From Nitrospira sp. (GTDB taxonomy: Bacteria > Nitrospirota > Nitrospiria > Nitrospirales > Nitrospiraceae): a stretch of 64,000 nt of DNA. Position 1 is the first letter of the stretch. Each line of letters opens with the position of its first letter. A model generated the notes under the pieces. It saw only the letters and a program-made list of their open reading frames with translations. It did not search any database and was not told the DNA's origin. Both the position numbers and the translations under genes were made by a program. This document shows, one piece after another, positions 1 to 64,000 of this stretch. The stretch covers positions 75,888 through 139,887 of the forward strand of contig JAFEBI010000006.1 of NCBI GenBank assembly GCA_018242725.1. Reading direction: 5' to 3'.

Positions 1-93
1 GACTGTCTTGATCATCTCACGGTCGACAAGGTGATGGCTGCTATTCGGCAGGTGATTGGTACGACTTCAGCTCTTGTTGTCCACCACGTGTGA
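1..93 (+). CDS. C-terminal end of a truncated gene, function unknown
   Basis: An open frame runs in from the left edge and ends at TGA 91-93, giving 30 residues that finish in LVVHHV. It contains a hydrophobic/charged stretch (DHLTVDKVMAAIRQVIG) that looks like a terminal helix. Too little is visible to assign a family. It lies on the same strand as the downstream regulator, with about 100 bases between them. It could be the tail of an upstream regulator, but that is a guess. Confidence 0.4.
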   Translation, partial: DCLDHLTVDKVMAAIRQVIGTTSALVVHHV

Positions 94-136
94 GGTACGT
101 ATTCAAGCAGGGTACGATTGGTTCTAGGTAGTGGTC

Positions 137-172
137 TTGACTCCCTTGTTCGTATATGTTCATATCCTGAAC
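137..172 (+). promoter_or_regulatory. Possible promoter and palindromic operator ahead of the EPS regulator
   Basis: A TTGACT hexamer (137-142) is followed 17 bases later by a weak TCATAT (160-165). Overlapping the -10 position is a perfect inverted repeat GTTCA-tatcc-TGAAC (158-172). The following gene encodes a winged-helix protein, so autoregulation through this site is possible. The -10 is poor, so this is only a candidate. Confidence 0.3.
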
Positions 173-197
173 GAGCGGCAAGTTAGATCATAACTCT

Positions 198-785
198 ATG
201 AATCTTCAAAGCCAACGAGATCTGCTCTTGCTGACCGAGGTGGAGCGAGATGGCGGGGTGACACAACGGTCCCTTGCGGCAAAGCTCGGGGTCGCCTTAG
301 GGCTTGCAAATCTGTACCTGAAGCGATTGGTGCGAAACGGGTATATCACCATTACCACGATCCCCTCCCACCGTGTTCGCTACGTGTTGACGCCAGAAGG
401 GTCTGCCGAGAAGTTGAGGCTGACTGCCCTTCACATGGAGTATGCCCTGTCTCATTATCGTGATATGCGTGCACGACTTCGGGAAGCCCTGTCTCATATG
501 GCTCAAAATGGAATGAAACGAGTCGTTATCTATGGAACCAGTGAACTTGCCGAGATGGCGTATTTGTCGCTTCGTGAGATGCGGATGACGTTAGTGGGAT
601 TTGTAGATGACGGACGGCAGGAATCGTTTCTCTCATATCCGGTCTGGTCGTCGGACGTCTTACAAGAGTGGGAGTTCGATGCGGTGCTGCTGGCAAATTT
701 CGATCAGATGGCTGGGTTCCGAACCAAACTGGAACACCATCAGGTTCCAGACAGCAAGATTATCGCGCTGACGTCGTCGGTGTAA
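198..785 (+). CDS. EPS-type MarR/winged-helix regulator with C-terminal Rossmann-like domain
   Basis: Predicted cytoplasmic DNA-binding regulator, 195 aa. Residues about 5-75 form a winged helix (TQRSLAAKLGVALGLANLYL, then RYVLTPEGSAEKL) of the kind seen in MarR-family EPS-associated regulators. Residues about 80-105 are helical and may dimerise. Residues about 108-172 (VVIYGTSELAEMAYL, then LVGFVDDG) resemble the nucleotide-binding Rossmann domain at the front of CapD/WbpM and PglD/NeuD proteins. The same pattern, VLIVGAGHAGELLV then VGFVDDD, appears in the CapD protein at 14309-16204. It heads the polysaccharide locus together with a NusG-like antiterminator, so it probably controls that locus. 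Ligand sensing by the second domain is inferred only. Confidence 0.75.
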   Translation: MNLQSQRDLLLLTEVERDGGVTQRSLAAKLGVALGLANLYLKRLVRNGYITITTIPSHRVRYVLTPEGSAEKLRLTALHMEYALSHYRDMRARLREALSHMAQNGMKRVVIYGTSELAEMAYLSLREMRMTLVGFVDDGRQESFLSYPVWSSDVLQEWEFDAVLLANFDQMAGFRTKLEHHQVPDSKIIALTSSV

Positions 786-943
786 GTGCCCAAGAAGCTG
801 ACCGGGTTTTTTGTTCACTGTAAGTGAGAGGGCGGAGCTGTACCTAAAGGGTCTTTTGGTGAAAGATGTTGATCGTGTCTTTCTTGCGAGGATGGGGCAC
901 GTGCAGCAGATAGACCAATGGCCGGACAGGTGAGAGAGGCCGG

Positions 944-1447
944 ATGGGTCAGACAAACAATCTCAACTGGTATGCCCTGCGAACGAAGTCTCGCCATGAG
1001 AAGTTGGTGCGAGATCAGTTGGATAAACAAGGAATCGAGCCGTTGCTTCCAACAGTGAAGCGATTAAGCCAGTGGAAGGATAGAAAGAAAGAAATTGAGG
1101 TTCCATTATTTGCAGGTTATTGTTTCGTGCGGTTTTCACAGCACGAGAAAATGCCTGTGCAAAAAACGGTCGGCGTCGTCGGAATCGTGGGGAGTGGAAG
1201 TTGGCCTGAACCGATTCCGGAGCCAGAGATCGAGGCACTCCGGCGACTGATGGCCAGCGTCCTTCCCTATGATGCTCACCCTTATTTACACGAAGGGATG
1301 AAGGTGGAAGTTGTTCGTGGCCCCTTGCAGGGTGTCCATGGAATTCTGCTACGGAAAGAGAAGCGACATCGATTAGTTATAGGAGTGCACCTCATTCAAC
1401 AAGCGGCGGCAGTGGAGATTGATGTCAATGATGTCGTAGCGGGATGA
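944..1447 (+). CDS. NusG-like transcription antiterminator (UpxY/RfaH type)
   Basis: 167 aa with an N-terminal NGN domain (WYALRTKSRHEKLVRDQL, then PLFAGYCFVRF) and a C-terminal KOW segment (GMKVEVVRGPLQGVHGILL). Specialised NusG paralogues of this size at the head of capsule or EPS operons bind RNA polymerase and suppress termination through long operons. Its place just before the flippase gene, with about 12 kb of glycan genes following, fits that role. The 158 bases before it hold no clear gene. I see no convincing ops element. General NusG is less likely, because those genes normally sit beside secE and rplK. Confidence 0.85.
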   Translation: MGQTNNLNWYALRTKSRHEKLVRDQLDKQGIEPLLPTVKRLSQWKDRKKEIEVPLFAGYCFVRFSQHEKMPVQKTVGVVGIVGSGSWPEPIPEPEIEALRRLMASVLPYDAHPYLHEGMKVEVVRGPLQGVHGILLRKEKRHRLVIGVHLIQQAAAVEIDVNDVVAG

Positions 1448-1518
1448 GATTGTCTGTCGGATGGGCTAAGGAGCGGCGGTGATCTTAGAAACGATCGATG
1501 GTGTAGGCACAATCATGT

Positions 1519-2946
1519 ATGGTCTCCCCATCACACGCTCTCGTCATTCGGCCGCTGAATCAACAGCGTGAAGTGACTGTGGCGAACTCTCCGGCAAATC
1601 CATTCTGGCTTCGCTATCTAGGGGCGTCGCTTCGCGCGAGGATCGAACATCGACCAAACTTGCTGAGGATCTTGAATAATATCGCATGGCTTTTCAGCGA
1701 TAAGCTTTTGCGCATGGGGGTAGGGTTGCTCATCAGTGTATGGGTAGCCAGGTATCTGGGGCCAACCGACTTCGGGTTGTTCAGCTTTGCGGTTGCGGTT
1801 GTCTCATTTTTTGGCGCCCTTTCGACTCTTGGCCTTTCCGGGGTTGTCGTTCGAGAGATTGTCAGTGACCCCCAAAACAGTTTGGAGACGCTTGGCAGTA
1901 GTTTCGTGCTCCAGGCTGTCGGTGGAATCATCGCCTATGCGATGCTGCTGCTTCTGACTCCGATCATGAGACCACACGACAGATCCGTAATGAGCGTGGT
2001 GGGAATAATCGGCCTCCTGTTGCTCATTAAGGGGAGTGAAAACATCAAATACTGGTTTGAATCACAGATTCTGTCCAAGTACGTTGTGTTGGCTGACAAT
2101 GCCGCATTTGTGGCGATGGCCGCCGTAAAGATTGGTTTGATCATGACAGGTGCGTCGTTGCTCGCATTCGCGTGGGTCACGTTTATTGAAGGTCTCATCG
2201 CGGCGCTCCTCGTGTTCGGCATCTACGAGTGGGTGGGGGGGCGGGTCAAGGCATGGCAATGCAGTATCTCTCGCATCAAAACCCTCATGGTCCACAGTTG
2301 GCCGCTTATCCTCTCCGGGCTTGCTGTCACCGTTTACATGCGCATCGATCAGATCATGCTGGGGCAAATTCTTGATGATAGAGCCGTCGGTATTTATAGT
2401 GCGGCGGTTCGTATCAGTGAAGCCTGGTATTTCATTCCCGTGGTGATTGTCGGTTCAGTGTTCCCGTCCTTGCTTGAAGCTAAAAAAACGAGCGAGGCGG
2501 TTTACCTTGAGAAATTTCAGAAACTCTATGACCTGCTTGCGCTGGTTGCAATTGTGGTGGCGATTCCAGTGACATTTCTTGCGGATTGGATAGTAGAAGC
2601 TGTTTTTGGGTCGGAATATCTCGAGGCCGGAGCTATTCTTGCCATTCATATTTGGACGGCGTTGTTCGTGTTTCTTGGAGTGGCGAGCGGAAAATGGTTC
2701 CTGGCGGAGAACCGTCAGTTGCTTGCCTTTCATCGAGTGTTTTGGGGGATGGGCGTCAATATCGTGCTCAATATGCTGTGGATCCCGCAATATGGGGGTG
2801 TCGGTGCGGCCTTCGCAACACTCGTTTCGCAGGCAGTAGCGGCCTTCTTGATTGATGTGATTCATGAAGAGACGAGAGGGATGTTTTGGATGAAGCTGAA
2901 GGCCTGTCTGCTGATGAGGGTATTTCGTGTGCAGTGCTCTGCTTAG
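1519..2946 (+). CDS. wzx: Polysaccharide flippase, Wzx/RfbX (MOP) family
   Basis: 475 aa integral inner-membrane protein with about 12-14 hydrophobic helices. The characteristic start of the family is visible at residues about 55-90 (FSDKLLRMGVGLLISVWVAR, then YLGPTDFGLFSF). Members flip undecaprenyl-PP-linked oligosaccharide across the membrane. It begins about 70 bases after the antiterminator and overlaps the following methyltransferase by 20 bases. The first 45 residues are hydrophilic and extra, so a later start is possible. An ABC exporter (Wzm/Wzt) also lies in this locus, so the division of labour between the two is open. Confidence 0.88.
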   Translation: MVSPSHALVIRPLNQQREVTVANSPANPFWLRYLGASLRARIEHRPNLLRILNNIAWLFSDKLLRMGVGLLISVWVARYLGPTDFGLFSFAVAVVSFFGALSTLGLSGVVVREIVSDPQNSLETLGSSFVLQAVGGIIAYAMLLLLTPIMRPHDRSVMSVVGIIGLLLLIKGSENIKYWFESQILSKYVVLADNAAFVAMAAVKIGLIMTGASLLAFAWVTFIEGLIAALLVFGIYEWVGGRVKAWQCSISRIKTLMVHSWPLILSGLAVTVYMRIDQIMLGQILDDRAVGIYSAAVRISEAWYFIPVVIVGSVFPSLLEAKKTSEAVYLEKFQKLYDLLALVAIVVAIPVTFLADWIVEAVFGSEYLEAGAILAIHIWTALFVFLGVASGKWFLAENRQLLAFHRVFWGMGVNIVLNMLWIPQYGGVGAAFATLVSQAVAAFLIDVIHEETRGMFWMKLKACLLMRVFRVQCSA

Positions 2947-3733
2947 GTTGTATGCCTCGGTTTTTGCCCGCAGGCGGTTTCATATGTGGAATACACTGCT
3001 GTTTGAATTAGGCTTGCGTGGGCTGGGTATTCTTAACTATCAAGATCGCACGATCAGTGGGGAAGTCACGTTCCTCCGTGAGTATCTACAAGGTAAGAAC
3101 AGTCCGGTTGTTCTCGATGTTGGAGCGAATGAGGGTAGCTATTCACGTGAAGTCGTTGGAATCAATTCATCGGCGGTGGTTTTCGCTTTTGAGCCACATC
3201 CACGAACGTTTGAGAGGTTGGTTGTTAATGTCGGTACCTCCAAAAAGATTCGCCCCGTTAACTGTGCGGTCGGAGATCTATCCGGGCGTCAGAAGCTATT
3301 TGACCGCAATTCTCAATGCGGAACTACGCATGCGTCTGTTTTTCGTGAAGTCATCGAGGGTATTCATCAGGTTCAGGTGTCAGAGTGCGAGGTTGATGTC
3401 ATTACCTTGGACGAGTTCATCGAGGACAATCGATTGGCACGAGTCGATCTGTTGAAAATTGATACGGAGGGATATGAACTGAACGTCTTAAAGGGTGGAG
3501 CGAAGGCCATTCGCGCTGGGATTTTTAAAGTGATTCAGTTTGAGTTCAATGAGATGAACGTCGTATCTCGAGCATTCTTCAAGGATTTCCTTGAGATGCT
3601 TCCTCAATACCAGTTTCATCGTATGCTTCCTGGAGAGCTGCAAAGAATTGATCGATATAGCCCACGACGATGTGAGTTGTTTGCGTTTCAAAACATTGTG
3701 GCAATCTTGTGCGAAGAACGAGGTCGGTCGTGA
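2927..3733 (+). CDS. FkbM-family SAM-dependent methyltransferase
   Basis: 268 aa from a GTG start that overlaps the flippase by 20 bases; an ATG at 2984 (MWNTLLFELG) is an alternative. SAM motif I is VVLDVGANEGSYSREV, followed by VFAFEPHPRTFERL. The FkbM hallmark VDLLKIDTEGYELNVLKGG lies near residue 180. Enzymes of this family O-methylate sugars or polyketides, so here it probably methylates a glycan hydroxyl. The acceptor cannot be deduced. Confidence 0.85.
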   Translation: MCSALLRLYASVFARRRFHMWNTLLFELGLRGLGILNYQDRTISGEVTFLREYLQGKNSPVVLDVGANEGSYSREVVGINSSAVVFAFEPHPRTFERLVVNVGTSKKIRPVNCAVGDLSGRQKLFDRNSQCGTTHASVFREVIEGIHQVQVSECEVDVITLDEFIEDNRLARVDLLKIDTEGYELNVLKGGAKAIRAGIFKVIQFEFNEMNVVSRAFFKDFLEMLPQYQFHRMLPGELQRIDRYSPRRCELFAFQNIVAILCEERGRS

Positions 3734-3786
3734 TGCGCGGATTGACTCGATGGCAGAATGTGGATATTCCGCGATATGGTGACTAA

Positions 3787-4734
3787 GTGTCGATTTGCGC
3801 TCCTCTCGCACTCTTCGTCTACAATCGTCCTGATCACACCAGGCAGACCGTAGAAGCATTGGCGGCCAATACGCTTGCGGGTGAAACTCCGCTTCACGTC
3901 TTTTCCGACGCGCCAAGAAACAATACGCCACGGCAGCCTGTTGAGGAAGTCCGGTCTTATATTCGAACAATCACCGGGTTCCGGTCCGTCACGCTCATCG
4001 AGCGGCTGACCAACTATGGCTTGGCTCATTCCGTTATCGATGGAGTCACAGGTCTATGCGAAAAGTATGGTCGTGTCATCGTGGTGGAAGATGATTTGGT
4101 GACGTCCTCAAGGTTTTTGACCTACATGAACGATGCACTGACAGTCTATGAGCATGATGCCCGTGTCATGCAGATCTCCGGGCATATTGCCCATGTGCCA
4201 GAATTTGCCAGGCGGACGGAAGCGTTATTTGTGCCGTTTGTGACATCCTGGGGATGGGGTACTTGGGAAAGGGCTTGGAAGCGGTTCGATCCATCGGCGC
4301 AAGGATGGGAGAAGATTCGCGATGATCGCGCATTGAGGAAGCGCTTCAATCTGGACGATCATTTCGACTATGCGACGATGATGCAGATGCAACTGGATGG
4401 GAAGGTCGATTCGTGGGCAATTCGCTGGTATCTGAGTGTATTCTCGAGAAGCGGGATGGCGCTCTTTCCGCCACGATCTCTTGTGCGAAACATCGGTTTT
4501 ACGAGTGGCACGCATGGGTCGAGGGTGTTGCGATGGACCTTGTCGCGACAGCCGATCTCGGATGAGCCGGTGTCGTTTCCGCGTGTCACACAGGTCGAGG
4601 ATAATGACTATGCGCTGGTGAAGAAAGCTCTATTTAGGCAAACGGGTGGTCAGTTGGGCGCGCTGTTTCGATGGGCGCGGAGGTGCTTGGCTTCCGGGAT
4701 GGGCCAATCGCCGACAGGTGCTGCGAGAAGATAG
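3787..4734 (+). CDS. Glycosyltransferase, GT-A fold
   Basis: 315 aa starting at GTG 3787. The N-terminus (LALFVYNRPDHTRQTVEAL) is typical of GT-A glycosyltransferases, and a DxD-like motif occurs in VIVVEDDLVTSSRFLTYM near residue 100. The conserved stretch FVTSWGWGTWERAWKRFD matches a family of bacterial surface-glycan transferases distantly related to GNT-I. Likely soluble or membrane-associated on the cytoplasmic face. Donor and acceptor are unknown. Confidence 0.8.
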   Translation: MSICAPLALFVYNRPDHTRQTVEALAANTLAGETPLHVFSDAPRNNTPRQPVEEVRSYIRTITGFRSVTLIERLTNYGLAHSVIDGVTGLCEKYGRVIVVEDDLVTSSRFLTYMNDALTVYEHDARVMQISGHIAHVPEFARRTEALFVPFVTSWGWGTWERAWKRFDPSAQGWEKIRDDRALRKRFNLDDHFDYATMMQMQLDGKVDSWAIRWYLSVFSRSGMALFPPRSLVRNIGFTSGTHGSRVLRWTLSRQPISDEPVSFPRVTQVEDNDYALVKKALFRQTGGQLGALFRWARRCLASGMGQSPTGAARR

Positions 4735-4760
4735 GTTTCTGTACGCGGCCGAATAGCGCG

Positions 4761-5597
4761 ATGCGTATTCTCCAGATAGATATTCCCGATCATGAATTGG
4801 CTGATGATGAATCGGCGTATCTCTCTCGCCTCCAAGGGAGAGAGCTTGATCTGGCAAAAATATGGGAGTTGATGGATTGCGCATGGGAGAATGCCGGTGC
4901 CGGATATTCGGAGACCGACCAGAAAGCGGTTTCAAAATTCTATGAGTCACCCGTGTGGCTGCTCAATGGCCTCTTCACGGAATGCGACCCGGATTCGAAG
5001 CGGCATCGGGACCGGATTGCCGCATGGCTCGCTGGGCATGCCTTTGAAGTGATTTATGATTATGGCGGTGGGTACGGTTCCCTTGCCAGAAAGATTGCCG
5101 CATGCTGTCCCGCTTCGCAAGTGCGGGTTGTCGAGCCCTTCCCGCGAAAACTTGCGCTCGCCGTTTCCAGAGATTTTACGAATCTGACCTTTGTGACGGC
5201 ATTGTCAGGATGTGCGGACTGCATTGTCGCGCAAGATGTATTGGAACATGTGCTCGATCCATTGGCTGTTTTCGGTCAATTGCTTGATCATGTGCATGTG
5301 CGAGGATATGTCGTGACGGCGAATTGCTTCTATCCGGACATTAAATGCCACCTTCCTCAAACCTTCCATTTGCGGTATGCATTCCGTCATATCGTTTCTT
5401 CGCTTGGGTGCACATATGTCGGCACTATTCCCGGTGTGAGACATGCGCAGATTTTTCAGAAAACCAGTGATGAGCCAAATTGGGAGAAAACGCGCCAGCA
5501 GGAACGCCTCGCAAAAAGCTGGTCTCGCGTTGTGCACCCCATCGTCGAGCCGATCAGGGCATTGGTGAGACCGATATGGAGAATGTTCAATGGATGA
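4761..5597 (+). CDS. Class I SAM-dependent methyltransferase
   Basis: 278 aa if begun at ATG 4761 (MRILQIDIPDHELADDESAY). A longer frame from 4671 would overlap the previous gene by 64 bases and is less likely. Motif I is IYDYGGGYGSLARKI, followed by VRVVEPFP and the post-I segment VAQDVLEHVLDPLAVF. This is the Methyltransf_12/23 arrangement. It lies between two glycosyltransferase genes and probably modifies a sugar of the same glycan. Substrate not predictable. Confidence 0.75.
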   Translation: MRILQIDIPDHELADDESAYLSRLQGRELDLAKIWELMDCAWENAGAGYSETDQKAVSKFYESPVWLLNGLFTECDPDSKRHRDRIAAWLAGHAFEVIYDYGGGYGSLARKIAACCPASQVRVVEPFPRKLALAVSRDFTNLTFVTALSGCADCIVAQDVLEHVLDPLAVFGQLLDHVHVRGYVVTANCFYPDIKCHLPQTFHLRYAFRHIVSSLGCTYVGTIPGVRHAQIFQKTSDEPNWEKTRQQERLAKSWSRVVHPIVEPIRALVRPIWRMFNG

Positions 5598-5663
5598 TGC
5601 TTCGACGTGCGAGCGGGGCGCGTGCAGGCATTGTCGTATGCTGGGAGTTGACGCACTCGCTCG

Positions 5664-6956
5664 ATGAGACCACTGTTGTTGAATACCTATGATATTCGTG
5701 GTGGTGCGGCGCGAGCGGCTTATCGACTCCATCGTGGTCTGCGAGCGGCGGGGATTGAATCTCAGATGCTCGTGCAGTCAAAGAGCAGTGACGATCCCTA
5801 TGTAGAAGGTCCACGCAGCCGTTTCGAGACTCTGATGGGGGTCATGAGACCGCAATTCGATATTCTCCCGACGTATCTCTATCCTAGACGTGGGAACGGC
5901 GTGTATTATCCGGGGCTTCTCCCCGGGAATTATGTGAAGCGTGTGCGACGGCTGAAGCCGGACATTGTTCACTTGCATTGGGTGGCAGGGGGGTTTCTAC
6001 ATCCGTCGACTCTCGTAGATTTCGGGGCGCCTGTCGTGTGGACGCTGCATGATATGTGGGCGTTTACCGGCGGGTGTCACTATGACAATGGCTGTGGACG
6101 GTATGTTGGAACATGTGGGAAGTGTCCAGCGCTTGGGTCTTCTCGGGAGACAGACCTGTCACGGTGGGTCTGGCAACAGAAGCGACGGAAATGGACTGAG
6201 GTTTCGCTGACCGTTGTGACCCCCAGTCGATGGCTTGCTGATTGTGCAAGAAAGAGCTCACTGTTTTCAGACAAGCATGTTGAGGTTATTCCAAACGGGC
6301 TGGACCTCTCAGTATTTAGGACGCGTGATAAACAGAGTGCGAGAGAACTTCTTGGACTTCCGGCTGGTAAACAGTTGATCTTATTTGGCACGCTCAATGC
6401 CAACATGAGCCAACGAAAAGGATCTCAAGAGCTGCAGGAAGCCTTGCAGGTATTCAGCAAGGTTCACAAACGTCGAGGCTACAGCGAGCTCGTCATTGTA
6501 GGGGCATCAAAGCCAATCTCTCCGCCAGATTTTGGCTTGCCTGTTCACTATATAGGCATTTTGAACGATGACGTGACATTGGCTCTGTTGGCCTCAGCGG
6601 TTGATGTTGTGGTGGTGCCGTCACTGCAAGAGAACTTATCCAATACGGTGATGGAGGCGCTTGCGTGCGGCACTCCCTGTGTGGCGTTCAATATCGGGGG
6701 TATGCCGGATCTTATCGAGCATCAGCGAAACGGCTACCTTGCGAAATCATTTGAGTCGCGTGATCTGGCTCATGGGATGCAGTGGATCTTGGAGAATCAA
6801 GAGCGCTGGTGTGCATTGTCGAAGCGGGCGCGTGAAAAGGTCGAAGCCGAGTTCGCTCTTCGGATCGTTGCCGAGCGCTACCTGGCCCTGTATTTGAATG
6901 TGTTGGATCAGGCAGGATATGGGTGCGGTCGTCCCAAGTTGAATGGCGTGTCATGA
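5664..6956 (+). CDS. Glycosyltransferase family 4 (GT-B)
   Basis: 430 aa. The N-domain has GGAARAAYRLHRGLRAAGIE and the donor-side C-domain has VVVPSLQENLSNTVMEALAC, the E-x7-E signature of GT4. The internal THDMW-FTGGCHY-C-x-C segment (WTLHDMWAFTGGCHYDNGCG) is shared with WcaC/WcaL-like colanic acid and EPS transferases. Predicted cytoplasmic retaining transferase. Its ATGA end overlaps the next gene, so the two are translationally coupled. Confidence 0.88.
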   Translation: MRPLLLNTYDIRGGAARAAYRLHRGLRAAGIESQMLVQSKSSDDPYVEGPRSRFETLMGVMRPQFDILPTYLYPRRGNGVYYPGLLPGNYVKRVRRLKPDIVHLHWVAGGFLHPSTLVDFGAPVVWTLHDMWAFTGGCHYDNGCGRYVGTCGKCPALGSSRETDLSRWVWQQKRRKWTEVSLTVVTPSRWLADCARKSSLFSDKHVEVIPNGLDLSVFRTRDKQSARELLGLPAGKQLILFGTLNANMSQRKGSQELQEALQVFSKVHKRRGYSELVIVGASKPISPPDFGLPVHYIGILNDDVTLALLASAVDVVVVPSLQENLSNTVMEALACGTPCVAFNIGGMPDLIEHQRNGYLAKSFESRDLAHGMQWILENQERWCALSKRAREKVEAEFALRIVAERYLALYLNVLDQAGYGCGRPKLNGVS

Positions 6957-7702
6957 AAGTCACCATTGTAACCGTGGCCTACAATGCAGCGGAGACTGTT
7001 GCCAGTACGATCCATTCCGTTGCGGCACAGACTTATGCTGATATTGAGCACATCGTGATTGACGGTGCTTCAGAGGACATGACCGTAGAGATCGCGCAAC
7101 AAGCATCGGGGCGGATTTCGCGATTGGTGTCTGAACCGGATTTGGGGGTCTATGACGCGATGAACAAGGGCCTGGCGCTCGCATCCGGTGATGTGATTGG
7201 GTTCCTTCATGCAGATGATATCTATGCTGGACCAGCGGTGCTGTCTCGGGTGATGACAATTATGGGAGCTGAAGGGTTGGATGCTCTGTTAGGAGACGTA
7301 GAGTTTTTCAAACCAGAAGATCCCGCACGGACGGTTCGGCGCTATCGGTCTGCGAGGTTTACACCTGATCGGATCGCATGGGGCTGGATGCCGGCCCATC
7401 CGGCACTTTTTCTTCGACGACATGTGTATGAGCGGTTTGGTCCGTTTCGCACAGACTACCGCATCGCCGGCGATTTTGAATATTGTGCGCGAATCTTTCA
7501 TGCGAAGCGATTGGTCTATCGCAGTCTTCCGGAGACGCTGGTGCGGATGCGGGTTGGCGGCATCAGCACCAGCGGTTGGCGCAGTACGCTTTTGTTGAAT
7601 CAAGAGGTCTTGCGTGCGTGTCGAGAGAATGGGATTAGCACGAACATCTTTAAAATCTCCTCCAAATACCCTGTCAAGTTTTTGGAATTTCTGGTGAAGT
7701 GA
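6953..7702 (+). CDS. Glycosyltransferase family 2 (WcaE-like)
   Basis: 249 aa from ATG 6953, which overlaps the upstream stop as ATGA. GT-A signatures are KVTIVTVAYNAAETVASTI, VIDGASEDMT and the DxD-like FLHADDIY. The block MNKGLALASGDVIGFLHADD is typical of GT2 enzymes paired with GT4 enzymes in colanic-acid-like clusters. Inverting transferase on the cytoplasmic face. Sugar donor unknown. Confidence 0.87.
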   Translation: MKVTIVTVAYNAAETVASTIHSVAAQTYADIEHIVIDGASEDMTVEIAQQASGRISRLVSEPDLGVYDAMNKGLALASGDVIGFLHADDIYAGPAVLSRVMTIMGAEGLDALLGDVEFFKPEDPARTVRRYRSARFTPDRIAWGWMPAHPALFLRRHVYERFGPFRTDYRIAGDFEYCARIFHAKRLVYRSLPETLVRMRVGGISTSGWRSTLLLNQEVLRACRENGISTNIFKISSKYPVKFLEFLVK

Positions 7703-7817
7703 AGGACCGACTCTATGTGCTGGGTTATTGAGTCGATCGGTGTATCTGGTAGGCGGGTATGCCACTATAGCGACGTGTCCCAATTCGACCAGGCTGATCT
7801 CGCATATCCGAGTTAAG

Positions 7818-8795
7818 ATGGGGCAACAGATACTCGTTACCGGGGCAATGGGGTTCATCGGTAGGGCGCTAAGTCTCAATCTTCTGGGAGCCGGGTATCA
7901 GGTGAGGGGGACGATACGAGATCCAAGCAGAACCGCAGGGCAAGAAGGTGCTCATCTCGTTGGCGTCGAATGGGCGACCTTACATGATCAATCGACAGAG
8001 GCCGAGCTGAAACAGGTGCTCGACGGTGTGCAGGTGGTCATCCACTTGGCGGCGCGGGTCCATGTTATGACTGGTCTTGAATCCGATCGGCTTCATGAAT
8101 TCTACCGAATTAACACGGACTGGACCAAACGGCTTGCACGGGCGGCGGCAGGACAGGGAGTGCGTCGATTCGTCTACATGAGTTCGATCAAGGTGAACGG
8201 CGAGAAGAGCAGTGCACCGTTCACGGAAGCGGATTCCCCACGTCCGCAGGATCTCTATGGTATTTCAAAGTGGAAAGCGGAACAGGCTCTAGCAACAGTC
8301 TCATCCCAGACGGGTCTTGAGGTTGTCGTGATTCGGTCGCCGCTTGTGTATGGGCCCGGTGTGGGAGGGAATTTTCTGCACCTCCTGAACATTGTTCGAA
8401 AAGGTATTCCGATGCCCTTTGCTCTGGTAAAAAACCGACGCAGTCTTATCTACCGAGGGAACCTGGTCGCTGCCCTTATCCGATCCGTATGGGTCGACCG
8501 AGCGGCAGGCCGAACCTACTTGGTTAGTGACGGGGAGGATCTTTCTACCCCGGACTTAATTCGGCGACTTGGCAAGGCGTTGAGGTTGCCAGTGCGTCTT
8601 TGGCCTTTGCCTATCGCCATGCTCCGTAGTTTTGGACAAGTCGTTGGGAAGCAGGTGGTGGTTGAGCGTCTGCTCGGATCGCTTCAGGTCAACCCGTCAA
8701 AAATCATGCAAGAGTTGGACTGGCACCCTCCGTTTCTGGTCAATCAGGGCCTTGCGGAGACCGCCGACTGGTTCCGTACACGATTAACCAGTTAG
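7818..8795 (+). CDS. NAD-dependent epimerase/reductase (SDR), WbpV-like
   Basis: 325 aa from ATG 7818; an upstream extension to 7728 lacks family similarity. The Rossmann motif is ILVTGAMGFIGRALSLNL. The catalytic YxxxK is in QDLYGISKWKAEQAL, preceded by VYMSSIKVNGE. Together with the following WecA/WbpL-like transferase it matches the wbpV-wbpL pair of Pseudomonas O-antigen loci. There WbpV reduces the 4-keto product of WbpM to UDP-QuiNAc or UDP-FucNAc. A WbpM/CapD enzyme is present at 14309, which supports this reading. UDP-glucose 4-epimerase is the main alternative. Confidence 0.78.
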   Translation: MGQQILVTGAMGFIGRALSLNLLGAGYQVRGTIRDPSRTAGQEGAHLVGVEWATLHDQSTEAELKQVLDGVQVVIHLAARVHVMTGLESDRLHEFYRINTDWTKRLARAAAGQGVRRFVYMSSIKVNGEKSSAPFTEADSPRPQDLYGISKWKAEQALATVSSQTGLEVVVIRSPLVYGPGVGGNFLHLLNIVRKGIPMPFALVKNRRSLIYRGNLVAALIRSVWVDRAAGRTYLVSDGEDLSTPDLIRRLGKALRLPVRLWPLPIAMLRSFGQVVGKQVVVERLLGSLQVNPSKIMQELDWHPPFLVNQGLAETADWFRTRLTS

Positions 8796-8959
8796 GTTCT
8801 GGCTTCATGACATAGAGGGCAGTTCACTCGGATGGGGGATCGCCTTTGATCCAGTTCTCTCGTGACGTATCGATACCGCATTGCGGAGCGTGAATTGTGT
8901 TTGCATGCGGTCTAGGCAAGTGCTGACAATGCTCAAATACAAAACGGTATGAGCCGATT

Positions 8960-10114
8960 ATGCTGATGGTTCTCCCAACCCTTCTCACCTTTGTGGTCGC
9001 GTGGTGGTTCACGAAACGGCTCTGTTCGCCGAGATCTTTCCTGTCCGTTGTTGCTCATCCCAATGAACGAACATTGCATACCATACCGACTCCCCAGACT
9101 GGAGGGTTGGCCGTCATTGCAGCCGTACTGGTCGGTCTTATTCTGGCTGCTAGTCTATTGGCCATTACACAACCCGCGAAGCCTGTGTTGCCGAAAGGTA
9201 TGGCCTCAGGGAGTGTCTGGATTGTGGCATCAATGCTTCTCATTTTTGTGGTGTCCTTTATCGATGACTGTATGGGGCTTCCGGCTAGCCTTCGCTTAGG
9301 TGTACAGGCTGCAGCTGCAGGGATCATTATCGGAGGTGTTGGATTGACCATATCAGCGATCCCAATTCCGGGAGGGCCTACAATTCAACTGGGGCTGGCA
9401 GCAATTCCAGTGAGTGCCCTCCTGTTGGTCTGGATGGCCAATCTTTATAATTTTATGGACGGCATGGATGGATTTGCCGGTGGAATGACGTTTTGGGGTT
9501 TCGGATTTCTCGCCTATTTTGGGTGGCAGGCGAATTTCCCAGTCATGCTGATCATTTCCATATTTGTTACGACCGCTGCGCTGGGATTTCTCATGCATAA
9601 CTTTCCCCCCGCGCGTATTTTTATGGGCGATGCGGGAAGTATCACAGTTGGCTTTCTGGCAGGGACATTGATGATACTTGGAGTTCGAGACAGATTATTC
9701 GACATATGGGTTCCGATCATGATCTTCTCTCCATTCATTGTGGATGCGACCGTGACTTTGATCCGACGGGCTCTCCGTCGTGAAAGGATATGGGAAGCAC
9801 ACCGAGAGCATTATTACCAAAGAGTGGTTCTTAGCGGATGGAGCCATCGTCGGACCGTTCTTGCAGAGTATGGAGTCATGATTCTGTGCGGAGGACTAGC
9901 CGTTTCCTATCACCACTCGACGGACAACGTGCGATTGCTCATTCTTGGTGTATGGGTGGGAATGTTCGTTCTATTGGCGATGCTCGTGCATGCGTTCGAA
10001 CGGAAGAAGGCACTCTCTTGCCCTGTTCCTGATTCTACGACGGTGGTGGGTGATAAGAAAAAGGTGCAAGCCATACCAGTCGAAGATTCCTCCAGAGCGA
10101 CCGTCAATACCTAG
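8960..10114 (+). CDS. Undecaprenyl-phosphate HexNAc-1-phosphate transferase, WecA/WbpL-like
   Basis: 384 aa polytopic membrane enzyme, about 11 hydrophobic helices. Family signatures are visible: TPQTGGLAVIAAVL near the N-terminus, FIDDCMGLPASLRLGVQ, NLYNFMDGMDGFAGGM and the GDAGS motif in ARIFMGDAGSITVGFLAG. It transfers an N-acetylhexosamine-phosphate to undecaprenyl phosphate and starts the repeat unit. MraY is excluded by the lack of a peptidoglycan context and by the WbpV-like neighbour. The C-terminal about 35 residues are a hydrophilic tail rich in K, E and D. Confidence 0.88.
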   Translation: MLMVLPTLLTFVVAWWFTKRLCSPRSFLSVVAHPNERTLHTIPTPQTGGLAVIAAVLVGLILAASLLAITQPAKPVLPKGMASGSVWIVASMLLIFVVSFIDDCMGLPASLRLGVQAAAAGIIIGGVGLTISAIPIPGGPTIQLGLAAIPVSALLLVWMANLYNFMDGMDGFAGGMTFWGFGFLAYFGWQANFPVMLIISIFVTTAALGFLMHNFPPARIFMGDAGSITVGFLAGTLMILGVRDRLFDIWVPIMIFSPFIVDATVTLIRRALRRERIWEAHREHYYQRVVLSGWSHRRTVLAEYGVMILCGGLAVSYHHSTDNVRLLILGVWVGMFVLLAMLVHAFERKKALSCPVPDSTTVVGDKKKVQAIPVEDSSRATVNT

Positions 10115-10227
10115 CGCGATCGTGTTCAATTTCATGTCGTCTCAACTGAGGACAACGAGTGAAGGTGGCTCTTGAACTGGTACGCCACTTATCGAGGTTC
10201 GCACGATTTGATAGGTCGTTTCTGACA

Positions 10228-10316
10228 TCGCGACGCTGTCGCGAAGGGGTTGAAAGGATTTGGTCTCTGGGCACGGCAATCAAGGATCTGGTTTTGTCCT
10301 TTCGTAAGTCCTTGAT
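10228..10316 (+). promoter_or_regulatory. Structured leader before the O-antigen ligase gene
   Basis: The 217-base gap 10115-10331 holds two inverted repeats. One is TCGCGAC-gct-GTCGCGA (10228-10244), a 7-bp stem with a 3-base loop. The other is ATCAAGGA (10279-10286) with TCCTTGAT (10309-10316), which ends 15 bases before the ATG at 10332. No U-tract follows either, so they do not look like terminators. They may form RNA structure near the start of the waaL-like message. Confidence 0.3.
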
Positions 10317-10331
10317 CGTCTTTGTGTATAC

Positions 10332-11552
10332 ATGATGAGGGTGCCACTCGAGCGAGTACAATTCGAAGCGAGACGGGCAGCCGGTTGGACGACAACCGCG
10401 CTTGGTTTCACGATCCCGATTTGGGTTGTCGCGGATAGCATTCTTATTGTGCTGCTTGTCGTGTGTTGGCTTGCCAGTGGAGAGTGGAAGGAACGGGCTC
10501 GCCGAATCACCACAAACCCTGTTGCGGTGAGCGTTTTGGTGTTGTTTGGATGGTTGTTGGCAGGATCCTTATGGGGAGGAGGGGCTCTCGAAGACCGAAT
10601 GCTTGCCGTGAAGAAATATGCTGACCTCTTGCTGATTCCCCTGTTGATTTCGATGGCGATGGATATCCAAGAGCGAACGCGTGCGATTCTGGTCTTGGGA
10701 GCTTCGTTGGCAGTGACCTTGGTGTTGTCGCTTGCATTAGGGACAGGAGTTTTTTCGACCGGGTGGGTTATCGGGTGTGATTTCTCTAACCCATGTGTCT
10801 TCAAAAAACACATCACTCATAACGTACTGATGGCGTTTGGCGCACTGTTGTTTGGTGTCTTGGCGTGGCGGTCTCAAGCCCGAGGCGTACGATGGGGATG
10901 GGGGCTTGTCGCAGCTTTAGCTGTCAGTAATGTCTTGATGGTGCACGGTCGAACCGGCTATGTGTTGCTGGCGGGACTTGCCGTGTTGGCGCTCCACACG
11001 GTCTTTGGCTGGCGGGGCGTGGCAGGAGCCGTGACCATTCTTGTGCTCGTGTTCTGTGGAGCTTATCAGATCTCGACCAGTTTCCATAATCGGGTAACTC
11101 TGACAGTGTCAAATGTGACGCAAGGGATCTCTCTTGGTGGTGATGTCGCGACACAGGAGCGTGTAGAGTTTTACCAGTACACGGTCAAAATCATACAAGA
11201 TCATCCTATATTTGGAGCCGGAACGGGAGGGTTTACGCAGGCCTATGGGGCATATGCCAAACAAGCGGGTGTAGAAGTTCCGACGCATCCTCACAATCAA
11301 TATCTGATGATCCTGGCTCAAGTAGGCATTGTCGGACTCTGCCTGCTGCTTTGGCTGTTTGTGCAACAATGGCGATCGATCTCTCCTTCCGAAGACATGG
11401 GCCACAGGTTGCTCACCAAAGGTTTGGTGCTCATCATGGTGGTTGGATGCCTCTTTAATGACTTGCTGGTTGATCATACCGAGAAGCTTCTCTACTGTTG
11501 GTTCTCCGGACTCATGTATTCAAAGACGGATTCAGACGAGACGACGACATGA
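10332..11552 (+). CDS. O-antigen ligase/polymerase family membrane protein (WaaL/Wzy)
   Basis: 406 aa with about 10-11 hydrophobic helices, starting MMRVPLERVQ. The family's periplasmic loop is seen around residues 275-330, with HPIFGAGTGGFTQAYGAYA and then VPTHPHNQYLMILAQVGIVG. The H-x-N motif there is typical of Wzy_C/WaaL proteins. It could ligate O-chain to lipid A-core or polymerise repeat units, which sequence alone cannot separate. It is the first gene of a run of five joined by ATGA overlaps. Confidence 0.85.
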   Translation: MMRVPLERVQFEARRAAGWTTTALGFTIPIWVVADSILIVLLVVCWLASGEWKERARRITTNPVAVSVLVLFGWLLAGSLWGGGALEDRMLAVKKYADLLLIPLLISMAMDIQERTRAILVLGASLAVTLVLSLALGTGVFSTGWVIGCDFSNPCVFKKHITHNVLMAFGALLFGVLAWRSQARGVRWGWGLVAALAVSNVLMVHGRTGYVLLAGLAVLALHTVFGWRGVAGAVTILVLVFCGAYQISTSFHNRVTLTVSNVTQGISLGGDVATQERVEFYQYTVKIIQDHPIFGAGTGGFTQAYGAYAKQAGVEVPTHPHNQYLMILAQVGIVGLCLLLWLFVQQWRSISPSEDMGHRLLTKGLVLIMVVGCLFNDLLVDHTEKLLYCWFSGLMYSKTDSDETTT

Positions 11553-12349
11553 GCCTGTCGGTGTACATCATCGCCTACAACGAAGCCAAAAAGATCGCGA
11601 CGACCATTAATAGTGTCCTCTGGGCAGACGAAATCATCGTGGCTGACTCTGCCAGTACAGATGACACTGTTCGAATCGCGGAGGATTTGGGGGCTCGCAT
11701 CGTTCAGATCCCCTTTCAGGGCTTCGGCCATCTTCGAAATCAAGCCATTCAAGCCTGTATCCATGAATGGATTTTTAGTCTCGATACCGATGAACAGTGC
11801 ACACCAGAGGTTCGAGATGAAATCATGCGGCTTCTTGCTGGGACTCCGGCGCATGATGCCTACCTTGTGCCGAGGCGGAATTACTTCATGGGGCGTTGGA
11901 TCAAACATTCCGGCTGGTATCCTAATTTTCGCCAACCGCAATTATTTCGAAAAGGAGCCATGAAGTATGTGGAGTCGCCTGTTCACGAAGGGTACGAAAT
12001 GCTGACGACCAAGCCGGTCGGTCACCTAGAGCAGGCGATTTGGCAGATTCCGTTCAGAGACTTTGAAGAAGTCGTGAAAAAGGCCAACCGCTATTCGTCA
12101 CTTGGGGCACTTAAGCTTGCCGATCGACGCGTGTCGATGGGAGCGGCTTTGTGGCACGGTATTTGGTCATTCCTCAAGCACTACGTAGCGAAGCGAGGGT
12201 TTCTCGATGGCTGGCCAGGGTTTGTGATCGCGTTTGGAAATTTTGAGGGCACATTCTATCGGTATGCCAAACGATTTGAGCAACAGGAGCTGTGGCAACT
12301 CCCTACGCAACCGCCTCTTCGTCGCCCAAGCGATTCGCGTTCCAAATGA
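11549..12349 (+). CDS. Glycosyltransferase family 2, WaaE/KdtX-like
   Basis: 266 aa from ATG 11549 (ATGA overlap). GT-A signatures are LSVYIIAYNEAKKIATTI, DSASTDDTVRIAE and the catalytic-region SLDTDEQCTPEVRDEI. The FGHLRNQA and NYFMGRWIKHSGWYPNFRQP segments are characteristic of the KdtX/WaaE group of LPS core beta-1,4-glucosyltransferases. The position between an O-antigen ligase and a GT9 heptosyltransferase-type gene agrees with a role in LPS core assembly. Confidence 0.85.
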   Translation: MSLSVYIIAYNEAKKIATTINSVLWADEIIVADSASTDDTVRIAEDLGARIVQIPFQGFGHLRNQAIQACIHEWIFSLDTDEQCTPEVRDEIMRLLAGTPAHDAYLVPRRNYFMGRWIKHSGWYPNFRQPQLFRKGAMKYVESPVHEGYEMLTTKPVGHLEQAIWQIPFRDFEEVVKKANRYSSLGALKLADRRVSMGAALWHGIWSFLKHYVAKRGFLDGWPGFVIAFGNFEGTFYRYAKRFEQQELWQLPTQPPLRRPSDSRSK

Positions 12350-13203
12350 AAACAGCACTGATCGTGACGACCTACAATCGTCCGGATGCGTTGGGAGCGG
12401 TGCTGGAAGGGTATTGCCGTCAAAGCGATCAAGATTTTGAGATCGTGGTTGCCGATGATGGTTCGAAGGAGGACACGGCGGAGATTGTGCGGCAATTTGC
12501 ACGGCATGCACCGTTCCGGCTGACACATGTCTGGCATGAGGACCGTGGGTTTCGAGCCGCTGCCATTCGCAATCGTGCCGTTGCATCGTCCGGAGCAGAC
12601 TATATTGTGTTCACGGATGGGGACTGCGTTCCCTCACGTCATTTCGTGCGTGTCCATAAACAACTTGCCGAACCAGGATATTTTCTCGGAGCCAATCGGG
12701 TGTTGCTCTCGCCCGGATTGACGAATCGTGTTCTGTCTCGACACGTCTCAATTCATACCTGGCGCGTAGTCGATTGGATCCTGTCCTGGTCGAAGCGAGA
12801 CGTCAATCGCGTGCTTCCGCTGATGGAATTGCCGAATGGCCCGTTTCGAAAATGGAGGCCTGATCGCTGGGAAGGGATCAAGACGTGCAACTTTTCTGCA
12901 TGGCGTGCCGACCTCGTTCGTGTGAATGGATTGGACGAATCGTACGAAGGATGGGGGCTCGAGGATTCCGATTTGGTCATTCGACTGCTCCATGCCGGAG
13001 TAAAACACAAGAGCGCGCGGTTCGCCGCGACAGTGTTTCATTTATGGCATCCAGAGCAAGATCGCATGAAGTTGCCCGACAACCGGAAGCGCTTGGATGA
13101 TCTTCTCCGTTCCTCAGCCGTTCGAGCTGCTGTTGGGCTTGAGCAACACCACGGAGCATTTCCTGGTTATCGATCCGCGACGCCGCAACGAACGACGACA
13201 TGA
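12346..13203 (+). CDS. Glycosyltransferase family 2 with galactosyltransferase-type C-domain
   Basis: 285 aa from ATG 12346, ATGA-coupled on both sides. The N-terminus is ALIVTTYNRPDALGAVL with VVADDGSKEDTAEIV, and the DxD-like motif is VFTDGDCVPS. The C-terminal WGLEDSDLVIRLLHAGVKHK is the Glyco_transf_7C acceptor-side signature. A similar architecture occurs in LPS and chondroitin-type transferases. Predicted cytoplasmic. Specificity unknown. Confidence 0.85.
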   Translation: MKTALIVTTYNRPDALGAVLEGYCRQSDQDFEIVVADDGSKEDTAEIVRQFARHAPFRLTHVWHEDRGFRAAAIRNRAVASSGADYIVFTDGDCVPSRHFVRVHKQLAEPGYFLGANRVLLSPGLTNRVLSRHVSIHTWRVVDWILSWSKRDVNRVLPLMELPNGPFRKWRPDRWEGIKTCNFSAWRADLVRVNGLDESYEGWGLEDSDLVIRLLHAGVKHKSARFAATVFHLWHPEQDRMKLPDNRKRLDDLLRSSAVRAAVGLEQHHGAFPGYRSATPQRTTT

Positions 13204-14312
13204 AACGGGATCTCCATAGTGTGTTAGTCGTATGTACGCGTCGAATTGGAGATGTTTTTTTGGCCACGCCGGTTGTTCGTTCGCTCAAGACCGCTCTGCC
13301 GCAGGTGATGATCGACATGCTCGTATTCGAGGGGACGCAGGATATTCTCTCAGGTAATGCAGATATCCGACGAATTTGGACGATCGCCGAGCGTCCGGGG
13401 ATTCATCCTCATCTCGCCTTGCTTTGCTCACTCTGGCGACGCTATGACGTTTCGGTCTCGGTTCTTGCCGGGGATCGCCCAACGTTTCATGCCTGGATTG
13501 CAGGACGGTATTGTGTAGGGACGTTGTTGCCTGACAAGAAATCCTGGTGGAAGCGGAGATTACTCAATCACTGGGTTTCGTTTGACAATCTTTTTACCCA
13601 TACGGTTGCCATGAATCTCAAGTTGCTTGCCCCGTTAAGAATCACACCACTTGGTACTCCCGTAGTGAGCTGGACAGATGAGGATACGCGATCTATTGGC
13701 ACCCTGCTTCCTGACATTAGAAATGCGCAGGCCTATGCTGTGCTGCATGTGTCGCCGAAGTTCGCTTACAAAACCTGGACCGTCGATGGGTGGGTGGCGC
13801 TAGGACAGTGGTTGATCGATCGTGGGTTGATCGTCGTGGTGACCGGAGTCGAATCGGCTGAACAATCCTATTGTGATCAGATCATCCATCGATTACCCAA
13901 GGCCGTCAATTTGGTCGGCCAGGTGACCTTGCCAGCCCTTGGTTACCTATTAAGTCGCGCTGCGTTGTATGTGGGGACAGATACAGCCGTCAGTCATATG
14001 GCCGCTGCCGTCGGCGTGCCGTCCGTCGTGCTATTCGGTCCCTCTAATCCGGTGAAGTGGGGGCCGTGGCCGAAGGATTTTCCTTCAACGGCACAGAGCC
14101 CGTGGTACAAGCAAGGATCACAGCGGCAGGGAAATGTGTGGTTGCTTCAAGGTGAAGGGGAGTGCGTCCCGTGCCTTGCCGAAGGGTGTGATCGTCACGT
14201 GAATAGTCTGAGTGATTGCCTCCAGCGATTGTCCGTGCATCGGGTCATCCAGGTAGCCGACGCGATGCTTCGAGAACGTGAAAACGGCTGCGCAGTGCCA
14301 ACCGGCGTATGA
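13200..14312 (+). CDS. Glycosyltransferase family 9 (heptosyltransferase-like)
   Basis: 370 aa, ATGA-coupled to both neighbours. The N-terminal VLVVCTRRIGDVFLATPVVR is the standard GT9 opening. The donor-binding region carries YVGTDTAVSHMAAAVGVPSV followed by VLFGPSNPVKWGPW, as in WaaC/WaaF/WaaQ. These enzymes add L-glycero-D-manno-heptose to the inner LPS core. The context (O-antigen ligase, WaaE-like GT) supports a core-assembly function. A C-terminal cysteine pair (CVPCLAEGCDR) is also present, a common GT9 feature. Confidence 0.88.
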   Translation: MKRDLHSVLVVCTRRIGDVFLATPVVRSLKTALPQVMIDMLVFEGTQDILSGNADIRRIWTIAERPGIHPHLALLCSLWRRYDVSVSVLAGDRPTFHAWIAGRYCVGTLLPDKKSWWKRRLLNHWVSFDNLFTHTVAMNLKLLAPLRITPLGTPVVSWTDEDTRSIGTLLPDIRNAQAYAVLHVSPKFAYKTWTVDGWVALGQWLIDRGLIVVVTGVESAEQSYCDQIIHRLPKAVNLVGQVTLPALGYLLSRAALYVGTDTAVSHMAAAVGVPSVVLFGPSNPVKWGPWPKDFPSTAQSPWYKQGSQRQGNVWLLQGEGECVPCLAEGCDRHVNSLSDCLQRLSVHRVIQVADAMLRERENGCAVPTGV

Positions 14313-16204
14313 AACAATCGACTGCAAAGCTATTTCATTCCCTCACGGGGCGATTTGGAGATCGGGTGCTTGAGTATCGGTCGATTCTCGTGATGAGCAC
14401 GCAACTGCTTCTGATTTTTGCGGCCAACCTGACGGCATTTGCGCTGCGATTCGACGCGAATCTTCCTCGCGCGTATCGGAAGATCATGTGGGATTTTATG
14501 CCTGCCGTGTTGCTGGTCTACGGTATTGGCTTGTGGTTGTTTGGGATTCAGCGGGGGCTCTGGAGATATGTCGACCTTCGCGATCTCTGGAAAATTTTAC
14601 TTGCCGCGCTGAGCAGCTCCGCGGTGTTTTATGGAGTGATCCATCAACTGGGCGGTGTGACGCAGTATCCTCGATCCGTGATCATCCTGACGGGTCTGTT
14701 GACGGCGCTGTATTTAGCAGGGGGCCGATTGGCTGTGCGGGGGTTTCGGGAGTGGATTCAGATATTCGATCCGAGCGCACGACGTGTGTTGATCGTCGGC
14801 GCAGGACATGCGGGTGAGCTGTTGGTCAGGGACATGTTGTACGATGCAAATTATCACTGCTGCCCGGTGGGGTTCGTCGATGATGATCCGATCAAGCGCA
14901 AGATGACTATTCATGGGATTCCTGTCGTGGGAGTCATTGCAGATATCAAGAAGGCCGCCGAACGGTTGAAGGTCGATGAGATCATCGTGGCTATCCCTTC
15001 TGGCTCCACAACAGTGAAACAAAAAATTCTTGCGGCCTCAGAAGGCTGTTCGGTACCGATCAAGACGTTACCAGATGTGAAACAATTGCTGGGCGATCCT
15101 GTCTCTCTGCAACAAGTTCGGCCTATGAGTGTCGACGATTTGCTCCAACGTGAGCCGATTCGGACGGATTCCCAAGAGTTGTCTCCTCACATCAGTGGGA
15201 AAACGCTTCTTGTGACGGGAGCAGGGGGATCGATCGGATCAGAACTCTGCCGACAGATTGTCCAGCACAAGCCCAAGGCCGTGGTTCTGTTTGAGCGCTA
15301 TGAGAACTCGCTCCATTCGCTTATGCTGGAGTTGCGCACAGTCTTTCCGACGGTGAGGATTGTTCCCATCATCGGAGATGTGACCGTACCAGATCGTGTG
15401 GAGGAAGTGTTTGGTCAGACTTGCCCTGACATTGTGTTTCATGCCGCAGCACACAAACATGTTCCACTGATGGAACTGAATCCGAAAGAAGCGATTCGCA
15501 ACAATATCTTAGGCACTCGCGTGGTCGCTGAGGCCGCTGTCAAGGCAGGCGTCAGCCGATTTGTTCTGATCTCTACGGACAAGGCTGTCAATCCATCAAG
15601 TGTGATGGGTGTGACCAAAAGAATTGCCGAGCACATGATGCAGGCGTTCAATGGCCACGGTCTCACGAAGTTCACGGTGGTGCGGTTTGGGAATGTGTTG
15701 GGCAGCAACGGGAGTGTGGTCCCTCTGTTTACGGAACAGATCAGCAAAGGAGGGCCTGTGACTGTCACCCACCCGGAGATCAAGCGGTTTTTTATGACAA
15801 TTCCGGAAGCGGTGCAGCTGGTACTCCAAGCGAGTGCGATGGGGCGTGGAGGGGAAGTCTTCGTTCTCGATATGGGAGAACAGATCAAGGTGGCTGATTT
15901 GGCCAGAAACATGATCGCATTGGCTGGACTGGTTCCAGGGAAAGACATTGATATTGTCTATACCGGCCTGCGACCTGGAGAGAAGATGTACGAAGAACTC
16001 TTTGAGGAGCAGGAGCAAGCCGAACCCACGGCTCATGCGAAAATAAATCGAGCGAGTGGTACCCCGGTTTCTGTTGGCGAGTTGGATCAATGGCTGGAGA
16101 TGTTGCATGCGAATCTCCCCCATTGTGATGAAGACGAGCTCCTTCAAGATCTCAAGCGCCTGGTGCCGAGCTTTCAACCTAACGTCCCTCAACGTGTGTC
16201 GTGA
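14309..16204 (+). CDS. UDP-GlcNAc 4,6-dehydratase type polysaccharide protein (CapD/WbpM)
   Basis: 631 aa, the full length of membrane WbpM/PglF enzymes. Four N-terminal hydrophobic helices lie in residues about 20-130. A first Rossmann-like domain follows near 155 (VLIVGAGHAGELLVRDML), then the catalytic SDR domain from about 295 (LLVTGAGGSIGSELCRQI). The segment ISTDKAVNPSSVMGVTKR carries the Met/Lys variant of the catalytic motif found in WbpM/PglF, where Tyr is replaced by Met. It makes UDP-4-keto-6-deoxy-HexNAc for QuiNAc or FucNAc synthesis. Last gene of the ATGA chain. Confidence 0.92.
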   Translation: MKQSTAKLFHSLTGRFGDRVLEYRSILVMSTQLLLIFAANLTAFALRFDANLPRAYRKIMWDFMPAVLLVYGIGLWLFGIQRGLWRYVDLRDLWKILLAALSSSAVFYGVIHQLGGVTQYPRSVIILTGLLTALYLAGGRLAVRGFREWIQIFDPSARRVLIVGAGHAGELLVRDMLYDANYHCCPVGFVDDDPIKRKMTIHGIPVVGVIADIKKAAERLKVDEIIVAIPSGSTTVKQKILAASEGCSVPIKTLPDVKQLLGDPVSLQQVRPMSVDDLLQREPIRTDSQELSPHISGKTLLVTGAGGSIGSELCRQIVQHKPKAVVLFERYENSLHSLMLELRTVFPTVRIVPIIGDVTVPDRVEEVFGQTCPDIVFHAAAHKHVPLMELNPKEAIRNNILGTRVVAEAAVKAGVSRFVLISTDKAVNPSSVMGVTKRIAEHMMQAFNGHGLTKFTVVRFGNVLGSNGSVVPLFTEQISKGGPVTVTHPEIKRFFMTIPEAVQLVLQASAMGRGGEVFVLDMGEQIKVADLARNMIALAGLVPGKDIDIVYTGLRPGEKMYEELFEEQEQAEPTAHAKINRASGTPVSVGELDQWLEMLHANLPHCDEDELLQDLKRLVPSFQPNVPQRVS

Positions 16205-16276
16205 TGAGACCCCGTAGGGCCTGTGTGCAGTACGTGTGGTTTCATCCGGTGCGGTCCATAAGGAGATTGTGAAGAG

Positions 16277-17377
16277 ATGAGCATTCTGGTCACCGGTGGA
16301 GCGGGGTTTATTGGGGCCAATTTTGTGCTCGACTGGTTGACACAGCATGATGAGCCTGTGATCAATCTTGACAAGCTCACGTACGCGGGCAATCTGGAGA
16401 GCCTTGTCAGCCTGGGAAACGATGAGCGGCACATCTTCGTGCGAGGCGATATCGGCGATGCTGCGCTCGTCGGGAAACTATTGACGGAGCATGGTCCGCG
16501 AGCGGTCATCAATTTCGCCGCTGAAAGTCACGTTGATCGATCCATTCATGGGCCAGGTGAGTTTATCCAGACGAACATCGTCGGTACCTTTCACTTGCTT
16601 GAATCAGTGCGTGCCTATTGGGGGGCATTGGCAGGCGAAGCCAAAGAACGTTTCCGATTTTTGCATGTTTCCACGGATGAGGTGTACGGCTCATTGACGA
16701 AGAATGCGCCGGCCTTCAGGGAAACGAGTCGCTATGAGCCCAACAGCCCCTATTCGGCCAGTAAAGCGGCCAGTGACCATCTTATACGCGCCTATCACCA
16801 TACCTATGGTCTTCCGGTTCTGACCACTAATTGTTCGAATAATTATGGTCCGTACCAATTTCCTGAAAAATTGATCCCGCTCTGTATCTTGAACGCGTTG
16901 GCTGGGAAACCACTTCCGATCTATGGCGATGGATTGCAAGTGCGAGACTGGTTGTACGTCCAGGATCACTGCCGAGCCATCGGTCTTGTGCTTCAGAGCG
17001 GCCTTGTGGGAGACACCTATAATATCGGTGGTTGGAGCGAAAGGGCCAACTTGGATGTCGTGCAGACCCTCTGCGATATTCTGGATGAACTCAAACCCGT
17101 ACGTGGTGAGCGGCAGGTAGCCAGTGGGGAACAAGCGCTCGGTAGTTACCGTTCTCTGATCACTTTTATTAAAGATCGACCAGGGCACGATCGTCGGTAT
17201 GCAATGGATGCCGGGAAAGTCGAACGTGAGCTAGGTTGGAAGCCTCTCGAAACATTCGAATCCGGTCTGCGTAAAACTGTGACCTGGTATCTCCAAAATC
17301 AACGTTGGGTTACCAGCGTGACCAGCGGTGCCTACCGCGCATGGATCGGTCAACAGTACGGCGCTGGAGCGCGATGA
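16277..17377 (+). CDS. rfbB: dTDP-glucose 4,6-dehydratase
   Basis: 366 aa SDR enzyme of the dTDP-L-rhamnose pathway. NAD-binding motif [18 protein letters not shown]. The catalytic stretches are [13 protein letters not shown] (with the DE pair that separates dehydratases from epimerases) and [20 protein letters not shown] (YxxxK). The C-terminal [14 protein letters not shown] is typical of RmlB. A ribosome site AAGGAGA lies about 11 bases upstream. It overlaps rfbD by four bases (ATGA), giving the operon rfbBDA. Confidence 0.95.
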
Positions 17378-18270
17378 AGATTTTGTTAACCGGTAAGCAT
17401 GGTCAGGTCGGGTTTGAGCTTCAACGGGCACTGGCTCCTCTGGGGAAGATCCACGCCGTCGACTACGCTGAGTGTGATCTGGCCGACGCCGCGGCGATCT
17501 CTGCCCTGGTGCGATCGATCAGACCAGATTTGATCGTCAATCCCGGGGCATACACGGCGGTGGATAAGGCAGAGTCAGATTCTGGATTGGCTCATGCTGT
17601 CAATGCCGTTGCACCAGGAATCTTAGGGGAAGAAGCGGCGAAGCTGGGCGCGTGGGTGGTACATTATTCGACCGACTATGTATTCGATGGTACGAAGTCG
17701 GGGGGCTATATGGAAGATGATCCGACTAACCCGCAAAGTGTCTATGGGCGGACTAAAAGGGACGGAGAGATCGCACTCCGAGAAAGCGGAGTGCGATCTC
17801 TCATCTTTCGTACAAGCTGGGTAGTCGGAGCTCATGGGAACAATTTTGCGAAAACCATCCTGCGATTGGCTCTTGAACGCGAGCAGTTGACAGTGGTGGC
17901 CGATCAGTATGGCGCGCCAACGTCGGCAGCCTTACTGGCAGATGTGACGGCTCAGTTGATCCGTCAACGGCAGCGTGAGGGAGATGAGAGCTTTCCCTTC
18001 GGCTTGTACCATCTTGCCGCAAGTGGGGAAACGAACTGGCACGAGTACGCACGGGTTGTCGTATCGGAAGCTCTTTCGGCTGGTAGACCGTTGAAACTAG
18101 CACCAGATGCTCTTCGAGCGATTTCCTCGTCAGAGTATCCAACTCCTGCTAAGCGCCCTGCCAATTCACGGCTAGACACCGGCAAGCTGCGCCGGACCTT
18201 TGGGTTGGAACTACCTGATTGGCAGCAGGGTGTCCGGTATGTCCTGCAACAGATTCTGAGGGAACCATGA
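17374..18270 (+). CDS. rfbD: dTDP-4-dehydrorhamnose reductase
   Basis: 298 aa from ATG 17374. NAD(P)-binding motif [20 protein letters not shown], then [13 protein letters not shown] and the YxxxK element [11 protein letters not shown]. It reduces dTDP-4-keto-L-rhamnose to dTDP-L-rhamnose. It is four-base coupled to rfbB and rfbA. The coding sequence contains a perfect 16-bp inverted repeat (17765-17802) just after the catalytic motif, described separately. Its usual partner enzyme RmlC is broken in this cluster. Confidence 0.94.
17765..17802 (+). repeat. Perfect 16-bp inverted repeat inside rfbD
   Basis: GAGAGATCGCACTCCG (17765-17780) and its exact reverse complement (17787-17802) are separated by six bases, AGAAAG. 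As RNA this gives a very stable hairpin within the rfbD coding region, at residues about 131-143. No T-run follows, so it is not a classical terminator. It encodes ordinary-looking RmlD residues ([12 protein letters not shown]). It may affect mRNA stability or polarity. Confidence 0.85.
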
Positions 18271-19151
18271 GTATACGGAAAGGAATTATCCTTGCTGGTG
18301 GATCCGGAACGCGACTGTATCCAGCCACGCTAGCGATCAGCAAGCAGTTGTTGCCGGTGTTTGACAAACCGATGATCTACTATCCACTCAGTACGCTTAT
18401 GCTGGCAGGAATCCGCGAGATTCTCATTATTTCCACGCCACAGGACACGCCACGCTTTGAGCAACTTCTCGGCAACGGTAAGCAGTGGGGATTGGACCTC
18501 CGCTATGCCGTCCAGCCGTCGCCAGACGGTCTTGCACAGGCCTTTCTGATCGGCGAATCATTCATCGGTAACAACTCTTCTGCGTTGGTGCTGGGCGATA
18601 ACATTTTCTATGGTTATGACTTTCATCGCCTGCTGGGGAATGCCATGTTCCGCACCGATGGAGCCAGCATTTTTGTTTACCATGTCCAAGATCCTGAACG
18701 ATATGGAGTTGCTGAGTTCGATGTGCAGGGGAAAGTCTTGTCGATAGAGGAAAAACCGCAGCAGCCGAAGTCCAACTATGCCGTGACTGGTCTCTATTTC
18801 TATGATCAGCAGGTTGTCAGTCTGGTCAAGAGTCTGAAGCCTTCGGCACGTGGCGAACTGGAGATCACCGACCTGAACCGGCTGTACCTGAAGCAGTGCA
18901 CGTTGAACGTCGAAATCATGGGACGTGGATATGCCTGGCTGGATACCGGCACCCATGAATCGCTGCTTGATGCCAGTCAATTCATTGCCACGTTGGAAAA
19001 CCGTCAAGGCTTAAAGGTTGCCTGTCCGGAAGAAATCGCCTACAAACAAAAATGGATTGACGCCAGTCAACTGAAGCAGCTCGCACAACCCTTGGCTAAG
19101 AATGGTTATGGCCAATATTTGCTGAAGATTCTCACGGAAAAAGTATTCTAA
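18267..19151 (+). CDS. rfbA: Glucose-1-phosphate thymidylyltransferase
   Basis: 294 aa from ATG 18267, ATGA-coupled to rfbD. The nucleotidyltransferase signature [20 protein letters not shown] leads to [19 protein letters not shown]. Further RmlA marks are [21 protein letters not shown]-type [20 protein letters not shown] and [18 protein letters not shown]. It forms dTDP-glucose from dTTP and glucose-1-phosphate. The stop codon overlaps the ATG of the rfbC remnant by one base, which keeps the usual rfbA-rfbC junction. Confidence 0.95.
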
Positions 19152-19297
19152 TGAAAGCCACCGCGCTTGTGATTCCAGATGTCAAGTTGATCGAACTCAA
19201 AGTCTTCGGCGACGATGAGGCTGTTCCGCTCAACGATACGATTGATTGGTGTCTGACAGCGAGCGTTGTAGGCTGTGGTATGAGAAAACCCTGGTGA
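19151..19297 (+). pseudogene. rfbC: Collapsed remnant of dTDP-4-dehydrorhamnose 3,5-epimerase
   Basis: A 48-codon frame starts at the position where rfbC normally follows rfbA. The first 21 residues ([20 protein letters not shown], then D) match the N-terminus of RmlC, which usually reads IPDV-x-L-I-E-P-K-V-F-G-D. The family's next residues (RGFF-x-ES) are missing. The sequence jumps to LNDTIDWCLT, which resembles the C-terminal ND-x-IDWPL of RmlC. About 130 residues including the catalytic His are gone, so this is an internal deletion product. It cannot be an active epimerase. An intact rfbC must exist elsewhere if L-rhamnose is made. Confidence 0.75.
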
Positions 19298-19382
19298 TTT
19301 GTTCTCCTCCTTATTATGGACCGATGCCTCTCAGGAAAGGCGCAGGGAGTGACGTGTTGAGAAAAAATACGCTAGATTTCTG

Positions 19383-20204
19383 ATGCAACAGTTTTCAACA
19401 TCTCCTCACGAAATGGCGGCGAGTTTTTGGCGCAATCGCCAACTTATCTTTGAGTTGACCAAGCGCGAAGTGGTGGGCCGTTATCGTGGCTCGATGATGG
19501 GGATCGCATGGTCGTTCTTCAACCCCGTGCTCATGTTGGTGGTTTATACGTTCGTCTTTTCCGTCGTGTTCAAGGCTCGCTGGGGGAGCGGAGGCGAAGA
19601 AAGTAAGGCCAGTTTTGCTCTCATGCTGTTCGTCGGCATGCTTGTCCATGGGCTATTTGCTGAGTGTCTGAATCGTGCTCCCAGTCTGATTTTTTCTAAT
19701 CCTAACTACGTCAAAAAAGTCATTTTCCCATTGGAGATATTGTCGTGGGTTGTACTAGGCTCGGCGCTCTTTCATGGTGCCATTAGTCTCATGATCTTGC
19801 TGGCAGCGCAGCTCATTTTGACCCAGCAACTCGTGTGGACGGTAATGTTATTCCCCTGCGTGCTCGTACCGTTAGTGTTTGCTAGCGTGGGATTTGCCTG
19901 GTTTTTAGCTGGGCTAGGTGTGTATGTCCGGGACATTGGGCAGGTGACCGGCATGGTCACGACGGTCTTGATGTTTCTTTCGCCCGTGTTTTATCCGATG
20001 AGTGCCTTGCCAGGAAAGTATCAAACGTGGTTACAGCTCAATCCGCTCACCTTCATCATTGAGGAAGGGCGCAATACGTTGATTTTAGGTAAGGTGCCAG
20101 ATATTGGGCAATGGAGCATCATGTTAACGGTGGGGCTATTCATCGCATGGGCAGGGTTCGTATGGTTCCAAAACGCTCGCAAGGGATTTGCTGATGTCCT
20201 TTGA
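19383..20204 (+). CDS. wzm: Polysaccharide ABC exporter, permease subunit (Wzm)
   Basis: 273 aa, six hydrophobic helices. The cytoplasmic N-terminal segment WRNRQLIFELTKREVVGRYR and the following GSMMGIAWSFFNPVLMLVVY are diagnostic of ABC2-type polysaccharide exporters. The C-terminal LSPVFYPMSALPGKYQTWLQ and LNPLTFIIEEGRN are likewise conserved. It pairs with the ATPase gene that overlaps its 3' end by 11 bases. It exports a completed O-chain or glycan across the inner membrane. Confidence 0.93.
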   Translation: MQQFSTSPHEMAASFWRNRQLIFELTKREVVGRYRGSMMGIAWSFFNPVLMLVVYTFVFSVVFKARWGSGGEESKASFALMLFVGMLVHGLFAECLNRAPSLIFSNPNYVKKVIFPLEILSWVVLGSALFHGAISLMILLAAQLILTQQLVWTVMLFPCVLVPLVFASVGFAWFLAGLGVYVRDIGQVTGMVTTVLMFLSPVFYPMSALPGKYQTWLQLNPLTFIIEEGRNTLILGKVPDIGQWSIMLTVGLFIAWAGFVWFQNARKGFADVL

Positions 20205-21603
20205 AATAGCCATCAAGATTGAGAATCTGAGCAAGTGCTATCCGATTTACAGCCGGCCGGGTGATCGATTGAAGCAGTCAATCTATCCGCGTTTGCAGCG
20301 GATGGTCGGGAAACAGCCTGTGCAGTATTATCGTGAATTTTGGGCGCTGCATGATATTAGCTTTGAAGTACTGCGGGGTGAAGCAATTGGAATCCTTGGT
20401 CGTAATGGGGCAGGGAAAAGCACGCTTCTGCAAATCATCGCCGGTACAGTGATGCCAACTTCTGGCAGCGTGAAGACCGAAGGTCGCATTACGGCATTGC
20501 TTGAGCTGGGGAGCGGCTTCAATCCGGAGTTTACGGGGCGCGAAAATGTATTTTTGAATGCGCAGATTCTCGGCCTGACACGGGAAGATACGATAAATCG
20601 CTTCGATGACATTGCGAGCTTTGCGGACATCGGCGATTTTATCGATCAACCGGTCAAAACGTACAGTTCCGGAATGATGATGCGGCTCGCATTTGCCGTT
20701 CAGACGGCCGTTGAGCCCAAAGTCTTGATCGTGGATGAAGCTCTGTCTGTGGGCGATATGTTCTTTCAGGCGAAATGCATGGCAAGAATTTCCAGATTGG
20801 TGGAGTCTGGCGTGGCGCTCTTGTTTGTCAGTCACGACATCAGTGCAGTACGGCAACTATGTCAGAGAGCGGTGCTGTTGGATGGTGGTGTGGTGCGATC
20901 AGTGGGGGCGGCAGCAACGGTGTCCGACCAATACGTCAAACTACAACTCGAAGAAAGAAATCAGTCCGCACGGAACATGTCTGTCAAGAAGATAGGTGAA
21001 GCATCGGGCTTCGCCGCTGAGACGGATTTGGAAAAGTCATGTGCCGACACGGATAGTGCCAATTGTCAAATGCATGACAGTGTTTTTGGGCAGGAGGCTT
21101 TTCAAAAGCGAGCCCAGCATCATCGCGTCAGTAATGGCCATGCAAAGATAATCAATGTACAAATGTTGCGGAATGAAGACCATAGTGCAGATTTTGATTT
21201 TGATGACGTGGCAGTCATTCGGGTTTTTGCAAGTTTTTCCAAGGCGTTGAATAATCTGAACCTCGCAATCAAGATACGTACGCTTCAGGGGACGGATGTG
21301 GTGTTCTTTGATACGCGGCTACAAGAAGAGATGTCACGTCACTACAAAGCCGAGACTATTTATCTCTTCGAATGGGCCATGAAGCTCCCGCTGCTGCATG
21401 GCAATTATTCAGTGGCTGTTGGGCTTGCTCATCCGCCTGATGTGCCTGGGGCAGATTGGATCTTTGTTGATGTTGTGCCCCATGCATATGAGTTCAGGGT
21501 GGCTCCACGAAAAAATGGAATGATTGATGGATTGGTCACGTTACCGGCGTCGCTTGCCATACAAGAAGTAGTGCCAGGTTTGACCATGAGATACTGCCCG
21601 TGA
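20194..21603 (+). CDS. wzt: Polysaccharide ABC exporter, ATPase with C-terminal glycan-binding domain (Wzt)
   Basis: 469 aa from ATG 20194. Walker A is ILGRNGAGKSTLLQIIAG (residues about 67-84), the ABC signature is TYSSGMMMRLAFAV, Walker B is VLIVDEALSVGD and the H-loop is FVSHDISAVRQLC. Residues about 310-469 form an extra beta-rich domain (VIRVFASFSKALNNLNLAI, LLHGNYSVAVGLAHPPDVP). This is the Wzt C-terminal domain that recognises the capped end of the O-chain in E. coli O8/O9a-type systems. Its presence suggests that a terminal modification, perhaps by a neighbouring methyltransferase, signals export. Confidence 0.93.
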   Translation: MSFEIAIKIENLSKCYPIYSRPGDRLKQSIYPRLQRMVGKQPVQYYREFWALHDISFEVLRGEAIGILGRNGAGKSTLLQIIAGTVMPTSGSVKTEGRITALLELGSGFNPEFTGRENVFLNAQILGLTREDTINRFDDIASFADIGDFIDQPVKTYSSGMMMRLAFAVQTAVEPKVLIVDEALSVGDMFFQAKCMARISRLVESGVALLFVSHDISAVRQLCQRAVLLDGGVVRSVGAAATVSDQYVKLQLEERNQSARNMSVKKIGEASGFAAETDLEKSCADTDSANCQMHDSVFGQEAFQKRAQHHRVSNGHAKIINVQMLRNEDHSADFDFDDVAVIRVFASFSKALNNLNLAIKIRTLQGTDVVFFDTRLQEEMSRHYKAETIYLFEWAMKLPLLHGNYSVAVGLAHPPDVPGADWIFVDVVPHAYEFRVAPRKNGMIDGLVTLPASLAIQEVVPGLTMRYCP

Positions 21604-22760
21604 AGAGAAGAGAAACCTACCTCGCCTTTGGGATCCCAGATTTTACCGATGCGGAAATCAATGCGGTCACCCGTGTGATGCGTTCTGGCTGGGTTGGAAT
21701 GGGGCAGGAGACGATTTCCTTTGAGCGAGAGTTGTCAGAATACATCGGCGCTCCTGAAGTCATAACGGTCAATTCCTGTACGTCGGCTCTTTTTCTCGCT
21801 ATGTTAGTGGAAGGGATTGGGCCCGGGGATGAAGTTATCGTACCAAGCCTGACTTGGTGCGCCACAGCCAATGCCCCTCTCTATCTTGGTGCAACTCCTG
21901 TATTCTGTGATGTCGATCCCGGGAATATGTCTCTTACACCTGAGACTGTAAAACAAAACGTCTCTTCGCGCACGAAGGCTGTTATTGTCGTGCATTATGG
22001 CGGCCGCGCGGTTGATGTGGGCGCTCTACGCCAAACGTTGCCAAGGGACATTGTGATTATTGAAGATGCTGCGCATGCATTTGGTGCTCGGTATCCAAAC
22101 GGGATTCGGGTTGGTGCATCTGGCAATTCGGTCTGTTTTAGCTTTTATGCGAATAAGAATTTGACTACGGCAGATGGTGGGGCGATAGCGCTTGCAGATC
22201 CGAACAAGGCGGATCGTCTGCGAAGCTTACGGATGAGCGGCATGGTCTCGAATGCCTGGTCACGATATATAGACCCATCCTCAGCGCTCAAAGCGGAACT
22301 AACTGAGCTGGGGTACAAGATGAATCTAACTGATTTGCAAGCCGCAATCGGCCGTGTGCAGTTGGCAAGGTTTGAAATAATGGCAACACGTCGACGGGAT
22401 CTGGCCGAACGATACCGGAAGAAGTTTCGGAACTTCCCCATGCCTGTTCAATTTCAGGAAGGCGTCTTTGAAGAGTCGCATGCGCGCCATTTGCTGGTAG
22501 GGATTTTTGACCCCTCAAGTACGGGAATGGCTCGGAATGACATTCTGCTAGCTCTTCGCCAACGGAATATCGGGGCAAGTATCCACTACTCTCCTTTGCA
22601 CGAAATGCGACTCTATGCACCATATTGTTCTCAACGATTACCTATCACAGAAGAGTTGGCGATGAAGATTATGACCCTACCTATTAGTGCGAGGATGGTG
22701 CCCGATGATGTCGACTATGTGGTAGATAATCTGAAAGAGCTATTGGAGTGCAAAGGATGA
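21600..22760 (+). CDS. DegT/DnrJ/EryC1 family PLP aminotransferase
   Basis: 386 aa, GTG start overlapping the wzt stop. Family marks: MRSGWVGMGQETISFERELS, EVITVNSCTSALFLAMLV, GDEVIVPSLTWCATANAPLY, VIIEDAAHAFGARYPN, and the PLP-lysine region SFYANKNLTTADGGAIAL. These enzymes transaminate nucleotide-linked keto-sugars, as in perosamine or 4-amino-4,6-dideoxy sugars. Its linkage to a radical SAM enzyme and a second aminotransferase suggests a dedicated amino-sugar pathway. The precise substrate is unknown. Confidence 0.9.
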   Translation: MKRRETYLAFGIPDFTDAEINAVTRVMRSGWVGMGQETISFERELSEYIGAPEVITVNSCTSALFLAMLVEGIGPGDEVIVPSLTWCATANAPLYLGATPVFCDVDPGNMSLTPETVKQNVSSRTKAVIVVHYGGRAVDVGALRQTLPRDIVIIEDAAHAFGARYPNGIRVGASGNSVCFSFYANKNLTTADGGAIALADPNKADRLRSLRMSGMVSNAWSRYIDPSSALKAELTELGYKMNLTDLQAAIGRVQLARFEIMATRRRDLAERYRKKFRNFPMPVQFQEGVFEESHARHLLVGIFDPSSTGMARNDILLALRQRNIGASIHYSPLHEMRLYAPYCSQRLPITEELAMKIMTLPISARMVPDDVDYVVDNLKELLECKG

Positions 22761-23761
22761 GACCTGGCGAGGTAGATGTGGAAGGGAAGGAAGGGGCATA
22801 CGAGTTCGGTGGAAGGTTGACCGCAGAGTTCCCGTCCCAAGTCATCATCGACGTTACCGAGGTTTGCAACCTTGCATGTATTCACTGTCCGCATCCAGAG
22901 TTCAAAAAGTCTGAGTACTATAGTGCGTGCTATCTTGAGCCCGAACTCAATGCGAAGATTGTCGACGAGGTGCGAGACCATGGTCAAGGCTATACGCAGT
23001 ATATCCGCTATTCGAGCGAAGGGGAGCCTCTAGTCCATCCGAAGGGATACGAGATGATCGAGTATGCCGCACGAAACTCTGGAGTCTACGTTACTCTGAC
23101 GACCAATGGCACGATCATGAATGAGAAGCGAACACGCAGGTTGCTTGACTCAGGCGTTCACATGATCGATATCAGCATCGATGCGTTTACTCCAGAGACG
23201 TACGCTAAGATCAGGGTAAACGGCGATTTGGATGTGACGCGGAAGAATGTGCTGAATCTGCTTGCGTGGATTAAGCAAACTTCTTCACCCACGAAGGTTG
23301 TTGTGAGCTTCATTGAACAGCCGGAGAATCGACAAGAGGCTGTAAAGTTCCAGACATTCTGGGAAGAACAAGGCGTTGACTTTGCCGTAATCCGGCGACT
23401 GCATTCAGCTGCCGGTGCTGTCATAAACGTGGCGAGTATGATGCGATCTGAACAGCTGTATCAACAGCGCCGACCCTGTGTTTATCCCTGGGAGCGGATC
23501 GTGTTGAATCCTAGAGGGCACCTCGCATTTTGTCCTGCCGATTGGAATCATGGCTCGACCATTGCGGACTATCGAACTTCGACGGTCTCGCAGATTTGGC
23601 AGAGCGAATTTTACCGTAAGCTTCGGGAGGCCCACCTCTCAAATAAATTTGCGTCGCACGGATTTTGTGGTCAATGCCCGGATTGGAAACAGACTCGGTG
23701 GCCTGCTGAAGGAAGGGGCTATGCTAATTTGATTGAAGATCTCCAGCGTGAGCGTGCTTGA
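22757..23761 (+). CDS. Radical SAM enzyme with SPASM domain
   Basis: 334 aa from ATG 22757 (ATGA overlap). The radical SAM cluster motif CNLACIHC gives Cys37, Cys41 and Cys44. RYSSEGEPLVHPKGYEMI replaces the usual GGEP segment. A C-terminal SPASM-type cluster site is visible: RRPCVYPWERIVLNPRGHLA followed by FCPADW, IWQSEFYRKLREAH and GFCGQCPDWK. It is encoded between two sugar aminotransferase-type genes. Precedents in such settings include DesII-like sugar deamination, but SPASM proteins more often act on peptides or tRNA-sized substrates. The function is therefore open. Confidence 0.88.
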   Translation: MRPGEVDVEGKEGAYEFGGRLTAEFPSQVIIDVTEVCNLACIHCPHPEFKKSEYYSACYLEPELNAKIVDEVRDHGQGYTQYIRYSSEGEPLVHPKGYEMIEYAARNSGVYVTLTTNGTIMNEKRTRRLLDSGVHMIDISIDAFTPETYAKIRVNGDLDVTRKNVLNLLAWIKQTSSPTKVVVSFIEQPENRQEAVKFQTFWEEQGVDFAVIRRLHSAAGAVINVASMMRSEQLYQQRRPCVYPWERIVLNPRGHLAFCPADWNHGSTIADYRTSTVSQIWQSEFYRKLREAHLSNKFASHGFCGQCPDWKQTRWPAEGRGYANLIEDLQRERA

Positions 23762-24807
23762 TGGCCGTCATCGTTCATTCGAAGCCATGGATTACTGACG
23801 ACGATCACCATGCACTTTCTGAAGTGCTCGCCTCAAATATGCTTGCCCAGGGCGAATTATGCCGGGTTTTGGAACTGAAACTTGCTGAATGGGTTGCAGC
23901 TGTAGATGGCGTTGCAACGGGATCAGGCTCAGCAGCTCTCGTCCTCGCTCTCAAAGCATTAGGTGTCGGAGCGGGCGACGAGGTAATTCTGCCTTCATAT
24001 ATCTGTCGTTCTGTCTTGGAGGCAGTAATCACGGTAAAAGGTGTACCTGTCTTATGCGATGTTGGCAAGGAGTGGGTTATGACCGCGGAATCGGTGGTTT
24101 GCCGTCTGACATCAAAGACTAAGGCGATCATCGCCGCACATATGTACGGAGTCTTTGCGGATATTAAGTCGATAGCCGAACTTGGCATACCTGTCATTGA
24201 GGATTGCGCTCAGGCGGTAGAGGACTGTCGACAGCGTCCGGTGCATGGTGAGGTGGCCATTTTTTCGTTTCATCCTACCAAGTGTCTCACTTCTGCTGAA
24301 GGAGGACTTGTGGTGTCTTCGGATCTCGGTATGGCAGAGAAGATGCGCGAGATTCGAGATGGCAATGTTGCGGAGGCCAAACCTCGGTTATTCGCTCCGC
24401 TGTCTGATCTTACAGCAGGTCTTGCGCTCTCACAGCTGAAACGTTATCCGACCATGTTAGCTAGGCGCCGTAGCATAGCGGAGCGCTACCTTGCTACCCT
24501 CGAACACATTTCTTCTGTCTCTCTCAATAGAGAGGCGTTTGCTAACAGTATGTTCTTTCGATTTCCAGTCAGAACTAAAGGGGGACTGCAGAGCTGCCAG
24601 CAGGCATTTCTAGATCGTGGCATCCATGTCCGTCGAGGAGTCGACATGCTTCTGCATCGACTCATTGGTCTCGCGGACCGAGAGTATCCAGTTTCAACAG
24701 AACTATTTCACACGACAGTTTCTCTACCTATATACCCAGCCCTCTCTGTAAATGAGGAAGCTTCGTGTGTCGAAAATGCCGCGTTAATCTTCTCCGGTCT
24801 CAACTGA
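23761..24807 (+). CDS. DegT/DnrJ/EryC1 family PLP enzyme, second copy
   Basis: 348 aa from ATG 23761 (TGATG junction). It has DGVATGSGSAALVLALKALG, GDEVILPSYICRSVLEAV, VIEDCAQAVEDC and the lysine site FSFHPTKCLTSAEGGLV. It is clearly a paralogous family member but quite different from the protein at 21600. At residues 134-141 the usual D-x-A/S-H motif appears as DCAQ, as in several DegT proteins that bind PLP. It may be an aminotransferase or a PLP-dependent dehydrase. The short length, about 35 residues less than its paralogue, is within family limits. Confidence 0.87.
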   Translation: MAVIVHSKPWITDDDHHALSEVLASNMLAQGELCRVLELKLAEWVAAVDGVATGSGSAALVLALKALGVGAGDEVILPSYICRSVLEAVITVKGVPVLCDVGKEWVMTAESVVCRLTSKTKAIIAAHMYGVFADIKSIAELGIPVIEDCAQAVEDCRQRPVHGEVAIFSFHPTKCLTSAEGGLVVSSDLGMAEKMREIRDGNVAEAKPRLFAPLSDLTAGLALSQLKRYPTMLARRRSIAERYLATLEHISSVSLNREAFANSMFFRFPVRTKGGLQSCQQAFLDRGIHVRRGVDMLLHRLIGLADREYPVSTELFHTTVSLPIYPALSVNEEASCVENAALIFSGLN

Positions 24808-24820
24808 GAGGAATAGGGGA

Positions 24821-25588
24821 ATGACCAACGTTCATGTTATGGCAAGATATCGCACCACCATCCCCATGATCGTCCAGATTGAAGGCCTGGTGCAAGACGT
24901 CCCGGGATGGACGCCGATCGACGAGCTCTACTCGCTCTACACGATCGCGTCGGTTACCGATAACCTTGCCGGGGACATTGTGGAAGTTGGGAGTTGGTGT
25001 GGCAGATCCGCTGTGGTACTTGGGTTGGCGGCTCGTAACGGAGGCGTATCCAAGGTTCATTGTGTGGACCTGTTTCCGGAGAAGAACGATTGGCGTCAAA
25101 ATCCAGATGGTAGCTACTCTTTTGAACTGATAATTGACGGGAAGAGGTATGTTGGTTACCAAGTCCAAACGGTCTGGAAGGATGCATTTGAGTCTCAGAC
25201 TGGAAAGATCTACGAGCGGTACAACGGAGTTTTGGATTGTTTCACGGAAACTGTCGTCGGACGGGGAATGCAGGACGTTATTGTTGCACACAGAGGCGAT
25301 CTGGAATCGTTTCTAACAGCGGTAGGCCCATATTTTCGTTGTCGGCTCGCGTTTCTAGATGGAGACCACGGTTACGATGCAGTGTGCAATGACATACGGT
25401 TGATAGATCAATATCTTGTTCCTGGCGGCTGGTTATGCTTTGACGATGCGTTTACCTCGTACGAGGGTGTGAACCGCGCGCTCAGGGAACTAATATTGCA
25501 AAATCCAGAGTACGATTTCTGCCAGCAGATGACTCGGAAGCTATTTGTCGCCAGAAAGAAAGCTGCCGCACGAGGAGAGAAGTCATGA
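24821..25588 (+). CDS. Class I SAM-dependent methyltransferase (Methyltransf_24 type)
   Basis: 255 aa, preceded by GAGGAATAGGGGA. The SAM-binding region is GDIVEVGSWCGRSAVVLGLA, then VHCVDLFPEK. The later motif CRLAFLDGDHGYDAVCNDI with VPGGWLCFDDAF is typical of Methyltransf_24 enzymes. These methylate sugars or act as small-molecule O-methyltransferases. It overlaps the next methyltransferase gene by four bases. Confidence 0.83.
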   Translation: MTNVHVMARYRTTIPMIVQIEGLVQDVPGWTPIDELYSLYTIASVTDNLAGDIVEVGSWCGRSAVVLGLAARNGGVSKVHCVDLFPEKNDWRQNPDGSYSFELIIDGKRYVGYQVQTVWKDAFESQTGKIYERYNGVLDCFTETVVGRGMQDVIVAHRGDLESFLTAVGPYFRCRLAFLDGDHGYDAVCNDIRLIDQYLVPGGWLCFDDAFTSYEGVNRALRELILQNPEYDFCQQMTRKLFVARKKAAARGEKS

Positions 25589-26355
25589 GCGACATGTCAA
25601 CAAGACACGAACCTGAGCGGCTGCAGCGAGAAATACTCGAGAAATTGTTCGCAGAAACTGAGCTCTCAACGTTCGAAATGTTTCGGAATTTTCCAGTATT
25701 CACCCCACGCTACAACATCGCACGATTTTTGGAGCACTATGAAATTTTTAAAAAAATCATAGAGGTTCCGGGAGTAATCATTGATCTTGGCGTTTTTCGA
25801 GGGGGGTCAACGTTCACATGGGCGAAACTGTGCGAGATATTCTGCCCCACTGATATTCGCAAGGCAGTCATCGGTTTCGATACGTTTTCTGGTTTTGTGA
25901 AAATAGATACTGAAGATGGATTGGAGAACCCGGTGCAGGACGTTGTCCCCGGTGGATATTTCGGAGGCAAATCTGTCGAGGTTGATTTAGCTCTTGCGCA
26001 AGAGGCTATGAATCATGATCGCCATTTGCGACACAAGGACCGCATCCAGTTTGTCAAAGGAGATGTTTGCGAGACGATCCCTAAATACGTCGTGGAGAAG
26101 GGTGAAGGGCTTAGGGTTGCTCTCCTTAACCTCGATCTTGACCTCTATGAACCTACCCGTGTTGCACTGGAGTGTTTTGTGCCAAAGATGGCACGCGGTG
26201 GCATCATCGTTGTTGATGAATATGCTGTGGATACTTTCGGTGGAGAAACAAAGGCGGTCGATGAATATTTTGTGCGGCAATTTGGGAAACGTCCACGAGT
26301 AATCAAATTTCCCTGGCACAGTAACCCAACTGGCTTCATTGAGCTTGACTGGTGA
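25585..26355 (+). CDS. TylF/MycF-family O-methyltransferase
   Basis: 256 aa, ATGA overlap on both ends. It shows GVIIDLGVFRGGSTFTWAKL, VIGFDTFSGF and ALLNLDLDLYEPTRVALECF with GGIIVVDEYA. This metal-binding D/E arrangement is characteristic of TylF/MycF (macrocin-type) sugar O-methyltransferases, which require Mg2+. It probably methylates a hydroxyl on the amino-sugar made by the adjacent genes. The two neighbouring methyltransferases may act at different positions. Confidence 0.85.
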   Translation: MSDMSTRHEPERLQREILEKLFAETELSTFEMFRNFPVFTPRYNIARFLEHYEIFKKIIEVPGVIIDLGVFRGGSTFTWAKLCEIFCPTDIRKAVIGFDTFSGFVKIDTEDGLENPVQDVVPGGYFGGKSVEVDLALAQEAMNHDRHLRHKDRIQFVKGDVCETIPKYVVEKGEGLRVALLNLDLDLYEPTRVALECFVPKMARGGIIVVDEYAVDTFGGETKAVDEYFVRQFGKRPRVIKFPWHSNPTGFIELDW

Positions 26356-27056
26356 GAGTGGGTGTCATTCAGTCATCGTATATTCCCTGGCGGGGCTACT
26401 TTGATTTTATTGCCAGCGTTGATAGATTCGTGTTTCATGAAGACATTCAATACACAAAAAGTGATTGGCGTAATCGTAACCGCATCAAGACTCCCCAAGG
26501 GACAGAGTGGCTTACCGTGCCTGTGCATTACAAAAAAGTCGCACAACTTATCTGTGAGACAAGCATTGATCATTCGACTGCATGGTGCCAAAAGCATTTC
26601 CGAAAAGTGCAAGAGACTTATCGCGACGCGCCTTATACTAAAGTCGTGCTGGATATTCTTGCTAGCGTTCAAGTTGACCGACCCCAAACGATCAGCACTC
26701 TGAATATTGAATTGACGAAGCAGATCTGTGAATGTCTTGGCATCACCACGCCTCTGATCAACTCTTCGAAGCTTTCCTTGGTTGGCACAAAAACAGATCG
26801 CTTGATTGATATCCTGAAGAAGCTACAGGCAACGACGTATCTGAGCGGCCCGAGTGCTGATGGGTACTTAGATAAGGAGGCGTTTCGAAAGCATGGCATC
26901 CGTTTGGAGTATAAATCCTATGACTACGGTCCATATCCACAACTATGGGGGGCGTTTGAAGGGGCGGTTACGGTGTTGGACTTGATTGCTAATTGTGGTC
27001 CGGACGCAAAGAACCACATCCGCAGTCGTACGCCGGACCGGGTTATCATTGAGTGA
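26352..27056 (+). CDS. WbqC-like family protein
   Basis: 234 aa from GTG 26352. The N-terminal RVGVIQSSYIPWRGYFDFIA, then FHEDIQYTKSDWRNRNRIK and WLTVPVHY, is the hallmark of the WbqC family found in O-antigen and EPS loci next to DegT enzymes. The family's chemistry is not well established to my knowledge. It has been suggested to act in sugar N-modification. Here it closes the aminotransferase/radical SAM/methyltransferase block. Confidence 0.85.
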   Translation: MRVGVIQSSYIPWRGYFDFIASVDRFVFHEDIQYTKSDWRNRNRIKTPQGTEWLTVPVHYKKVAQLICETSIDHSTAWCQKHFRKVQETYRDAPYTKVVLDILASVQVDRPQTISTLNIELTKQICECLGITTPLINSSKLSLVGTKTDRLIDILKKLQATTYLSGPSADGYLDKEAFRKHGIRLEYKSYDYGPYPQLWGAFEGAVTVLDLIANCGPDAKNHIRSRTPDRVIIE

Positions 27057-27094
27057 AACACATCATATCAGCATTTTCTTAACACCCTTGTAAC

Positions 27095-28303
27095 GTGAAA
27101 CAACTTTCCATCGCCATCTTCGGTAATACGAACAACTATCCCTTGTTGTTGGCGCAAGGGCTGCGTGTACTCGGGCATAATGTTCGCCTCATAATTAATC
27201 GCAAAGAGCTCTTACATCGCCCGGAAGCTCGCTACCCGGAGTGGGCAGCGGCTTATCCGGATTGGATTGCAGATTGCTCGAATTTATCTGATGAAGACAT
27301 TGCGTTTGAAACACCGGCAATCGACCACGTCATTCATCACTTGAGGCATAATGTTGACTTCGTCATTCTCAACGATGTAGGCCCTGCACTCGCGTGTTAC
27401 CTGAGGACTCCTTATGCGGTTGTGTTGACCGGTTCAGATTTGGCTTATTACGCCAATTATGATTCGCTCGAAATGCGAACCGGCATGTGGGATCCGGAAT
27501 TCAAACGTTGCTTACAAGGACGACGGTATATTCGGCGTATGGCTGACCTGGTGGCTCGTCAGCGTGACGGGATTCTGGCGGCGGAGGTGGTGTGCTATGG
27601 ACAGCGAGGATTAGTCTCGTCAGGTGATCGACTCCTAGACGGCATCGGAGTAGCGGATGCGCGCCGGTTGATGCTGCATTTTTCAAATACCATTGACTTG
27701 AAGGCGCAACCATCAGCTAAGAACGATAAACTCACCATCCTGTGCGGGAGTCGGGTGGTGTATCGACCTGATCATAACCCGTCTTTGAGCGCAATGGACT
27801 TCAAGGGAACAGATGTCTTAATGAAGGGCTTTGCACTCTATTGTCAGCGAGGAGGAAAGGGGGAGTTGCGACTCCCACGTAAGGGGCAAGATCTCCAAGC
27901 TGCAATTGATCTTATTTCTGAATTAGCTATTACGAAACAAGTGTACTGGCTCGATGAAGTGCCTCTTGCGCGGTTCTATCAAGAAATGGTTGCAGCTGAT
28001 GTGGTGTGTGATCAGTTTGGCTCATCGTTTCCTGGCATGGTGACAACAGATGCCTACGCGTTGGGTCGCCCGGTGATGGCAAAGCTTAGACCCGAGATTT
28101 TCAGTCAGCGCTTTCCTGAAGCGTTGCCGGGGTTTAATGCCGAAACACCCGAACAAATTGCCGATTGTTTGATGGTGATGGAGAAAGAACGAAGTATTTT
28201 GGCTGACATAGGCCAAAAGAGTCGAGCCTATGCTGAAACCTATTTGTCGCCAGAAAGCATGGCAAAGCAATTGTTGAACAAGTGTGGCCTATGTGCGGAA
28301 TAA
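27095..28303 (+). CDS. Putative glycosyltransferase, GT-B fold
   Basis: 402 aa from GTG 27095. The N-terminal LSIAIFGNTNNYPLLLAQGL resembles the first Rossmann strand of GT4-like enzymes. The C-terminal VVCDQFGSSFPGMVTTDAYA, then LGRPVMAK, is a degenerate GT4 donor site in which the usual E-x7-E is changed. It overlaps the asparagine synthetase fusion by 13 bases. Likely function is transfer of a sugar to the growing glycan. Similarity to well-characterised enzymes is low. Confidence 0.65.
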   Translation: MKQLSIAIFGNTNNYPLLLAQGLRVLGHNVRLIINRKELLHRPEARYPEWAAAYPDWIADCSNLSDEDIAFETPAIDHVIHHLRHNVDFVILNDVGPALACYLRTPYAVVLTGSDLAYYANYDSLEMRTGMWDPEFKRCLQGRRYIRRMADLVARQRDGILAAEVVCYGQRGLVSSGDRLLDGIGVADARRLMLHFSNTIDLKAQPSAKNDKLTILCGSRVVYRPDHNPSLSAMDFKGTDVLMKGFALYCQRGGKGELRLPRKGQDLQAAIDLISELAITKQVYWLDEVPLARFYQEMVAADVVCDQFGSSFPGMVTTDAYALGRPVMAKLRPEIFSQRFPEALPGFNAETPEQIADCLMVMEKERSILADIGQKSRAYAETYLSPESMAKQLLNKCGLCAE

Positions 28304-31300
28304 CCGGGCTTTTCAACTTCGCAACATCGCTGCCTGAGCCAGATCTTGCCGAGCGGCTTGTTCGTCGCATGATGGATAGTCTAGTGCATCGTGGGCCCGA
28401 TGCTGAAGGCATGTGGGCAGATCAGCGAAGGCGATGCGTGCTTGGTCACCGCCGGCTCAGCATTATCGACACATCCGAGGCTGGTCGTCAACCGATGGCA
28501 GGGCATGCTAGCCCATGGGTTATTGCGTTCAATGGGGAAATCTATAACTTCCAGGAGTTGCGCCGAGAATTGGAAACAATCGGGACTCGCTTTCATGGGC
28601 GTACGGATACCGAGGTTCTTTTGGCTGGTCTTGCTGCCTGGGGTGTGAAGGTTCTTGAGCGACTGGACGGCATGTTTGCCTTTGCAGCCTTTAACCGCGA
28701 GTCGGGAGAGATTCTACTGGCACGTGACCCATTCGGCGAGAAGCCGCTCTATTATTTGGAACTGCCTGGTGGGGGACTGGCGTTTGCATCGGAGCTGCAT
28801 TGCTTGGAGGTACTACCGGGATTTGACGCGGAGCTGAGCCTGGATGCGATGGCAGAAGTTCTGATGTTCCAGTATGTCGGTGCTCCGAGAACGATCTATC
28901 GCTCGGTTAAGAAATTGCAGCCGGGATATTGGCTGCTCTGTTCGCCGAACAGACTACAGGAGATCGGGCGCTATTTCGAGTTTGAACCGGGACGAGCTGG
29001 CTTTGAACGACGGGCGATCAACGATCTCGCGGATGAGCTTGAGGAGCTTTTAATCGTGAGTTTGCGCCGACGGCTGATATCCGATGTCCCGCTCGGTGCC
29101 TTTTTATCCGGAGGGGTTGATTCTTCTACCGTGTGCGCCCTGATCCGCAAACGTCTGGGCGTGCCGCTCAAAACATTCTCAATGGGTTTCGAAGGCGCGG
29201 AAGAGAGCGAGCTTAACGTTGCACGCCAATTCGCGCAGCACCTCGACACAGAGCATTATGACTACACACTCTGTCCAGATACGACTCATTTTCTTGAGGA
29301 GATCGGCAGGGTCTTAGATGAACCCAACGCAGACAGTTCCTGTATGCCGACCTACCTTCTGTCAGAGTTTGCTCGTCGCCAGGTGACTGTGGCGATCTCG
29401 GGAGATGGCGGAGATGAGATGTTCGGGGGGTACGGCCGATATTTCGAGACCCTACAGGAACAGCAGGGAATCGGCGGATTCTTTCCCTCGGCGAGGCTGC
29501 CGGGGCAGGCGTATTACTCGGGGCGGATCTTGGTCTTCGAAGCAAAGTCGATCGAGGCGCTCTTCGGCTGTTTTCCGGATGGGCTCGCTCAGCATCTCGG
29601 TGCTCTGCAGGAAGAACTCAACCGATCGAGGGAGAATCTATTGTGCGCACTTCGTAAGACGGATGTAGACAACTACCTGCCCGGTGCAGTGTTGCCGAAA
29701 GTTGATCGGATGAGCATGCAGCACTCGCTTGAAGTGAGGACGCCCTTCCTGAACGTGGCGTTGGCCCGTTTTGCCGAGCGCCTGCCGCCTGAAATGATGG
29801 TGAGAGGCCGTCATGGCAAACTCGTTCTTCGGGAGCTGGCCTATCGTTATTTGCCAAAACACCTGATCGACATGCCGAAGAAGGGGTTTGGGATTCCGAT
29901 GTCGGAATGGGGGAAAAGAGAATTGCTCGAGTTGGCGGAGCGTGTGCTTACGCATGACGATAGCCGCATGCTTGAAATGTTGGGGCATGAGCGCATCAGG
30001 GAATTTCTCTCCCGGCAGGGTCATCGGGGAGGGTTTGCCACCTATCAGGTTTGGGGCATGGTGATGCTTGAATCGTGGTTACGAGCCCACTCGGGCCGCC
30101 TACCAAAGTTCACTGAGGGCAAAGTTCGTGGCCAACCGGTAGGAGCTGGAGTGCCTCCTGCACCTCTTTCAGCCGGATGGCTTACGCCTCATGTGCTTGC
30201 TGTGTTGCCACGGACCCTAACGCAAGGTTTGACTGGGCCGTGTGACAGCGTAGAGAAGCGGGAGCAGCGGGATCGATTTTCGACGGTTATTGCCGGCTTG
30301 TGTTGTGAGTGGGGAGCGGAGTGTTTTGCCGTCCGGTTCACTGAAAGCCAACAGTACTTCGATGCGCGCGATTTGCCAGCGGATGAAAATCTTGTTGAGG
30401 CCTTGAGCAAATCAGGGTTTGTGTTGCATGGTGCGAGGGTTGTGATTGCTGATTCGGATAGTGAGACCCATGTGACTCCAAAAACCCTGCTCGCATTCCA
30501 AAAGTCTGGCGCCAAAGAGCTATGCTACAGCCAATTGGATCCTCCATATTTCAGGATAGTATGCTTTAACACAAAAGGGATGCTTCGCTGGATGTTTGAT
30601 GTGGCGCAACTAGGAGCACGGGCCATTGCAAGGTGGAGTTTGATACGCTCGCATCATGCGAAAGGGCTTCTTTACGTGAGTGGGTTGTTCAGAAAGTTGC
30701 CCATGGTTGCGGATCAAGAGTTGTCCCATCAGGTGATGGTGTTCGAGGGATGGAAGCAGTTGCCACCGATGTTCTCCTCGCACGAAGTCATTTCTTGTCA
30801 GGGAGAGGGGCGGTACTCAGTCTGGAATCAACATATATTTTTCTCCACCTTGGCGAGCGGAAAGCCAAGGTGGCTTGGTTTACTCAGCCCATACTGGGCT
30901 GTCGAGAACAACGCGAAGAATGCGCCATTGCTCCCTATGTCCATCCCTTCCATGCAGAAAACAAGTTTGTCGGGGTTGGATTTTGTGTCCCGGCTTGAAA
31001 AATATATGGAGATTGTAAACCGTCGCAAGCCTCATCAGCCGCCAGGTGGAGGCAACTCGAAACGTGTGGTGATATTAACCCCTGCGTTGCAACCAGGCGG
31101 AGCCGAACGGCAATGGTGCTATCTGGCGATCGGGTTGAAGCGCTTGGGCTACGACGTTAAATTTCTGACGGAATGCTGGCTTGAGGGTGAAAAAGCCCAC
31201 TATCAACCGCTCCTTACTCACAGCGGCGTGGAAGTTTATGAGCTGGGAGATGTGGATGCTACGCGGCTGGCTAGGTCCATCGCGCTGCACCCAGACGCTC

Positions 31301-32259
31301 ATGCCTTGCTGACGCCGGATGGTTCACTTTTTGGGGTCAGGCTGGTTCAGTTGGTCACGTTATTGGACGAATTCCGTCCCGCAGCACTCTATGCCCAACT
31401 TGACTCGACGAATATTCTCGCAGGAGTCGCCGGTATGATCGCGGGAACTCCCAAGACCATCCTCTCATTTAGAAATGTGAATCCATCGAACTTCTCCTAT
31501 TTGCAAAATGAGTGGTTTTTGCCCTGCTATAAGATGTTGGTAAAAACCCCCTCGATCGTTTTGTCGGGCAACTCTCGTGTTGGATGCGATGATTATGCCC
31601 ATTGGATTGGGATATCTCCGGACAGGGTCAAATACATCGGCAATGCAGTAAGTGACGAATTGATGCCTCGGTTGGGAAATGGTGCGGCAGTGCCTATTCC
31701 CGGTGTGCCAGACCTGTCGTCAGCTAGCCCTGTGATTCTAGGGGTGTTTAGGCTCTCCGAGGAAAAGCGGCCGCTTCTGTTTCTGGATGTGTGCGAGAAG
31801 ATTCATGCCATTGTTCCGGCAGTTCGTGTGCTTATTGCAGGGGTGGGCCCGTTGTATGCGGAACTGGCTATGGCGATTCAGAAAAAAGGAATTGGCGATT
31901 ACGTCACACTGCTTGGGCGTCGAGATGACGTGAATGAATTGATGCAGCTATCATCCTTGTTGTTACTTACCTCGGCATATGAAGGTACGCCGAACGTCGT
32001 GATGGAGGCACAAGCCGTGGGTGTACCTGTCGTCGCCACGGATGTGGGTGGAGTCTCAGATATAGTGGTTGATAGCGAAACCGGTTTTCTGGCAGATAAG
32101 GATGATGCGGAGGCATTAGTGCGGGCCTGTAGCAGGATATTGTTGGACGAATCCATTCGATCTCGTATGGGGGCAGCTGCAAAATCACGCATTGCAAAAT
32201 TGTTTTCTGTGGACACCATGGCCAAGCAGTACCTTGAATTGATTCAAGGCGATAAGTGA
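28291..32259 (+). CDS. Asparagine synthetase (glutamine-hydrolysing) fused to a GT4 glycosyltransferase
   Basis: 1322 aa. I chose ATG 28291 because class II amidotransferases need Cys right after Met (MCGITGLFNF). Residues 1 to about 610 are AsnB-like: HRGPDAEG, AFNGEIYNFQELR, GRTDTEVLL in the glutaminase, and FLSGGVDSSTV (PP-motif, residues 273-279) with ISGDGGDEMFGGYGRY in the synthetase. Residues about 640-800 are unrecognised. Residues about 811-870 carry a module (FEGWKQLP, GEGRYSVW) shared with the next gene. Residues 925-1322 are a GT4: ILTPALQPGGAERQWCYLA and LLTSAYEGTPNVVMEAQAVG. The fusion probably amidates a uronic acid sugar and transfers a sugar to the same glycan. The frame shows no stop across 4 kb, and codon use is continuous. 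Confidence 0.9.
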   Translation: MCGITGLFNFATSLPEPDLAERLVRRMMDSLVHRGPDAEGMWADQRRRCVLGHRRLSIIDTSEAGRQPMAGHASPWVIAFNGEIYNFQELRRELETIGTRFHGRTDTEVLLAGLAAWGVKVLERLDGMFAFAAFNRESGEILLARDPFGEKPLYYLELPGGGLAFASELHCLEVLPGFDAELSLDAMAEVLMFQYVGAPRTIYRSVKKLQPGYWLLCSPNRLQEIGRYFEFEPGRAGFERRAINDLADELEELLIVSLRRRLISDVPLGAFLSGGVDSSTVCALIRKRLGVPLKTFSMGFEGAEESELNVARQFAQHLDTEHYDYTLCPDTTHFLEEIGRVLDEPNADSSCMPTYLLSEFARRQVTVAISGDGGDEMFGGYGRYFETLQEQQGIGGFFPSARLPGQAYYSGRILVFEAKSIEALFGCFPDGLAQHLGALQEELNRSRENLLCALRKTDVDNYLPGAVLPKVDRMSMQHSLEVRTPFLNVALARFAERLPPEMMVRGRHGKLVLRELAYRYLPKHLIDMPKKGFGIPMSEWGKRELLELAERVLTHDDSRMLEMLGHERIREFLSRQGHRGGFATYQVWGMVMLESWLRAHSGRLPKFTEGKVRGQPVGAGVPPAPLSAGWLTPHVLAVLPRTLTQGLTGPCDSVEKREQRDRFSTVIAGLCCEWGAECFAVRFTESQQYFDARDLPADENLVEALSKSGFVLHGARVVIADSDSETHVTPKTLLAFQKSGAKELCYSQLDPPYFRIVCFNTKGMLRWMFDVAQLGARAIARWSLIRSHHAKGLLYVSGLFRKLPMVADQELSHQVMVFEGWKQLPPMFSSHEVISCQGEGRYSVWNQHIFFSTLASGKPRWLGLLSPYWAVENNAKNAPLLPMSIPSMQKTSLSGLDFVSRLEKYMEIVNRRKPHQPPGGGNSKRVVILTPALQPGGAERQWCYLAIGLKRLGYDVKFLTECWLEGEKAHYQPLLTHSGVEVYELGDVDATRLARSIALHPDAHALLTPDGSLFGVRLVQLVTLLDEFRPAALYAQLDSTNILAGVAGMIAGTPKTILSFRNVNPSNFSYLQNEWFLPCYKMLVKTPSIVLSGNSRVGCDDYAHWIGISPDRVKYIGNAVSDELMPRLGNGAAVPIPGVPDLSSASPVILGVFRLSEEKRPLLFLDVCEKIHAIVPAVRVLIAGVGPLYAELAMAIQKKGIGDYVTLLGRRDDVNELMQLSSLLLLTSAYEGTPNVVMEAQAVGVPVVATDVGGVSDIVVDSETGFLADKDDAEALVRACSRILLDESIRSRMGAAAKSRIAKLFSVDTMAKQYLELIQGDK

Positions 32260-32322
32260 ATCGCGATTCGCGAGGAACGAAGCCATGAAAGATCGGTACA
32301 ATTGAACGGTCGAGAAATTGAG

Positions 32323-32760
32323 ATGGAAACCAATCCACTAAAGATGGAAGTTTGTGCAGAAAAATTTGAAGGTTCTGTCATGCTGGTCACGCTATACCTG
32401 ATGGCCGTCGGCGCATGGCTGGCCCTGACAAAGCAAATTTCTCTCCCCCCCTTACTAAGGATAGTGTCTTCATACTTCTACAAACGATACCGAGGAAAAC
32501 TCGAAAAATATGTTCCGGATCAGGGGAAGTGTTTCGTTGCGTCAATACCGCCTCGTCTCATATCCGATCAGGAAGGGTTTTCGCGGATAACGCTTTTGGA
32601 AGATGGCATTCCTTTGCCATGCGGACATGCGGCGCATGAAGATATCCGCCTCAAAGGCGAGGGGCGTTATTCACACTGGGGGGCGCAGATTTACTTCTCC
32701 TCTTCCGATAACTCCAACCCGATCACGAATGGAAAGCGATATGAGCTTGTCGAACTTTGA
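32323..32760 (+). CDS. Small protein with a GEGRYSxW module, N-terminal hydrophobic segment
   Basis: 145 aa from ATG 32323; a TTG at 32302 is an alternative. Residues about 12-35 are hydrophobic (SVMLVTLYLMAVGAWLALTK) and may anchor it in the membrane. Residues about 80-145 read ITLLEDGIPLP, KGEGRYSHWGAQIYFS and NPITNGKRYELVEL. That end resembles residues about 811-870 of the preceding fusion protein. I know this motif as recurrent in proteins of glycan loci, but I cannot name a domain. It overlaps the following methyltransferase gene by 20 bases. It may be a detached or truncated domain of a larger protein. Confidence 0.55.
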   Translation: METNPLKMEVCAEKFEGSVMLVTLYLMAVGAWLALTKQISLPPLLRIVSSYFYKRYRGKLEKYVPDQGKCFVASIPPRLISDQEGFSRITLLEDGIPLPCGHAAHEDIRLKGEGRYSHWGAQIYFSSSDNSNPITNGKRYELVEL

Positions 32761-33682
32761 CATGGATACTAACGCTGCGCTCAAACGGGTGGGGGATAAT
32801 CTAATAGATCCTTCTTCTAGAGAGCAATTACGTTTGGTCGGGGACGAGTTTGTGTCGGGATCCTCAAGGTTCCAGGTGGTGCGAGGCGTTCCGCGGTTCG
32901 TAGCCTCTGATATGTACGTCCGATCGTTCAGCCTGGAGTGGAACACCCATAATCAGACTCAGCTTGACTCATTTCGGGGCGATAATTCCTCAGAAGATCA
33001 ATTTGTAAAGAAGACGGGCTTTAATCAGGAGGCGCTCTCGGGAAAGTTGGTTCTTGATGCAGGAGTCGGCGCGGGACGATATTGCGATGTGGTCAGCCGA
33101 TGGGGAGCAGATGTGGTCGGCGTTGATCTCAGCTATGCCGTAGAGGCATCAGCGGTTACATTCCGCGATCGGAAAAACGTCTGGATCGCGCAGGCAGATA
33201 TCGGAAAACTTCCATTTGCTGACGAAACGTTCGATTATATTTTCTCGATCGGGGTGCTGCATCATACTCCCAATACCAAAGCTTACTTCATGAAGCTCGT
33301 GCCGTTGCTTAAAAAAGGCGGTGTGATCTCGATTTGGGTTTATCCTGCTACGCCTGACTATGTGGCTAGGAAGGCCTGGGTTCCGTTCGTCAACAAAATT
33401 CCACCCGAGATGTTTTACAAGTGGTGCAGATGGTTCGTGCCATTTCTGGATCGAAATAGAAATGACCGATTGGCTGGGTGGCTTGCAAGAGTGTTCCCTC
33501 ATTCTGATCAGGGGCTTGGTCTCGAAAATGATATTCTCGATACGTTTGACGGCGTATCTCCTAAATATCATGGTGTCCATTCCCCTGACGAAGTGCGTAA
33601 CTGGTTTACGGAGGCAGGTTTGATTAACGTTATTGAACCCAGCACATGGCAATCTTGCATGCAAGGCACGAAGCCCCAGTAA
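32741..33682 (+). CDS. Class I SAM methyltransferase with Trm112-like N-terminus
   Basis: 313 aa from ATG 32741; ATG 32762 is possible. Residues about 15-55 (LIDPSSREQLRLVGDEFVSG, then VVRGVPRFV) look like a Trm112-type domain that lacks its zinc cysteines. The SAM site is LVLDAGVGAGRYCDVVSRWG, then VVGVDLSYAV, and post-I is FDYIFSIGVLHHTPNTKAY (Methyltransf_11). The final residues GTKPQ look like a natural end. An IS1595 element begins 151 bases downstream. Probably a glycan- or lipid-modifying enzyme. Confidence 0.8.
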   Translation: MSLSNFDMDTNAALKRVGDNLIDPSSREQLRLVGDEFVSGSSRFQVVRGVPRFVASDMYVRSFSLEWNTHNQTQLDSFRGDNSSEDQFVKKTGFNQEALSGKLVLDAGVGAGRYCDVVSRWGADVVGVDLSYAVEASAVTFRDRKNVWIAQADIGKLPFADETFDYIFSIGVLHHTPNTKAYFMKLVPLLKKGGVISIWVYPATPDYVARKAWVPFVNKIPPEMFYKWCRWFVPFLDRNRNDRLAGWLARVFPHSDQGLGLENDILDTFDGVSPKYHGVHSPDEVRNWFTEAGLINVIEPSTWQSCMQGTKPQ

Positions 33683-33749
33683 ATCTTGAGTTGTTTCAGA
33701 ATTCGTTGTGGCTGAGTGTTGGATAGGACAAGTGGTTGTGTGTTCAAAG

Positions 33750-33768
33750 TGGTAGCTTGGAGCTGCCA
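33750..33768 (+). terminator. Possible weak hairpin after the methyltransferase gene
   Basis: TGGTAGCT-tgg-AGCTGCCA forms an 8-bp stem with one G-U pair, 68 bases after the stop codon. Only a short, mixed tract (TCTTGTG) follows. It may be a weak terminator or just chance. Confidence 0.25.
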
Positions 33769-33833
33769 TCTTGTGAAAACCAGATCCAGATGGGATTCCG
33801 AAAATGCCACAACTATAGAAGCAGAAAAATCTA

Positions 33834-34674
33834 GGTAATTAGGGCGAAACGTAACCAAAGAAGCATCGCAAGAAGAGTTTGAAGAGATTCTCTTCGCGGT
33901 GGGTAAACCGATACTCAATTTCCTTCAGATACATCGGGAAATGATACTTTGAGACGCCTCGATAATTATAGAGAATGTGTTTTGCAAACGACCAGAACCC
34001 TTCAATCCCATTGATGTGGTGCTTGGTCCGACGATCGACAAGACTCTTGCTGTGGTTGACGGTGTGATGCTTGCCATAGCGTCGCAACGAGTGATCGCCG
34101 CGAAAGGCCTCCGTGTAGGAGACGGAGCCTTTGCGGGTGGTGGTCTGAATGTGGGCCATGAGCGTGTCTGCTGACACATGCTCGACGACCTTCGTATAGA
34201 CCCGTCCATCCCGCTCCAGCAGCCCCAACACGACACTTTTACCAGCCGCGCCCCGACCACGGCGTCCCTTCCGGCGTCCGCCGAAATAGGCTTCGTCCAG
34301 TTCGATCTCACCCGAGAGTTTCCTGGCCATGCCTTCCAGTTCGGCGACATGAAACACCGCCGCGCGCAATTTCTGATAGACCCGACTAATGACTTTGGGA
34401 TCGACGCCCAGGTCATTGGCCAACCGATATGCCGGCACCTGCTGATAGACCCCCTGCAGGATCACAATCTCTCGCCGAAGCTTTGCGAGGCTCTTCTGCT
34501 TGCTGCACGTCCGACACTTCACATAGCCGCGTTGTGTCCGATTGATCTTAAACGACCCGCAGAACACACATTTGCGATCATGCAAAAAGTTGGCTGCACA
34601 CTCGAATACCCGATGCGATCCCGTAACCATGCGGCCTCCAGCCTGCCCGATGGTTACGAAACGCCCTAATTACC
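33834..34674 (-). mobile_element. IS1595-family insertion sequence, 841 bp
   Basis: Near-perfect terminal inverted repeats bound the element. The left end is GGTAATTAGGGCGaaaCGTA (continuing ACCA). The right end, read inward, is GGTAATTAGGGCGtttCGTA (continuing ACCA), differing only at the three central bases. It encodes one complete transposase on the minus strand, whose last codons lie inside the left repeat. The flanks aaaatcta and aaattaaa agree at 5 of 8 positions, so no exact 8-bp target duplication is visible. It is inserted between two glycan genes without breaking either. Confidence 0.9.
33839..34630 (-). CDS. ISXO2-like transposase of the IS1595 family
   Basis: 263 aa, complete. 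An N-terminal zinc ribbon is visible (CVFCGSFKINRTQRGYVKCR, then TC). A helix-turn-helix follows (YRLANDLGVDPKVISRVY). The ISXO2 DDE-type core carries EIELDEAYFGGRRKGRRGRG, GLLERDGRVYTKVVEH, YTEAFRGDHSLRRYG, and HHINGIEGFWSFAKHILYNY, where N replaces the third acidic residue as in several IS1595 members. The stop codon lies in the left terminal repeat. It is opposite to the surrounding operon. Confidence 0.93.
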   Translation of the reverse strand: MVTGSHRVFECAANFLHDRKCVFCGSFKINRTQRGYVKCRTCSKQKSLAKLRREIVILQGVYQQVPAYRLANDLGVDPKVISRVYQKLRAAVFHVAELEGMARKLSGEIELDEAYFGGRRKGRRGRGAAGKSVVLGLLERDGRVYTKVVEHVSADTLMAHIQTTTRKGSVSYTEAFRGDHSLRRYGKHHTVNHSKSLVDRRTKHHINGIEGFWSFAKHILYNYRGVSKYHFPMYLKEIEYRFTHREENLFKLFLRCFFGYVSP

Positions 34675-34744
34675 AAATTAAATCGCTGCCATTATCTGCA
34701 ATCTCAGTGAATGTGAGAAGCGTGACCAGAACCAAGGCTTCGTG

Positions 34745-37700
34745 ATGCACACTGTCTTACGAACAAAACAAATCGCGAAACACATGCTCGCTTACTATCG
34801 TGCCAATGGGCCAATTAAGACCGCTGCGGCCATATTTCGAAGAGTGTTGGGGTATCGGTGGGGGGATGAAAACCCAGTGAGCGGCCTGGAGAACGGGCGG
34901 ACGCAATATGTTCCTGCGCTCTCGATTGAATATGTAGTGAGATATGAAGAAGCGGACATGAAACGGCTGGGGCCCATCATGCAATCAGCCACCTTCATGC
35001 AGGAACTCTCTCTCAATATGGACTACATTTCATCGCTGGAAGTCCTCCTTACAACCGATGCGCGATCCAATACAAATACTAATCAGATTGCGCTGTTGTC
35101 GGATGGAGGTCATGTGCTGTACGAAGAGGAGCTCGCCTCACTGTCCGTTAAAGGTGACAGTTTCTATGCACTACGTCTGGGCGGCGATTTGAATACCCAG
35201 AACTCGCACCGGATCTATTTAGTACTGCGTTCATCCGATGGCACCGAAAACAACGGTATCATGGCATGGCGTAGCATAAAAGGTGAGAGCCCGCTCTATG
35301 CTCTGTCGCGGTGGCCTGGCACGGACGAATTAGTCAGTCCGGAGCGTCTCCTGCTCCAAGGAACATGTCTGGAAGGCTCACTCATTGTGCGCATCACAGG
35401 GAAGCGCATGAAGGGCGTGCAACAATATCCGCGACCACCGTTCCCATCCGGGTTTAGTCAGCAGTCGAGTGAGTCTCTTTGCGTCATTGCCATGATCGTT
35501 GATGCGCAAGGCGATATATCCGAAGAAGGTCACGCCCATCTTCTTGAGTCGGCTATGCGGAAGAAAGGACACCGGATTTATATCGTGTCCCCGCAAGAGG
35601 CTATCCGGCGGTGGAGTCATCTCAAGCCAGAGGTGCTGGTGTTCCATCGTACGAGGCTCTCTGAAGAGGTCCGTCAGTTACTGCTTCTGGCCAAAATGGC
35701 CTATGTGCCGACCGTGTATCTGTGCGAGGAAGAAATCCACCCAGATGTTGTGCTGCGCGAGGAAATCGAGATGCGCAAGGAATCGCCTCGGCGCACACTG
35801 ATGCGGGAGCGCTTCGCGCTGTTCAAAGCCAGCGATTTTTCTATCTGTGTAAGTGAGAACTTATGTAATTGGTCGCGCCGTAATTACAAGACGCCATTGA
35901 GAATGTATGAGATGGATTCGGATAGGCGCCACAGATCTTGGAATGCGATAGTCCGCACCGATATTGTTTCTGAGATTCGAACAGCGTATCGAAAGCGGCA
36001 CTTGCCGATGTTTAGTGTTGTGAGTGTGCTCTACGGCAAGGCCAAGCAGCTTCAGCCTGTACTGGAGTCATATTTTCGACAATCGTATGAAGGAGAAGTC
36101 GAGATTGTTTTTGTAGATGATCAGACCCCCGACGACTCTGAGCGAGTGATTGCGCAATGCATCCAGACGGCGAAACAAAGCGGCCGATATCGCAAACTGC
36201 CGCTGATTCGGGTCATTCGAAACGAGAAAAATCTGGGAAACTGTGTGTCACGCAACCGAGGTATACGTGAAGCACAAGGTGACGTCATTATCGTGATCGA
36301 TGCGGATTGCATGGTGAACAAGGATTTTCTGAGATGCCATGCTGATGCGCATTCCTTCGACGATTGTGAAGTGGTGATCGGCCCCTTCAATCTTGAGACA
36401 CACTGGCGGGATCCCTTGACCGTTCTAGAAGAGTATGAGTCGAAGTTGGAACGAGTGTTGGCCGATAGTCTGCCTCAGGATTGGATGAACGACCGAAGCT
36501 TTTTGAACTGTATTACCAGAAACTTCTCTATCAAGACTTCGTTTGTACGTGAAGAACTATTTGATCCGGCATTTTCCTATTCAAAAGATCCAGAGTCAGG
36601 ATTCGGCTGGGAAGACGTCGAGATGGGCTATCGGTTGTATATGAGGGGAGCGCGAATCAAATATGTTTCAGAGGCGTTTAGTCTCCATATTTCCCATCCT
36701 CCGAGCGTGGACGAACGGAGCAAACCACTGAGGTCGCTGCGCAATTATCGACGACTTTTCGAAAAGCACCCGGAATTGGTATATGTCGCGAGGCGATGGG
36801 CACTGGACATGTATGAGAACATTTGTGCATGGGGCGACAAATATGAGCTTCCCAAGAATGACGACAGGCGTGTTCTCGATAGCATGTTTCAGCGGTCTGT
36901 TCCCCAACCCTTTTCAGTCAAACGTAACAGGCCATTGAGGATTCTAACCTACCGCTGGCACGTGCCGCACCAGTATGAACTCTATAAACTGCCCTATCAG
37001 TTTACCCTGATCACAGATGCTGGGACGGCAATGACGCAGAGCTGGGAATTGCGTCACCGGCCAGTACCAAACAACGTTCAGTTTAGTTCCCGTGATGAGC
37101 TAGATGTGCGAGATTTTGATCTCGCGATTTTACACTTCGATGAGAATGCTTTGGCTCCGGAACGTACAAATGGTGTGATCGGCGGAGATTGGGGAAAGAG
37201 CTTTAAGTGGTTTCAGCAGAATGTCGACCTACCCAAAGTGGCTATTTGTCATGGAACTCCCCAATTCTACGGCCAGTACGACATTAAATACGATGGGGCC
37301 GACCTGATGCAAGTTATGGAAGATGAAAGATGTCGAGTTGTCGACTTCCTTGGAGATGTGTTGGTGATTACCAACTCCTACCAGGCACAGCGCGAATGGG
37401 GATTCATGAACTCGAAGGTGATTTGGCACGGGTTTGATCCGTCCGAGTTCCCACCGTCGACTTATGAGAAAGGAATCATTTCGCCATTCGGTCCACTGGT
37501 TTTATCTCGTCCACACTACCGTGGTTTTTTCATTTACGAGAAAGTGTTTTTGAAATTTCCGAGGGACTATCCACCGGCTACACTATACGTGCCGGATCCT
37601 GATGTGCTCTACAAGGGAAACAATTATGCGATAGGAATGTTTCAGAATTATGTGCATGAGCTTCGGCGGTATTCAGTGTACTTCAATCCGACGCTTCGAT

Positions 37701-37975
37701 CGCCTATGCCGCGGGCACGCGGCGAGGCTATGTTGTGCGGACTGGCTACCGTCAGCGCAAAGAATCACGATGTTGAGATGTTTATTAAGAACGGCATAAA
37801 CGGGTTTTACGCCGATGACGTCGACGAACTACGGGAACATCTACTTTTTCTCATGAAGAACCCAGTAAGCGCTAAGAAAATAGGAATGGAAGGGCGGCAA
37901 ACCGCTGCAGATGTTTTTAATCATGATCGCTATCTCGCTGAGTGGGAAGCAACTCTCTCTAAACTTATTGGCTAA
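34745..37975 (+). CDS. Giant multi-domain glycosyltransferase (GT-A plus GT-B)
   Basis: 1076 aa from ATG 34745 (GTG 34742 also possible). Residues about 50-210 are beta-rich and unrecognised. Residues about 240-400 look like half of a GT-B fold (SLCVIAMIVDAQGDISEEGH). Residues about 421-650 are a GT2 catalytic domain: FSVVSVLYGKAKQLQPVLES, FVDDQTPDDSERVIA, VIDADCMVNKDF and GFGWEDVEMGYRLYMRG. Residues about 728-1076 are GT4-like: RILTYRWHVPHQYELYKLPY and PTLRSPMPRARGEAMLCGLA. It could add two different sugars in succession. It is the first gene after the IS element. Confidence 0.82.
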   Translation: MHTVLRTKQIAKHMLAYYRANGPIKTAAAIFRRVLGYRWGDENPVSGLENGRTQYVPALSIEYVVRYEEADMKRLGPIMQSATFMQELSLNMDYISSLEVLLTTDARSNTNTNQIALLSDGGHVLYEEELASLSVKGDSFYALRLGGDLNTQNSHRIYLVLRSSDGTENNGIMAWRSIKGESPLYALSRWPGTDELVSPERLLLQGTCLEGSLIVRITGKRMKGVQQYPRPPFPSGFSQQSSESLCVIAMIVDAQGDISEEGHAHLLESAMRKKGHRIYIVSPQEAIRRWSHLKPEVLVFHRTRLSEEVRQLLLLAKMAYVPTVYLCEEEIHPDVVLREEIEMRKESPRRTLMRERFALFKASDFSICVSENLCNWSRRNYKTPLRMYEMDSDRRHRSWNAIVRTDIVSEIRTAYRKRHLPMFSVVSVLYGKAKQLQPVLESYFRQSYEGEVEIVFVDDQTPDDSERVIAQCIQTAKQSGRYRKLPLIRVIRNEKNLGNCVSRNRGIREAQGDVIIVIDADCMVNKDFLRCHADAHSFDDCEVVIGPFNLETHWRDPLTVLEEYESKLERVLADSLPQDWMNDRSFLNCITRNFSIKTSFVREELFDPAFSYSKDPESGFGWEDVEMGYRLYMRGARIKYVSEAFSLHISHPPSVDERSKPLRSLRNYRRLFEKHPELVYVARRWALDMYENICAWGDKYELPKNDDRRVLDSMFQRSVPQPFSVKRNRPLRILTYRWHVPHQYELYKLPYQFTLITDAGTAMTQSWELRHRPVPNNVQFSSRDELDVRDFDLAILHFDENALAPERTNGVIGGDWGKSFKWFQQNVDLPKVAICHGTPQFYGQYDIKYDGADLMQVMEDERCRVVDFLGDVLVITNSYQAQREWGFMNSKVIWHGFDPSEFPPSTYEKGIISPFGPLVLSRPHYRGFFIYEKVFLKFPRDYPPATLYVPDPDVLYKGNNYAIGMFQNYVHELRRYSVYFNPTLRSPMPRARGEAMLCGLATVSAKNHDVEMFIKNGINGFYADDVDELREHLLFLMKNPVSAKKIGMEGRQTAADVFNHDRYLAEWEATLSKLIG

Positions 37976-38253
37976 GGTCTTACATCAGGCAGAGTTGTAG
38001 TAACCCTATGCATTTCTGGCAGGATGAGGACAAATTCGTCGGTTGCTCTGACCCCGAATTGCTAGCACGTCTGTCGCACAGCCATCTTGAGCTGAACGGG
38101 GTTGAGGCTAGGAGCGTCGGTGAAGTCAGGCTGCTACGCACAGACTGTCTGAGTTTTTGAATCCTCCTTCACTGTGATTCTCATAAGGCAGCTCTGCTCT
38201 GACACCGATCAGTGGTTGGCAGAATTGCGAGGAGGCGTTAGGAAGGAGGATGA
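37976..38253 (+). other. Intergenic stretch with a 50-codon frame, nothing recognised
   Basis: This 278-base gap contains ATG 38008 to TGA 38160 (MHFWQDEDKFVGCSDPELLA and onward). It has no good ribosome site and no family I recognise. A strong Shine-Dalgarno sequence (GGAAGGAGG) lies at its right end for the next gene. No tRNA or terminator is apparent. Confidence 0.4.
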
Positions 38254-39924
38254 ATGATCCATCTTGATAACTGCCAGATCTGTGGGCATAACCGCTTCCT
38301 GCTATGGCATAAAATCAAGGAATGGTCTTTTGCGCGGTGCGAGGGCTGCGGATTTATCTTTCTGAACCCCAGGCCGCCGATCGACTATTTTAAGGAGTTC
38401 TACGATCCGCTCTCACAATACGATTATAAGGTCGAAGGAGTAGAGTACATCAAGAAGGAAGCCGATTTTATCAGTGCTTACCACCAGCAGTTCGAAGTCA
38501 TTGAGACTGTTGCACAGAAGGGAAGTCTCTTGGAAATTGGATCGGCATGCGGATACTTTCTCGAGACTGCACGGCAACGGGCTTGGAATCCCTACGGTGT
38601 CGAACTAAGCACGGGTGGGGCGAACTATTGCGAGCAGCGTTTCGGTATCAAGGTATTCAACGGCGACGTCTTAGACGCCGGCTTGCCTGCAAATTTCTTC
38701 GACCTCGTGGTCACAATTCACACGCTCGAGCATGTATATAATCCTGCGACGCTGGTCAAGGAGTGTGGAAGGATCACGAAGCCCGGTGGGATATTTATTG
38801 TGGAAGTTCCGTACATCCCTGACGAGAATGACCGGTCCGCCGTCAATCCCGCCGATCTGCCGGCACATCTGAGCCTGTTCACGAAACGGACATTGGGCGA
38901 CGTGCTCGTACGGTACGGGTTTACGGTGATCAGGACTGAGAATAATGAGAAGGACTGCATTATCAGAATGACGGCTGAAAAGCAGGGTCTATCAATCGTC
39001 AGGAGGATGTTCCGCCAGCTAAAAAACACGGTAATGCCTCAATTGCATTGGCTTGCGCTGTTGCTCCGCACACTCCGGAGCCACCTGGGAAATGCTGTGG
39101 TTACCAGTGAAGCTAGGCCAAAGGGCATTCCGGGATTGGACGAATATGCATATCAAACGCATTCACCTCCGAGGAATAGCATGCCTGAAAGGAGTCTGAA
39201 GTTCGCCAAGCGAGAAGGAGGGAGGTATGCCTGGCATCAGTTCGGCAATTATATCCCCCCACTCTACTCGTTTTTGACCGATGAGGAATGGAACATTCTG
39301 GAGGGTTGGTATGACGACACGGAAAAGGAGAAGCTCCTCCGAGAATGCAATATCCCGTTTCTGAGCGTCGTGCAGGGATTTATTATGGGTAGTGTCATTG
39401 ACAGGATTGTGCAGCTCGGACATTTTGCGGGATATTCTACACTGCTGATCGGGTTCATGATGAGAAAGATGCAGAAGAAGCGGACGTTCCTTACAATCGA
39501 TATTTCTCGTCGTTGCTGTGACTACACGAGAAAATGGGTGGAGATTGCCAAGATCGAGGAGTATGTCTCCATTGAGTTGGGGGATTCAGCGGACCCCAAG
39601 ATGATCGCCAAAGCGGAAGAACTATTTCAGGCGCCACCGAAGGCCATCGTGCTCGACTCGTCGCATCAATACGAGCATACGATGAGCGAGCTCCGGCTCT
39701 GGTATCCGGCGCTGGACAACGGAGGGTTCATTTTCTTGCACGATTCAGGGGAGTACGCGAAGGAGTTCGACTCGACGAAGAAAGGCGGCGTGCATGTCGC
39801 GATGCAGGAATGGCTTGCACAGACAAGGGAAGCGCGGGCGATCAATATTTATCCGCCTGCCCATACGTACGCAGACCCTATTTATAAAGACCCGTGTGGG
39901 CTGGGGATCATTCAAAAACTGTGA
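38254..39924 (+). CDS. Two-domain protein: zinc-ribbon C-type methyltransferase plus Methyltransf_24-like domain
   Basis: 556 aa with a strong ribosome site GGAAGGAGG. Residues 1-40 bear zinc-ribbon cysteines (CQICGHNRFLLW, then CEGCGFIFLNPRPP). Residues about 85-200 are a first SAM domain (SLLEIGSACGYFLETARQRA, VVTIHTLEHVYNPATLV). Residues about 380-556 form a second SAM-type domain (GHFAGYSTLLIGFMM, TIDISRRCCDYTRKW, KAIVLDSSHQYEHTMSELRL, GGFIFLHDSGE) resembling cephalosporin-hydroxylase-like and Methyltransf_24 proteins. Each domain is usually a separate gene. It probably makes two modifications on one glycan component. Confidence 0.8.
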   Translation: MIHLDNCQICGHNRFLLWHKIKEWSFARCEGCGFIFLNPRPPIDYFKEFYDPLSQYDYKVEGVEYIKKEADFISAYHQQFEVIETVAQKGSLLEIGSACGYFLETARQRAWNPYGVELSTGGANYCEQRFGIKVFNGDVLDAGLPANFFDLVVTIHTLEHVYNPATLVKECGRITKPGGIFIVEVPYIPDENDRSAVNPADLPAHLSLFTKRTLGDVLVRYGFTVIRTENNEKDCIIRMTAEKQGLSIVRRMFRQLKNTVMPQLHWLALLLRTLRSHLGNAVVTSEARPKGIPGLDEYAYQTHSPPRNSMPERSLKFAKREGGRYAWHQFGNYIPPLYSFLTDEEWNILEGWYDDTEKEKLLRECNIPFLSVVQGFIMGSVIDRIVQLGHFAGYSTLLIGFMMRKMQKKRTFLTIDISRRCCDYTRKWVEIAKIEEYVSIELGDSADPKMIAKAEELFQAPPKAIVLDSSHQYEHTMSELRLWYPALDNGGFIFLHDSGEYAKEFDSTKKGGVHVAMQEWLAQTREARAINIYPPAHTYADPIYKDPCGLGIIQKL

Positions 39925-39990
39925 GGAAAAGGGTTGGCGGAGTCCGGAAGTTCGAGTAGATCGGTTCGTGCTCTGCCTGATTGGAACCTG

Positions 39991-40251
39991 TTATAGCCAC
40001 TGCTGGAAGCCCACCTGTTGGACGAACAGTTCTTTTGGCCGATCGTTGCGTGCGGGAGCGTGAGACTCGGAGCCTCCGACAGTGTTTTCCTCCCGCCAAA
40101 TAGATCAATTGCTGTCTCCGCTTCGTAATCTAACTGGGATGGAGCTGGAAGCGTTCGGCCAATTCTACCACTGTCTTTCCCCCTTTGGCCGCGGCCACCG
40201 CTCCCCTGGGCTTTTGAAACTTGCTCCGTGATTATGTTTCGTGCATTTCAT
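39991..40251 (-). pseudogene. Decayed IS3-type transposase orfA remnant
   Basis: Reading the minus strand from ATG 40251, the frame begins MKCTKHNHGASFK. After a shift it continues AAAKGGKTVVELAERFQLHP, with a TAG where S-Q-I-T is expected. After a further shift comes LFGGRKTLSEAP, followed by HATIGQK. These blocks match, in order, the conserved orfA of IS3-family elements (FKA-x-VAL-x-A-x-KG-x-KT-x-ELA-x-F-x-VHP-x-QI, then the LHAKIG region). At least two frameshifts and one nonsense codon are present. No orfB partner is visible. The rest of the 505-base gap 39925-40429 holds nothing else I can identify. Confidence 0.7.
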
Positions 40252-40429
40252 GGCCATGCTTCTTTATGTCGCCACTGCTTGGTAGCTTTGGTGAAGCTGG
40301 GCAAGTACGGGTCACTCTGTTCGAATTTTCGGAGCACCTTCTGAGAAATGCAGTAGATCACATTGTGATATTGAATAGGTCCTTGACGCTATTCCATCTT
40401 GTTAGGCGTAATGAGTCGAATCCCTGTGC

Positions 40430-41344
40430 ATGCTCGAAATGATTGTTGCCGTCGTAGTTACGTATCAACCGAGTTTTATTGCGCTAGCGCGGTTACTAGA
40501 TGCGATAAAGTCTCAGGTTGAACAGACAATTGTAGTGGATAATGGTTCCGCCGTTGATGTGGAGGCTTTTCTTGCCGATCGTGATGATCTAAGTATTCAC
40601 TGCCTGTGTCTCGGCAGTAATCATGGTGTGGCAACAGCTCAGAATGCTGGTATCTCATGGGCTCATGAACGAGAGGCTGAATTCGTGGTGCTGTTTGACC
40701 AGGATAGCGAGCCTGCACGGGACATGATCGGTGAGTTATTGGAAGCTCACCGGCATCTTGCCACGCAAGGCGTCATGGTTGCTGCAGTTGGGTGCCGTCA
40801 TTATTGGAGTGGGAATCCACAACCCAGCGGATTCGTACGATTCTCAAGTGCTCCCGGCAGCCGTGTGGTTTCATGTTCCGGTAATCAGCGTACCATAGAG
40901 TGCGACTTCGTTATTTCGTCTGGTGCATTGATTCCGATGTGCATGATCGGAAAAGTCGGGATGATGGATGACAGCTTGTTCATCGATCATGTTGATACGG
41001 AATGGTGCTTGCGAGCCCGATCCAAGGGGTGCAAAATTTATGGAGCCTGGTTTGCCGTGATGCAACATAATTTGGGAATGCACAGAAAACGTATTTGGTT
41101 CTTGCGTTGGCGTGACGTTTCTGTGCATAGGCCTTATCGGTATTACTACATGGTGCGCAACAGCATGTTGTTATATCAGAGGGATTACCCAGATCATGCA
41201 TGGCGAGTTTTTGATTTCCAGCGTCTTCTCATGATGACGGTGTTTTTTGGGCTCTGTATTCCTGGAAGAGGTGCGCGCCTAAGGATGATGCTCAAGGGCC
41301 TCCGCGATGGACTAAATGGTATTACAGGGAAATTGGTCGATTGA
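40430..41344 (+). CDS. Glycosyltransferase family 2, rhamnosyltransferase type
   Basis: 304 aa from ATG 40430 (ATG 40439 possible). The N-terminus reads IVAVVVTYQPSFIALARLLD with IVVDNGSAVDVEAF. The catalytic motif is FVVLFDQDSEPARDMI, and SLFIDHVDTEWCLRARSKGC is the acceptor-side motif of the rhamnosyltransferase group (RfbF/WbbL-like). The presence of rfbBDA in the same locus fits a dTDP-rhamnose donor. The C-terminus carries hydrophobic segments that may tie it to the membrane. Confidence 0.85.
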   Translation: MLEMIVAVVVTYQPSFIALARLLDAIKSQVEQTIVVDNGSAVDVEAFLADRDDLSIHCLCLGSNHGVATAQNAGISWAHEREAEFVVLFDQDSEPARDMIGELLEAHRHLATQGVMVAAVGCRHYWSGNPQPSGFVRFSSAPGSRVVSCSGNQRTIECDFVISSGALIPMCMIGKVGMMDDSLFIDHVDTEWCLRARSKGCKIYGAWFAVMQHNLGMHRKRIWFLRWRDVSVHRPYRYYYMVRNSMLLYQRDYPDHAWRVFDFQRLLMMTVFFGLCIPGRGARLRMMLKGLRDGLNGITGKLVD

Positions 41345-41629
41345 ATCTGTATTTGGTCAGGCTGTCATGTCTTGGTTCATATTACCGTCCTGGCTTTCCG
41401 AGATATCGGTACAAAATGAAGAAGTTGTCAGCACAGTGTTGTTGCCTACTCGAGAAAAGATCTGCATAGATCCATCTGATCCGGTTCGGTGAAGATGAGC
41501 CGTGGTACTGTCTATGTTCTGGCTGGAGAAGAACGGACTGACATTCTATGACGGGAGAAGCTGATGGGTTCCAAAAGCTGGTAGAACCCCTACCAATTTC
41601 GGCCGAAGCTCCCTCCACATTTTAGCGGG
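41345..41629 (+). other. Intergenic stretch, no gene recognised
   Basis: This 285-base gap has a 41-codon frame beginning MSWFILPSWLSEIS and no convincing ribosome site. No family match, repeat or terminator is apparent. It could be residue of an eroded gene. Confidence 0.35.
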
Positions 41630-43318
41630 ATGTACGATTCATCTTCCGGAGATGTTGTTGTGAAGAAGGGTAACAGGACTCTGCTTCAGACTCCAACGCC
41701 ACAGCGAATAAGTGCTACGGGAAAGGTCGTCGGCTCCGTCCGCCTTCTTCATGCGTGCCTCGCACTAATGCTTTCGTTAGGACTCTTCAATTGTAGCGGT
41801 GATGGCGAAACCTCACGACAGCCGGGCAATACCGCACCCGTTCGCCCGATTCGTTTTAGCGGTCCCATCATTGCGAATGATTCGTACATGCCTGCTGTCT
41901 ACGATTATCGTAATGCCGATGGCTATGTCGAACCTCTCGGCCTGCAGAACGACGGGAGTGGTATTCTGACAAACGTGTCCGCGATGACACTCGGATTATC
42001 GCCTCTTTTCAGCATAGGCCGTGTCAACAGAGACTGCCGATTAGCGGATTTCAATGGCGACGGCTTTACTGACCTCGTGTGCAATACCTATTCTCCAGCA
42101 GAGGTCTATACCGTCAATCTTCCGACTGCTGGTGAGTCGGAAATGGGTCCCATTTGCACCGATGCAAGCGCTTCTTTTATGGCCGATTCCGTCGCGTTGC
42201 TGTTTCTAAATAACCAGAATGGTGCGTTCACCGAGGACCGCTCTTTTACAAGAAAAGCAATACGAGGGTATGGGGAGACCATTGTTGTCGCGGACTTCAA
42301 TAATGACGGTTTCCTCGATATATTCCTGCCATATTATTCGCACTGTAGCAAGAATGAGCACTCCTATCTGCTTATCAACGATGGGAACGGTAATTTCACG
42401 GATATTGCTGACAATGCCGGTGTCGCGCTCAGGGGTATCTCGGTGTTTTTCCGTGTTGAAGGTGCGCAGGCACTGGATTTTAATAACGATGGATGGATGG
42501 ATTTTTACGTGGGGGGGCATTTCTTCATAAATAATCAGTGTATTGGGGAATCGTGTCATCCAACCTTTAGCGATCAAAGGGCGGCGCTTGGGCTCCCTTT
42601 GCTGTTTGATGAAGGGGTGAAATTCTTAGACTGGAATAATGATGGATTGATAGATATTGTTGTGCACCATCCGGAAACGGGGCCCACCCTCTATCAGTTC
42701 AACGGCAGAATGTTCGAGCAATTGCACGTAATCCCTACGTTCCATTCAGGGACATATAATAACTCTTACGGGATGAACATTTACGACCTAAACAACGACG
42801 GCACGGAAGATATTTTCCTATCCGGTGGCAGCTCAACTCATGAGAGAAAGACAGTCATTCTCTTGAATGATGGCACGAGTTTTCAACGGGCGAACGAGAC
42901 TTTGATGGATGGTTGGGGCGGTGACATCATTGCATTTGGCGACACGAACAAGGATGGTCGCATTGATGTCATAAAAAGAATCGTCGAGACTGGGATGTTG
43001 GCACATTTCCGTAACGAGACCACTATGCCAGTGGATACTTCTCTCTCGATTGACGTCGTAGGGTCCACTGGCGAAAAGAACCAACAGGGACGCGTTGTGA
43101 AGATAACGCCCCAACATCACACGAACATTACGTTCACGCGCATTGTGGATAGTGGCTCTGGGTTTATGGCTCAAAACCAGTATGATCTGCTTGTTGGAAC
43201 TCCATATCCAGAAGCCCATACCGCAAAGGTTTATTTCCACACCGGCATGGTCCAATTTGTCATAAATCCTGGTGAGAGAAAGCGCGTATATCCAAATGGG
43301 ACCGTCGTTGACTATTGA
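41630..43318 (+). CDS. FG-GAP/VCBS-repeat beta-propeller protein, probable lipoprotein
   Basis: 562 aa from ATG 41630; GTG 41660 may be the true start. A hydrophobic signal (LLHACLALMLSLGLF) precedes Cys55, but the lipobox LFNC is imperfect. At least six calcium-binding FG-GAP repeats are visible: DFNGDGFTDLV (about residue 140), DFNNDGFLDIF (222), DFNNDGWMDFYV (283), DWNNDGLIDIVV (335), DLNNDGTEDIFL (386) and DTNKDGRIDVI (438). They would fold as a seven-bladed propeller resembling integrin alpha. The C-terminus resembles an ASPIC/UnbV end. It is probably exported and bound to the cell surface, where it could bind the glycan. Its role is inferred. Confidence 0.82.
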   Translation: MYDSSSGDVVVKKGNRTLLQTPTPQRISATGKVVGSVRLLHACLALMLSLGLFNCSGDGETSRQPGNTAPVRPIRFSGPIIANDSYMPAVYDYRNADGYVEPLGLQNDGSGILTNVSAMTLGLSPLFSIGRVNRDCRLADFNGDGFTDLVCNTYSPAEVYTVNLPTAGESEMGPICTDASASFMADSVALLFLNNQNGAFTEDRSFTRKAIRGYGETIVVADFNNDGFLDIFLPYYSHCSKNEHSYLLINDGNGNFTDIADNAGVALRGISVFFRVEGAQALDFNNDGWMDFYVGGHFFINNQCIGESCHPTFSDQRAALGLPLLFDEGVKFLDWNNDGLIDIVVHHPETGPTLYQFNGRMFEQLHVIPTFHSGTYNNSYGMNIYDLNNDGTEDIFLSGGSSTHERKTVILLNDGTSFQRANETLMDGWGGDIIAFGDTNKDGRIDVIKRIVETGMLAHFRNETTMPVDTSLSIDVVGSTGEKNQQGRVVKITPQHHTNITFTRIVDSGSGFMAQNQYDLLVGTPYPEAHTAKVYFHTGMVQFVINPGERKRVYPNGTVVDY

Positions 43319-43690
43319 CTGAAGAATTGGGTTGATGTTTACACGGTTTTGGCGCGCGTTTTGTGATGGGGATGGCAAAGGGAACTGATCATGAGGTGCG
43401 GTATCAAGATTTTGCATTGCCGGTTGGATCATCCTGACCGTCTCCGTGGCCGCGCCTTTGGATTTGGTTGGGAATGCTGAGAATAGATTGTCATGGCAGG
43501 CAGATGTAACAATGATGGACGGCAATACTCCTTCCTGAATAGTTGTGCTGGCGGCAGAAGACCTGCTCTGGCGGTTTTGAGTATGTGCACTGCCTACTGT
43601 CATTATTCTTTGACTTGCGTGTGGGTCTCGCCTAAGTTTTGCTCCCTGGCACAGAATTGTGAGGCGTCCCGCTAAAGAAGGAACATATTG
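43319..43690 (+). other. 372-base gap with traces of a decayed secreted-protein gene
   Basis: One frame reads IAGWIILTVSVAAPLDLVG and then NRLSWQADVTMMDGNTPS before a stop at about 43534. The first part looks like a signal peptide, and LSWQA-x-DG-x-TP loosely recalls a fibronectin type III start. There is no in-frame start codon and no ribosome site. No other gene is supported here. Confidence 0.25.
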
Positions 43691-44659
43691 GTGAAGACGT
43701 TTCTGGATAGCAGTTTACTCGCCCCTCCAAGTTGCGCAGCCAGTCCTCATGCCTGTTCTCTGTGTGATACAGTCTCGTTGATCGTCGTGAACTACAATGC
43801 ATGCGACTGCCTTATTGCATGTGTCTCGTCTGCCTTAAGTCAGGTAGGCGAGGTGATCGTGGTAGACAATGCCTCAAGCGACGACAGCGTGGTGCGACTT
43901 CAAGCCGCTTTTTCAGCTGACCGGCGGTTAAAGATTGTTCGTAACTGTAGCAATCTTGGGTTTGCGGCAGCTTGTAATATCGGGGCTGACCACTCCACCG
44001 GAAGTTATCTGTTCTTTCTCAACCCAGATTGTGTGCTGGAGCTGGATTCTGTGAAACATCTGATTCGAGTGCTGGACGACTATCCGGATGTGGGGATGGT
44101 GGGTGGTCTGCTGGTCAATCCGGATGGCACCGAACAAGCGGGGGGGCGGCGGGCCATTCCAACACCGTGGCGATCTTTTGTGCGGGCATTTGGATTGTCT
44201 CGTTTTGCAGACCGTTGGCCACGCCTGTTTTTTGATTTTCATTTACACAAACAGCCCCTGCCGACTCACCCTATTGAAGTCGAGGCAATTTCCGGAGCGT
44301 GCATGTTGATTCGTCGTATCGTGATGCAAGAGATTGGGCGTTGGGACGAAGGGTATTTCCTGCATTGTGAAGACCTGGATTTTTCCATGACCCTGCGAGG
44401 CAAGGGATGGAAAATTATGTTTGTGCCTGATGCCAGGATCATTCATGACAAAGGAGTCTGCAGCCGCTCGCGTCCTATATTTGTCGAATGGCATAAGCAT
44501 CGAGGGATGATGCGGTTCTATCGCAAGTTTTTTCAGCATCAGTACCCAGGGCCGTTGATGTGGTTGGTGGCGCTCGGTATCTGGCTGCGCTTTGGCTTCA
44601 TTGCGTCATACCACTCCGCATTGCTCACAATACGGTATCTCGGGATTCAGCGTGGATGA
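43691..44659 (+). CDS. Glycosyltransferase family 2 (WbbL-like)
   Basis: 322 aa from GTG 43691; TTG 43688 is an alternative. GT2 marks are TVSLIVVNYNACDCLIACV, EVIVVDNASSDDSVV, NLGFAAACNIGADHSTGSYL and FLNPDCVLELDS. The EAISGACMLIRRIVMQEIGR and EGYFLHCEDLDFSMTLRGKG motifs are shared with the rhamnosyltransferase WbbL. The C-terminus has hydrophobic helices. Its stop overlaps the next gene, which starts eight bases upstream. Confidence 0.87.
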   Translation: MKTFLDSSLLAPPSCAASPHACSLCDTVSLIVVNYNACDCLIACVSSALSQVGEVIVVDNASSDDSVVRLQAAFSADRRLKIVRNCSNLGFAAACNIGADHSTGSYLFFLNPDCVLELDSVKHLIRVLDDYPDVGMVGGLLVNPDGTEQAGGRRAIPTPWRSFVRAFGLSRFADRWPRLFFDFHLHKQPLPTHPIEVEAISGACMLIRRIVMQEIGRWDEGYFLHCEDLDFSMTLRGKGWKIMFVPDARIIHDKGVCSRSRPIFVEWHKHRGMMRFYRKFFQHQYPGPLMWLVALGIWLRFGFIASYHSALLTIRYLGIQRG

Positions 44660-45530
44660 ATCGTCGAAGATTGGGGTGCTTGGGGCAAGCAGCTTTGTCG
44701 GCGAATGCGTGATTCAACGACTGAGAACAAAATGCCGTCACATTGTTGCATTTTCCAGGTCGCCACATGATGGTAAGATCGAATCAGATGTGACGTGGAT
44801 GCAGCTCCCGCTTTCTGTCGCCGGCTCCCGTGAGGTTCCTCCCATCAAAGATTGGGTATCTGTCGCCCCGATTTGGGCACTGCCTCAGTATTTCTCTATG
44901 ATCGAGGCGTGCGGCGCTCGCCGGATGGTAGTCTTGTCGTCTACGAGCCTTCTTGCAAAGAAAGATTCACCAGATCAGAGCGAACAGGCGCTCGCGCAAG
45001 GACTGCATGCCGGTGAGCAGGCTCTGCGCATTTGGGCTGAGGCACGAGAAGTTGAGTGGGTCATTTTGCGTCCCACACTGATCTATGGATATGGACAAGA
45101 TAAGAACGTAACGGAGATTCTTTGTTTTATACGTCGATGGGGATTTTTCCCGTTGTTAGGGCGTGCTGATGGGTTGCGTCAGCCGGTACATGTGGAGGAT
45201 GTGGCAATCGCATGTGTTTCGGCTCTCACGGTGCCTGCTGCTGGGAATCGGATATATACTCTCTCGGGTGGTGAAACTCTGTCATACCGAGAGATGGTCT
45301 GCCGCGTCTTCGCTGCTATTGGTAAATGCCCGCATCTGGTGACAGTTCCCCGGCGAATCTTTCGGCTTGCCGTGATGGCACTTCGTCTGCTTCCACGGTA
45401 TCGCAATTGGACGACGGAAATGGCCGAACGCATGAACCGCGATTTGGTGTTTGACCATAGTGATGCCGTACGAGACTTAGGGTTTTCACCAAGACCTTTT
45501 CAACTTGTGCGTGAAGATTTACTCATCTGA
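44652..45530 (+). CDS. NAD-dependent epimerase/dehydratase (extended SDR-like)
   Basis: 292 aa from GTG 44652, which overlaps the previous gene by eight bases. The nearby ATG at 44656 is out of frame. The Rossmann motif is KIGVLGASSFVGECVIQRL. VVLSSTSLLAKKD precedes an atypical region without a clear YxxxK, but WVILRPTLIYGYGQDKNVTE and YTLSGGETLSYREMV are typical of NmrA/epimerase-like nucleotide-sugar enzymes. It may bind a sugar nucleotide or act as a reductase. The missing catalytic tyrosine lowers certainty. Confidence 0.72.
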   Translation: MDESSKIGVLGASSFVGECVIQRLRTKCRHIVAFSRSPHDGKIESDVTWMQLPLSVAGSREVPPIKDWVSVAPIWALPQYFSMIEACGARRMVVLSSTSLLAKKDSPDQSEQALAQGLHAGEQALRIWAEAREVEWVILRPTLIYGYGQDKNVTEILCFIRRWGFFPLLGRADGLRQPVHVEDVAIACVSALTVPAAGNRIYTLSGGETLSYREMVCRVFAAIGKCPHLVTVPRRIFRLAVMALRLLPRYRNWTTEMAERMNRDLVFDHSDAVRDLGFSPRPFQLVREDLLI

Positions 45531-45623
45531 ACACTGACGTGCGATGGTGATCGTACTTAGGCGTGAAACCGGTGTAAATTAGGTGGTGCGAGTAGTGCAG
45601 TCGATTCATCCGACATATTAGTT

Positions 45624-45651
45624 TTGCAAAGTGCTGCCTGCCAGGTATGAT
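45624..45651 (+). promoter_or_regulatory. Probable sigma-70 promoter before the kdsC-like/manC/manB group
   Basis: TTGCAA (45624-45629), a 16-base spacer and TATGAT (45646-45651). The 185-base gap 45531-45715 separates the glycan genes from this group. The promoter lies 64 bases before the kdsC-like start codon. Confidence 0.5.
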
Positions 45652-45715
45652 GACGCACGGTGAGGTCTTTCAAATCAAACGGTATTCGATGTGTGACTGA
45701 GTAGTGGACAGACTC

Positions 45716-46270
45716 ATGGCGAAAAAAACCGCGAGGCGAGGTTTCGGAGGTAAGCAACTGTCGAAGGCGACACTCCGACAGATTCGGCTTTTTGCCACCG
45801 ATGTGGACGGAGTCCTCACCGATGCGGGGATGTATTATTCCGAGTCAGGTGATGAGTGGAAGAAGTTCAATACGCGTGATGGAATGGGCCTCAAACTCCT
45901 GCAGAAGGCCGGGCTCATCACGGCGATCGTGACACAGGAACGAACCAGATTGGTCGCGCGGCGGGCAGAAAAATTGGCGATTCCTGAGCTTCACCAGGGT
46001 GTGATGGATAAGCTGTCAGTCATTCGGGAAATGGCCTCACGGCATGGCATTTCGCTTCAACAGATCGCCTATATCGGCGACGATGTGAACGATCTCGCAG
46101 CCTTGAAGGCTGTGGGTGTGTCGGCGGCTCCGGCTGATGGGCTTCCTCAAGTGCTGGACGTCGTCGACTATGTCTGTCAGAAGAAGGGCGGAGAGGGAGC
46201 GGTCAGGGAGCTTACTGAGCTGATACTTCAATCACGAGTCGAATCGAGGACGACTAAGCGGAGAGGGTGA
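45716..46270 (+). CDS. kdsC: HAD phosphatase, KdsC (KDO-8-phosphate phosphatase) family
   Basis: 184 aa from ATG 45716; GTG 45704 would add four residues. HAD motif I is RLFATDVDGVLTDAGMYY, and motif IV is IAYIGDDVNDLAALKAVGVS. KdsC proteins are about 170-190 aa tetramers that make free KDO for LPS. The gene is not beside kdsA or kdsB here but opens the GDP-mannose group. It could alternatively be a phosphatase for another sugar acid. Confidence 0.8.
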   Translation: MAKKTARRGFGGKQLSKATLRQIRLFATDVDGVLTDAGMYYSESGDEWKKFNTRDGMGLKLLQKAGLITAIVTQERTRLVARRAEKLAIPELHQGVMDKLSVIREMASRHGISLQQIAYIGDDVNDLAALKAVGVSAAPADGLPQVLDVVDYVCQKKGGEGAVRELTELILQSRVESRTTKRRG

Positions 46271-46284
46271 GGGGGGAAGGAAGG

Positions 46285-47736
46285 ATGGTCAGCAAACATA
46301 CCGTCTATCCAGTCATTATGGCGGGCGGAAGCGGGACCAGGTTTTGGCCCTTGAGCCGACATCTGTTTCCAAAGCAGCTGTTGCGGATCGGCGGCGAACA
46401 TAGCTTGATTCAGCAAACGATGCGGCGTGTGCTGGGCTGTGCTCCGGCATCCAATGTCTTGATTTCCACCAACGCCGCACAAGCCGACCTTATTCGTGTG
46501 CAACTCACCGATTGGAAAGAAGATCTTGCTGAGGGGTTTGTGTTGGAACCGGAAGGACGGAATACGGCTCCCGCGATTGCCTTGGCTGCGCTGGAGGCTC
46601 AGCAACGGGATCCTGATGCAATCATGTTGGTCGTACCTGCCGATCATGTGGTCACCGGTCAGCGAGATTTCGAAACGGCGGTTCAACTGGCTTGTCAATT
46701 GGCAGAAGCGGGATACTTGGTGACCTTTGGGATCAAACCGATTCGTCCGGAAACCGGCTATGGATATATCAAGCCGAACGACAAGATTGCATTGAGGAAA
46801 CGTGGAAAATTGCGAGGCTTTTCAGTGCACAAATTTGTGGAAAAGCCCAATGTTGCCAAAGCGACGCAGTATCTCAAAGCCGGGAACTATTATTGGAACA
46901 GTGGGATGTTTATCTGGCGGGCCGCGACGATTTTGGAAGAGATCCGTCGGCACCAGCCTGCCATTGCCGGAGCGATGGATCGAATCAGAGAATTGCGCAT
47001 GAGTCATGCATCTAAGTCAGACATTGAAGATCTCTATCGAAGCATTAACCCAGTCTCTATCGACAATGGTGTGATGGAACGCTCGTCGAAGGCCGCTGTG
47101 ATTCCGGTGGCGTTCAAATGGTCGGACGTCGGGAGTTGGGGGAGTTTGGATGAAGTGGCCTCGAGGGATAAGGCTGGGAATGTGACGACTGGGCGTGTGG
47201 TGGACATAGAGAGTTGTCGGTCCATCGTCTATGCTGACAGGCGGGTTGTGGCGACGATCGGACTCCAGGACATGGTCGTGGTGGATACGCCGGACGCGAC
47301 GTTGGTCTGCCCAAAGTCGCGGGCACAGGATGTGAAGAAGGTCGTCGATATTCTCAAGCAACAGAAGGCGCCGGAACATTTGGAGCACGTGACCGTTCAG
47401 CGTCCATGGGGCTCCTACACCGTGTTGGAAGAGGGGCCAGGATTCAAAGTGAAACGAGTGACGGTCAATCCAGGCGGGCGACTCTCACTGCAAATGCATC
47501 ATCAACGCAGTGAGCATTGGGTGGTCATCGCGGGAACAGCACGAGTGACCAGGGGGGAAGAGATTTTTGATTTGCAGGTTGGGCAGAGTGCGGCCATTCC
47601 GATGAAGACGCAGCATCGCTTGGAAAATCCAGGGCATGAGACCGTCCATATCATCGAAGTACAGAATGGGTCCTATCTCGGTGAGGATGATATCGTTCGC
47701 TTCAAGGACGATTACGGAAGAACAGCAAGTCGCTGA
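46285..47736 (+). CDS. manC: Mannose-1-phosphate guanylyltransferase / mannose-6-phosphate isomerase
   Basis: 483 aa from ATG 46285, preceded by GGGGGGAAGGAAGG. The pyrophosphorylase motif is VIMAGGSGTRFWPLSRHLFP, continuing KQLL. FVEKPNVAKATQYL and the type II isomerase cupin RPWGSYTVLEEGPGFKVKRV with LQMHHQRSEHWVVIAGTARV are complete. It therefore converts fructose-6-P to mannose-6-P and mannose-1-P to GDP-mannose. Together with manB it supplies GDP-mannose to the glycan. This is the length of AlgA/ManC bifunctional enzymes. Confidence 0.95.
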   Translation: MVSKHTVYPVIMAGGSGTRFWPLSRHLFPKQLLRIGGEHSLIQQTMRRVLGCAPASNVLISTNAAQADLIRVQLTDWKEDLAEGFVLEPEGRNTAPAIALAALEAQQRDPDAIMLVVPADHVVTGQRDFETAVQLACQLAEAGYLVTFGIKPIRPETGYGYIKPNDKIALRKRGKLRGFSVHKFVEKPNVAKATQYLKAGNYYWNSGMFIWRAATILEEIRRHQPAIAGAMDRIRELRMSHASKSDIEDLYRSINPVSIDNGVMERSSKAAVIPVAFKWSDVGSWGSLDEVASRDKAGNVTTGRVVDIESCRSIVYADRRVVATIGLQDMVVVDTPDATLVCPKSRAQDVKKVVDILKQQKAPEHLEHVTVQRPWGSYTVLEEGPGFKVKRVTVNPGGRLSLQMHHQRSEHWVVIAGTARVTRGEEIFDLQVGQSAAIPMKTQHRLENPGHETVHIIEVQNGSYLGEDDIVRFKDDYGRTASR

Positions 47737-47779
47737 CAGCTCAGCACGCTGACACAATGTCGGCATATCGGAGATACTC

Positions 47780-49180
47780 ATGGGATTGTTTCGCGAATAT
47801 GATCTTCGAGGAATCGTCGGCACTGAGCTAACAGAAGAGTTGGCTGAGCAAGTGGGGCTTGCGTACGCCACCTATGCAGGCAAACGTGGAGTTACGGCGA
47901 TCAGCGTAGGCCGTGACGGTCGTCTCAGTTCTCCCGCGTTACAGAAAGCGCTGCTTAAGGGGCTGTTAGCCGGAGGGCTGGATGTCATTGATATCGGAAT
48001 ATGCTCCTCCCCGTTGGTGTATTTCTCGTTATTTACCCTGCCGGTTGGCGGCGGTATCATGATCACCGGGAGTCACAATGCGGCAGAGTACAATGGCTTT
48101 AAAATCTGTCTCGGAAAAACGGCGATTCATGGCGATAACATTCAAGAACTGCGGCGGGTGATGGAAACGGGTATCTTCGCCTCGGGGAATGGACAACTCT
48201 CTGACTATCCGATCATCCCCGACTATCTAGCGTACATCAAAAAAAGCTTTTCGCATGTCAAGGCTGAACGGTTGCACGTTGTGATCGATTGCGGGAACGG
48301 CGCGGCGTCTCTTGTTGCCAAGCAAGCGCTTGAATTGCTGGGGTGCAAAGTTACGGGACTATATTGCGACCTGGACGGGCGTTTCCCCAACCATCATCCG
48401 GATCCCACGGTGCTTGAGAACCTGTCCGACCTCATGCACGCGGTGAGGGATCATCGAGCAGATGTGGGAATCGGCTATGATGGAGACGCGGATCGAATCG
48501 GCGCGGTGGATGAGCAGGGGCAGGTGCTTTGGGGAGATCGTCTTTTGGTGCTGTACGCTCGAGATATTTTGGCTGAGAAGCCAGGGAGTACGATCATCTC
48601 GGAAGTCAAGGCGTCCCAAAGCCTCTACGATGACATCGCCAAACGCGGTGGGCGTGCCGTGATGTGGAAGACCGGGCATTCGTTGATTAAGTCAAAAATG
48701 AAAGAAGAGGCGGCCGTATTGGCTGGAGAAATGTCCGGGCATATGTTTTTTGCGGATCGGTATTTTGGGTATGACGACGCCGTCTATGCATCCTGTCGAT
48801 TGGTGGAGATCCTGGCGAAGGCTCAGCAGCCGCTTTCAGCGTTAGTGTCCGATCTACCCCATTCGGTCGTCACACCTGAGATACGAGTGGATCTCCCGGA
48901 TACCGTCAAGTTTGATGTGGTCGAGCGGGTTCGTAAGAGATTCACTGAACACCTGAAGACCAAACAGGGGCTCGGCCCGAAGAAACTGACACTGAAAAGT
49001 CTGATCACAATCGACGGGGTCCGTGCGATATTCGATGATGGATGGGGCCTGATCCGGGCGTCCAATACCCAACCGGCCTTAGTCCTGAGATTTGAGGCAA
49101 CTTCTTCTGCCCAACTCCAGGCTATTCGAGCGCTCATCGAGGAGGAACTCGTGGAGGCCAAACGAGCGCTCACGTGCTAG
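47780..49180 (+). CDS. manB: Phosphomannomutase/phosphoglucomutase (ManB/AlgC family)
   Basis: 466 aa, the usual family length. The phosphoserine loop is GGGIMITGSHNAAEYNGFKI, in which the common Pro after N is Ala. The metal loop is IGYDGDADRIGAVDEQG. The sugar-binding loop is AGEMSGHMFFADRYFGYDDA and the phosphate-binding loop is RASNTQPALVLRFEA. It interconverts mannose-6-P and mannose-1-P, and in AlgC-like proteins also glucose phosphates. It lies 43 bases after manC. Confidence 0.93.
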   Translation: MGLFREYDLRGIVGTELTEELAEQVGLAYATYAGKRGVTAISVGRDGRLSSPALQKALLKGLLAGGLDVIDIGICSSPLVYFSLFTLPVGGGIMITGSHNAAEYNGFKICLGKTAIHGDNIQELRRVMETGIFASGNGQLSDYPIIPDYLAYIKKSFSHVKAERLHVVIDCGNGAASLVAKQALELLGCKVTGLYCDLDGRFPNHHPDPTVLENLSDLMHAVRDHRADVGIGYDGDADRIGAVDEQGQVLWGDRLLVLYARDILAEKPGSTIISEVKASQSLYDDIAKRGGRAVMWKTGHSLIKSKMKEEAAVLAGEMSGHMFFADRYFGYDDAVYASCRLVEILAKAQQPLSALVSDLPHSVVTPEIRVDLPDTVKFDVVERVRKRFTEHLKTKQGLGPKKLTLKSLITIDGVRAIFDDGWGLIRASNTQPALVLRFEATSSAQLQAIRALIEEELVEAKRALTC

Positions 49181-50013
49181 AATCCATCCCCAGGTGGATC
49201 GGTCTTACTCGCCTGCGTGCCTGCATCGGTTTCTCTGCCGCCATAGGGGGCGTTTCGTTGACTCTCTTGGTTCCCCTTGAGACAACTGCCGCAGAAGGAT
49301 TGGGCGAAACAACGCGTCCCTTCACGGTTGGAGAGCGGCTGACCTACGAGATTTCCTGGCTCAACCTGACTGCAGCCATCGCCGTGATGGAAGTGGCTCC
49401 TACGGAGGACAGAGGAGGGACCTCCTCCACCGCCAAGTTGATTGGGACGGCGCAGTCCACACCGATCATCACAAAGTTCTTTCCGGTGGACAATCGAGTG
49501 GAGTCGAAACTGGATCTGGACACGCTCATGCCGGAGCATCTGACCTTTCGGCGGCGTGAAGGCAAAAAGAAAGAGGATATCGAATATTCATTCAATCAAA
49601 AGGAAGGGACGGTCACCGCAGTCAGAGGAGGAACTACCGAGTCATTGCCCATTCCAGGCGGGACTCATGACATCATTTCTTGCCTGTACTATACGCGCGC
49701 TGTGTTGCCGCCTAAGCCGGGCGCCTCACTCAAGATGAATGTGTATCATGATAAGAAGAACCGGCCGGTCGAGGTACGGGTTGAAGGAATCGAGACTCTT
49801 GAAGGAGGCTGGGGAAAAGTGGAGACGGTACGAGTGCGGGTGATCATGCCGTTTCATGGCCTTTTCATGAATAAAGGGGATATTCATGTGTGGGTCACCA
49901 ATGATGAACGAAAGACCCCTGTTCGCATGAAAGCGAAAGTCGTACTTGGAGCCATCGTCGCCAACCTCGTGGACGGTTGGTCAGGAGTCAGCAGTGTGAA
50001 GCCTGGGTTGTGA
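49174..50013 (+). CDS. DUF3108 domain-containing exported protein
   Basis: 279 aa from GTG 49174, overlapping manB by seven bases. Residues about 1-35 form a signal peptide (CIGFSAAIGGVSLTLLVPLE). PFTVGERLTYEISWLNLTAA is the common opening of DUF3108 proteins. The remaining beta-rich sequence (KFFPVDNRVESKLDLDTLMP) also fits that family. Periplasmic or outer-membrane-associated, function not established. It may belong to the envelope-assembly operon of manC and manB. Confidence 0.82.
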   Translation: MLESIPRWIGLTRLRACIGFSAAIGGVSLTLLVPLETTAAEGLGETTRPFTVGERLTYEISWLNLTAAIAVMEVAPTEDRGGTSSTAKLIGTAQSTPIITKFFPVDNRVESKLDLDTLMPEHLTFRRREGKKKEDIEYSFNQKEGTVTAVRGGTTESLPIPGGTHDIISCLYYTRAVLPPKPGASLKMNVYHDKKNRPVEVRVEGIETLEGGWGKVETVRVRVIMPFHGLFMNKGDIHVWVTNDERKTPVRMKAKVVLGAIVANLVDGWSGVSSVKPGL

Positions 50014-50063
50014 GTAGGAGGTTATTGTTCAGGCGGGGTAAACCCGTTATACTGAGCCTCAGG

Positions 50064-51068
50064 ATGAGACAGTTTCCCACCACATTAAGCCAGTTTATCA
50101 TTCGAAGTCAGGCGGCGTATCCAGGTGCGACTGGAGAGTTTTCCAGTCTGCTGACCCAAATTGGCCTGGTCGGCAAACTTATTTCTCAAGATCTTCGACG
50201 TGCAGGGTTGATCAATATTCTTGGGACGACCGGCGAGACCAATGTCCAAGGAGAAACCGTCAAGAAGCTGGATGCCATCGCGAACGATGACTTCGTCAAG
50301 GTCTTTCAAGCCAGCGAACATGTCTGTGCCTTAGCCTCTGAGGAAATGGAGAAGCCGCTCTCGCTGCCGAATAATTGGCCGCGTGGCAAGTACATGCTGC
50401 TCTTCGATCCGTTGGATGGCTCGTCCAACACGGACAACAATATGCCGCTCGGGGCCATTTTTTCCGTGCTCAGATATGGACGAACCGATCAATTGCCGAC
50501 AGAAACAGATTTAATTCGTCCAGGGACCGAACAAGTAGCGGCTGGGTATCTCCTGTATGGATCAAGCACGATGTTGGTATACACCGTTGGGCAAGGTGTT
50601 TATGGATTTACGCTGGATCCTGATATCGGAGAGTATTTATTGTCCCACGAGCGGATGAGGATTCCTGAAAAGGGCAAGGTCTATGCCGCCAACGAAGGGA
50701 ACTATAACAAGTGGCCTGAGGGAATAAGGAAGTATGTGGATTCGCTCAAAGTCACCGATAAGGCGACAGGGCGTCCTTATAGCGCGAGGTATTCAGGCTG
50801 CTTGGTGGCGGATGTGCATCGCCTATTGCTCGGGGGAGGGATCTATCTCTATCCAGGGGAAGTTGACAAGCCAGAGGGGAAGCTGCGACTGCTCTACGAG
50901 GCGAACCCACTGGCGCTGGTGGTTGAGCAGGCTGGAGGGAAGGCCTCAACCGGCACGATGAGGATATTGGACGTCGAAGCCAAAAAATTACATCAGCGTG
51001 TCTCCTTGCTTATCGGGAGTCGACTCGATGTGGAACAGGCGGAGGCGTATATTCAAGGGAGAGGATAG
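50064..51068 (+). CDS. fbp: Fructose-1,6-bisphosphatase, class I
   Basis: 334 aa from ATG 50064 (MRQFPTTLSQFIIR). The metal-binding signature YMLLFDPLDGSSNTDNNMPL is complete, as are YAANEGNYNKWPEGIRKYVD and ARYSGCLVADVHRLLLGGGI. FKVF-type residues for substrate are seen in AYPGEVDKPEGKLRLLYEA-like text (YLYPGEVDKPEGKLRLLYEA). It forms fructose-6-P from fructose-1,6-bisphosphate in gluconeogenesis or the Calvin-type route. Located between manB and aldolase, it could feed ManC. Confidence 0.95.
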   Translation: MRQFPTTLSQFIIRSQAAYPGATGEFSSLLTQIGLVGKLISQDLRRAGLINILGTTGETNVQGETVKKLDAIANDDFVKVFQASEHVCALASEEMEKPLSLPNNWPRGKYMLLFDPLDGSSNTDNNMPLGAIFSVLRYGRTDQLPTETDLIRPGTEQVAAGYLLYGSSTMLVYTVGQGVYGFTLDPDIGEYLLSHERMRIPEKGKVYAANEGNYNKWPEGIRKYVDSLKVTDKATGRPYSARYSGCLVADVHRLLLGGGIYLYPGEVDKPEGKLRLLYEANPLALVVEQAGGKASTGTMRILDVEAKKLHQRVSLLIGSRLDVEQAEAYIQGRG

Positions 51069-51110
51069 GTACTTATCGCTTTGACATGTAGGCGTTGTTT
51101 GGAGGGAATC

Positions 51111-52034
51111 ATGGGAGATCGGGTTCAAGAGATCCTTAGTTGGTACGGTAGTGATAATGCTGGGACGAAGACCAATATCGCCCGCATGTTGCGCTCTGGA
51201 AAATTGGCAGGGACAGGCAAGTTGGTCATTCTCCCCGTCGATCAAGGATTCGAGCATGGCCCGGCTCGAAGTTTTTCGCCGAATCCATCCGGGTACAACC
51301 CCCACTATCATTTTCAACTCGCCATTGATGCCGGTTGCAATGCCTATGCGGCTCCGCTCGGGTTTTTAGAAGCGGGAGCCAGCGAGTTTGCGGGGCAGAT
51401 CCCTCTCATTCTCAAGCTCAATAATCATGACGTGTTGCATGACGACAAGGATCCTTTGCCATCAGTTACCGGGAGTGTGAACGATGCCCTGCGGTTAGGG
51501 TGTTCGGCCGTCGGGTTCACGATTTATCCTGGGTCCGCCCATTGCAATGCGATGTATGAGCAATTGCAAGCCATTGGGGAAGAGGCGAAGGCCAGTGGTC
51601 TGGCCGTTGTGGTGTGGTCCTATCCGAGAGGATCGGCCTTGAGTAAGGAAGGTGAGACGGCCATGGATGTGGTCGCCTATGCGGCGCAGATTGCGGCACA
51701 ATTGGGTGCACATATCATCAAGGTGAAGTTGCCGACCGCGCATTTGGAACAAGCTGCCGCAAAGAAAGTGTATGAGTCTACGCAAATTCCGATTAAGACG
51801 CTGGCGGAGCGAGTCCAGCATGTGGTGCAGAGTTCATTCGATGGCCGGCGGATCGTCATCTTCTCCGGCGGAGCCAAGAGTGAAGATAAGAACGTATTCG
51901 AAGAGGCTCGAGGGATTCGGGATGGAGGTGGGTTTGGCAGCATCATCGGGCGGAACTCATTCCAGCGGCCGAAAACCGAGGCAATCAAGTTTCTCCAGAC
52001 GATCATGGGAATTTACAGCGGCGCAATTCAGTGA
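51111..52034 (+). CDS. fbaB: Class I fructose-bisphosphate aldolase (FbaB/DhnA type)
   Basis: 307 aa from ATG 51111 with GGAGGG upstream. LVILPVDQGFEHGPARSFSP and PLILKLNNHDVLHDDKDPLP with AHIIKVKLPTAHLEQ contain the Schiff-base lysine region of archaeal-type class I aldolases. Phosphate-binding glycines are seen in IVIFSGGAKSEDKN and GGGFGSIIGRNSFQRP. It makes fructose-1,6-bisphosphate from triose phosphates. With the adjacent bisphosphatase it gives a compact gluconeogenic unit. Confidence 0.93.
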   Translation: MGDRVQEILSWYGSDNAGTKTNIARMLRSGKLAGTGKLVILPVDQGFEHGPARSFSPNPSGYNPHYHFQLAIDAGCNAYAAPLGFLEAGASEFAGQIPLILKLNNHDVLHDDKDPLPSVTGSVNDALRLGCSAVGFTIYPGSAHCNAMYEQLQAIGEEAKASGLAVVVWSYPRGSALSKEGETAMDVVAYAAQIAAQLGAHIIKVKLPTAHLEQAAAKKVYESTQIPIKTLAERVQHVVQSSFDGRRIVIFSGGAKSEDKNVFEEARGIRDGGGFGSIIGRNSFQRPKTEAIKFLQTIMGIYSGAIQ

Positions 52035-52062
52035 GCGCTCCCACGGTCATGGATAAAAGCGG

Positions 52063-53622
52063 ATGGATACTATGAATCAATTCGAGTCGGGCCCTACGCC
52101 TCCACCAGGAAAGAAAAGCTGGGTGGTGACAGCTGCCCTGCTGACGGCCGGAATGATTATTGGATTTGTGATCGCATCGGACCTTGGATGGTTGTCGAAC
52201 GGCCATGCAGTCCCTGATTCAGCTTCGGTGGCTCCACCGCCGCCCATTGCCAGACCGGTCTCGACGGCTCCGCAACCTATCCTGGGCGGAGGGAACCAAA
52301 CATTCGTCGATATCGCAAAGTCGGTGAAGCCGGCGGTGGTGAATATCTATGCGACGAAGAGCGGGCGCGGAGAGGGGTCGGGCGCAACCCCTTTCGACGA
52401 TCCGCTATTTCGAAAGTTTTTCGGCGACGAGTTTTTTCGGAAGTTCGAGCACCCCAAGGAGAAGAAAGAACGAGGGTTGGGGTCCGGCGTGATTGTGGAA
52501 TCGAGCGGGTTGATCATTACCAATAATCATGTCGTCGGCAAGGCGGATGAGATTCGCGTCACCCTTTCGGACAAGCGTGAGTTCAAAGCCAAGTTGATCG
52601 GCACCGACCCGAAGACGGATGTGGCGGTCGTAAAGATCGAGGCTTCAGGACTCCCGAGCGTGCCGTGGGCCGATTCAGACAAGTTGGAAGTGGGAGAGTT
52701 TGTTCTGGCCGTCGGTAATCCGTTCGGACTGACGCAGACTGTTACGCTGGGGATCGTCAGTGCGCTTGGACGAGCCGCAGGTATCGCTGAGTATGAAGAC
52801 TTTATCCAGACCGATGCCGCGATCAATCCTGGAAATTCCGGGGGAGCGTTAGTCAATGTGCGGGGAGAGCTTGTAGGGATCAACACCGCCATATTCAGTC
52901 AGAATGGCGGCAATATGGGAATCGGATTTGCCGTGCCGAGCAATATGGCTCAGTCGATTATGGGGCAACTCGTACAGACCGGGAAAGTCGTGCGTGGGTG
53001 GCTGGGAGTCTCGATTCAGGAGTTGACGCCGGAATTGGCGTCACAGTTTGGAATCACTGAAACGAAGGGTGTGCTCGTCAGTGATGTCATGGATGACAGC
53101 CCCGCGAAAAAGGCCGGTTTCGAGCGAGCCGATGTGATTGTTGAATATGATGGGAAACCGATGGATTCGCCGGCGCATCTGCGCAATGCGGTCGCACAGA
53201 CACCGGTTGGAAAAAAGGTGGTCGTCAAGATTATCAGGGACAAGAAAGCCAAAAATATCGACCTCACCATCGTCGAGCAGCCCAAGTCGATGTCGCAGAG
53301 CGGTGAAGAAGACGGGGGAGACTCGGCGACGCCGACCGGAATACTGTCCAGCCTTGACGTGCGTGATCTGAATGAAGAGTTGGCAAGCCGCTATGGATTG
53401 AAGTCGAGCGAGCGGGGTGTGGTGATCGTTCGAGTGAAGCCGGGCAGTACGGCTGAAGAATTGGGTGTTCGTGAAGGTGATATCGTGCTTGAGGTGAATC
53501 GTCAAACGGTCACCTCGGTGAAGGTGTTTGAGCGGATTGCCAATAAACTGCCGAAGGATCAAGCGGTGTTGCTGTTGCTCAAACGGCAGGGGCGGACGAT
53601 TTATCTTACACTTCGTCCATGA
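52063..53622 (+). CDS. degP: Periplasmic serine protease DegP/HtrA family
   Basis: 519 aa. ATG 52063 is taken; ATG 52072 is equally possible. Residues about 18-40 form a signal-anchor (WVVTAALLTAGMIIGFVIAS). The catalytic triad is visible as His in LIITNNHVVGKADE, Asp in DPKTDVAVVKIE and Ser in NPGNSGGALVNVRG. Two PDZ domains follow: GWLGVSIQELTPELASQFGI and RYGLKSSERGVVIVRVKPGS. It degrades or refolds misfolded envelope proteins. The length with two PDZ domains matches DegP/DegQ rather than DegS. Confidence 0.94.
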   Translation: MDTMNQFESGPTPPPGKKSWVVTAALLTAGMIIGFVIASDLGWLSNGHAVPDSASVAPPPPIARPVSTAPQPILGGGNQTFVDIAKSVKPAVVNIYATKSGRGEGSGATPFDDPLFRKFFGDEFFRKFEHPKEKKERGLGSGVIVESSGLIITNNHVVGKADEIRVTLSDKREFKAKLIGTDPKTDVAVVKIEASGLPSVPWADSDKLEVGEFVLAVGNPFGLTQTVTLGIVSALGRAAGIAEYEDFIQTDAAINPGNSGGALVNVRGELVGINTAIFSQNGGNMGIGFAVPSNMAQSIMGQLVQTGKVVRGWLGVSIQELTPELASQFGITETKGVLVSDVMDDSPAKKAGFERADVIVEYDGKPMDSPAHLRNAVAQTPVGKKVVVKIIRDKKAKNIDLTIVEQPKSMSQSGEEDGGDSATPTGILSSLDVRDLNEELASRYGLKSSERGVVIVRVKPGSTAEELGVREGDIVLEVNRQTVTSVKVFERIANKLPKDQAVLLLLKRQGRTIYLTLRP

Positions 53623-53641
53623 TCAGTGCAGATTCAGATGA

Positions 53642-53717
53642 TCTATCTGGTCCGTCTCGTGTGTTTAGTCGTATGACGCCACCCGGATGAACCGGCAAAC
53701 CAGATGGACCAGATAGA
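53642..53717 (+). promoter_or_regulatory. Long inverted repeat whose 3' arm covers the ispD start codon
   Basis: TCTATCTGGTCC (53642-53653) is the exact reverse complement of GGACCAGATAGA (53706-53717). One G-U pair and three more base pairs extend the stem inward to 53657/53702, so 16 pairs form around a 44-base loop. The right arm includes the ispD ATG (53704-53706) and codons 2-5. The loop also holds CCGG-atgaa-CCGG (53684-53696). Upstream there is only weak ribosome-site sequence. As RNA this would hide the start codon, which suggests translational control, but it may also have arisen by chance. Confidence 0.6.
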
Positions 53718-54435
53718 GGCTCGTTCTCGTCAGCCCCAGTTAGCCGTGGCCATCGTTCCTGCCGCCGGACGCGGCCTTCGCATGGGTGGCGTCGTTCCCA
53801 AGCAGTTTTTGGCTTTGGGCGGTGAACCCTTGGTCGTGCATTCTCTTCGCGTGTTGCAGCGCTCTCCCGTCATCGATCAGATCATCTTGGCCGTGCCGCA
53901 GGCCGATCTCGACTATTGCCTCAACGATCTTGCTGTCCGATTCGGATTCTCAAAAATCAGGAGGGTGGTGGCAGGAGGAAAGGAACGGCAGGATTCGGTC
54001 CGGCAAGCTCTGGAGCATGTGCCGGAAGACACGCAGATTGTGGTGGTGCACGATGCGGTACGCCCGTTTCTGACGGAGCTCATGGTGACCGAGGTGGTTG
54101 AAGCGGCACGCCGTGAGGGAGGAGCGATTCTCGCATTGCCGATGCGTGATACGGTCAAACAGGTTGGAATGGCACATAGGATCGAACGAACCGTTGATCG
54201 GAAACCGCTCTGGCTGGCTCAAACACCGCAGGCCTTCAGGCGAGATTGGTTGTTAAGCGTCCATCGGAAGGCCCATGCAGAGGGAGTACATGCCACCGAT
54301 GACGCATTCCTGTTTGAGTGGGCCGGTCACCCGGTCGTGGTGGTAGAAGGAAGCGGCGAGAATATCAAGGTGACAAGGCCTGAAGATATGGTGATCGGTG
54401 AGGCCATTCTGGCTTCTCATCGGTCGAGGACATGA
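53704..54435 (+). CDS. ispD: 2-C-methyl-D-erythritol 4-phosphate cytidylyltransferase
   Basis: 243 aa. The CTP-binding motif AIVPAAGRGLRMGGVVPKQF is complete. VVVHDAVRPFLTELMVTEVV, ALPMRDTVKQV and WLAQTPQAFRRDWLL match IspD through its length, and ATDDAFLFEWAGHPVVVVEG with GSGENIKVTRPEDM closes it. Third step of the MEP isoprenoid pathway, which provides undecaprenyl precursors used by the glycan genes in this window. It is followed directly by ispF. Its start codon is inside a predicted hairpin. Confidence 0.96.
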   Translation: MDQIEARSRQPQLAVAIVPAAGRGLRMGGVVPKQFLALGGEPLVVHSLRVLQRSPVIDQIILAVPQADLDYCLNDLAVRFGFSKIRRVVAGGKERQDSVRQALEHVPEDTQIVVVHDAVRPFLTELMVTEVVEAARREGGAILALPMRDTVKQVGMAHRIERTVDRKPLWLAQTPQAFRRDWLLSVHRKAHAEGVHATDDAFLFEWAGHPVVVVEGSGENIKVTRPEDMVIGEAILASHRSRT

Positions 54436-54445
54436 AAGGGACAAG

Positions 54446-54931
54446 ATGAGCAAGGGATTCCGTATCGGGTATGGATATGATGTCCATCCATTGGGGCCGG
54501 GGCGAAAACTGATTCTTGGCGGGGTTGAAGTCCCTCATAGCAAAGGATTGCTTGGTCATTCTGATTCGGATGTGCTGGTTCATGCCGTCTGCGATGCTCT
54601 ATTGGGGGCCATGGGAGAGGGAGATCTGGGGCGGCACTACCCCAGTTCGGATTCTAAGTACAAAGGTATCTCGAGCCTCACGTTATTAGAAGATGTGATG
54701 TCAAAGCTAAAAATGAAGGGCTATCGAGTAGGCAATATTGACACGGTGATTGTGGCGCAAGCGCCAAGGCTTGGCCCGCATCTCTCGATGATGCAGCGGA
54801 AGATGGCAGAGGTAGCCGGTATCGACCCTGAACAGGTCAATGTGAAGGTGAAGAGCGGAGAAGGATTAGACGCGGTAGGGCATGAAGAGGGGATGGTCGC
54901 CCACGCCGTCTGTTTGATCGAGCTGGCCTAG
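54446..54931 (+). CDS. ispF: 2-C-methyl-D-erythritol 2,4-cyclodiphosphate synthase
   Basis: 161 aa from ATG 54446. It opens RIGYGYDVHPLGPGRKLILG (zinc-binding D-x-H) and continues VPHSKGLLGHSDSDVLVHAV (second His). GDLGRHYPSSDSKYKGISS and VKVKSGEGLDAVGHEEGMVA are also standard. Cytoplasmic trimer that cyclises CDP-ME-phosphate. It lies 10 bases after ispD, as in many bacteria. The family usually has T-T before the final E-G-L segment, replaced here by K-S-G. Confidence 0.95.
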   Translation: MSKGFRIGYGYDVHPLGPGRKLILGGVEVPHSKGLLGHSDSDVLVHAVCDALLGAMGEGDLGRHYPSSDSKYKGISSLTLLEDVMSKLKMKGYRVGNIDTVIVAQAPRLGPHLSMMQRKMAEVAGIDPEQVNVKVKSGEGLDAVGHEEGMVAHAVCLIELA

Positions 54932-54951
54932 TGCTGTTGGATATACTGCTG

Positions 54952-55602
54952 ATGTTGAGGCACATTAAACAGGACCTCCAGGCGGTCTTTGATCGAGATC
55001 CAGCCGCGACCAGCAAGCTAGAGGTTATCTTCACATATGCAGGGTTTCATGCCTTGCTCGCCTATCGTATTTCTCATCGGCTCAAATCAATGGGAGTTCC
55101 CTTCTTTCCGCGCGCGATTTCTCAGCTGGCCCGTTGGCTGACTGGTGTCGAGATTCATCCTTCCGCCAAGATTGGGACGGGATTTTTCGTCGATCACGGC
55201 ATGGGCGTAGTGATCGGGGAAACGGCAGAAATCGGTGACTACGTGACGCTGTTTCAAGGGGTGACGTTGGGAGGGACAGGCAAAGAACGAGGCAAGCGGC
55301 ATCCGACCTTGGGGAGTCATGTGGTCGTAGGTGCGGGTGCGAAAATCTTGGGCGGGATTACGATCGGCGATAACGTGAAGATTGGAGCCAATTCCGTTGT
55401 CTTGAAGAATGTCGCGGCCAACTCAACGGTGATCGGTGTTCCGGGACGTGTCATCAAATCCCAGGGCGAACGTTTGCCCGATGCCACGATGGATCAAGTC
55501 GATTTGCCGGATCCCATCAGTGACCGTTTCATCGCATTGGAACAGGAATTGATTGAGCTTCGGAAGAAGCTCGAAAATCACGATGAACTGCGCCGTCAAT
55601 AG
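54952..55602 (+). CDS. cysE: Serine O-acetyltransferase
   Basis: 216 aa from ATG 54952 (MLRHIKQDLQAVFDRDPAAT). GTG 54931 would add seven residues that other family members lack. Left-handed hexapeptide repeats are clear in GVEIHPSAKIGTGFFVDHGM, VVIGETAEIGDYVTLFQGVT and LGGTGKERGKRHPTLGSHVV. Active-site His and the DH-G motif are present. It makes O-acetylserine for cysteine synthesis. The short form with a coiled C-terminal tail (RFIALEQELIELRKKLE) is typical of non-enteric bacteria. Confidence 0.93.
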   Translation: MLRHIKQDLQAVFDRDPAATSKLEVIFTYAGFHALLAYRISHRLKSMGVPFFPRAISQLARWLTGVEIHPSAKIGTGFFVDHGMGVVIGETAEIGDYVTLFQGVTLGGTGKERGKRHPTLGSHVVVGAGAKILGGITIGDNVKIGANSVVLKNVAANSTVIGVPGRVIKSQGERLPDATMDQVDLPDPISDRFIALEQELIELRKKLENHDELRRQ

Positions 55603-55635
55603 TTGTTCGGATTGCCGTCAGCGTGCTGATGGAGT

Positions 55636-55658
55636 CGGCGCGGCGTGAGGCCGCGCCG
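55636..55658. terminator. GC-rich hairpin between convergent cysE and psiF
   Basis: CGGCGCGGC-gtgag-GCCGCGCCG gives nine perfect G-C pairs and a five-base loop. It is placed between two convergent genes. No T-run follows on either strand, so termination would depend on hairpin strength or Rho. A bidirectional terminator is the simplest reading. Confidence 0.6.
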
Positions 55659-55670
55659 GATTACTGCAGC

Positions 55671-55991
55671 TTATGCGGACAGACAGTCACTCATAAACTT
55701 CTTCCGCTCGTCGCCTTTTAACTGCTTTTCACCAGCCTCTTTGTTGCACGTCTTCATCTTGTTCTGCTGAGTATCTTTGCCGCCTCCGCCTTTCTCCGAT
55801 TTGGCGGAAAGGCATTCCTTCATAAACGCCTTCCGTTCGTCGCCCTTTCCTTCGCCGAACCCCTTTGCATTCGCCTGTTCGTTACAGGCTTTCATCTTAT
55901 TTTGTTGCTCGGGTGCGGCTGCAGCGAATGGAGTCGCCCCAAGAGTGAACGCAAAGCATGTCAGTGTGAGGACACGTAGAACTCTCCGCAT
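55671..55991 (-). CDS. psiF: PsiF-repeat protein, secreted
   Basis: 106 aa on the minus strand. An N-terminal signal peptide (VLRVLTLTCFAFTLGATPFA, cleaved near AAAA) is followed by two PsiF repeats: NKMKACNEQANAKGFG with ERKAFMKECLSA, and NKMKTCNKEAGEKQLKG with ERKKFMSDCLSA. Each repeat has two cysteines, probably forming a disulphide. PsiF was named from phosphate-starvation induction in E. coli, but its biochemical role is unknown. Nearby phosphonate genes make the phosphate link interesting. Confidence 0.85.
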   Translation of the reverse strand: MRRVLRVLTLTCFAFTLGATPFAAAAPEQQNKMKACNEQANAKGFGEGKGDERKAFMKECLSAKSEKGGGGKDTQQNKMKTCNKEAGEKQLKGDERKKFMSDCLSA

Positions 55992-56281
55992 GTCGAATCT
56001 CCTTATCTGAAATTATGAGGTGAGGTGCTCAACTGGCTTGTATCATAGCAAAGAAATACGTACGTGTCATGAGGTAGAGCTTTGGCAAGTTGAGCCTCCC
56101 AAGTAATATGCTGGAGCATAGTTCTGTATGGGATGCCGGGGGCCATTGGTGATGTGACAGGATGGGTGAAAGGTGATTTCTCTTTGAGAAAAGGATATGC
56201 TGTGCGCCCAAAAAGCACCTCACAGTTCTATCCATGCAGGCTGTCTTGGATTTGCCTCGACGGGAAGAGGAAAGGTCGACC
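55992..56281 (+). other. Divergent intergenic region before the phosphonate genes
   Basis: These 290 bases separate divergent psiF and pepM. A possible promoter toward pepM is TTGGCA with AATATG 17 bases on, near 56082-56110, but it is weak. I see no Pho box (a CTGTCAT-type repeat) and no RNA gene. GGAAGAGGAAAGG, 5-17 bases before ATG 56282, is a good ribosome site. Confidence 0.35.
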
Positions 56282-57916
56282 ATGAGCTCACCCCCCGATA
56301 CCATGCCAGCGCGTCAGTTTCGGAAGCTTCTCTTGTCGGATCAGGTGGAATTTATCTGCGAAGCCCATAACGGCCTTAGTGCAAAGATCGTTCAAGAAGC
56401 AGGTTTCAAAGGTATCTGGGCCAGTGGTCTTTCCATCTCGGCTCAATTTGGAGTTCGCGATAACAACGAGGCCAGTTGGACTCAGGTCTTGGATAATCTG
56501 GAGTTCATGTCCGATGCGGCCACGATTCCTATTCTGCTCGATGGTGATACGGGATACGGCAATTTTAATAATATGCAGCGGCTGGTCCGTAAACTGGAGC
56601 AACGGCGTATTGCTGCCGTGTGCATCGAAGACAAGCTGTTCCCCAAGACGAATAGCTTCATCAAGGGGGACGCGCAGCCGATGGCGGACATGCAAGAGTT
56701 TTGCGGTAAGATCAAGGCGGGCAAAGATGCCCAGACTGACTCGGACTTTTGCATTATCGCCAGAGTCGAAGCTTTTATCTGTGGCTGGGGGCTTGCGGAG
56801 GCGCTGCGACGGGCCGAGGCTTATCGCCAGGCCGGTGCGGACGGGATTCTCATCCATAGTGCGCTGTCGGTGCCTGATGAAATACTGTCGTTCAAGCAGG
56901 AATGGGGAAATCGATGCCCCGTCGTGATCGTACCGACGAAGTATTATGCGACCCCGACAGAGGTATTTCGACAGCATGGATTTTCGATTGTCATTTGGGC
57001 CAATCACCTGCTTCGGGCCGCCGTGGCGGCCATGCAGAAAACAGCCTCGACGTTGAAAGAACAGGAGCATCTCCTGTCTATTGAGGACAAGGTAGCTTCC
57101 GTCGCCGAGATCTTTCGTTTGCAAAATGCGGCTGAACTGCAGGATGCCGAAGACCGTTATCTTCCTCGAGGGGTAGAAAACACCGGGGCCATCGTGCTGG
57201 CGGCGTCACGCGGCGAGGAACTCCGGGAATTGACCGAACATCAGCCGAAGACGATGGTGAAGATTCAAGGGACACCGATTCTCGCCCATATTGTGGATGC
57301 CTATAACGCTGTAGGGATCAAAGACATTACGGTCGTCCGTGGTTATAAGAAGGAATCGGTCAATCTGCCCAACCTGAGGTATTTGGATAACGACGACTTT
57401 GCCGACACCGGTGAGTTGGATTCACTGCAGAAAGCTTTCGGCATGCTGAAGAGCCCATCAAAGGACTTGATCATTTCTTATGGGGATGTGCTGTTCAATA
57501 CATACATCCCGCAAGCGCTCTGTCAGGAGAACGAAGACTTCGTGATCTTTGTGGATAGCGATTGGCAAAACCAAAGCAGCTATGTGCGCCTTGGTGGCTT
57601 TGTCGAATGCTCCTTGCCGAATTCGAAGAGGGCGTTTAATGCCAAGGTCTATTTGAAGCAGCTAGGGAATACGGTAGGGAGAGGGCAGACCCACGGAGTT
57701 TGGATGGGGTTTCTGAAAGTTTCTCCTGCCGGAGCGGCTCAACTTCAGACCATTCTTTCGACGATAATGGGCGATCCTATGAATCGAAAAGCCGGCATCC
57801 CTCATCTCTTGCAGGAACTGTTGACGCGACAGCTGCCGATTCGCGTGTTGTATACCGTGGGGCATTGGCTCGACATCAACAGTCTCGATGATGTGGTCCA
57901 GGCGGGAAACTTTTGA
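56282..57916 (+). CDS. pepM: Phosphoenolpyruvate mutase fused to a nucleotidyltransferase
   Basis: 544 aa from ATG 56282, chosen for the ribosome site and because the earlier ATG 56234 adds residues unlike the family. Residues about 10-295 are PEP mutase: [39 protein letters not shown] and [20 protein letters not shown], the residues that distinguish it from isocitrate-lyase relatives. Residues about 310-544 are an NTP-transferase domain ([52 protein letters not shown]), as in CTP:phosphonate cytidylyltransferases. It makes phosphonopyruvate and may activate a phosphonate headgroup. Confidence 0.9.
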
Positions 57917-58003
57917 TGCTTCGTCTCTCCAGGGTCTTCTGTGAAACAGTGTGCGTCTGAACAGCATGTGCCAGTGATTGAAGAACCGTAAGGATAAGAA
58001 CGC

Positions 58004-59137
58004 ATGATCGATCCACATGAGTTTGTTGCATGTCTCAAGGAGAACGGCGTTGAGTTTTTCAGCGGAGTTCCCGATTCTCTCCTCAGAGAATTGTGCGCTT
58101 GTTTTGCGCAAGAGAGTCGCGCCGGTCAACATATTGTTGCAGCCAACGAAGGTGGCGCCGTGGCTTTGGCGTCGGGGTATCATTTGGCGACAGGAAAGCT
58201 TCCGCTCGTCTATTTGCAAAACTCAGGTTTAGGCAACATCATTAATCCGCTCCTCTCGCTGGCTGATCAGGAGGTGTATTCCATACCGATGTTGCTCGTG
58301 ATCGGTTGGCGGGGAGAACCAGGCGTCCACGATGAGCCGCAGCACAAGAAACAGGGGCGTGTGATGTTGCCCATGCTGGACGCGATGGAAATCCCCTTTT
58401 CCCTGTTGACCCCGGAATTCGATCATGCGGACACAATCCTGAAAGATGCTGTGGCACATGCACGAAAGACCCATGCTCCCTATGCGCTTGTTGTGAAGAA
58501 GGATACATTCAAACCTTTTACGGCTGTTCAATCCGAGAGCGTGTCGTTCCCGCTGTCGCGTGAGGAGGCCATCCAACAGGTGATCGATGGGCTGGATGAT
58601 CGTGATGTGATTGTGTCGACCACCGGCATGCCGTCTCGCGAGGTGTATGACTACAGGCGAAAAAAAGGGAGCGGCCATCACCGTGATTTTTTAACCGTGG
58701 GCGGCATGGGGCATGCTTCCCACATTGCGCTCGGTATTGCGCTTCAACAGCCAGACCGTTCGGTCTATTGTTTGGATGGAGATGGAGCGATGCTGATGCA
58801 TATGGGCGCCCTTTCCCTTAATGGAACACTGAAACCGAGAAACTTCAGGCACATTATCCTGAACAATGGAGCGCATGATTCAGTCGGGGGGCAACCGACT
58901 GTGGGATTGGCGATCGACTTTCTCGGTATTGCTCGCGCATCCGGTTACGGACAAGTCTTACGAGCTCAGACCAAACAGGAGCTTCAGAGTAGCCTCACAG
59001 ACCTCAAACGTTCGAGCGGACCTAGTTTACTGGAGATTCGTGTGCGTCGAGGGGCCAGAAAAGATTTGGGTCGACCGGCTACGACACCCATTCAGAACAA
59101 GCGGGCATTCATGGATTTTATCGGATCTCAGGGATAG
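58004..59137 (+). CDS. aepY: Phosphonopyruvate decarboxylase
   Basis: 377 aa. ThDP-enzyme signatures: GVPDSLLRELCACFAQ, AANEGGAVALASGYHLATGK and VYLQNSGLGNIINPLLSLAD on the pyrimidine side, then VYCLDGDGAMLMHMGALSLN and LNNGAHDSVGGQPTVGLAID on the pyrophosphate side. These match phosphonopyruvate decarboxylase closely. It converts the unstable phosphonopyruvate to phosphonoacetaldehyde and so pulls the PEP mutase reaction forward. It lies 87 bases after pepM on the same strand. No 2-aminoethylphosphonate transaminase is seen next to it. Confidence 0.93.
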   Translation: MIDPHEFVACLKENGVEFFSGVPDSLLRELCACFAQESRAGQHIVAANEGGAVALASGYHLATGKLPLVYLQNSGLGNIINPLLSLADQEVYSIPMLLVIGWRGEPGVHDEPQHKKQGRVMLPMLDAMEIPFSLLTPEFDHADTILKDAVAHARKTHAPYALVVKKDTFKPFTAVQSESVSFPLSREEAIQQVIDGLDDRDVIVSTTGMPSREVYDYRRKKGSGHHRDFLTVGGMGHASHIALGIALQQPDRSVYCLDGDGAMLMHMGALSLNGTLKPRNFRHIILNNGAHDSVGGQPTVGLAIDFLGIARASGYGQVLRAQTKQELQSSLTDLKRSSGPSLLEIRVRRGARKDLGRPATTPIQNKRAFMDFIGSQG

Positions 59138-59203
59138 CGCCTCCATCAGGGGGTGCCGTCGGTGCTTCCACGTACTCACGGTTATGTCTTGACCGCTTCC
59201 GGT

Positions 59204-59941
59204 TCAGTCGTAGTCAACTCGCACTAAAAACAGTCCCTGCGGCGGTGCTGTTTTTCCGGCAGCCGAGCGGTTTCGTGTATTGAGGATGGTAGCGAGACTT
59301 TCTGGTGCACGCTTATTCAGTCCGACCTCTACGAGAGTTCCAACGATAGAACGGATCATCTGTTTTAAAAAGCGATCTGCATACACCGCAATCCGCAGTC
59401 GGTCACCTTCCCGAAAAACCGTGAATTGCTGTAGATGGCAGATGGGATCGTCGTTGTCCGTCGGCTGTGTCTGGAACGAAGAAAAGTCATGGGTCCCAAC
59501 TAAGGTGATCCCGGCGGTACTCATGGCCTCGTCGTCAAGGGACTGGTGAATGTGCCACCAATAGGCGCGTTCAATGGCGGGGCGCTCTGATCGATTGAGG
59601 ATGTGGTATTCGTATAGTTTGCCCTTGGCCGAATGCCTGGCATGGAATGAGTCTGGCATGGGCTCAACCGATCTGACTACGATGTTCTCAGGAAGGTGTG
59701 CGTTCAGGGCTCTCGTCCATTCGCGCGGAGTCATCTCACGGTTGATGCGGAAGCTGGCAACCTGTCCCAGGGCATGCACTCCAGAATCCGTCCGTCCGGC
59801 ACCAATAACCGGCACGGTGATCTGTGTGACACCGAAGATGGCAGTTTCAACGGCTGCCTGAATGGTCGGCTGGTCTGGCTGACGTTGCCAGCCAGCATAG
59901 GCTGTGCCGTCATATTCGAGGGTGAGCTTGATGATGGACAT
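59204..59941 (-). CDS. truA: tRNA pseudouridine synthase A
   Basis: 245 aa on the minus strand. It opens IKLTLEYDGTAYAGWQRQPD and contains VIGAGRTDSGVHALGQVASF with the catalytic Asp. Further TruA marks are ARHSAKGKLYEYHILNRSER and DRFLKQMIRSIVGTLVEVGL. It modifies U38-U40 in the tRNA anticodon arm. It is convergent with the phosphonate pair and is followed on its own strand by nothing in the window. Confidence 0.95.
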   Translation of the reverse strand: MSIIKLTLEYDGTAYAGWQRQPDQPTIQAAVETAIFGVTQITVPVIGAGRTDSGVHALGQVASFRINREMTPREWTRALNAHLPENIVVRSVEPMPDSFHARHSAKGKLYEYHILNRSERPAIERAYWWHIHQSLDDEAMSTAGITLVGTHDFSSFQTQPTDNDDPICHLQQFTVFREGDRLRIAVYADRFLKQMIRSIVGTLVEVGLNKRAPESLATILNTRNRSAAGKTAPPQGLFLVRVDYD

Positions 59942-59983
59942 GTTCGGACTGGGCGGTGAAGCAATCGTTTTGCTGGGCGGAAC

Positions 59984-61261
59984 TTAGCGTATATCAGACT
60001 TGCCTGCCGAGAGGAAGGCGACAATACCCTGGTAGAGTGATTGGGCAACATCCTGGACGAACACCGGTTTATGAAGCAGCTCTTCTTCCGAGGGATTCGA
60101 AATATAGGCAATTTCGGCCAGAATACTGGGCATGCTCGTGAATCTCAAGACATAGAAGGGGGCGGTTTTGACGCCATGATCGTCAATTTCATATTGGCCG
60201 TTCATCTGAGCCACCATGGCGGCTTTGGCATTCCACGCGAGCTCAAGTGATTCTTCAATCTTCTTCGCCGTTAGGAGATCCGCCACCAGATATTCCCACC
60301 CAACCCCGGTGTTGCTGAGGGGAGTTCCGTTTTCTCGTGCGGCTACTTCGAGCGCACGTTGATCCTTGGCCTCTCCAAAGTGATAGATTTCTATTCCTTT
60401 GACCGTGCGCGAGGGGTGGGAATTAACATGAATGGAGACAAACAGGTCCGCTTCACTGCTGTTGGCGAACTTGGTTCGCTCTTCAAGTTCCACAAAGACA
60501 TCTCGATCACGGGTCATTAAAACTCGAATGCCGGGATGCTTGATCAGGAGCTTCTTGAGTTGGAGCCCTACCTTGAGCGTAATGTCTTTCTCCTCGGTCT
60601 TTCGGACTCCCCGTGCACCCGGATCTTTTCCCCCGTGGCCGGGATCGATCACAATGGTGGTGTAACCCTTTGTTCGTGGGGCAACAGGCTGAGGAGCCGT
60701 CGGGAACACACGTTTCTGCGTCTCTTGAGGGACACCTGCAAGGCTACGGCTTTGCTCTATGGGAAGGGTGACATCAATGACTAAGCGTGGAGGATCGGAT
60801 AAAAGGAAGTGCTTATAGGATTGGAACGAGGTCGTTGGGAGGGAGACAGCCACGGCCTGAGAGGTGATTTGAGTGACCATGAAGGGCATGGGGATTGTTC
60901 CGTCCAGAGTTTTCTCCTGCGCGGCTTGGCTGAGCCTGGCATCAGGAAGCGCAATGACCACCCGGCTTGCATTTACTGCCCGTTGTTCAATGACGCTGGT
61001 ATGACGGTCGAGATCAAGGACGAGCCTGATTTTCTCAGGACTGGTCGTTGCGCGGACGTTACGGATGGTCACAGGAGCGAGGGAAGCGGTGGTCCCCTTA
61101 ACATGGCTCTGTTTCGACCCTTGAATCGACAGTGCCCGTGGTTTGTCGGATGACCAGGCCACGGCTTGGGGAACCATCCCAGTGGAGAGAGAGAAGAGGG
61201 TACCAGCCACGATGAGCGTGAGGGGCTTGAGTGAAAACAGCCGGTGCTCTCGTTCTTGCAT
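59984..61261 (-). CDS. amiC: N-acetylmuramoyl-L-alanine amidase with AMIN domain
   Basis: 425 aa, minus strand, with a signal peptide (PLTLIVAGTLFSLSTG). Residues about 60-160 form an AMIN domain for peptidoglycan or pole targeting (VRATTSPEKIRLVLDLDRHT). The Amidase_3 zinc site is visible in TTIVIDPGHGGKDPGARGVR, KTEEKDITLKVGLQL, LFVSIHVNSHPSRT and the catalytic ILAEIAYISNPSEEELL. It cleaves septal peptidoglycan in the periplasm. Located 42 bases upstream of truA on the same strand. Confidence 0.93.
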   Translation of the reverse strand: MQEREHRLFSLKPLTLIVAGTLFSLSTGMVPQAVAWSSDKPRALSIQGSKQSHVKGTTASLAPVTIRNVRATTSPEKIRLVLDLDRHTSVIEQRAVNASRVVIALPDARLSQAAQEKTLDGTIPMPFMVTQITSQAVAVSLPTTSFQSYKHFLLSDPPRLVIDVTLPIEQSRSLAGVPQETQKRVFPTAPQPVAPRTKGYTTIVIDPGHGGKDPGARGVRKTEEKDITLKVGLQLKKLLIKHPGIRVLMTRDRDVFVELEERTKFANSSEADLFVSIHVNSHPSRTVKGIEIYHFGEAKDQRALEVAARENGTPLSNTGVGWEYLVADLLTAKKIEESLELAWNAKAAMVAQMNGQYEIDDHGVKTAPFYVLRFTSMPSILAEIAYISNPSEEELLHKPVFVQDVAQSLYQGIVAFLSAGKSDIR

Positions 61262-61398
61262 GGACCCTATGTGGCCCCTTTTCAGTGATAGATGATGGGA
61301 AACTATTCTCAGATGTCCGTTCCCTTGTCAAGAACTACGCGAGTTGGATCGACGAGATCCCCGGTGACGGTCGATTGACGGCTGTGGTAGCGTGAGGG

Positions 61399-61920
61399 AT
61401 GCCGACATACCTGATTATTGATGGGTATAACCTCTTGTCAGGTGGAAGAGCGCTTTCCGGGCATCGTGAAGCCGCTCGTGAGCAATTGCTGCGTAACTTA
61501 GCGAGTTACCGACATCGCAAAAATCATCATATCACCGTCGTGTTTGATGGGTGGCAGCAGGGCCACCCCACCGAACAACGAGAACATCGGGCTGGGGTAC
61601 AAGTCATTTATTCCAAGCGGGGAGAGCGCGCCGATCAGGTCATTCAACGACTTGCGCGGGAGCATGGTCCCGACTGTGCCGTCGTCAGCTCAGACCATGA
61701 AATCGTGAATGCGGCTCGGGCTCACGGAGCCTTTGTTATGAATGCTCAGGAGTTTGCCTCCAAGTTACGGGCAGCGTCGGTACCAAGCAGGATGGTGCCA
61801 TACAAAGAACTGGATACAGGTGAAGACCCCTCGGCACGCCGCAGGCCCGAGAAAAAAGGAAACCCGAGAAAGCTCCCCAAGTCGCAACGGCAGCGCGACC
61901 GGCACCTCAAACGATTTTGA
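61399..61920 (+). CDS. NYN-domain (YacP-like) RNA-binding/nuclease protein
   Basis: 173 aa. The PIN-like NYN fold begins TYLIIDGYNLLSGGRALSGH, with HHITVVFDGWQQGHPTEQRE, IQRLAREHGPDCAVVSSDHE and the acidic active-site Asp residues in DG-Y and SDHE. YacP proteins (Rae1 in Bacillus) cleave ribosome-bound mRNA. The C-terminal 35 residues are rich in K/R. It is divergent from amiC and its end overlaps the convergent tatD by 14 bases. Confidence 0.85.
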   Translation: MPTYLIIDGYNLLSGGRALSGHREAAREQLLRNLASYRHRKNHHITVVFDGWQQGHPTEQREHRAGVQVIYSKRGERADQVIQRLAREHGPDCAVVSSDHEIVNAARAHGAFVMNAQEFASKLRAASVPSRMVPYKELDTGEDPSARRRPEKKGNPRKLPKSQRQRDRHLKRF

Positions 61921-62674
61921 ATAACCGTTTCGCGTTGCTGCTTGTCTGTTCGGCAACGTCATCCAACGGCAACCCATGGATGGAGGCTAACTGTTGAGCC
62001 ACCTGTGAGACGTACGCCGGCTCATTGCGTTTCCCCCGGTAGGGAACAGGGGTGAGGTATGGACAGTCTGTTTCGATCAACACGCGGTCCATCGGCGTAT
62101 TTTTAGCGATGTCACGCAGCATCGCGGCATTTGGAAATGTGAGGATGCCCGAAAAGGACAGATAGAATCCAAGATCCAACGCATCCTTAGCCAGCCAGGC
62201 ATCACCGGAGAAGCAGTGAAAGACCCCGCCGATTTCGGACGCGTTCTCTTCTCTTAAAATCGCAATCGTATCATTCTGGGCTTCTCTCGTGTGGATGATC
62301 ACGGGAAGCCTGAGTTCGCGGGCAAGTTGAATCTGCTCTCGAAATCGCTCGCGCTGTTCTTTCGGCGAGGAGTGGTTGTAGTGATAGTCTAATCCGATCT
62401 CACCGTACGCCACCACATTCTTGTTGGGGGCCAGCTGGCGGAACTCGTCATACCAACCGTCACCAATGTGTTTGACCTCGTGCGGATGGACACCGATCGA
62501 GGCATAGACAAACGGATACTGGTCTGCGAGTCGTACGGCCGCATGGCTGGTGGCCAGATCGCACCCGATGGTGAGGAATGCTTCTACACCGGCTTCTCGT
62601 GCCCTGGCGATCATAGCCTCCCGATCGTCGTTGTAGCGCGTGTCGTCGAGATGCGTATGGGTATCGATCAGCAT
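61907..62674 (-). CDS. tatD: TatD family metal-dependent hydrolase (DNase)
   Basis: 255 aa. Metal-binding motifs: MLIDTHTHLDDTRYNDDREA, YASIGVHPHEVKHI, YGEIGLDYHYNHSSPKEQRE, LPVIIHTREAQ, VFHCFSGD and LIETDCPYLTPVPYRGKRNE. These complete the standard TatD dinuclear site. Probably a cytoplasmic 3'-5' exonuclease/deoxyribonuclease involved in DNA repair. Followed, 69 bases upstream in its own direction, by aroG. Confidence 0.95.
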   Translation of the reverse strand: MLIDTHTHLDDTRYNDDREAMIARAREAGVEAFLTIGCDLATSHAAVRLADQYPFVYASIGVHPHEVKHIGDGWYDEFRQLAPNKNVVAYGEIGLDYHYNHSSPKEQRERFREQIQLARELRLPVIIHTREAQNDTIAILREENASEIGGVFHCFSGDAWLAKDALDLGFYLSFSGILTFPNAAMLRDIAKNTPMDRVLIETDCPYLTPVPYRGKRNEPAYVSQVAQQLASIHGLPLDDVAEQTSSNAKRLFKIV

Positions 62675-62743
62675 TTATAGATCTTACCACGAGAGGATTG
62701 TGTGATGGATATATCTGGGCGAGGGGATGAGAGAGGAAACCAC

Positions 62744-63805
62744 TCAGGAGACTGGCTTGGGAGTGATCGCAGCTGCGAGTTCATGCAGCAGGTGTTCTGT
62801 CTCGTCCCAACCGAGACAGGCATCGGTAATAGAGACACCGTGCTGAAGGACCACACCTTCTTTCCAGGCTTGTTTGCCTGGGTTTAGGTTGCTTTCGAGC
62901 ATGAGCCCCATGATGGTCTGGCGGCCTTCGCGGAACTGCCGCAGGACCTCTTGGGCGACGAATCCTTGGCGGGTATGATCTTTCTTCGAGTTGTCGTGCG
63001 AACAATCGATCATGATAGGACGGGCAATGTCTTCCCCTGCGACGGCCGCTTCGGCTTTGGCGACGTGTTCTGCTTCGTAGTTGGTTTTTCCACCTCCGCC
63101 ACGGAGTACGATATGGCGATCGGGGTTGCCCATAGTTCTGATGATCGCGGTCTGTCCATCGGCATTGATGCCGACGAAATGATGTGACGTGCGAGCGGAT
63201 GTCATGGCATTGACGGCGACATGGAGACTACCCTCAGTGCCGTTCTTAAACCCAACCGGCATAGAAACTCCGCTGGCCATTTCTCGATGGGTTTGGCTTT
63301 CGGTCGTGCGAGCTCCGATGGCCGCCCAACTGATGAGATCGGCGACGTACTGCGGACTGATCGGATCCAGTAGCTCTGTCCCACAGGGGAGGCCCAATTG
63401 ATTGATCTTGAGGAGAATTGCCCTCGCTAACTCCACTCCCATTGCGATATCGCAGGTTCCGTCGAGATGCGGGTCATTGATGAGGCCTTTCCATCCGACC
63501 GTGGTCCTCGGTTTTTCGAAGTAGGTCCGCATCACGATCAGAAGGCGATCACGCAGGGCATCAGCGACCGGTTTCAGTTTGGCGGCATATTCGTATGCGG
63601 CATTGGGATCGTGGATCGAGCAGGGGCCTACGATAATCAGGAGCCGGTCGCGGTCCTCTCCATGAAGAATGCGGCGAATCGCCTCTCTGGTTTCTACGAC
63701 GAGCGCCGCGGCCTGATCAGTCATCGGGAGTTTTGTCTTGATGGCGCGCGGAGAGGGCAGCGCTTTAATTTCGATTACGTGTTGATTGTCGATTGGTCTA
63801 TTCAT
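62744..63805 (-). CDS. aroG: 3-deoxy-7-phosphoheptulonate synthase, type I (AroF/G/H)
   Basis: 353 aa, normal length for the class. It contains LLIIVGPCSIHDPNAAYEYA, VMRTYFEKPRTTVGWKGLIN (PEP-binding), GVELARAILLKINQLGLPCG, ESQTHREMASGVSMPVGFKN and PIMIDCSHDNSKKDHTRQGF (metal-binding His). First step of the shikimate pathway, condensing PEP and erythrose-4-P. An AAGGA site lies about 11 bases before its ATG. A small hairpin (GCGGT-ctga-ACCGC, 63826-63839) sits in its leader. Confidence 0.96.
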   Translation of the reverse strand: MNRPIDNQHVIEIKALPSPRAIKTKLPMTDQAAALVVETREAIRRILHGEDRDRLLIIVGPCSIHDPNAAYEYAAKLKPVADALRDRLLIVMRTYFEKPRTTVGWKGLINDPHLDGTCDIAMGVELARAILLKINQLGLPCGTELLDPISPQYVADLISWAAIGARTTESQTHREMASGVSMPVGFKNGTEGSLHVAVNAMTSARTSHHFVGINADGQTAIIRTMGNPDRHIVLRGGGGKTNYEAEHVAKAEAAVAGEDIARPIMIDCSHDNSKKDHTRQGFVAQEVLRQFREGRQTIMGLMLESNLNPGKQAWKEGVVLQHGVSITDACLGWDETEHLLHELAAAITPKPVS

Positions 63806-64000
63806 ACATGCTCATGTCCTTGCGAGCGGTCTGAACCGCCTTGGTCTTGAGGGGGGGTAGCACTGTATCGAATCACGTCCCAAAAGTCCATATCGATTGC
63901 CGGCAGAGCTAGACAGAGTCATCTGACGGCTAGATTCAGGGGTTCTTGCAATTCTGACCGACGGGTGCCTATTCTATCGTTATGTCGTTGAGAAGGCTCA
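63806..64000. other. Leader and upstream region of aroG, no gene seen
   Basis: The last 195 bases hold the aroG leader hairpin at 63826-63839 and no coding frame I can support. No clear -35/-10 pair for aroG is visible on the minus strand. Confidence 0.4.

Follow-up and report, generated by a model that had tools for sequence, protein, structure and literature searches.

AsnB-type amidotransferases are known from surface-glycan loci. According to the accessible text of PMC7468200, WbpS/PGN_1234 of P. gingivalis is an AsnB-type enzyme of a glycan locus that is needed for uronamide, and WbpS and WbqG are both assigned to TIGR03108. The first-pass annotation of the DNA studied here had stated that such enzymes act in glycan loci as separate, uronamide-forming proteins, and WbpS/PGN_1234 agrees with that statement as far as this text goes. 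The window, which is the whole 64,000-nucleotide stretch of Nitrospira sp. DNA that we analyzed, carries one open reading frame in which an AsnB-type part and a family 4 glycosyltransferase (GT4) part lie on the same chain. A gene fusion strongly hints that its parts share a function. A literature search whose reach left out most subscription papers returned no description of an AsnB-GT fusion, and none is described in the accessible part of PMC9614988. The fusion ORF, its parts and its immediate neighbors are as follows.

27095..28303, + strand: upstream ORF, weakly GT4-like (below Pfam and NCBIfam cut-offs)
28291..32259, + strand: AsnB-GT4 fusion ORF, 1,322 aa (translation, ORF list, codon usage)
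28291..30099, + strand: AsnB-type amidotransferase/synthetase, residues 1-603 (Pfam, NCBIfam, alignments)
30100..30267, + strand: linker, residues 604-659, with the weakest coding signal (codon usage, motif positions)
30268..30675, + strand: orphan stretch without a detected relative, residues 660-795
30679..30909, + strand: degraded copy of the 'GRYSHWG' module (a name coined here), residues 797-873 by alignment, profile match at 813-853 (profile built without this row)
31054..32247, + strand: GT4 glycosyltransferase domain, residues 922-1319, E-x7-E at 1231-1239 (Pfam, alignment, motifs)
32323..32760, + strand: 145-aa ORF with a hydrophobic segment (by eye) and an intact module copy (profile match)
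32741..33682, + strand: methyltransferase-like ORF whose start, as chosen by us, falls within the end of the module ORF

Reading frame and enzyme domains

The ORF runs from ATG to TGA over 1,322 codons, its translation has a terminal stop and no other, and its first 13 nt also form the end of the upstream ORF. The chain consists of the AsnB-type part (residues 1-603), a middle region (604-921) and the GT4 part (about 922-1320). Codon usage was scored in 34 windows of 60 codons, the last of which extend beyond the end of the ORF, and in 33 of them the fusion frame scored highest among the three forward frames. The exception lies at residues 841-900, where frame 3 scored 0.09 and the fusion frame 0.04; scores were also close at 801-860 (0.07 vs 0.05), and the fusion frame had its minimum, -0.04, at 601-660, yet was still the top frame there. 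Because the module match described below fixes the frame independently of codon usage, the fusion frame is coding at residues 813-853. The single terminal stop and the codon usage bear out the earlier claim of a one-frame AsnB-GT fusion. A site scan of 29800-31300 found no terminator-like site and, on the + strand, no promoter-like site.

Within the AsnB part, a GATase subdomain (about residues 1-172; GATase_6, 141.7 bits) precedes an Asn_synthase subdomain (249-598; 276.8 bits), both above the Pfam cut-offs, and the model for glutamine-hydrolysing asparagine synthase, TIGR01536, scored 456.1 bits against a curated cut-off of 267.1. The motifs MCGI, FNGEIYN, SGGVDSS, SGDGGDE and PKKGFG start at residues 1, 80, 273, 370 and 529, respectively. 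In an alignment of seven rows (A9), residues C2, R55, N81-G82-E83, D106, S273-G274-G275, D277-S279 and K530 are invariant between the fusion and six other AsnB proteins, and we take them to have their usual roles in the AsnB family. The form SGEGSDE, carried by 1ct9 (E. coli) and 6gq3, is absent, and SGDGGDE stands at 370-376; among the seven rows of A9, five have GDGGDE, with GDGADE in genome G263 and GEGSDE in G017. Aspartate may be a less likely substrate of this part because SGEGSDE is replaced by SGDGGDE, a signature that we presume to decide the substrate. The model for the XrtA/PEP-CTERM amidotransferase (TIGR03108, eps_aminotran_1) scored 452.1 bits, far under its cut-off of 816.9.

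The C-terminal part belongs to GT4 by a Glycos_transf_1 score of 114.5 bits (cut-off 26.4) together with its motifs, which are GGAERQ from residue 936, FRLSEEKRP, and EGTPNVVMEA from 1231, whose E1231 and E1239 we take to be what is called E-x7-E in GT4. PF13439, which models the N-terminal half of GT4, scored 27.4, slightly short of its cut-off of 28.5. Apart from this small shortfall, the motifs and Pfam scores uphold the earlier description of a complete-looking AsnB, with Cys2 and SGGVDSS, followed by a GT4 domain.

Unfused relatives and the surrounding cluster

A GT4 profile with rows from the own genome, G123, G231 and Solidesulfovibrio was searched at E up to 1e-60 against 395 genomes of the phylum, and found 15 places in 14 of them. 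Just one of these places, that in the own genome, is in frame with AsnB, so the search for the same domain order gave no second in-frame AsnB-GT4. Profiles A2, A8 and A4 hold rows from the window, and the own-genome matches to module and GT4 therefore arise by construction. For the other 14 places, ORF lists were examined in G123, G231, G236, G263, G232, G211 (two places) and G180; those in G301, G206, G125, G348, G397 and G311 were judged unfused because their printed frames of 228-654 aa are too short for both enzymes. Six genomes had GT4 matches with E below 1e-100 (own, G123, G231, G236, G263 and G232), the match in G236 containing one internal stop. Within the genus, matches at E up to 1e-80 occurred in 2 of 79 genomes, the own and G123; of these two, the own genome alone has the fusion. 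No place in any of 613 plasmid records or 22 phage records covered at least 80% of the whole chain. In each of the six best plasmid records, the annotation gives AsnB and GT as two genes, and the seventh carries no annotation; viral contigs gave no relative, and a genome-contig scan, sensitive to close relatives only, gave one distant GT and no fusion.

A second AsnB fusion was considered in G017 (L028 8183-12157, minus strand), where an open frame of 1,326 aa was printed, yet this frame has a stop after AsnB and continues 17 codons on, in the same frame, as a 682-aa ORF that looks oxidoreductase/epimerase-like by eye; the locus is one stop from a fusion. Because of this stop, printed open-frame lengths are not strict. 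The genome search that gave G017 showed no other fusion among the matches listed.

The organization of the two genes in relatives is varied. On the minus strand of L105 in G232, asnB (9037-10962, 641 aa) overlaps GT4 (7655-9052) by 16 bases, and each product has 34% identity to the matching half of the window protein. In G123, which belongs to the same genus, one gene separates asnB from GT4, which has a long N-terminal extension and is followed by a radical SAM gene with the module. The Solidesulfovibrio plasmid has the GT first and asnB after it, and also carries a module-SGNH gene, about 5 kb away and separated from them by transposase genes. Because relatives keep AsnB and GT4 as separate, sometimes adjacent genes, the fusion looks like two merged working neighbors. 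That plasmid (L036, NZ_CP026539.1) has similar polysaccharide genes interspersed with IS66, IS5 and Tn3 elements, a scattering that suggests lateral spread. Elsewhere among the matches, a 1,627-aa ORF of G211 (L106 6212-11095), which was read by eye, has two GT4-profile matches and a third GT-like part, and in G180 a GT4 match lies in an 899-aa ORF followed by asnB.

By Pfam and NCBIfam, with some short ORFs outside the Pfam scan, the window is a surface-polysaccharide cluster. It includes the following genes.

1519-2946: flippase of the Polysacc_synt type (Pfam)
10332-11552: Wzy_C gene (Pfam)
16277-19151: sugar-nucleotide genes of the dTDP-sugar kind (our reading of the Pfam hits)
19383-21603: ABC exporter with Wzt_C (Pfam)

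Further cluster genes encode GT2, GT4, GT9, a DegT aminotransferase, methyltransferases and WbqC. When the whole own genome was searched in six frames for the UDP-sugar dehydrogenase domain PF03721, one place was found, on contig C11; none was found on the window contig C31, and hence none in the cluster. The cluster also holds a 1,077-aa GT2 plus GT4 protein (34742-37975), the first 400 residues of which have no assigned domain, and a 556-aa double methyltransferase (38254-39924). Further downstream, a PEP mutase fused to an NTP-transferase domain (56234-57916) is followed by a TPP-enzyme gene (58004-59137), which we read as being of the phosphonopyruvate decarboxylase type; together, the genes at 56234-59137 look like phosphonate synthesis for polymer decoration.

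The middle region and the accessory module

Residues from about 621 to 795 form an orphan region. When residues 610-922 were searched in 98 genomes, no relative was found outside the module; the matches were to the own genome, including the module copy of the next ORF, and to G024 (E 7.5e-4, with four internal stops). The middle part outside the module likewise had no relative in plasmids, viral contigs, Pfam or NCBIfam, and residues 638-794 found nothing better than E 0.35 in the PDB. Homology to the long N-terminal GT extensions of G123 and G263 was considered and rejected, the aligned motif VTPKTLLAFQKSGAKEL with LTNKMLKQVAGTGARSI being no better than shuffles. For residues 621-800, the score was reached by 64% (G123) and 29% (G263) of 1,000 shuffles, and for residues 621-921 by 5.8% and 43%, respectively; a two-row profile score was reached by 39% of 120, and hhalign gave a probability of 0.4%. 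Between themselves, the extensions of G123 and G263 do show a relationship (Z 21). A REP-like repeat at the junction was also rejected: the 176-base linker stretch had no convincing second copy in the genome, where the five other matches were 15-25 bases long with E values of 2-7, and the core pattern of the stretch had no further copy in the window. AlphaFold models from two-row alignments had mean pLDDT values of 31.6 for the middle part and 48.9 for the module ORF, which do not justify a fold search.

The 'short module' of the first-pass annotation is real, at residues 813-853 and perhaps 797-873, and has to be qualified as a degraded copy. The independent test of membership was a profile built without the fusion row: from 30 other copies, it picked out the fusion with E 5.3e-10 when run on the 467 six-frame window segments, residues 813-853 matching positions 3-43 of the 59 in the model. 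In the same search, the next ORF (32323-32760) scored 99.2 bits (E 2e-30) and is itself a row of the model; the next best segment had E 0.17. The module has 55-60 residues and the consensus E-x-G-x-P-L-G-P-x-x-S-x-H-x-x-I-x-x-x-G-x-G-R-Y-S-x-W-G-x-x-L-x-F-S-x-S-D-N-S-D-P-x-T-N-G-R-x-Y. The conserved second half, SDNSDPxTNGRxY, is missing from the fusion copy, where LASGKPRWLGLLSPY replaces it, and this copy keeps 14 of 28 conserved columns, compared with 18-23 of 25-28 in the 30 others. Module copies, located in the window at 32323-32760, in L036 and in L042-L076, had no Pfam match and a best PDB profile match of E 0.63 or more; the NCBIfam scan took in the middle of the fusion and no other copy.

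Residues 813-853 match the next ORF (32323-32760), and by way of it a module family that is present in 13 of 295 genomes of the phylum and 9 of 175 of the family, the own included, and also on the Solidesulfovibrio plasmid. All six genomes with GT4 matches below 1e-100 fall within these 13. In four of the five unfused ones (G123, G263, G231 and G236, not G232), the nearest large ORF beside GT4 carries the module; because G231, G236 and G263 share one genus, these are fewer than four independent cases. The neighbor ORF lists for these five genomes started at 200-330 aa. No module gene was seen beside GT4 in G232 or on the Solidesulfovibrio plasmid. By Pfam, ten chosen host proteins comprised two GDSL/SGNH hydrolases, two radical SAM/SPASM proteins, two methyltransferases, one GT2 and three without a Pfam hit; of these three, one looks by eye like a secreted protein with tandem repeats and another like a membrane protein. 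In L074 (5628-7700), the module is tandemly repeated in a secreted-looking protein. The methyltransferase-like ORF next to the module ORF of the window, scanned over 32603-33682, matched NCBIfam methyltransferase models, all of the 25 listed matches falling short of the cut-offs; in L069 and L071 a single protein combines module and methyltransferase, and resemblance suggests the same for L073.

It is conceivable, if doubtful, that the module, as yet undescribed, serves in docking or ligand binding and gathers many glycan-tailoring enzymes (SGNH hydrolase, radical-SAM, methyltransferase, GT2, GT4) on a single intermediate, and that the AsnB-module-GT4 chain is a natural fusion that places amidation and chain extension in the same assembly step. 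The module, which is shared across clusters, may be the more novel part compared with the fusion. With four enzyme types in relatives besides the GT4 chain, it provides a separate lead on how surface-polymer enzymes are organized.

Proposed function and comparison with known enzymes

Our preferred reading, to which we assign a probability of about 0.58, is that an AsnB gene and a GT4 gene next to it fused, giving a two-function enzyme that would act on a glycan intermediate. It draws on the expected motifs in both enzymes, the unfused adjacent versions, the module found in all genomes with the closest GT4 relatives and mostly beside their GT4, the uronamide-making AsnB-type enzymes of glycan loci, and the lack of a terminator- or promoter-like site at the join; counted against it are the occurrence in one genome, the missing module gene beside GT4 in G232 and on the Solidesulfovibrio plasmid, the shared genus of three of the four supporting genomes, the weak coding signal of the linker, an AGGAG-GTG site, the preference for frame 3 at 841-900, the degraded module, the low pLDDT of the middle part and the lack of a UDP-sugar dehydrogenase in the cluster. 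The fusion could have originated when the stop between neighboring AsnB and GT4 genes, in the order still kept in G232, was lost; the GT4 half would have contributed an N-terminal region in which the module was already present or had been acquired. The N-terminal Cys2 site would release ammonia from glutamine; the synthetase site, with ATP, would activate a carboxyl on the growing glycan or on a sugar-nucleotide precursor to yield an amide; and the GT4 domain would add a sugar to that amidated intermediate, or transfer it. The protein probably amidates a carboxyl on a glycan intermediate, which could be that of a uronic acid or of an amino-acid substituent, and a uronamide is a plausible product. 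The earlier suggestion that amidation is tied to chain assembly would agree with the adjacent separate AsnB and GT4 genes of G232 and Solidesulfovibrio, although these fall short of proof. The most economical reading is that a glycan carboxyl is amidated in a step coupled to sugar transfer. If the chain makes both products, glycan amidation would be tied to one defined transfer step, and the amidated sugar would be directly testable.

The frame could instead conceal two genes, with a sequencing or assembly error hiding the AsnB stop and the cell making two proteins. The six other AsnB proteins of A9 stop 5-22 residues past the Trp aligned to W596, which is 601-618 on the fusion numbering, and an in-frame GTG at 30151 (residue 621) with AGGAG 5 nt upstream would suit the start of a separate gene, as would a fusion found in only one of the 395 phylum and 79 genus genomes. 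However, codon usage favors the fusion frame across the join, and at 813-853 the module match shows this frame to be coding. The AGGAG-GTG site is a weak hint only, because AGGAG or GGAGG stands 4-10 nt ahead of 5 of 132 in-frame start codons in the fusion ORF (GTG 30151 counted); in other ORFs the figure is 10 of 812 internal start codons. We consider two separate genes unlikely.

The same GTG is a possible internal start, old or still active, and a real fusion might thus yield dual products, internal initiation adding a free GT of about 702 aa. The 5-nt spacing would allow this, and the GTs of G123 and G263 (651 and 658 aa) likewise have long N-terminal extensions; but such sites are not rare in the fusion ORF, at 5 of 132, and those extensions have no detectable relation to the fusion middle, and we regard dual products as quite unlikely. 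That the fusion is a recent accident, decaying and with one half inactive, would fit its degraded module copy and its presence in a single genome, but the expected catalytic motifs are present in both enzyme domains, which makes decay very unlikely in our view.

The preferred reading, a fused two-function enzyme, can be set against described enzymes on both sides of the join. The AsnB part resembles the asparagine synthetases of 1ct9 and TIGR01536 in its fold family, as judged from sequence, in passing the curated cut-off, and in Cys2 and SGGVDSS; it differs from them by SGDGGDE in place of SGEGSDE and by its long GT4-bearing C-terminal extension. Its best solved relative is the hydroxyamidotransferase 7ylz, to which residues 1-514 align (E 4.8e-54), but which has SGEAADE at the signature position and no GT part. 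On the GT4 side, the best solved sequence matches (2jjm, 5d00, 6eji, 4xso and 8dqd) share the C-terminal, donor-side half with E-x7-E, whereas the best 29 solved matches begin no earlier than about position 100 of the 420 in the profile, most of them near 190 or later, and the domain here is fused to AsnB. Residues 903-1318 also align to positions 259-691 of 694 in TviE of the Vi polysaccharide (NCBIfam NF011726), at 144.2 bits against a curated cut-off of 733, which places the fusion outside that family. With WbpS, WbqG and PGN_1234 it shares an AsnB-type enzyme within a surface-glycan locus; those, as far as the accessible text of PMC7468200 goes, are separate proteins involved in uronamide making, whereas the AsnB domain of the fusion lies below the TIGR03108 cut-off and is joined to a GT. 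The fusion is rare in the data searched, and is a variant of known parts.

Follow-up and report, generated by a model that had tools for sequence, protein, structure and literature searches.

What does a Nitrospira genome make with a PEP mutase that carries a nucleotidyltransferase-fold domain, and does that domain activate the product? The window, a stretch of 64,000 nucleotides on contig C31 of a 4.02-Mb, 96% complete genome, encodes such a fusion followed by a phosphonopyruvate decarboxylase, downstream of a polysaccharide locus. Our preferred reading, to which we assign a probability of about three in four, is that the pair opens a 2-aminoethylphosphonate (AEP) pathway split over two loci, and that the fused domain is most likely not an AEP cytidylyltransferase.

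A PEP mutase and phosphonopyruvate decarboxylase pair

The features under study are as follows.

55671..55991, minus strand: psiF-repeat protein, divergent neighbour (PF07769, 109.7 bits; synteny)
56282..57916, plus strand: PEP mutase fused to a nucleotidyltransferase-fold domain, 544 aa (TIGR02320, PF12804 and 1m1b matches; catalytic residues)
57170..57913, plus strand: C-terminal PntC-fold domain, residues 297-544, non-canonical (AlphaFold2 model, 6pd2 match, residue table)
58004..59137, plus strand: single-chain phosphonopyruvate decarboxylase, 377 aa (TIGR03297)

The pair is real. GAGGAAAGG precedes the ATG at 56282, and the 544-aa frame ends at 57916; residues 13-283 match PEP mutase (TIGR02320, 389 bits; cut-off 319.55), residues 303-424 match NTP_transf_3 (PF12804, 40.5 bits; cut-off 27) and 58004-59137 matches phosphonopyruvate decarboxylase (TIGR03297, 500 bits; cut-off 312.5), in agreement with the coordinates and gene identities that the earlier note gave for 56282-59137. 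Alignment with Mytilus PEP mutase (1m1b, 423 bits), a single-domain chain that lacks the nucleotidyltransferase domain of the window protein, covers the full mutase part, which shares with 1m1b an intact EDKx5NS motif and equivalents of S46, D58, D85, D87, E114, K120, N122, S123, R159 and H190, which we take to be the numbering of the Mytilus active site. Altered mutase residues had been named as grounds for giving up the proposed C-P bond-forming core; because all checked Mytilus active-site residues are present, that ground falls away and the genes of that core are confirmed. In the tree the mutase falls in the Nitrospira clade, and it shares 96% identity with its counterpart from Nitrospira sp. 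UW-LDO-01. A decarboxylase of the window type is present in just 18/53 related Nitrospira loci (L102-L154), so this gene is an optional extra.

The Rfam search of the window gave no matches, and promoter and terminator scans of the window gave results near chance. In all of the window's clade, the mutase has as its divergent neighbour the psiF-repeat gene, whose name refers to phosphate starvation; as far as shown this gene stands outside the pathway, and phosphate control of the mutase is possible.

Phosphonolipid-type genes on a second contig

We saw neither a transaminase nor LicD nor a CDP-alcohol phosphotransferase among the genes annotated around the pair. The earlier statement that an AEP transaminase is missing thus holds for this neighbourhood but not for the genome, in which the whole-genome search found a candidate on contig C29 (TIGR03301, 351.2 bits, just below the equivalog cut-off of 360.8). 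It belongs to a tight phosphonolipid-type operon of six genes: two decarboxylase halves, the transaminase, a stand-alone PntC, a CDP-alcohol phosphotransferase and an HpnL-like membrane protein. The two halves together correspond to a TPP decarboxylase and resemble sulfopyruvate decarboxylase and phosphonopyruvate decarboxylase about equally. The stand-alone cytidylyltransferase (P0004) has the AEP enzyme Tde-PntC (6pd1) as its best solved match and carries the PntC motif, K25, D106, K153 and the acidic amine-site residues. The membrane protein (LPG_synthase_TM) scores 159 bits, below the cut-off of 195.65. The C29 operon contains no PEP mutase, and C29 and C31 have no physical link in the assembly. 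One genome therefore holds the phosphonolipid gene set of PepM, Ppd, AEPT, NTPT, CDP-alcohol phosphatidyltransferase and HpnL, split over two loci.

The CDP-alcohol phosphotransferase bears an N-terminal extension; in L014:7109-8545 this extension is nucleotidyltransferase-like but lacks the GxGxR..PK motif, giving one pathway two diverged domains of the nucleotidyltransferase fold. All six operon genes are intact in 11/11 further operon loci fetched away from a mutase, 8 of them in window-type genomes and 3 in genomes in which no mutase was found. One genome (G096, L101) has a second, broken operon copy, running from the transaminase to the membrane protein, ~17 kb from the intact one. For phosphonoacetaldehyde reductase, the single Fe-ADH match (41.8 bits) is too weak to build on.

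The fused domain has a PntC fold and lacks PntC catalytic residues

PF12804 is carried by about a third of Ppm proteins (PMC6697681), so the mutase-nucleotidyltransferase fusion is, as had been stated, of a known type. Modelled alone with AlphaFold2 (pLDDT 90.1), the fused domain has the PntC/LicC fold on structure comparison of the predicted model, with Tde-PntC (6pd2) as its best match (Z 27.3, rmsd 2.2 over 226 residues) and LicC (1jyl) as the next (Z 25.7). The residues tell another story. Where canonical PntC has GxG(T/S)R..PK, the window domain has ASRGEEL..QPK; the GXG(T/S)RX4-8PK consensus with its catalytic Arg is replaced by S-R-G-x-E..PK in 37/37 Nitrospira orthologues. Arg15 of the Tde-PntC pyrophosphate loop is Glu in 37/37 window-type domains and Gln or His in 8/8 fusions of a second mutase type described below. 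Glu104 and Glu196, which contact the AEP amine, become Tyr and a hydrophobic residue (Ile in the window type), and Lys153 is lost in all fused domains but one, mostly to N/D. Lys25 and Asp106 are retained, and a different Arg, that of SRG, is conserved near the lost Arg15, for which it might stand in. In Tde-PntC, the mutants R15A, K25A and K153A have <10% activity (Rice et al. 2019, PMC6697681). Stand-alone Nitrospiraceae PntC proteins keep the Arg, Lys25, Asp106, Lys153 and the acidic amine-site residues in 18/18 cases.

The same loss extends beyond the phylum. The Arg15 position is without Arg in 26/26 fused relatives from six phyla outside Nitrospirota, and a separate ORF with a canonical PntC motif occurs in the fetched stretch of 21 of these; the 26 were chosen by similarity to the window protein, so this sample does not represent every PF12804 fusion. 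Across lineages the position holds Glu, Gln, His, Asp, Gly or Ala.

The fused domain is under purifying selection and is not decaying: its median dN/dS, from a simple counting method on pairs with dS < 1.5, is 0.077, and that of the mutase part is 0.031. It conserves a signature of its own (SRGxEL, TGEL, YGD, VD and GHW), and 16 columns are invariant over 20 fused-domain sequences, including Lys27, Glu82, Asp106 and Asp129 (domain numbering). Because residues that characterised PntC requires are missing and a canonical PntC is encoded in the C29 operon, the fused domain is probably not a CTP:AEP enzyme. On the residue table we reject a CMP-forming enzyme as the main reading, and the earlier proposal that the domain yields a CMP derivative is probably wrong.

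The retained K25 and D106, the SRG arginine and the purifying selection leave room for turnover of a different substrate, or even of AEP. The domain could be an active nucleotidyltransferase on, for example, another phosphonate or another nucleotide, giving a second product beside CMP-AEP. Its own conserved signature with 16 invariant columns and the selection on it fit such a role; the varied residues at the pyrophosphate-loop Arg are hard to reconcile with one conserved catalytic mechanism, and we saw only one set of downstream enzymes. We regard this alternative as unlikely.

The neighbouring polysaccharide locus is incidental

With Wzy_C, Wzt and glycosyltransferases, the upstream locus is an O-antigen type locus; it ends near 47.7 kb. 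It is separated from the pair by psiF and by eight unrelated plus-strand genes that run from phosphomannomutase to CysE. Within the window's clade the mutase sits between cysE/psiF and truA, and in most other Nitrospira lineages it is elsewhere. On this synteny we reject a tie between the pair and the polysaccharide locus, which is incidental to it. LicD (PF04991) had no matches in the whole genome, with controls matched in two genomes, and the absence of this transferase removes a LicD-type phosphonoglycan route.

These results bear on the proposal that the fused domain cytidylylates a phosphonate for an envelope glycan built by the neighbouring locus. The PntC fold with 6pd2 as best match, the retained Lys25 and Asp106, and the frequency of PF12804 fusions in phosphonate clusters (PMC6697681) speak for it. 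The lost equivalents of Arg15, Lys153, Glu104 and Glu196, the separate canonical PntC, the missing LicD and the unconserved location of the mutase speak against it, and we consider it improbable. The earlier view that the polysaccharide locus indicates the product is likewise unsupported, since the mutase lies elsewhere in most Nitrospira lineages, LicD is absent and the operon suggests a lipid-type acceptor.

Two mutually exclusive mutase fusions in Nitrospiraceae

We tallied 147 Nitrospiraceae genomes, using the CDP-alcohol phosphotransferase as operon marker. The window-type mutase occurs in 90 genomes, a second-type fusion ~35-45% identical to it in 39, and both together in none (Fisher 5e-22, a value that overstates independence because the counted genomes are related). 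The marker is present in 134/147 genomes, of which 126 have one mutase type or the other. The second type lies 4.2-8.7 kb from the marker in 35/35 genomes with both on one contig; the window type lies 0.95-3.6 Mb away in 10/10 same-contig genomes and on a separate contig in 77. TIGR02320 scores for whole genes are >380 bits for the window type and 266-290 for the second, a clean separation. In the tree each type has a clade of its own, both with support of 100/99: that of the window type is nested within fusions from proteobacteria and spirochaetes, and that of the second type has long branches, which make its exact place unsure. Both types occur inside one genus, so more than one event is needed.

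In the window genome, the mutase slot by the C29 operon is empty, its flanking genes are syntenic with genomes that hold the second-type mutase there, and no relic of a second-type mutase was found in the slot. Because the two types are mutually exclusive and the second lies beside the operon, the window gene most likely acts in place of the operon-side mutase, supplying the distant C29 operon. The plain reading is of a non-orthologous replacement in which the new gene landed in different places in different clades.

Second-type fusions (L059-L066, for example L060:8918-10594) have EDNVYPKRCS instead of EDKx5NS, and score 271 bits as PEP mutase compared with 259 bits as phosphonopyruvate hydrolase. 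This type is also found in another Nitrospirales family and in another family of the class (59-68% identity). An operon without any mutase found is present in three genomes (G057, G119 and G145; estimated 90-95% complete), and in G145 (L097) an IS5-like transposase occupies the mutase slot by the complete operon. A further PEP mutase of the window genome lies on contig C5 (L009:9622-11004, 398.9 bits), has an N-terminal cytidylyltransferase-like domain (PF01467) and shares an island with glycosyltransferase genes and flagellin-like genes; this mutase may serve to decorate a glycan of the flagellum or the surface.

Alternatively, the pair would be unrelated to the C29 operon, its phosphonoacetaldehyde would go to another product, and the operon would either depend on the CTP_transf-PepM protein of C5 or involve no C-P chemistry. 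The window's own decarboxylase, the second PEP mutase on C5 and the three genomes with an operon and no mutase are what this alternative has in its favour; we hold it to be improbable given that a C5-like second mutase is above cut-off in this genome only, among 147, that operon and fused mutase occur together in 126/134, that exclusivity with the operon-side mutase is strict, and that Burkholderia, Mycetohabitans and myxobacterial clusters join a mutase of the window kind to the operon's genes.

A predicted AEP pathway split over two loci

From gene content, operon structure, residue states, exclusivity and trees, we infer the reactions, the lipid acceptor and the role of the fused module. 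The window mutase would convert PEP to phosphonopyruvate, which the window decarboxylase and/or the split C29 decarboxylase would convert to phosphonoacetaldehyde, both enzymes being predicted to carry out the same step. The C29 transaminase would aminate this to AEP, the stand-alone C29 PntC would activate AEP with CTP, and the CDP-alcohol phosphotransferase would transfer it, probably onto a lipid alcohol. Movement of the product may fall to the HpnL-like membrane protein. The acceptor is uncertain because the phosphotransferase resembles inositol-phosphate enzymes. Pointers to a hopanoid are the Roseomonas neighbourhood, the HpnL-like protein and a squalene-hopene cyclase in this genome; no squalene-hopene cyclase was found within the other clusters fetched. 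The window mutase would have replaced the non-orthologous fusion still found beside the operon in other Nitrospiraceae. The fused domain would be a conserved module of PntC fold, with a possible role in sensing a nucleotide or product, in scaffolding the enzyme, or in catalysis on another substrate. More tentatively, throughout its large family the fused domain could be, instead of a second cytidylyltransferase, a PntC that has diverged to bind CTP or CMP-AEP and to control how fast C-P bonds form, like regulatory pyrophosphorylase subunits; Nitrospiraceae would then swap this enzyme for an EDNx5CS mutase class that motif censuses would miss, and phosphonate lipids would be a core trait of these nitrifiers.

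Relation to known phosphonate systems

PEP mutase-PF12804 fusions, separate PntC enzymes and phosphonolipid-type clusters are already known (PMC6697681, PMC5987646). The window protein shares domain order and fused-domain fold with the Ppm-PF12804 fusions and PntC of Rice et al. 2019 (PMC6697681), in whose gene clusters a separate PntC is also present, as in this genome. Unlike PntC of that study, its fused domain has neither the GXG(T/S)R motif nor the contacts to the AEP amine, and the enzymes characterised there are not PEP mutase fusions. Nostoc and Burkholderia clusters with these parts have been proposed to make phosphonolipids (PMC5987646, after Yu et al. 2013). With those clusters this genome has PepM, Ppd, AEPT, NTPT, CDP-alcohol phosphatidyltransferase and HpnL in common, whereas here a long distance separates the mutase and an additional Ppd from the remaining genes, the Ppd of the C29 operon is split into two genes, its phosphotransferase has a degenerate N-terminal extension and no 2OG-Fe(II) oxygenase gene was noted beside it. 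In Mycetohabitans, Roseomonas, Burkholderia and myxobacterial loci, a fused mutase of the window kind lies directly beside genes of the operon kind. On a Roseomonas marmotae plasmid (L012:7055-17572), the fused-mutase cluster is next to squalene-hopene cyclase, hpnH and polyprenyl synthetase genes; an undiscovered terpene-phosphonate has been suggested in a paper on Acetobacteraceae (PMC8776678).

In the open-licence literature we found nothing on point for phosphonate biosynthesis or a phosphonolipid in Nitrospira, and no description of this pathway in the genus, its near-universality in Nitrospiraceae, the two mutually exclusive mutase fusions or the consistent loss of PntC catalytic residues from the fused domain. 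Nucleotidyltransferase domains fused to PEP mutase have previously been read as phosphonate-activating, and from the present pattern we predict that this reading fails for one widespread fused class; the separate PntC offers a natural control for a test of the named residues in the fused domain. Swapping occurs between two PEP mutase fusions that are not orthologous, and one of these lacks the motif used to count PEP mutases. Phosphonate lipids are predicted to be near-universal in Nitrospira, major nitrifiers that include the complete ammonia oxidisers.
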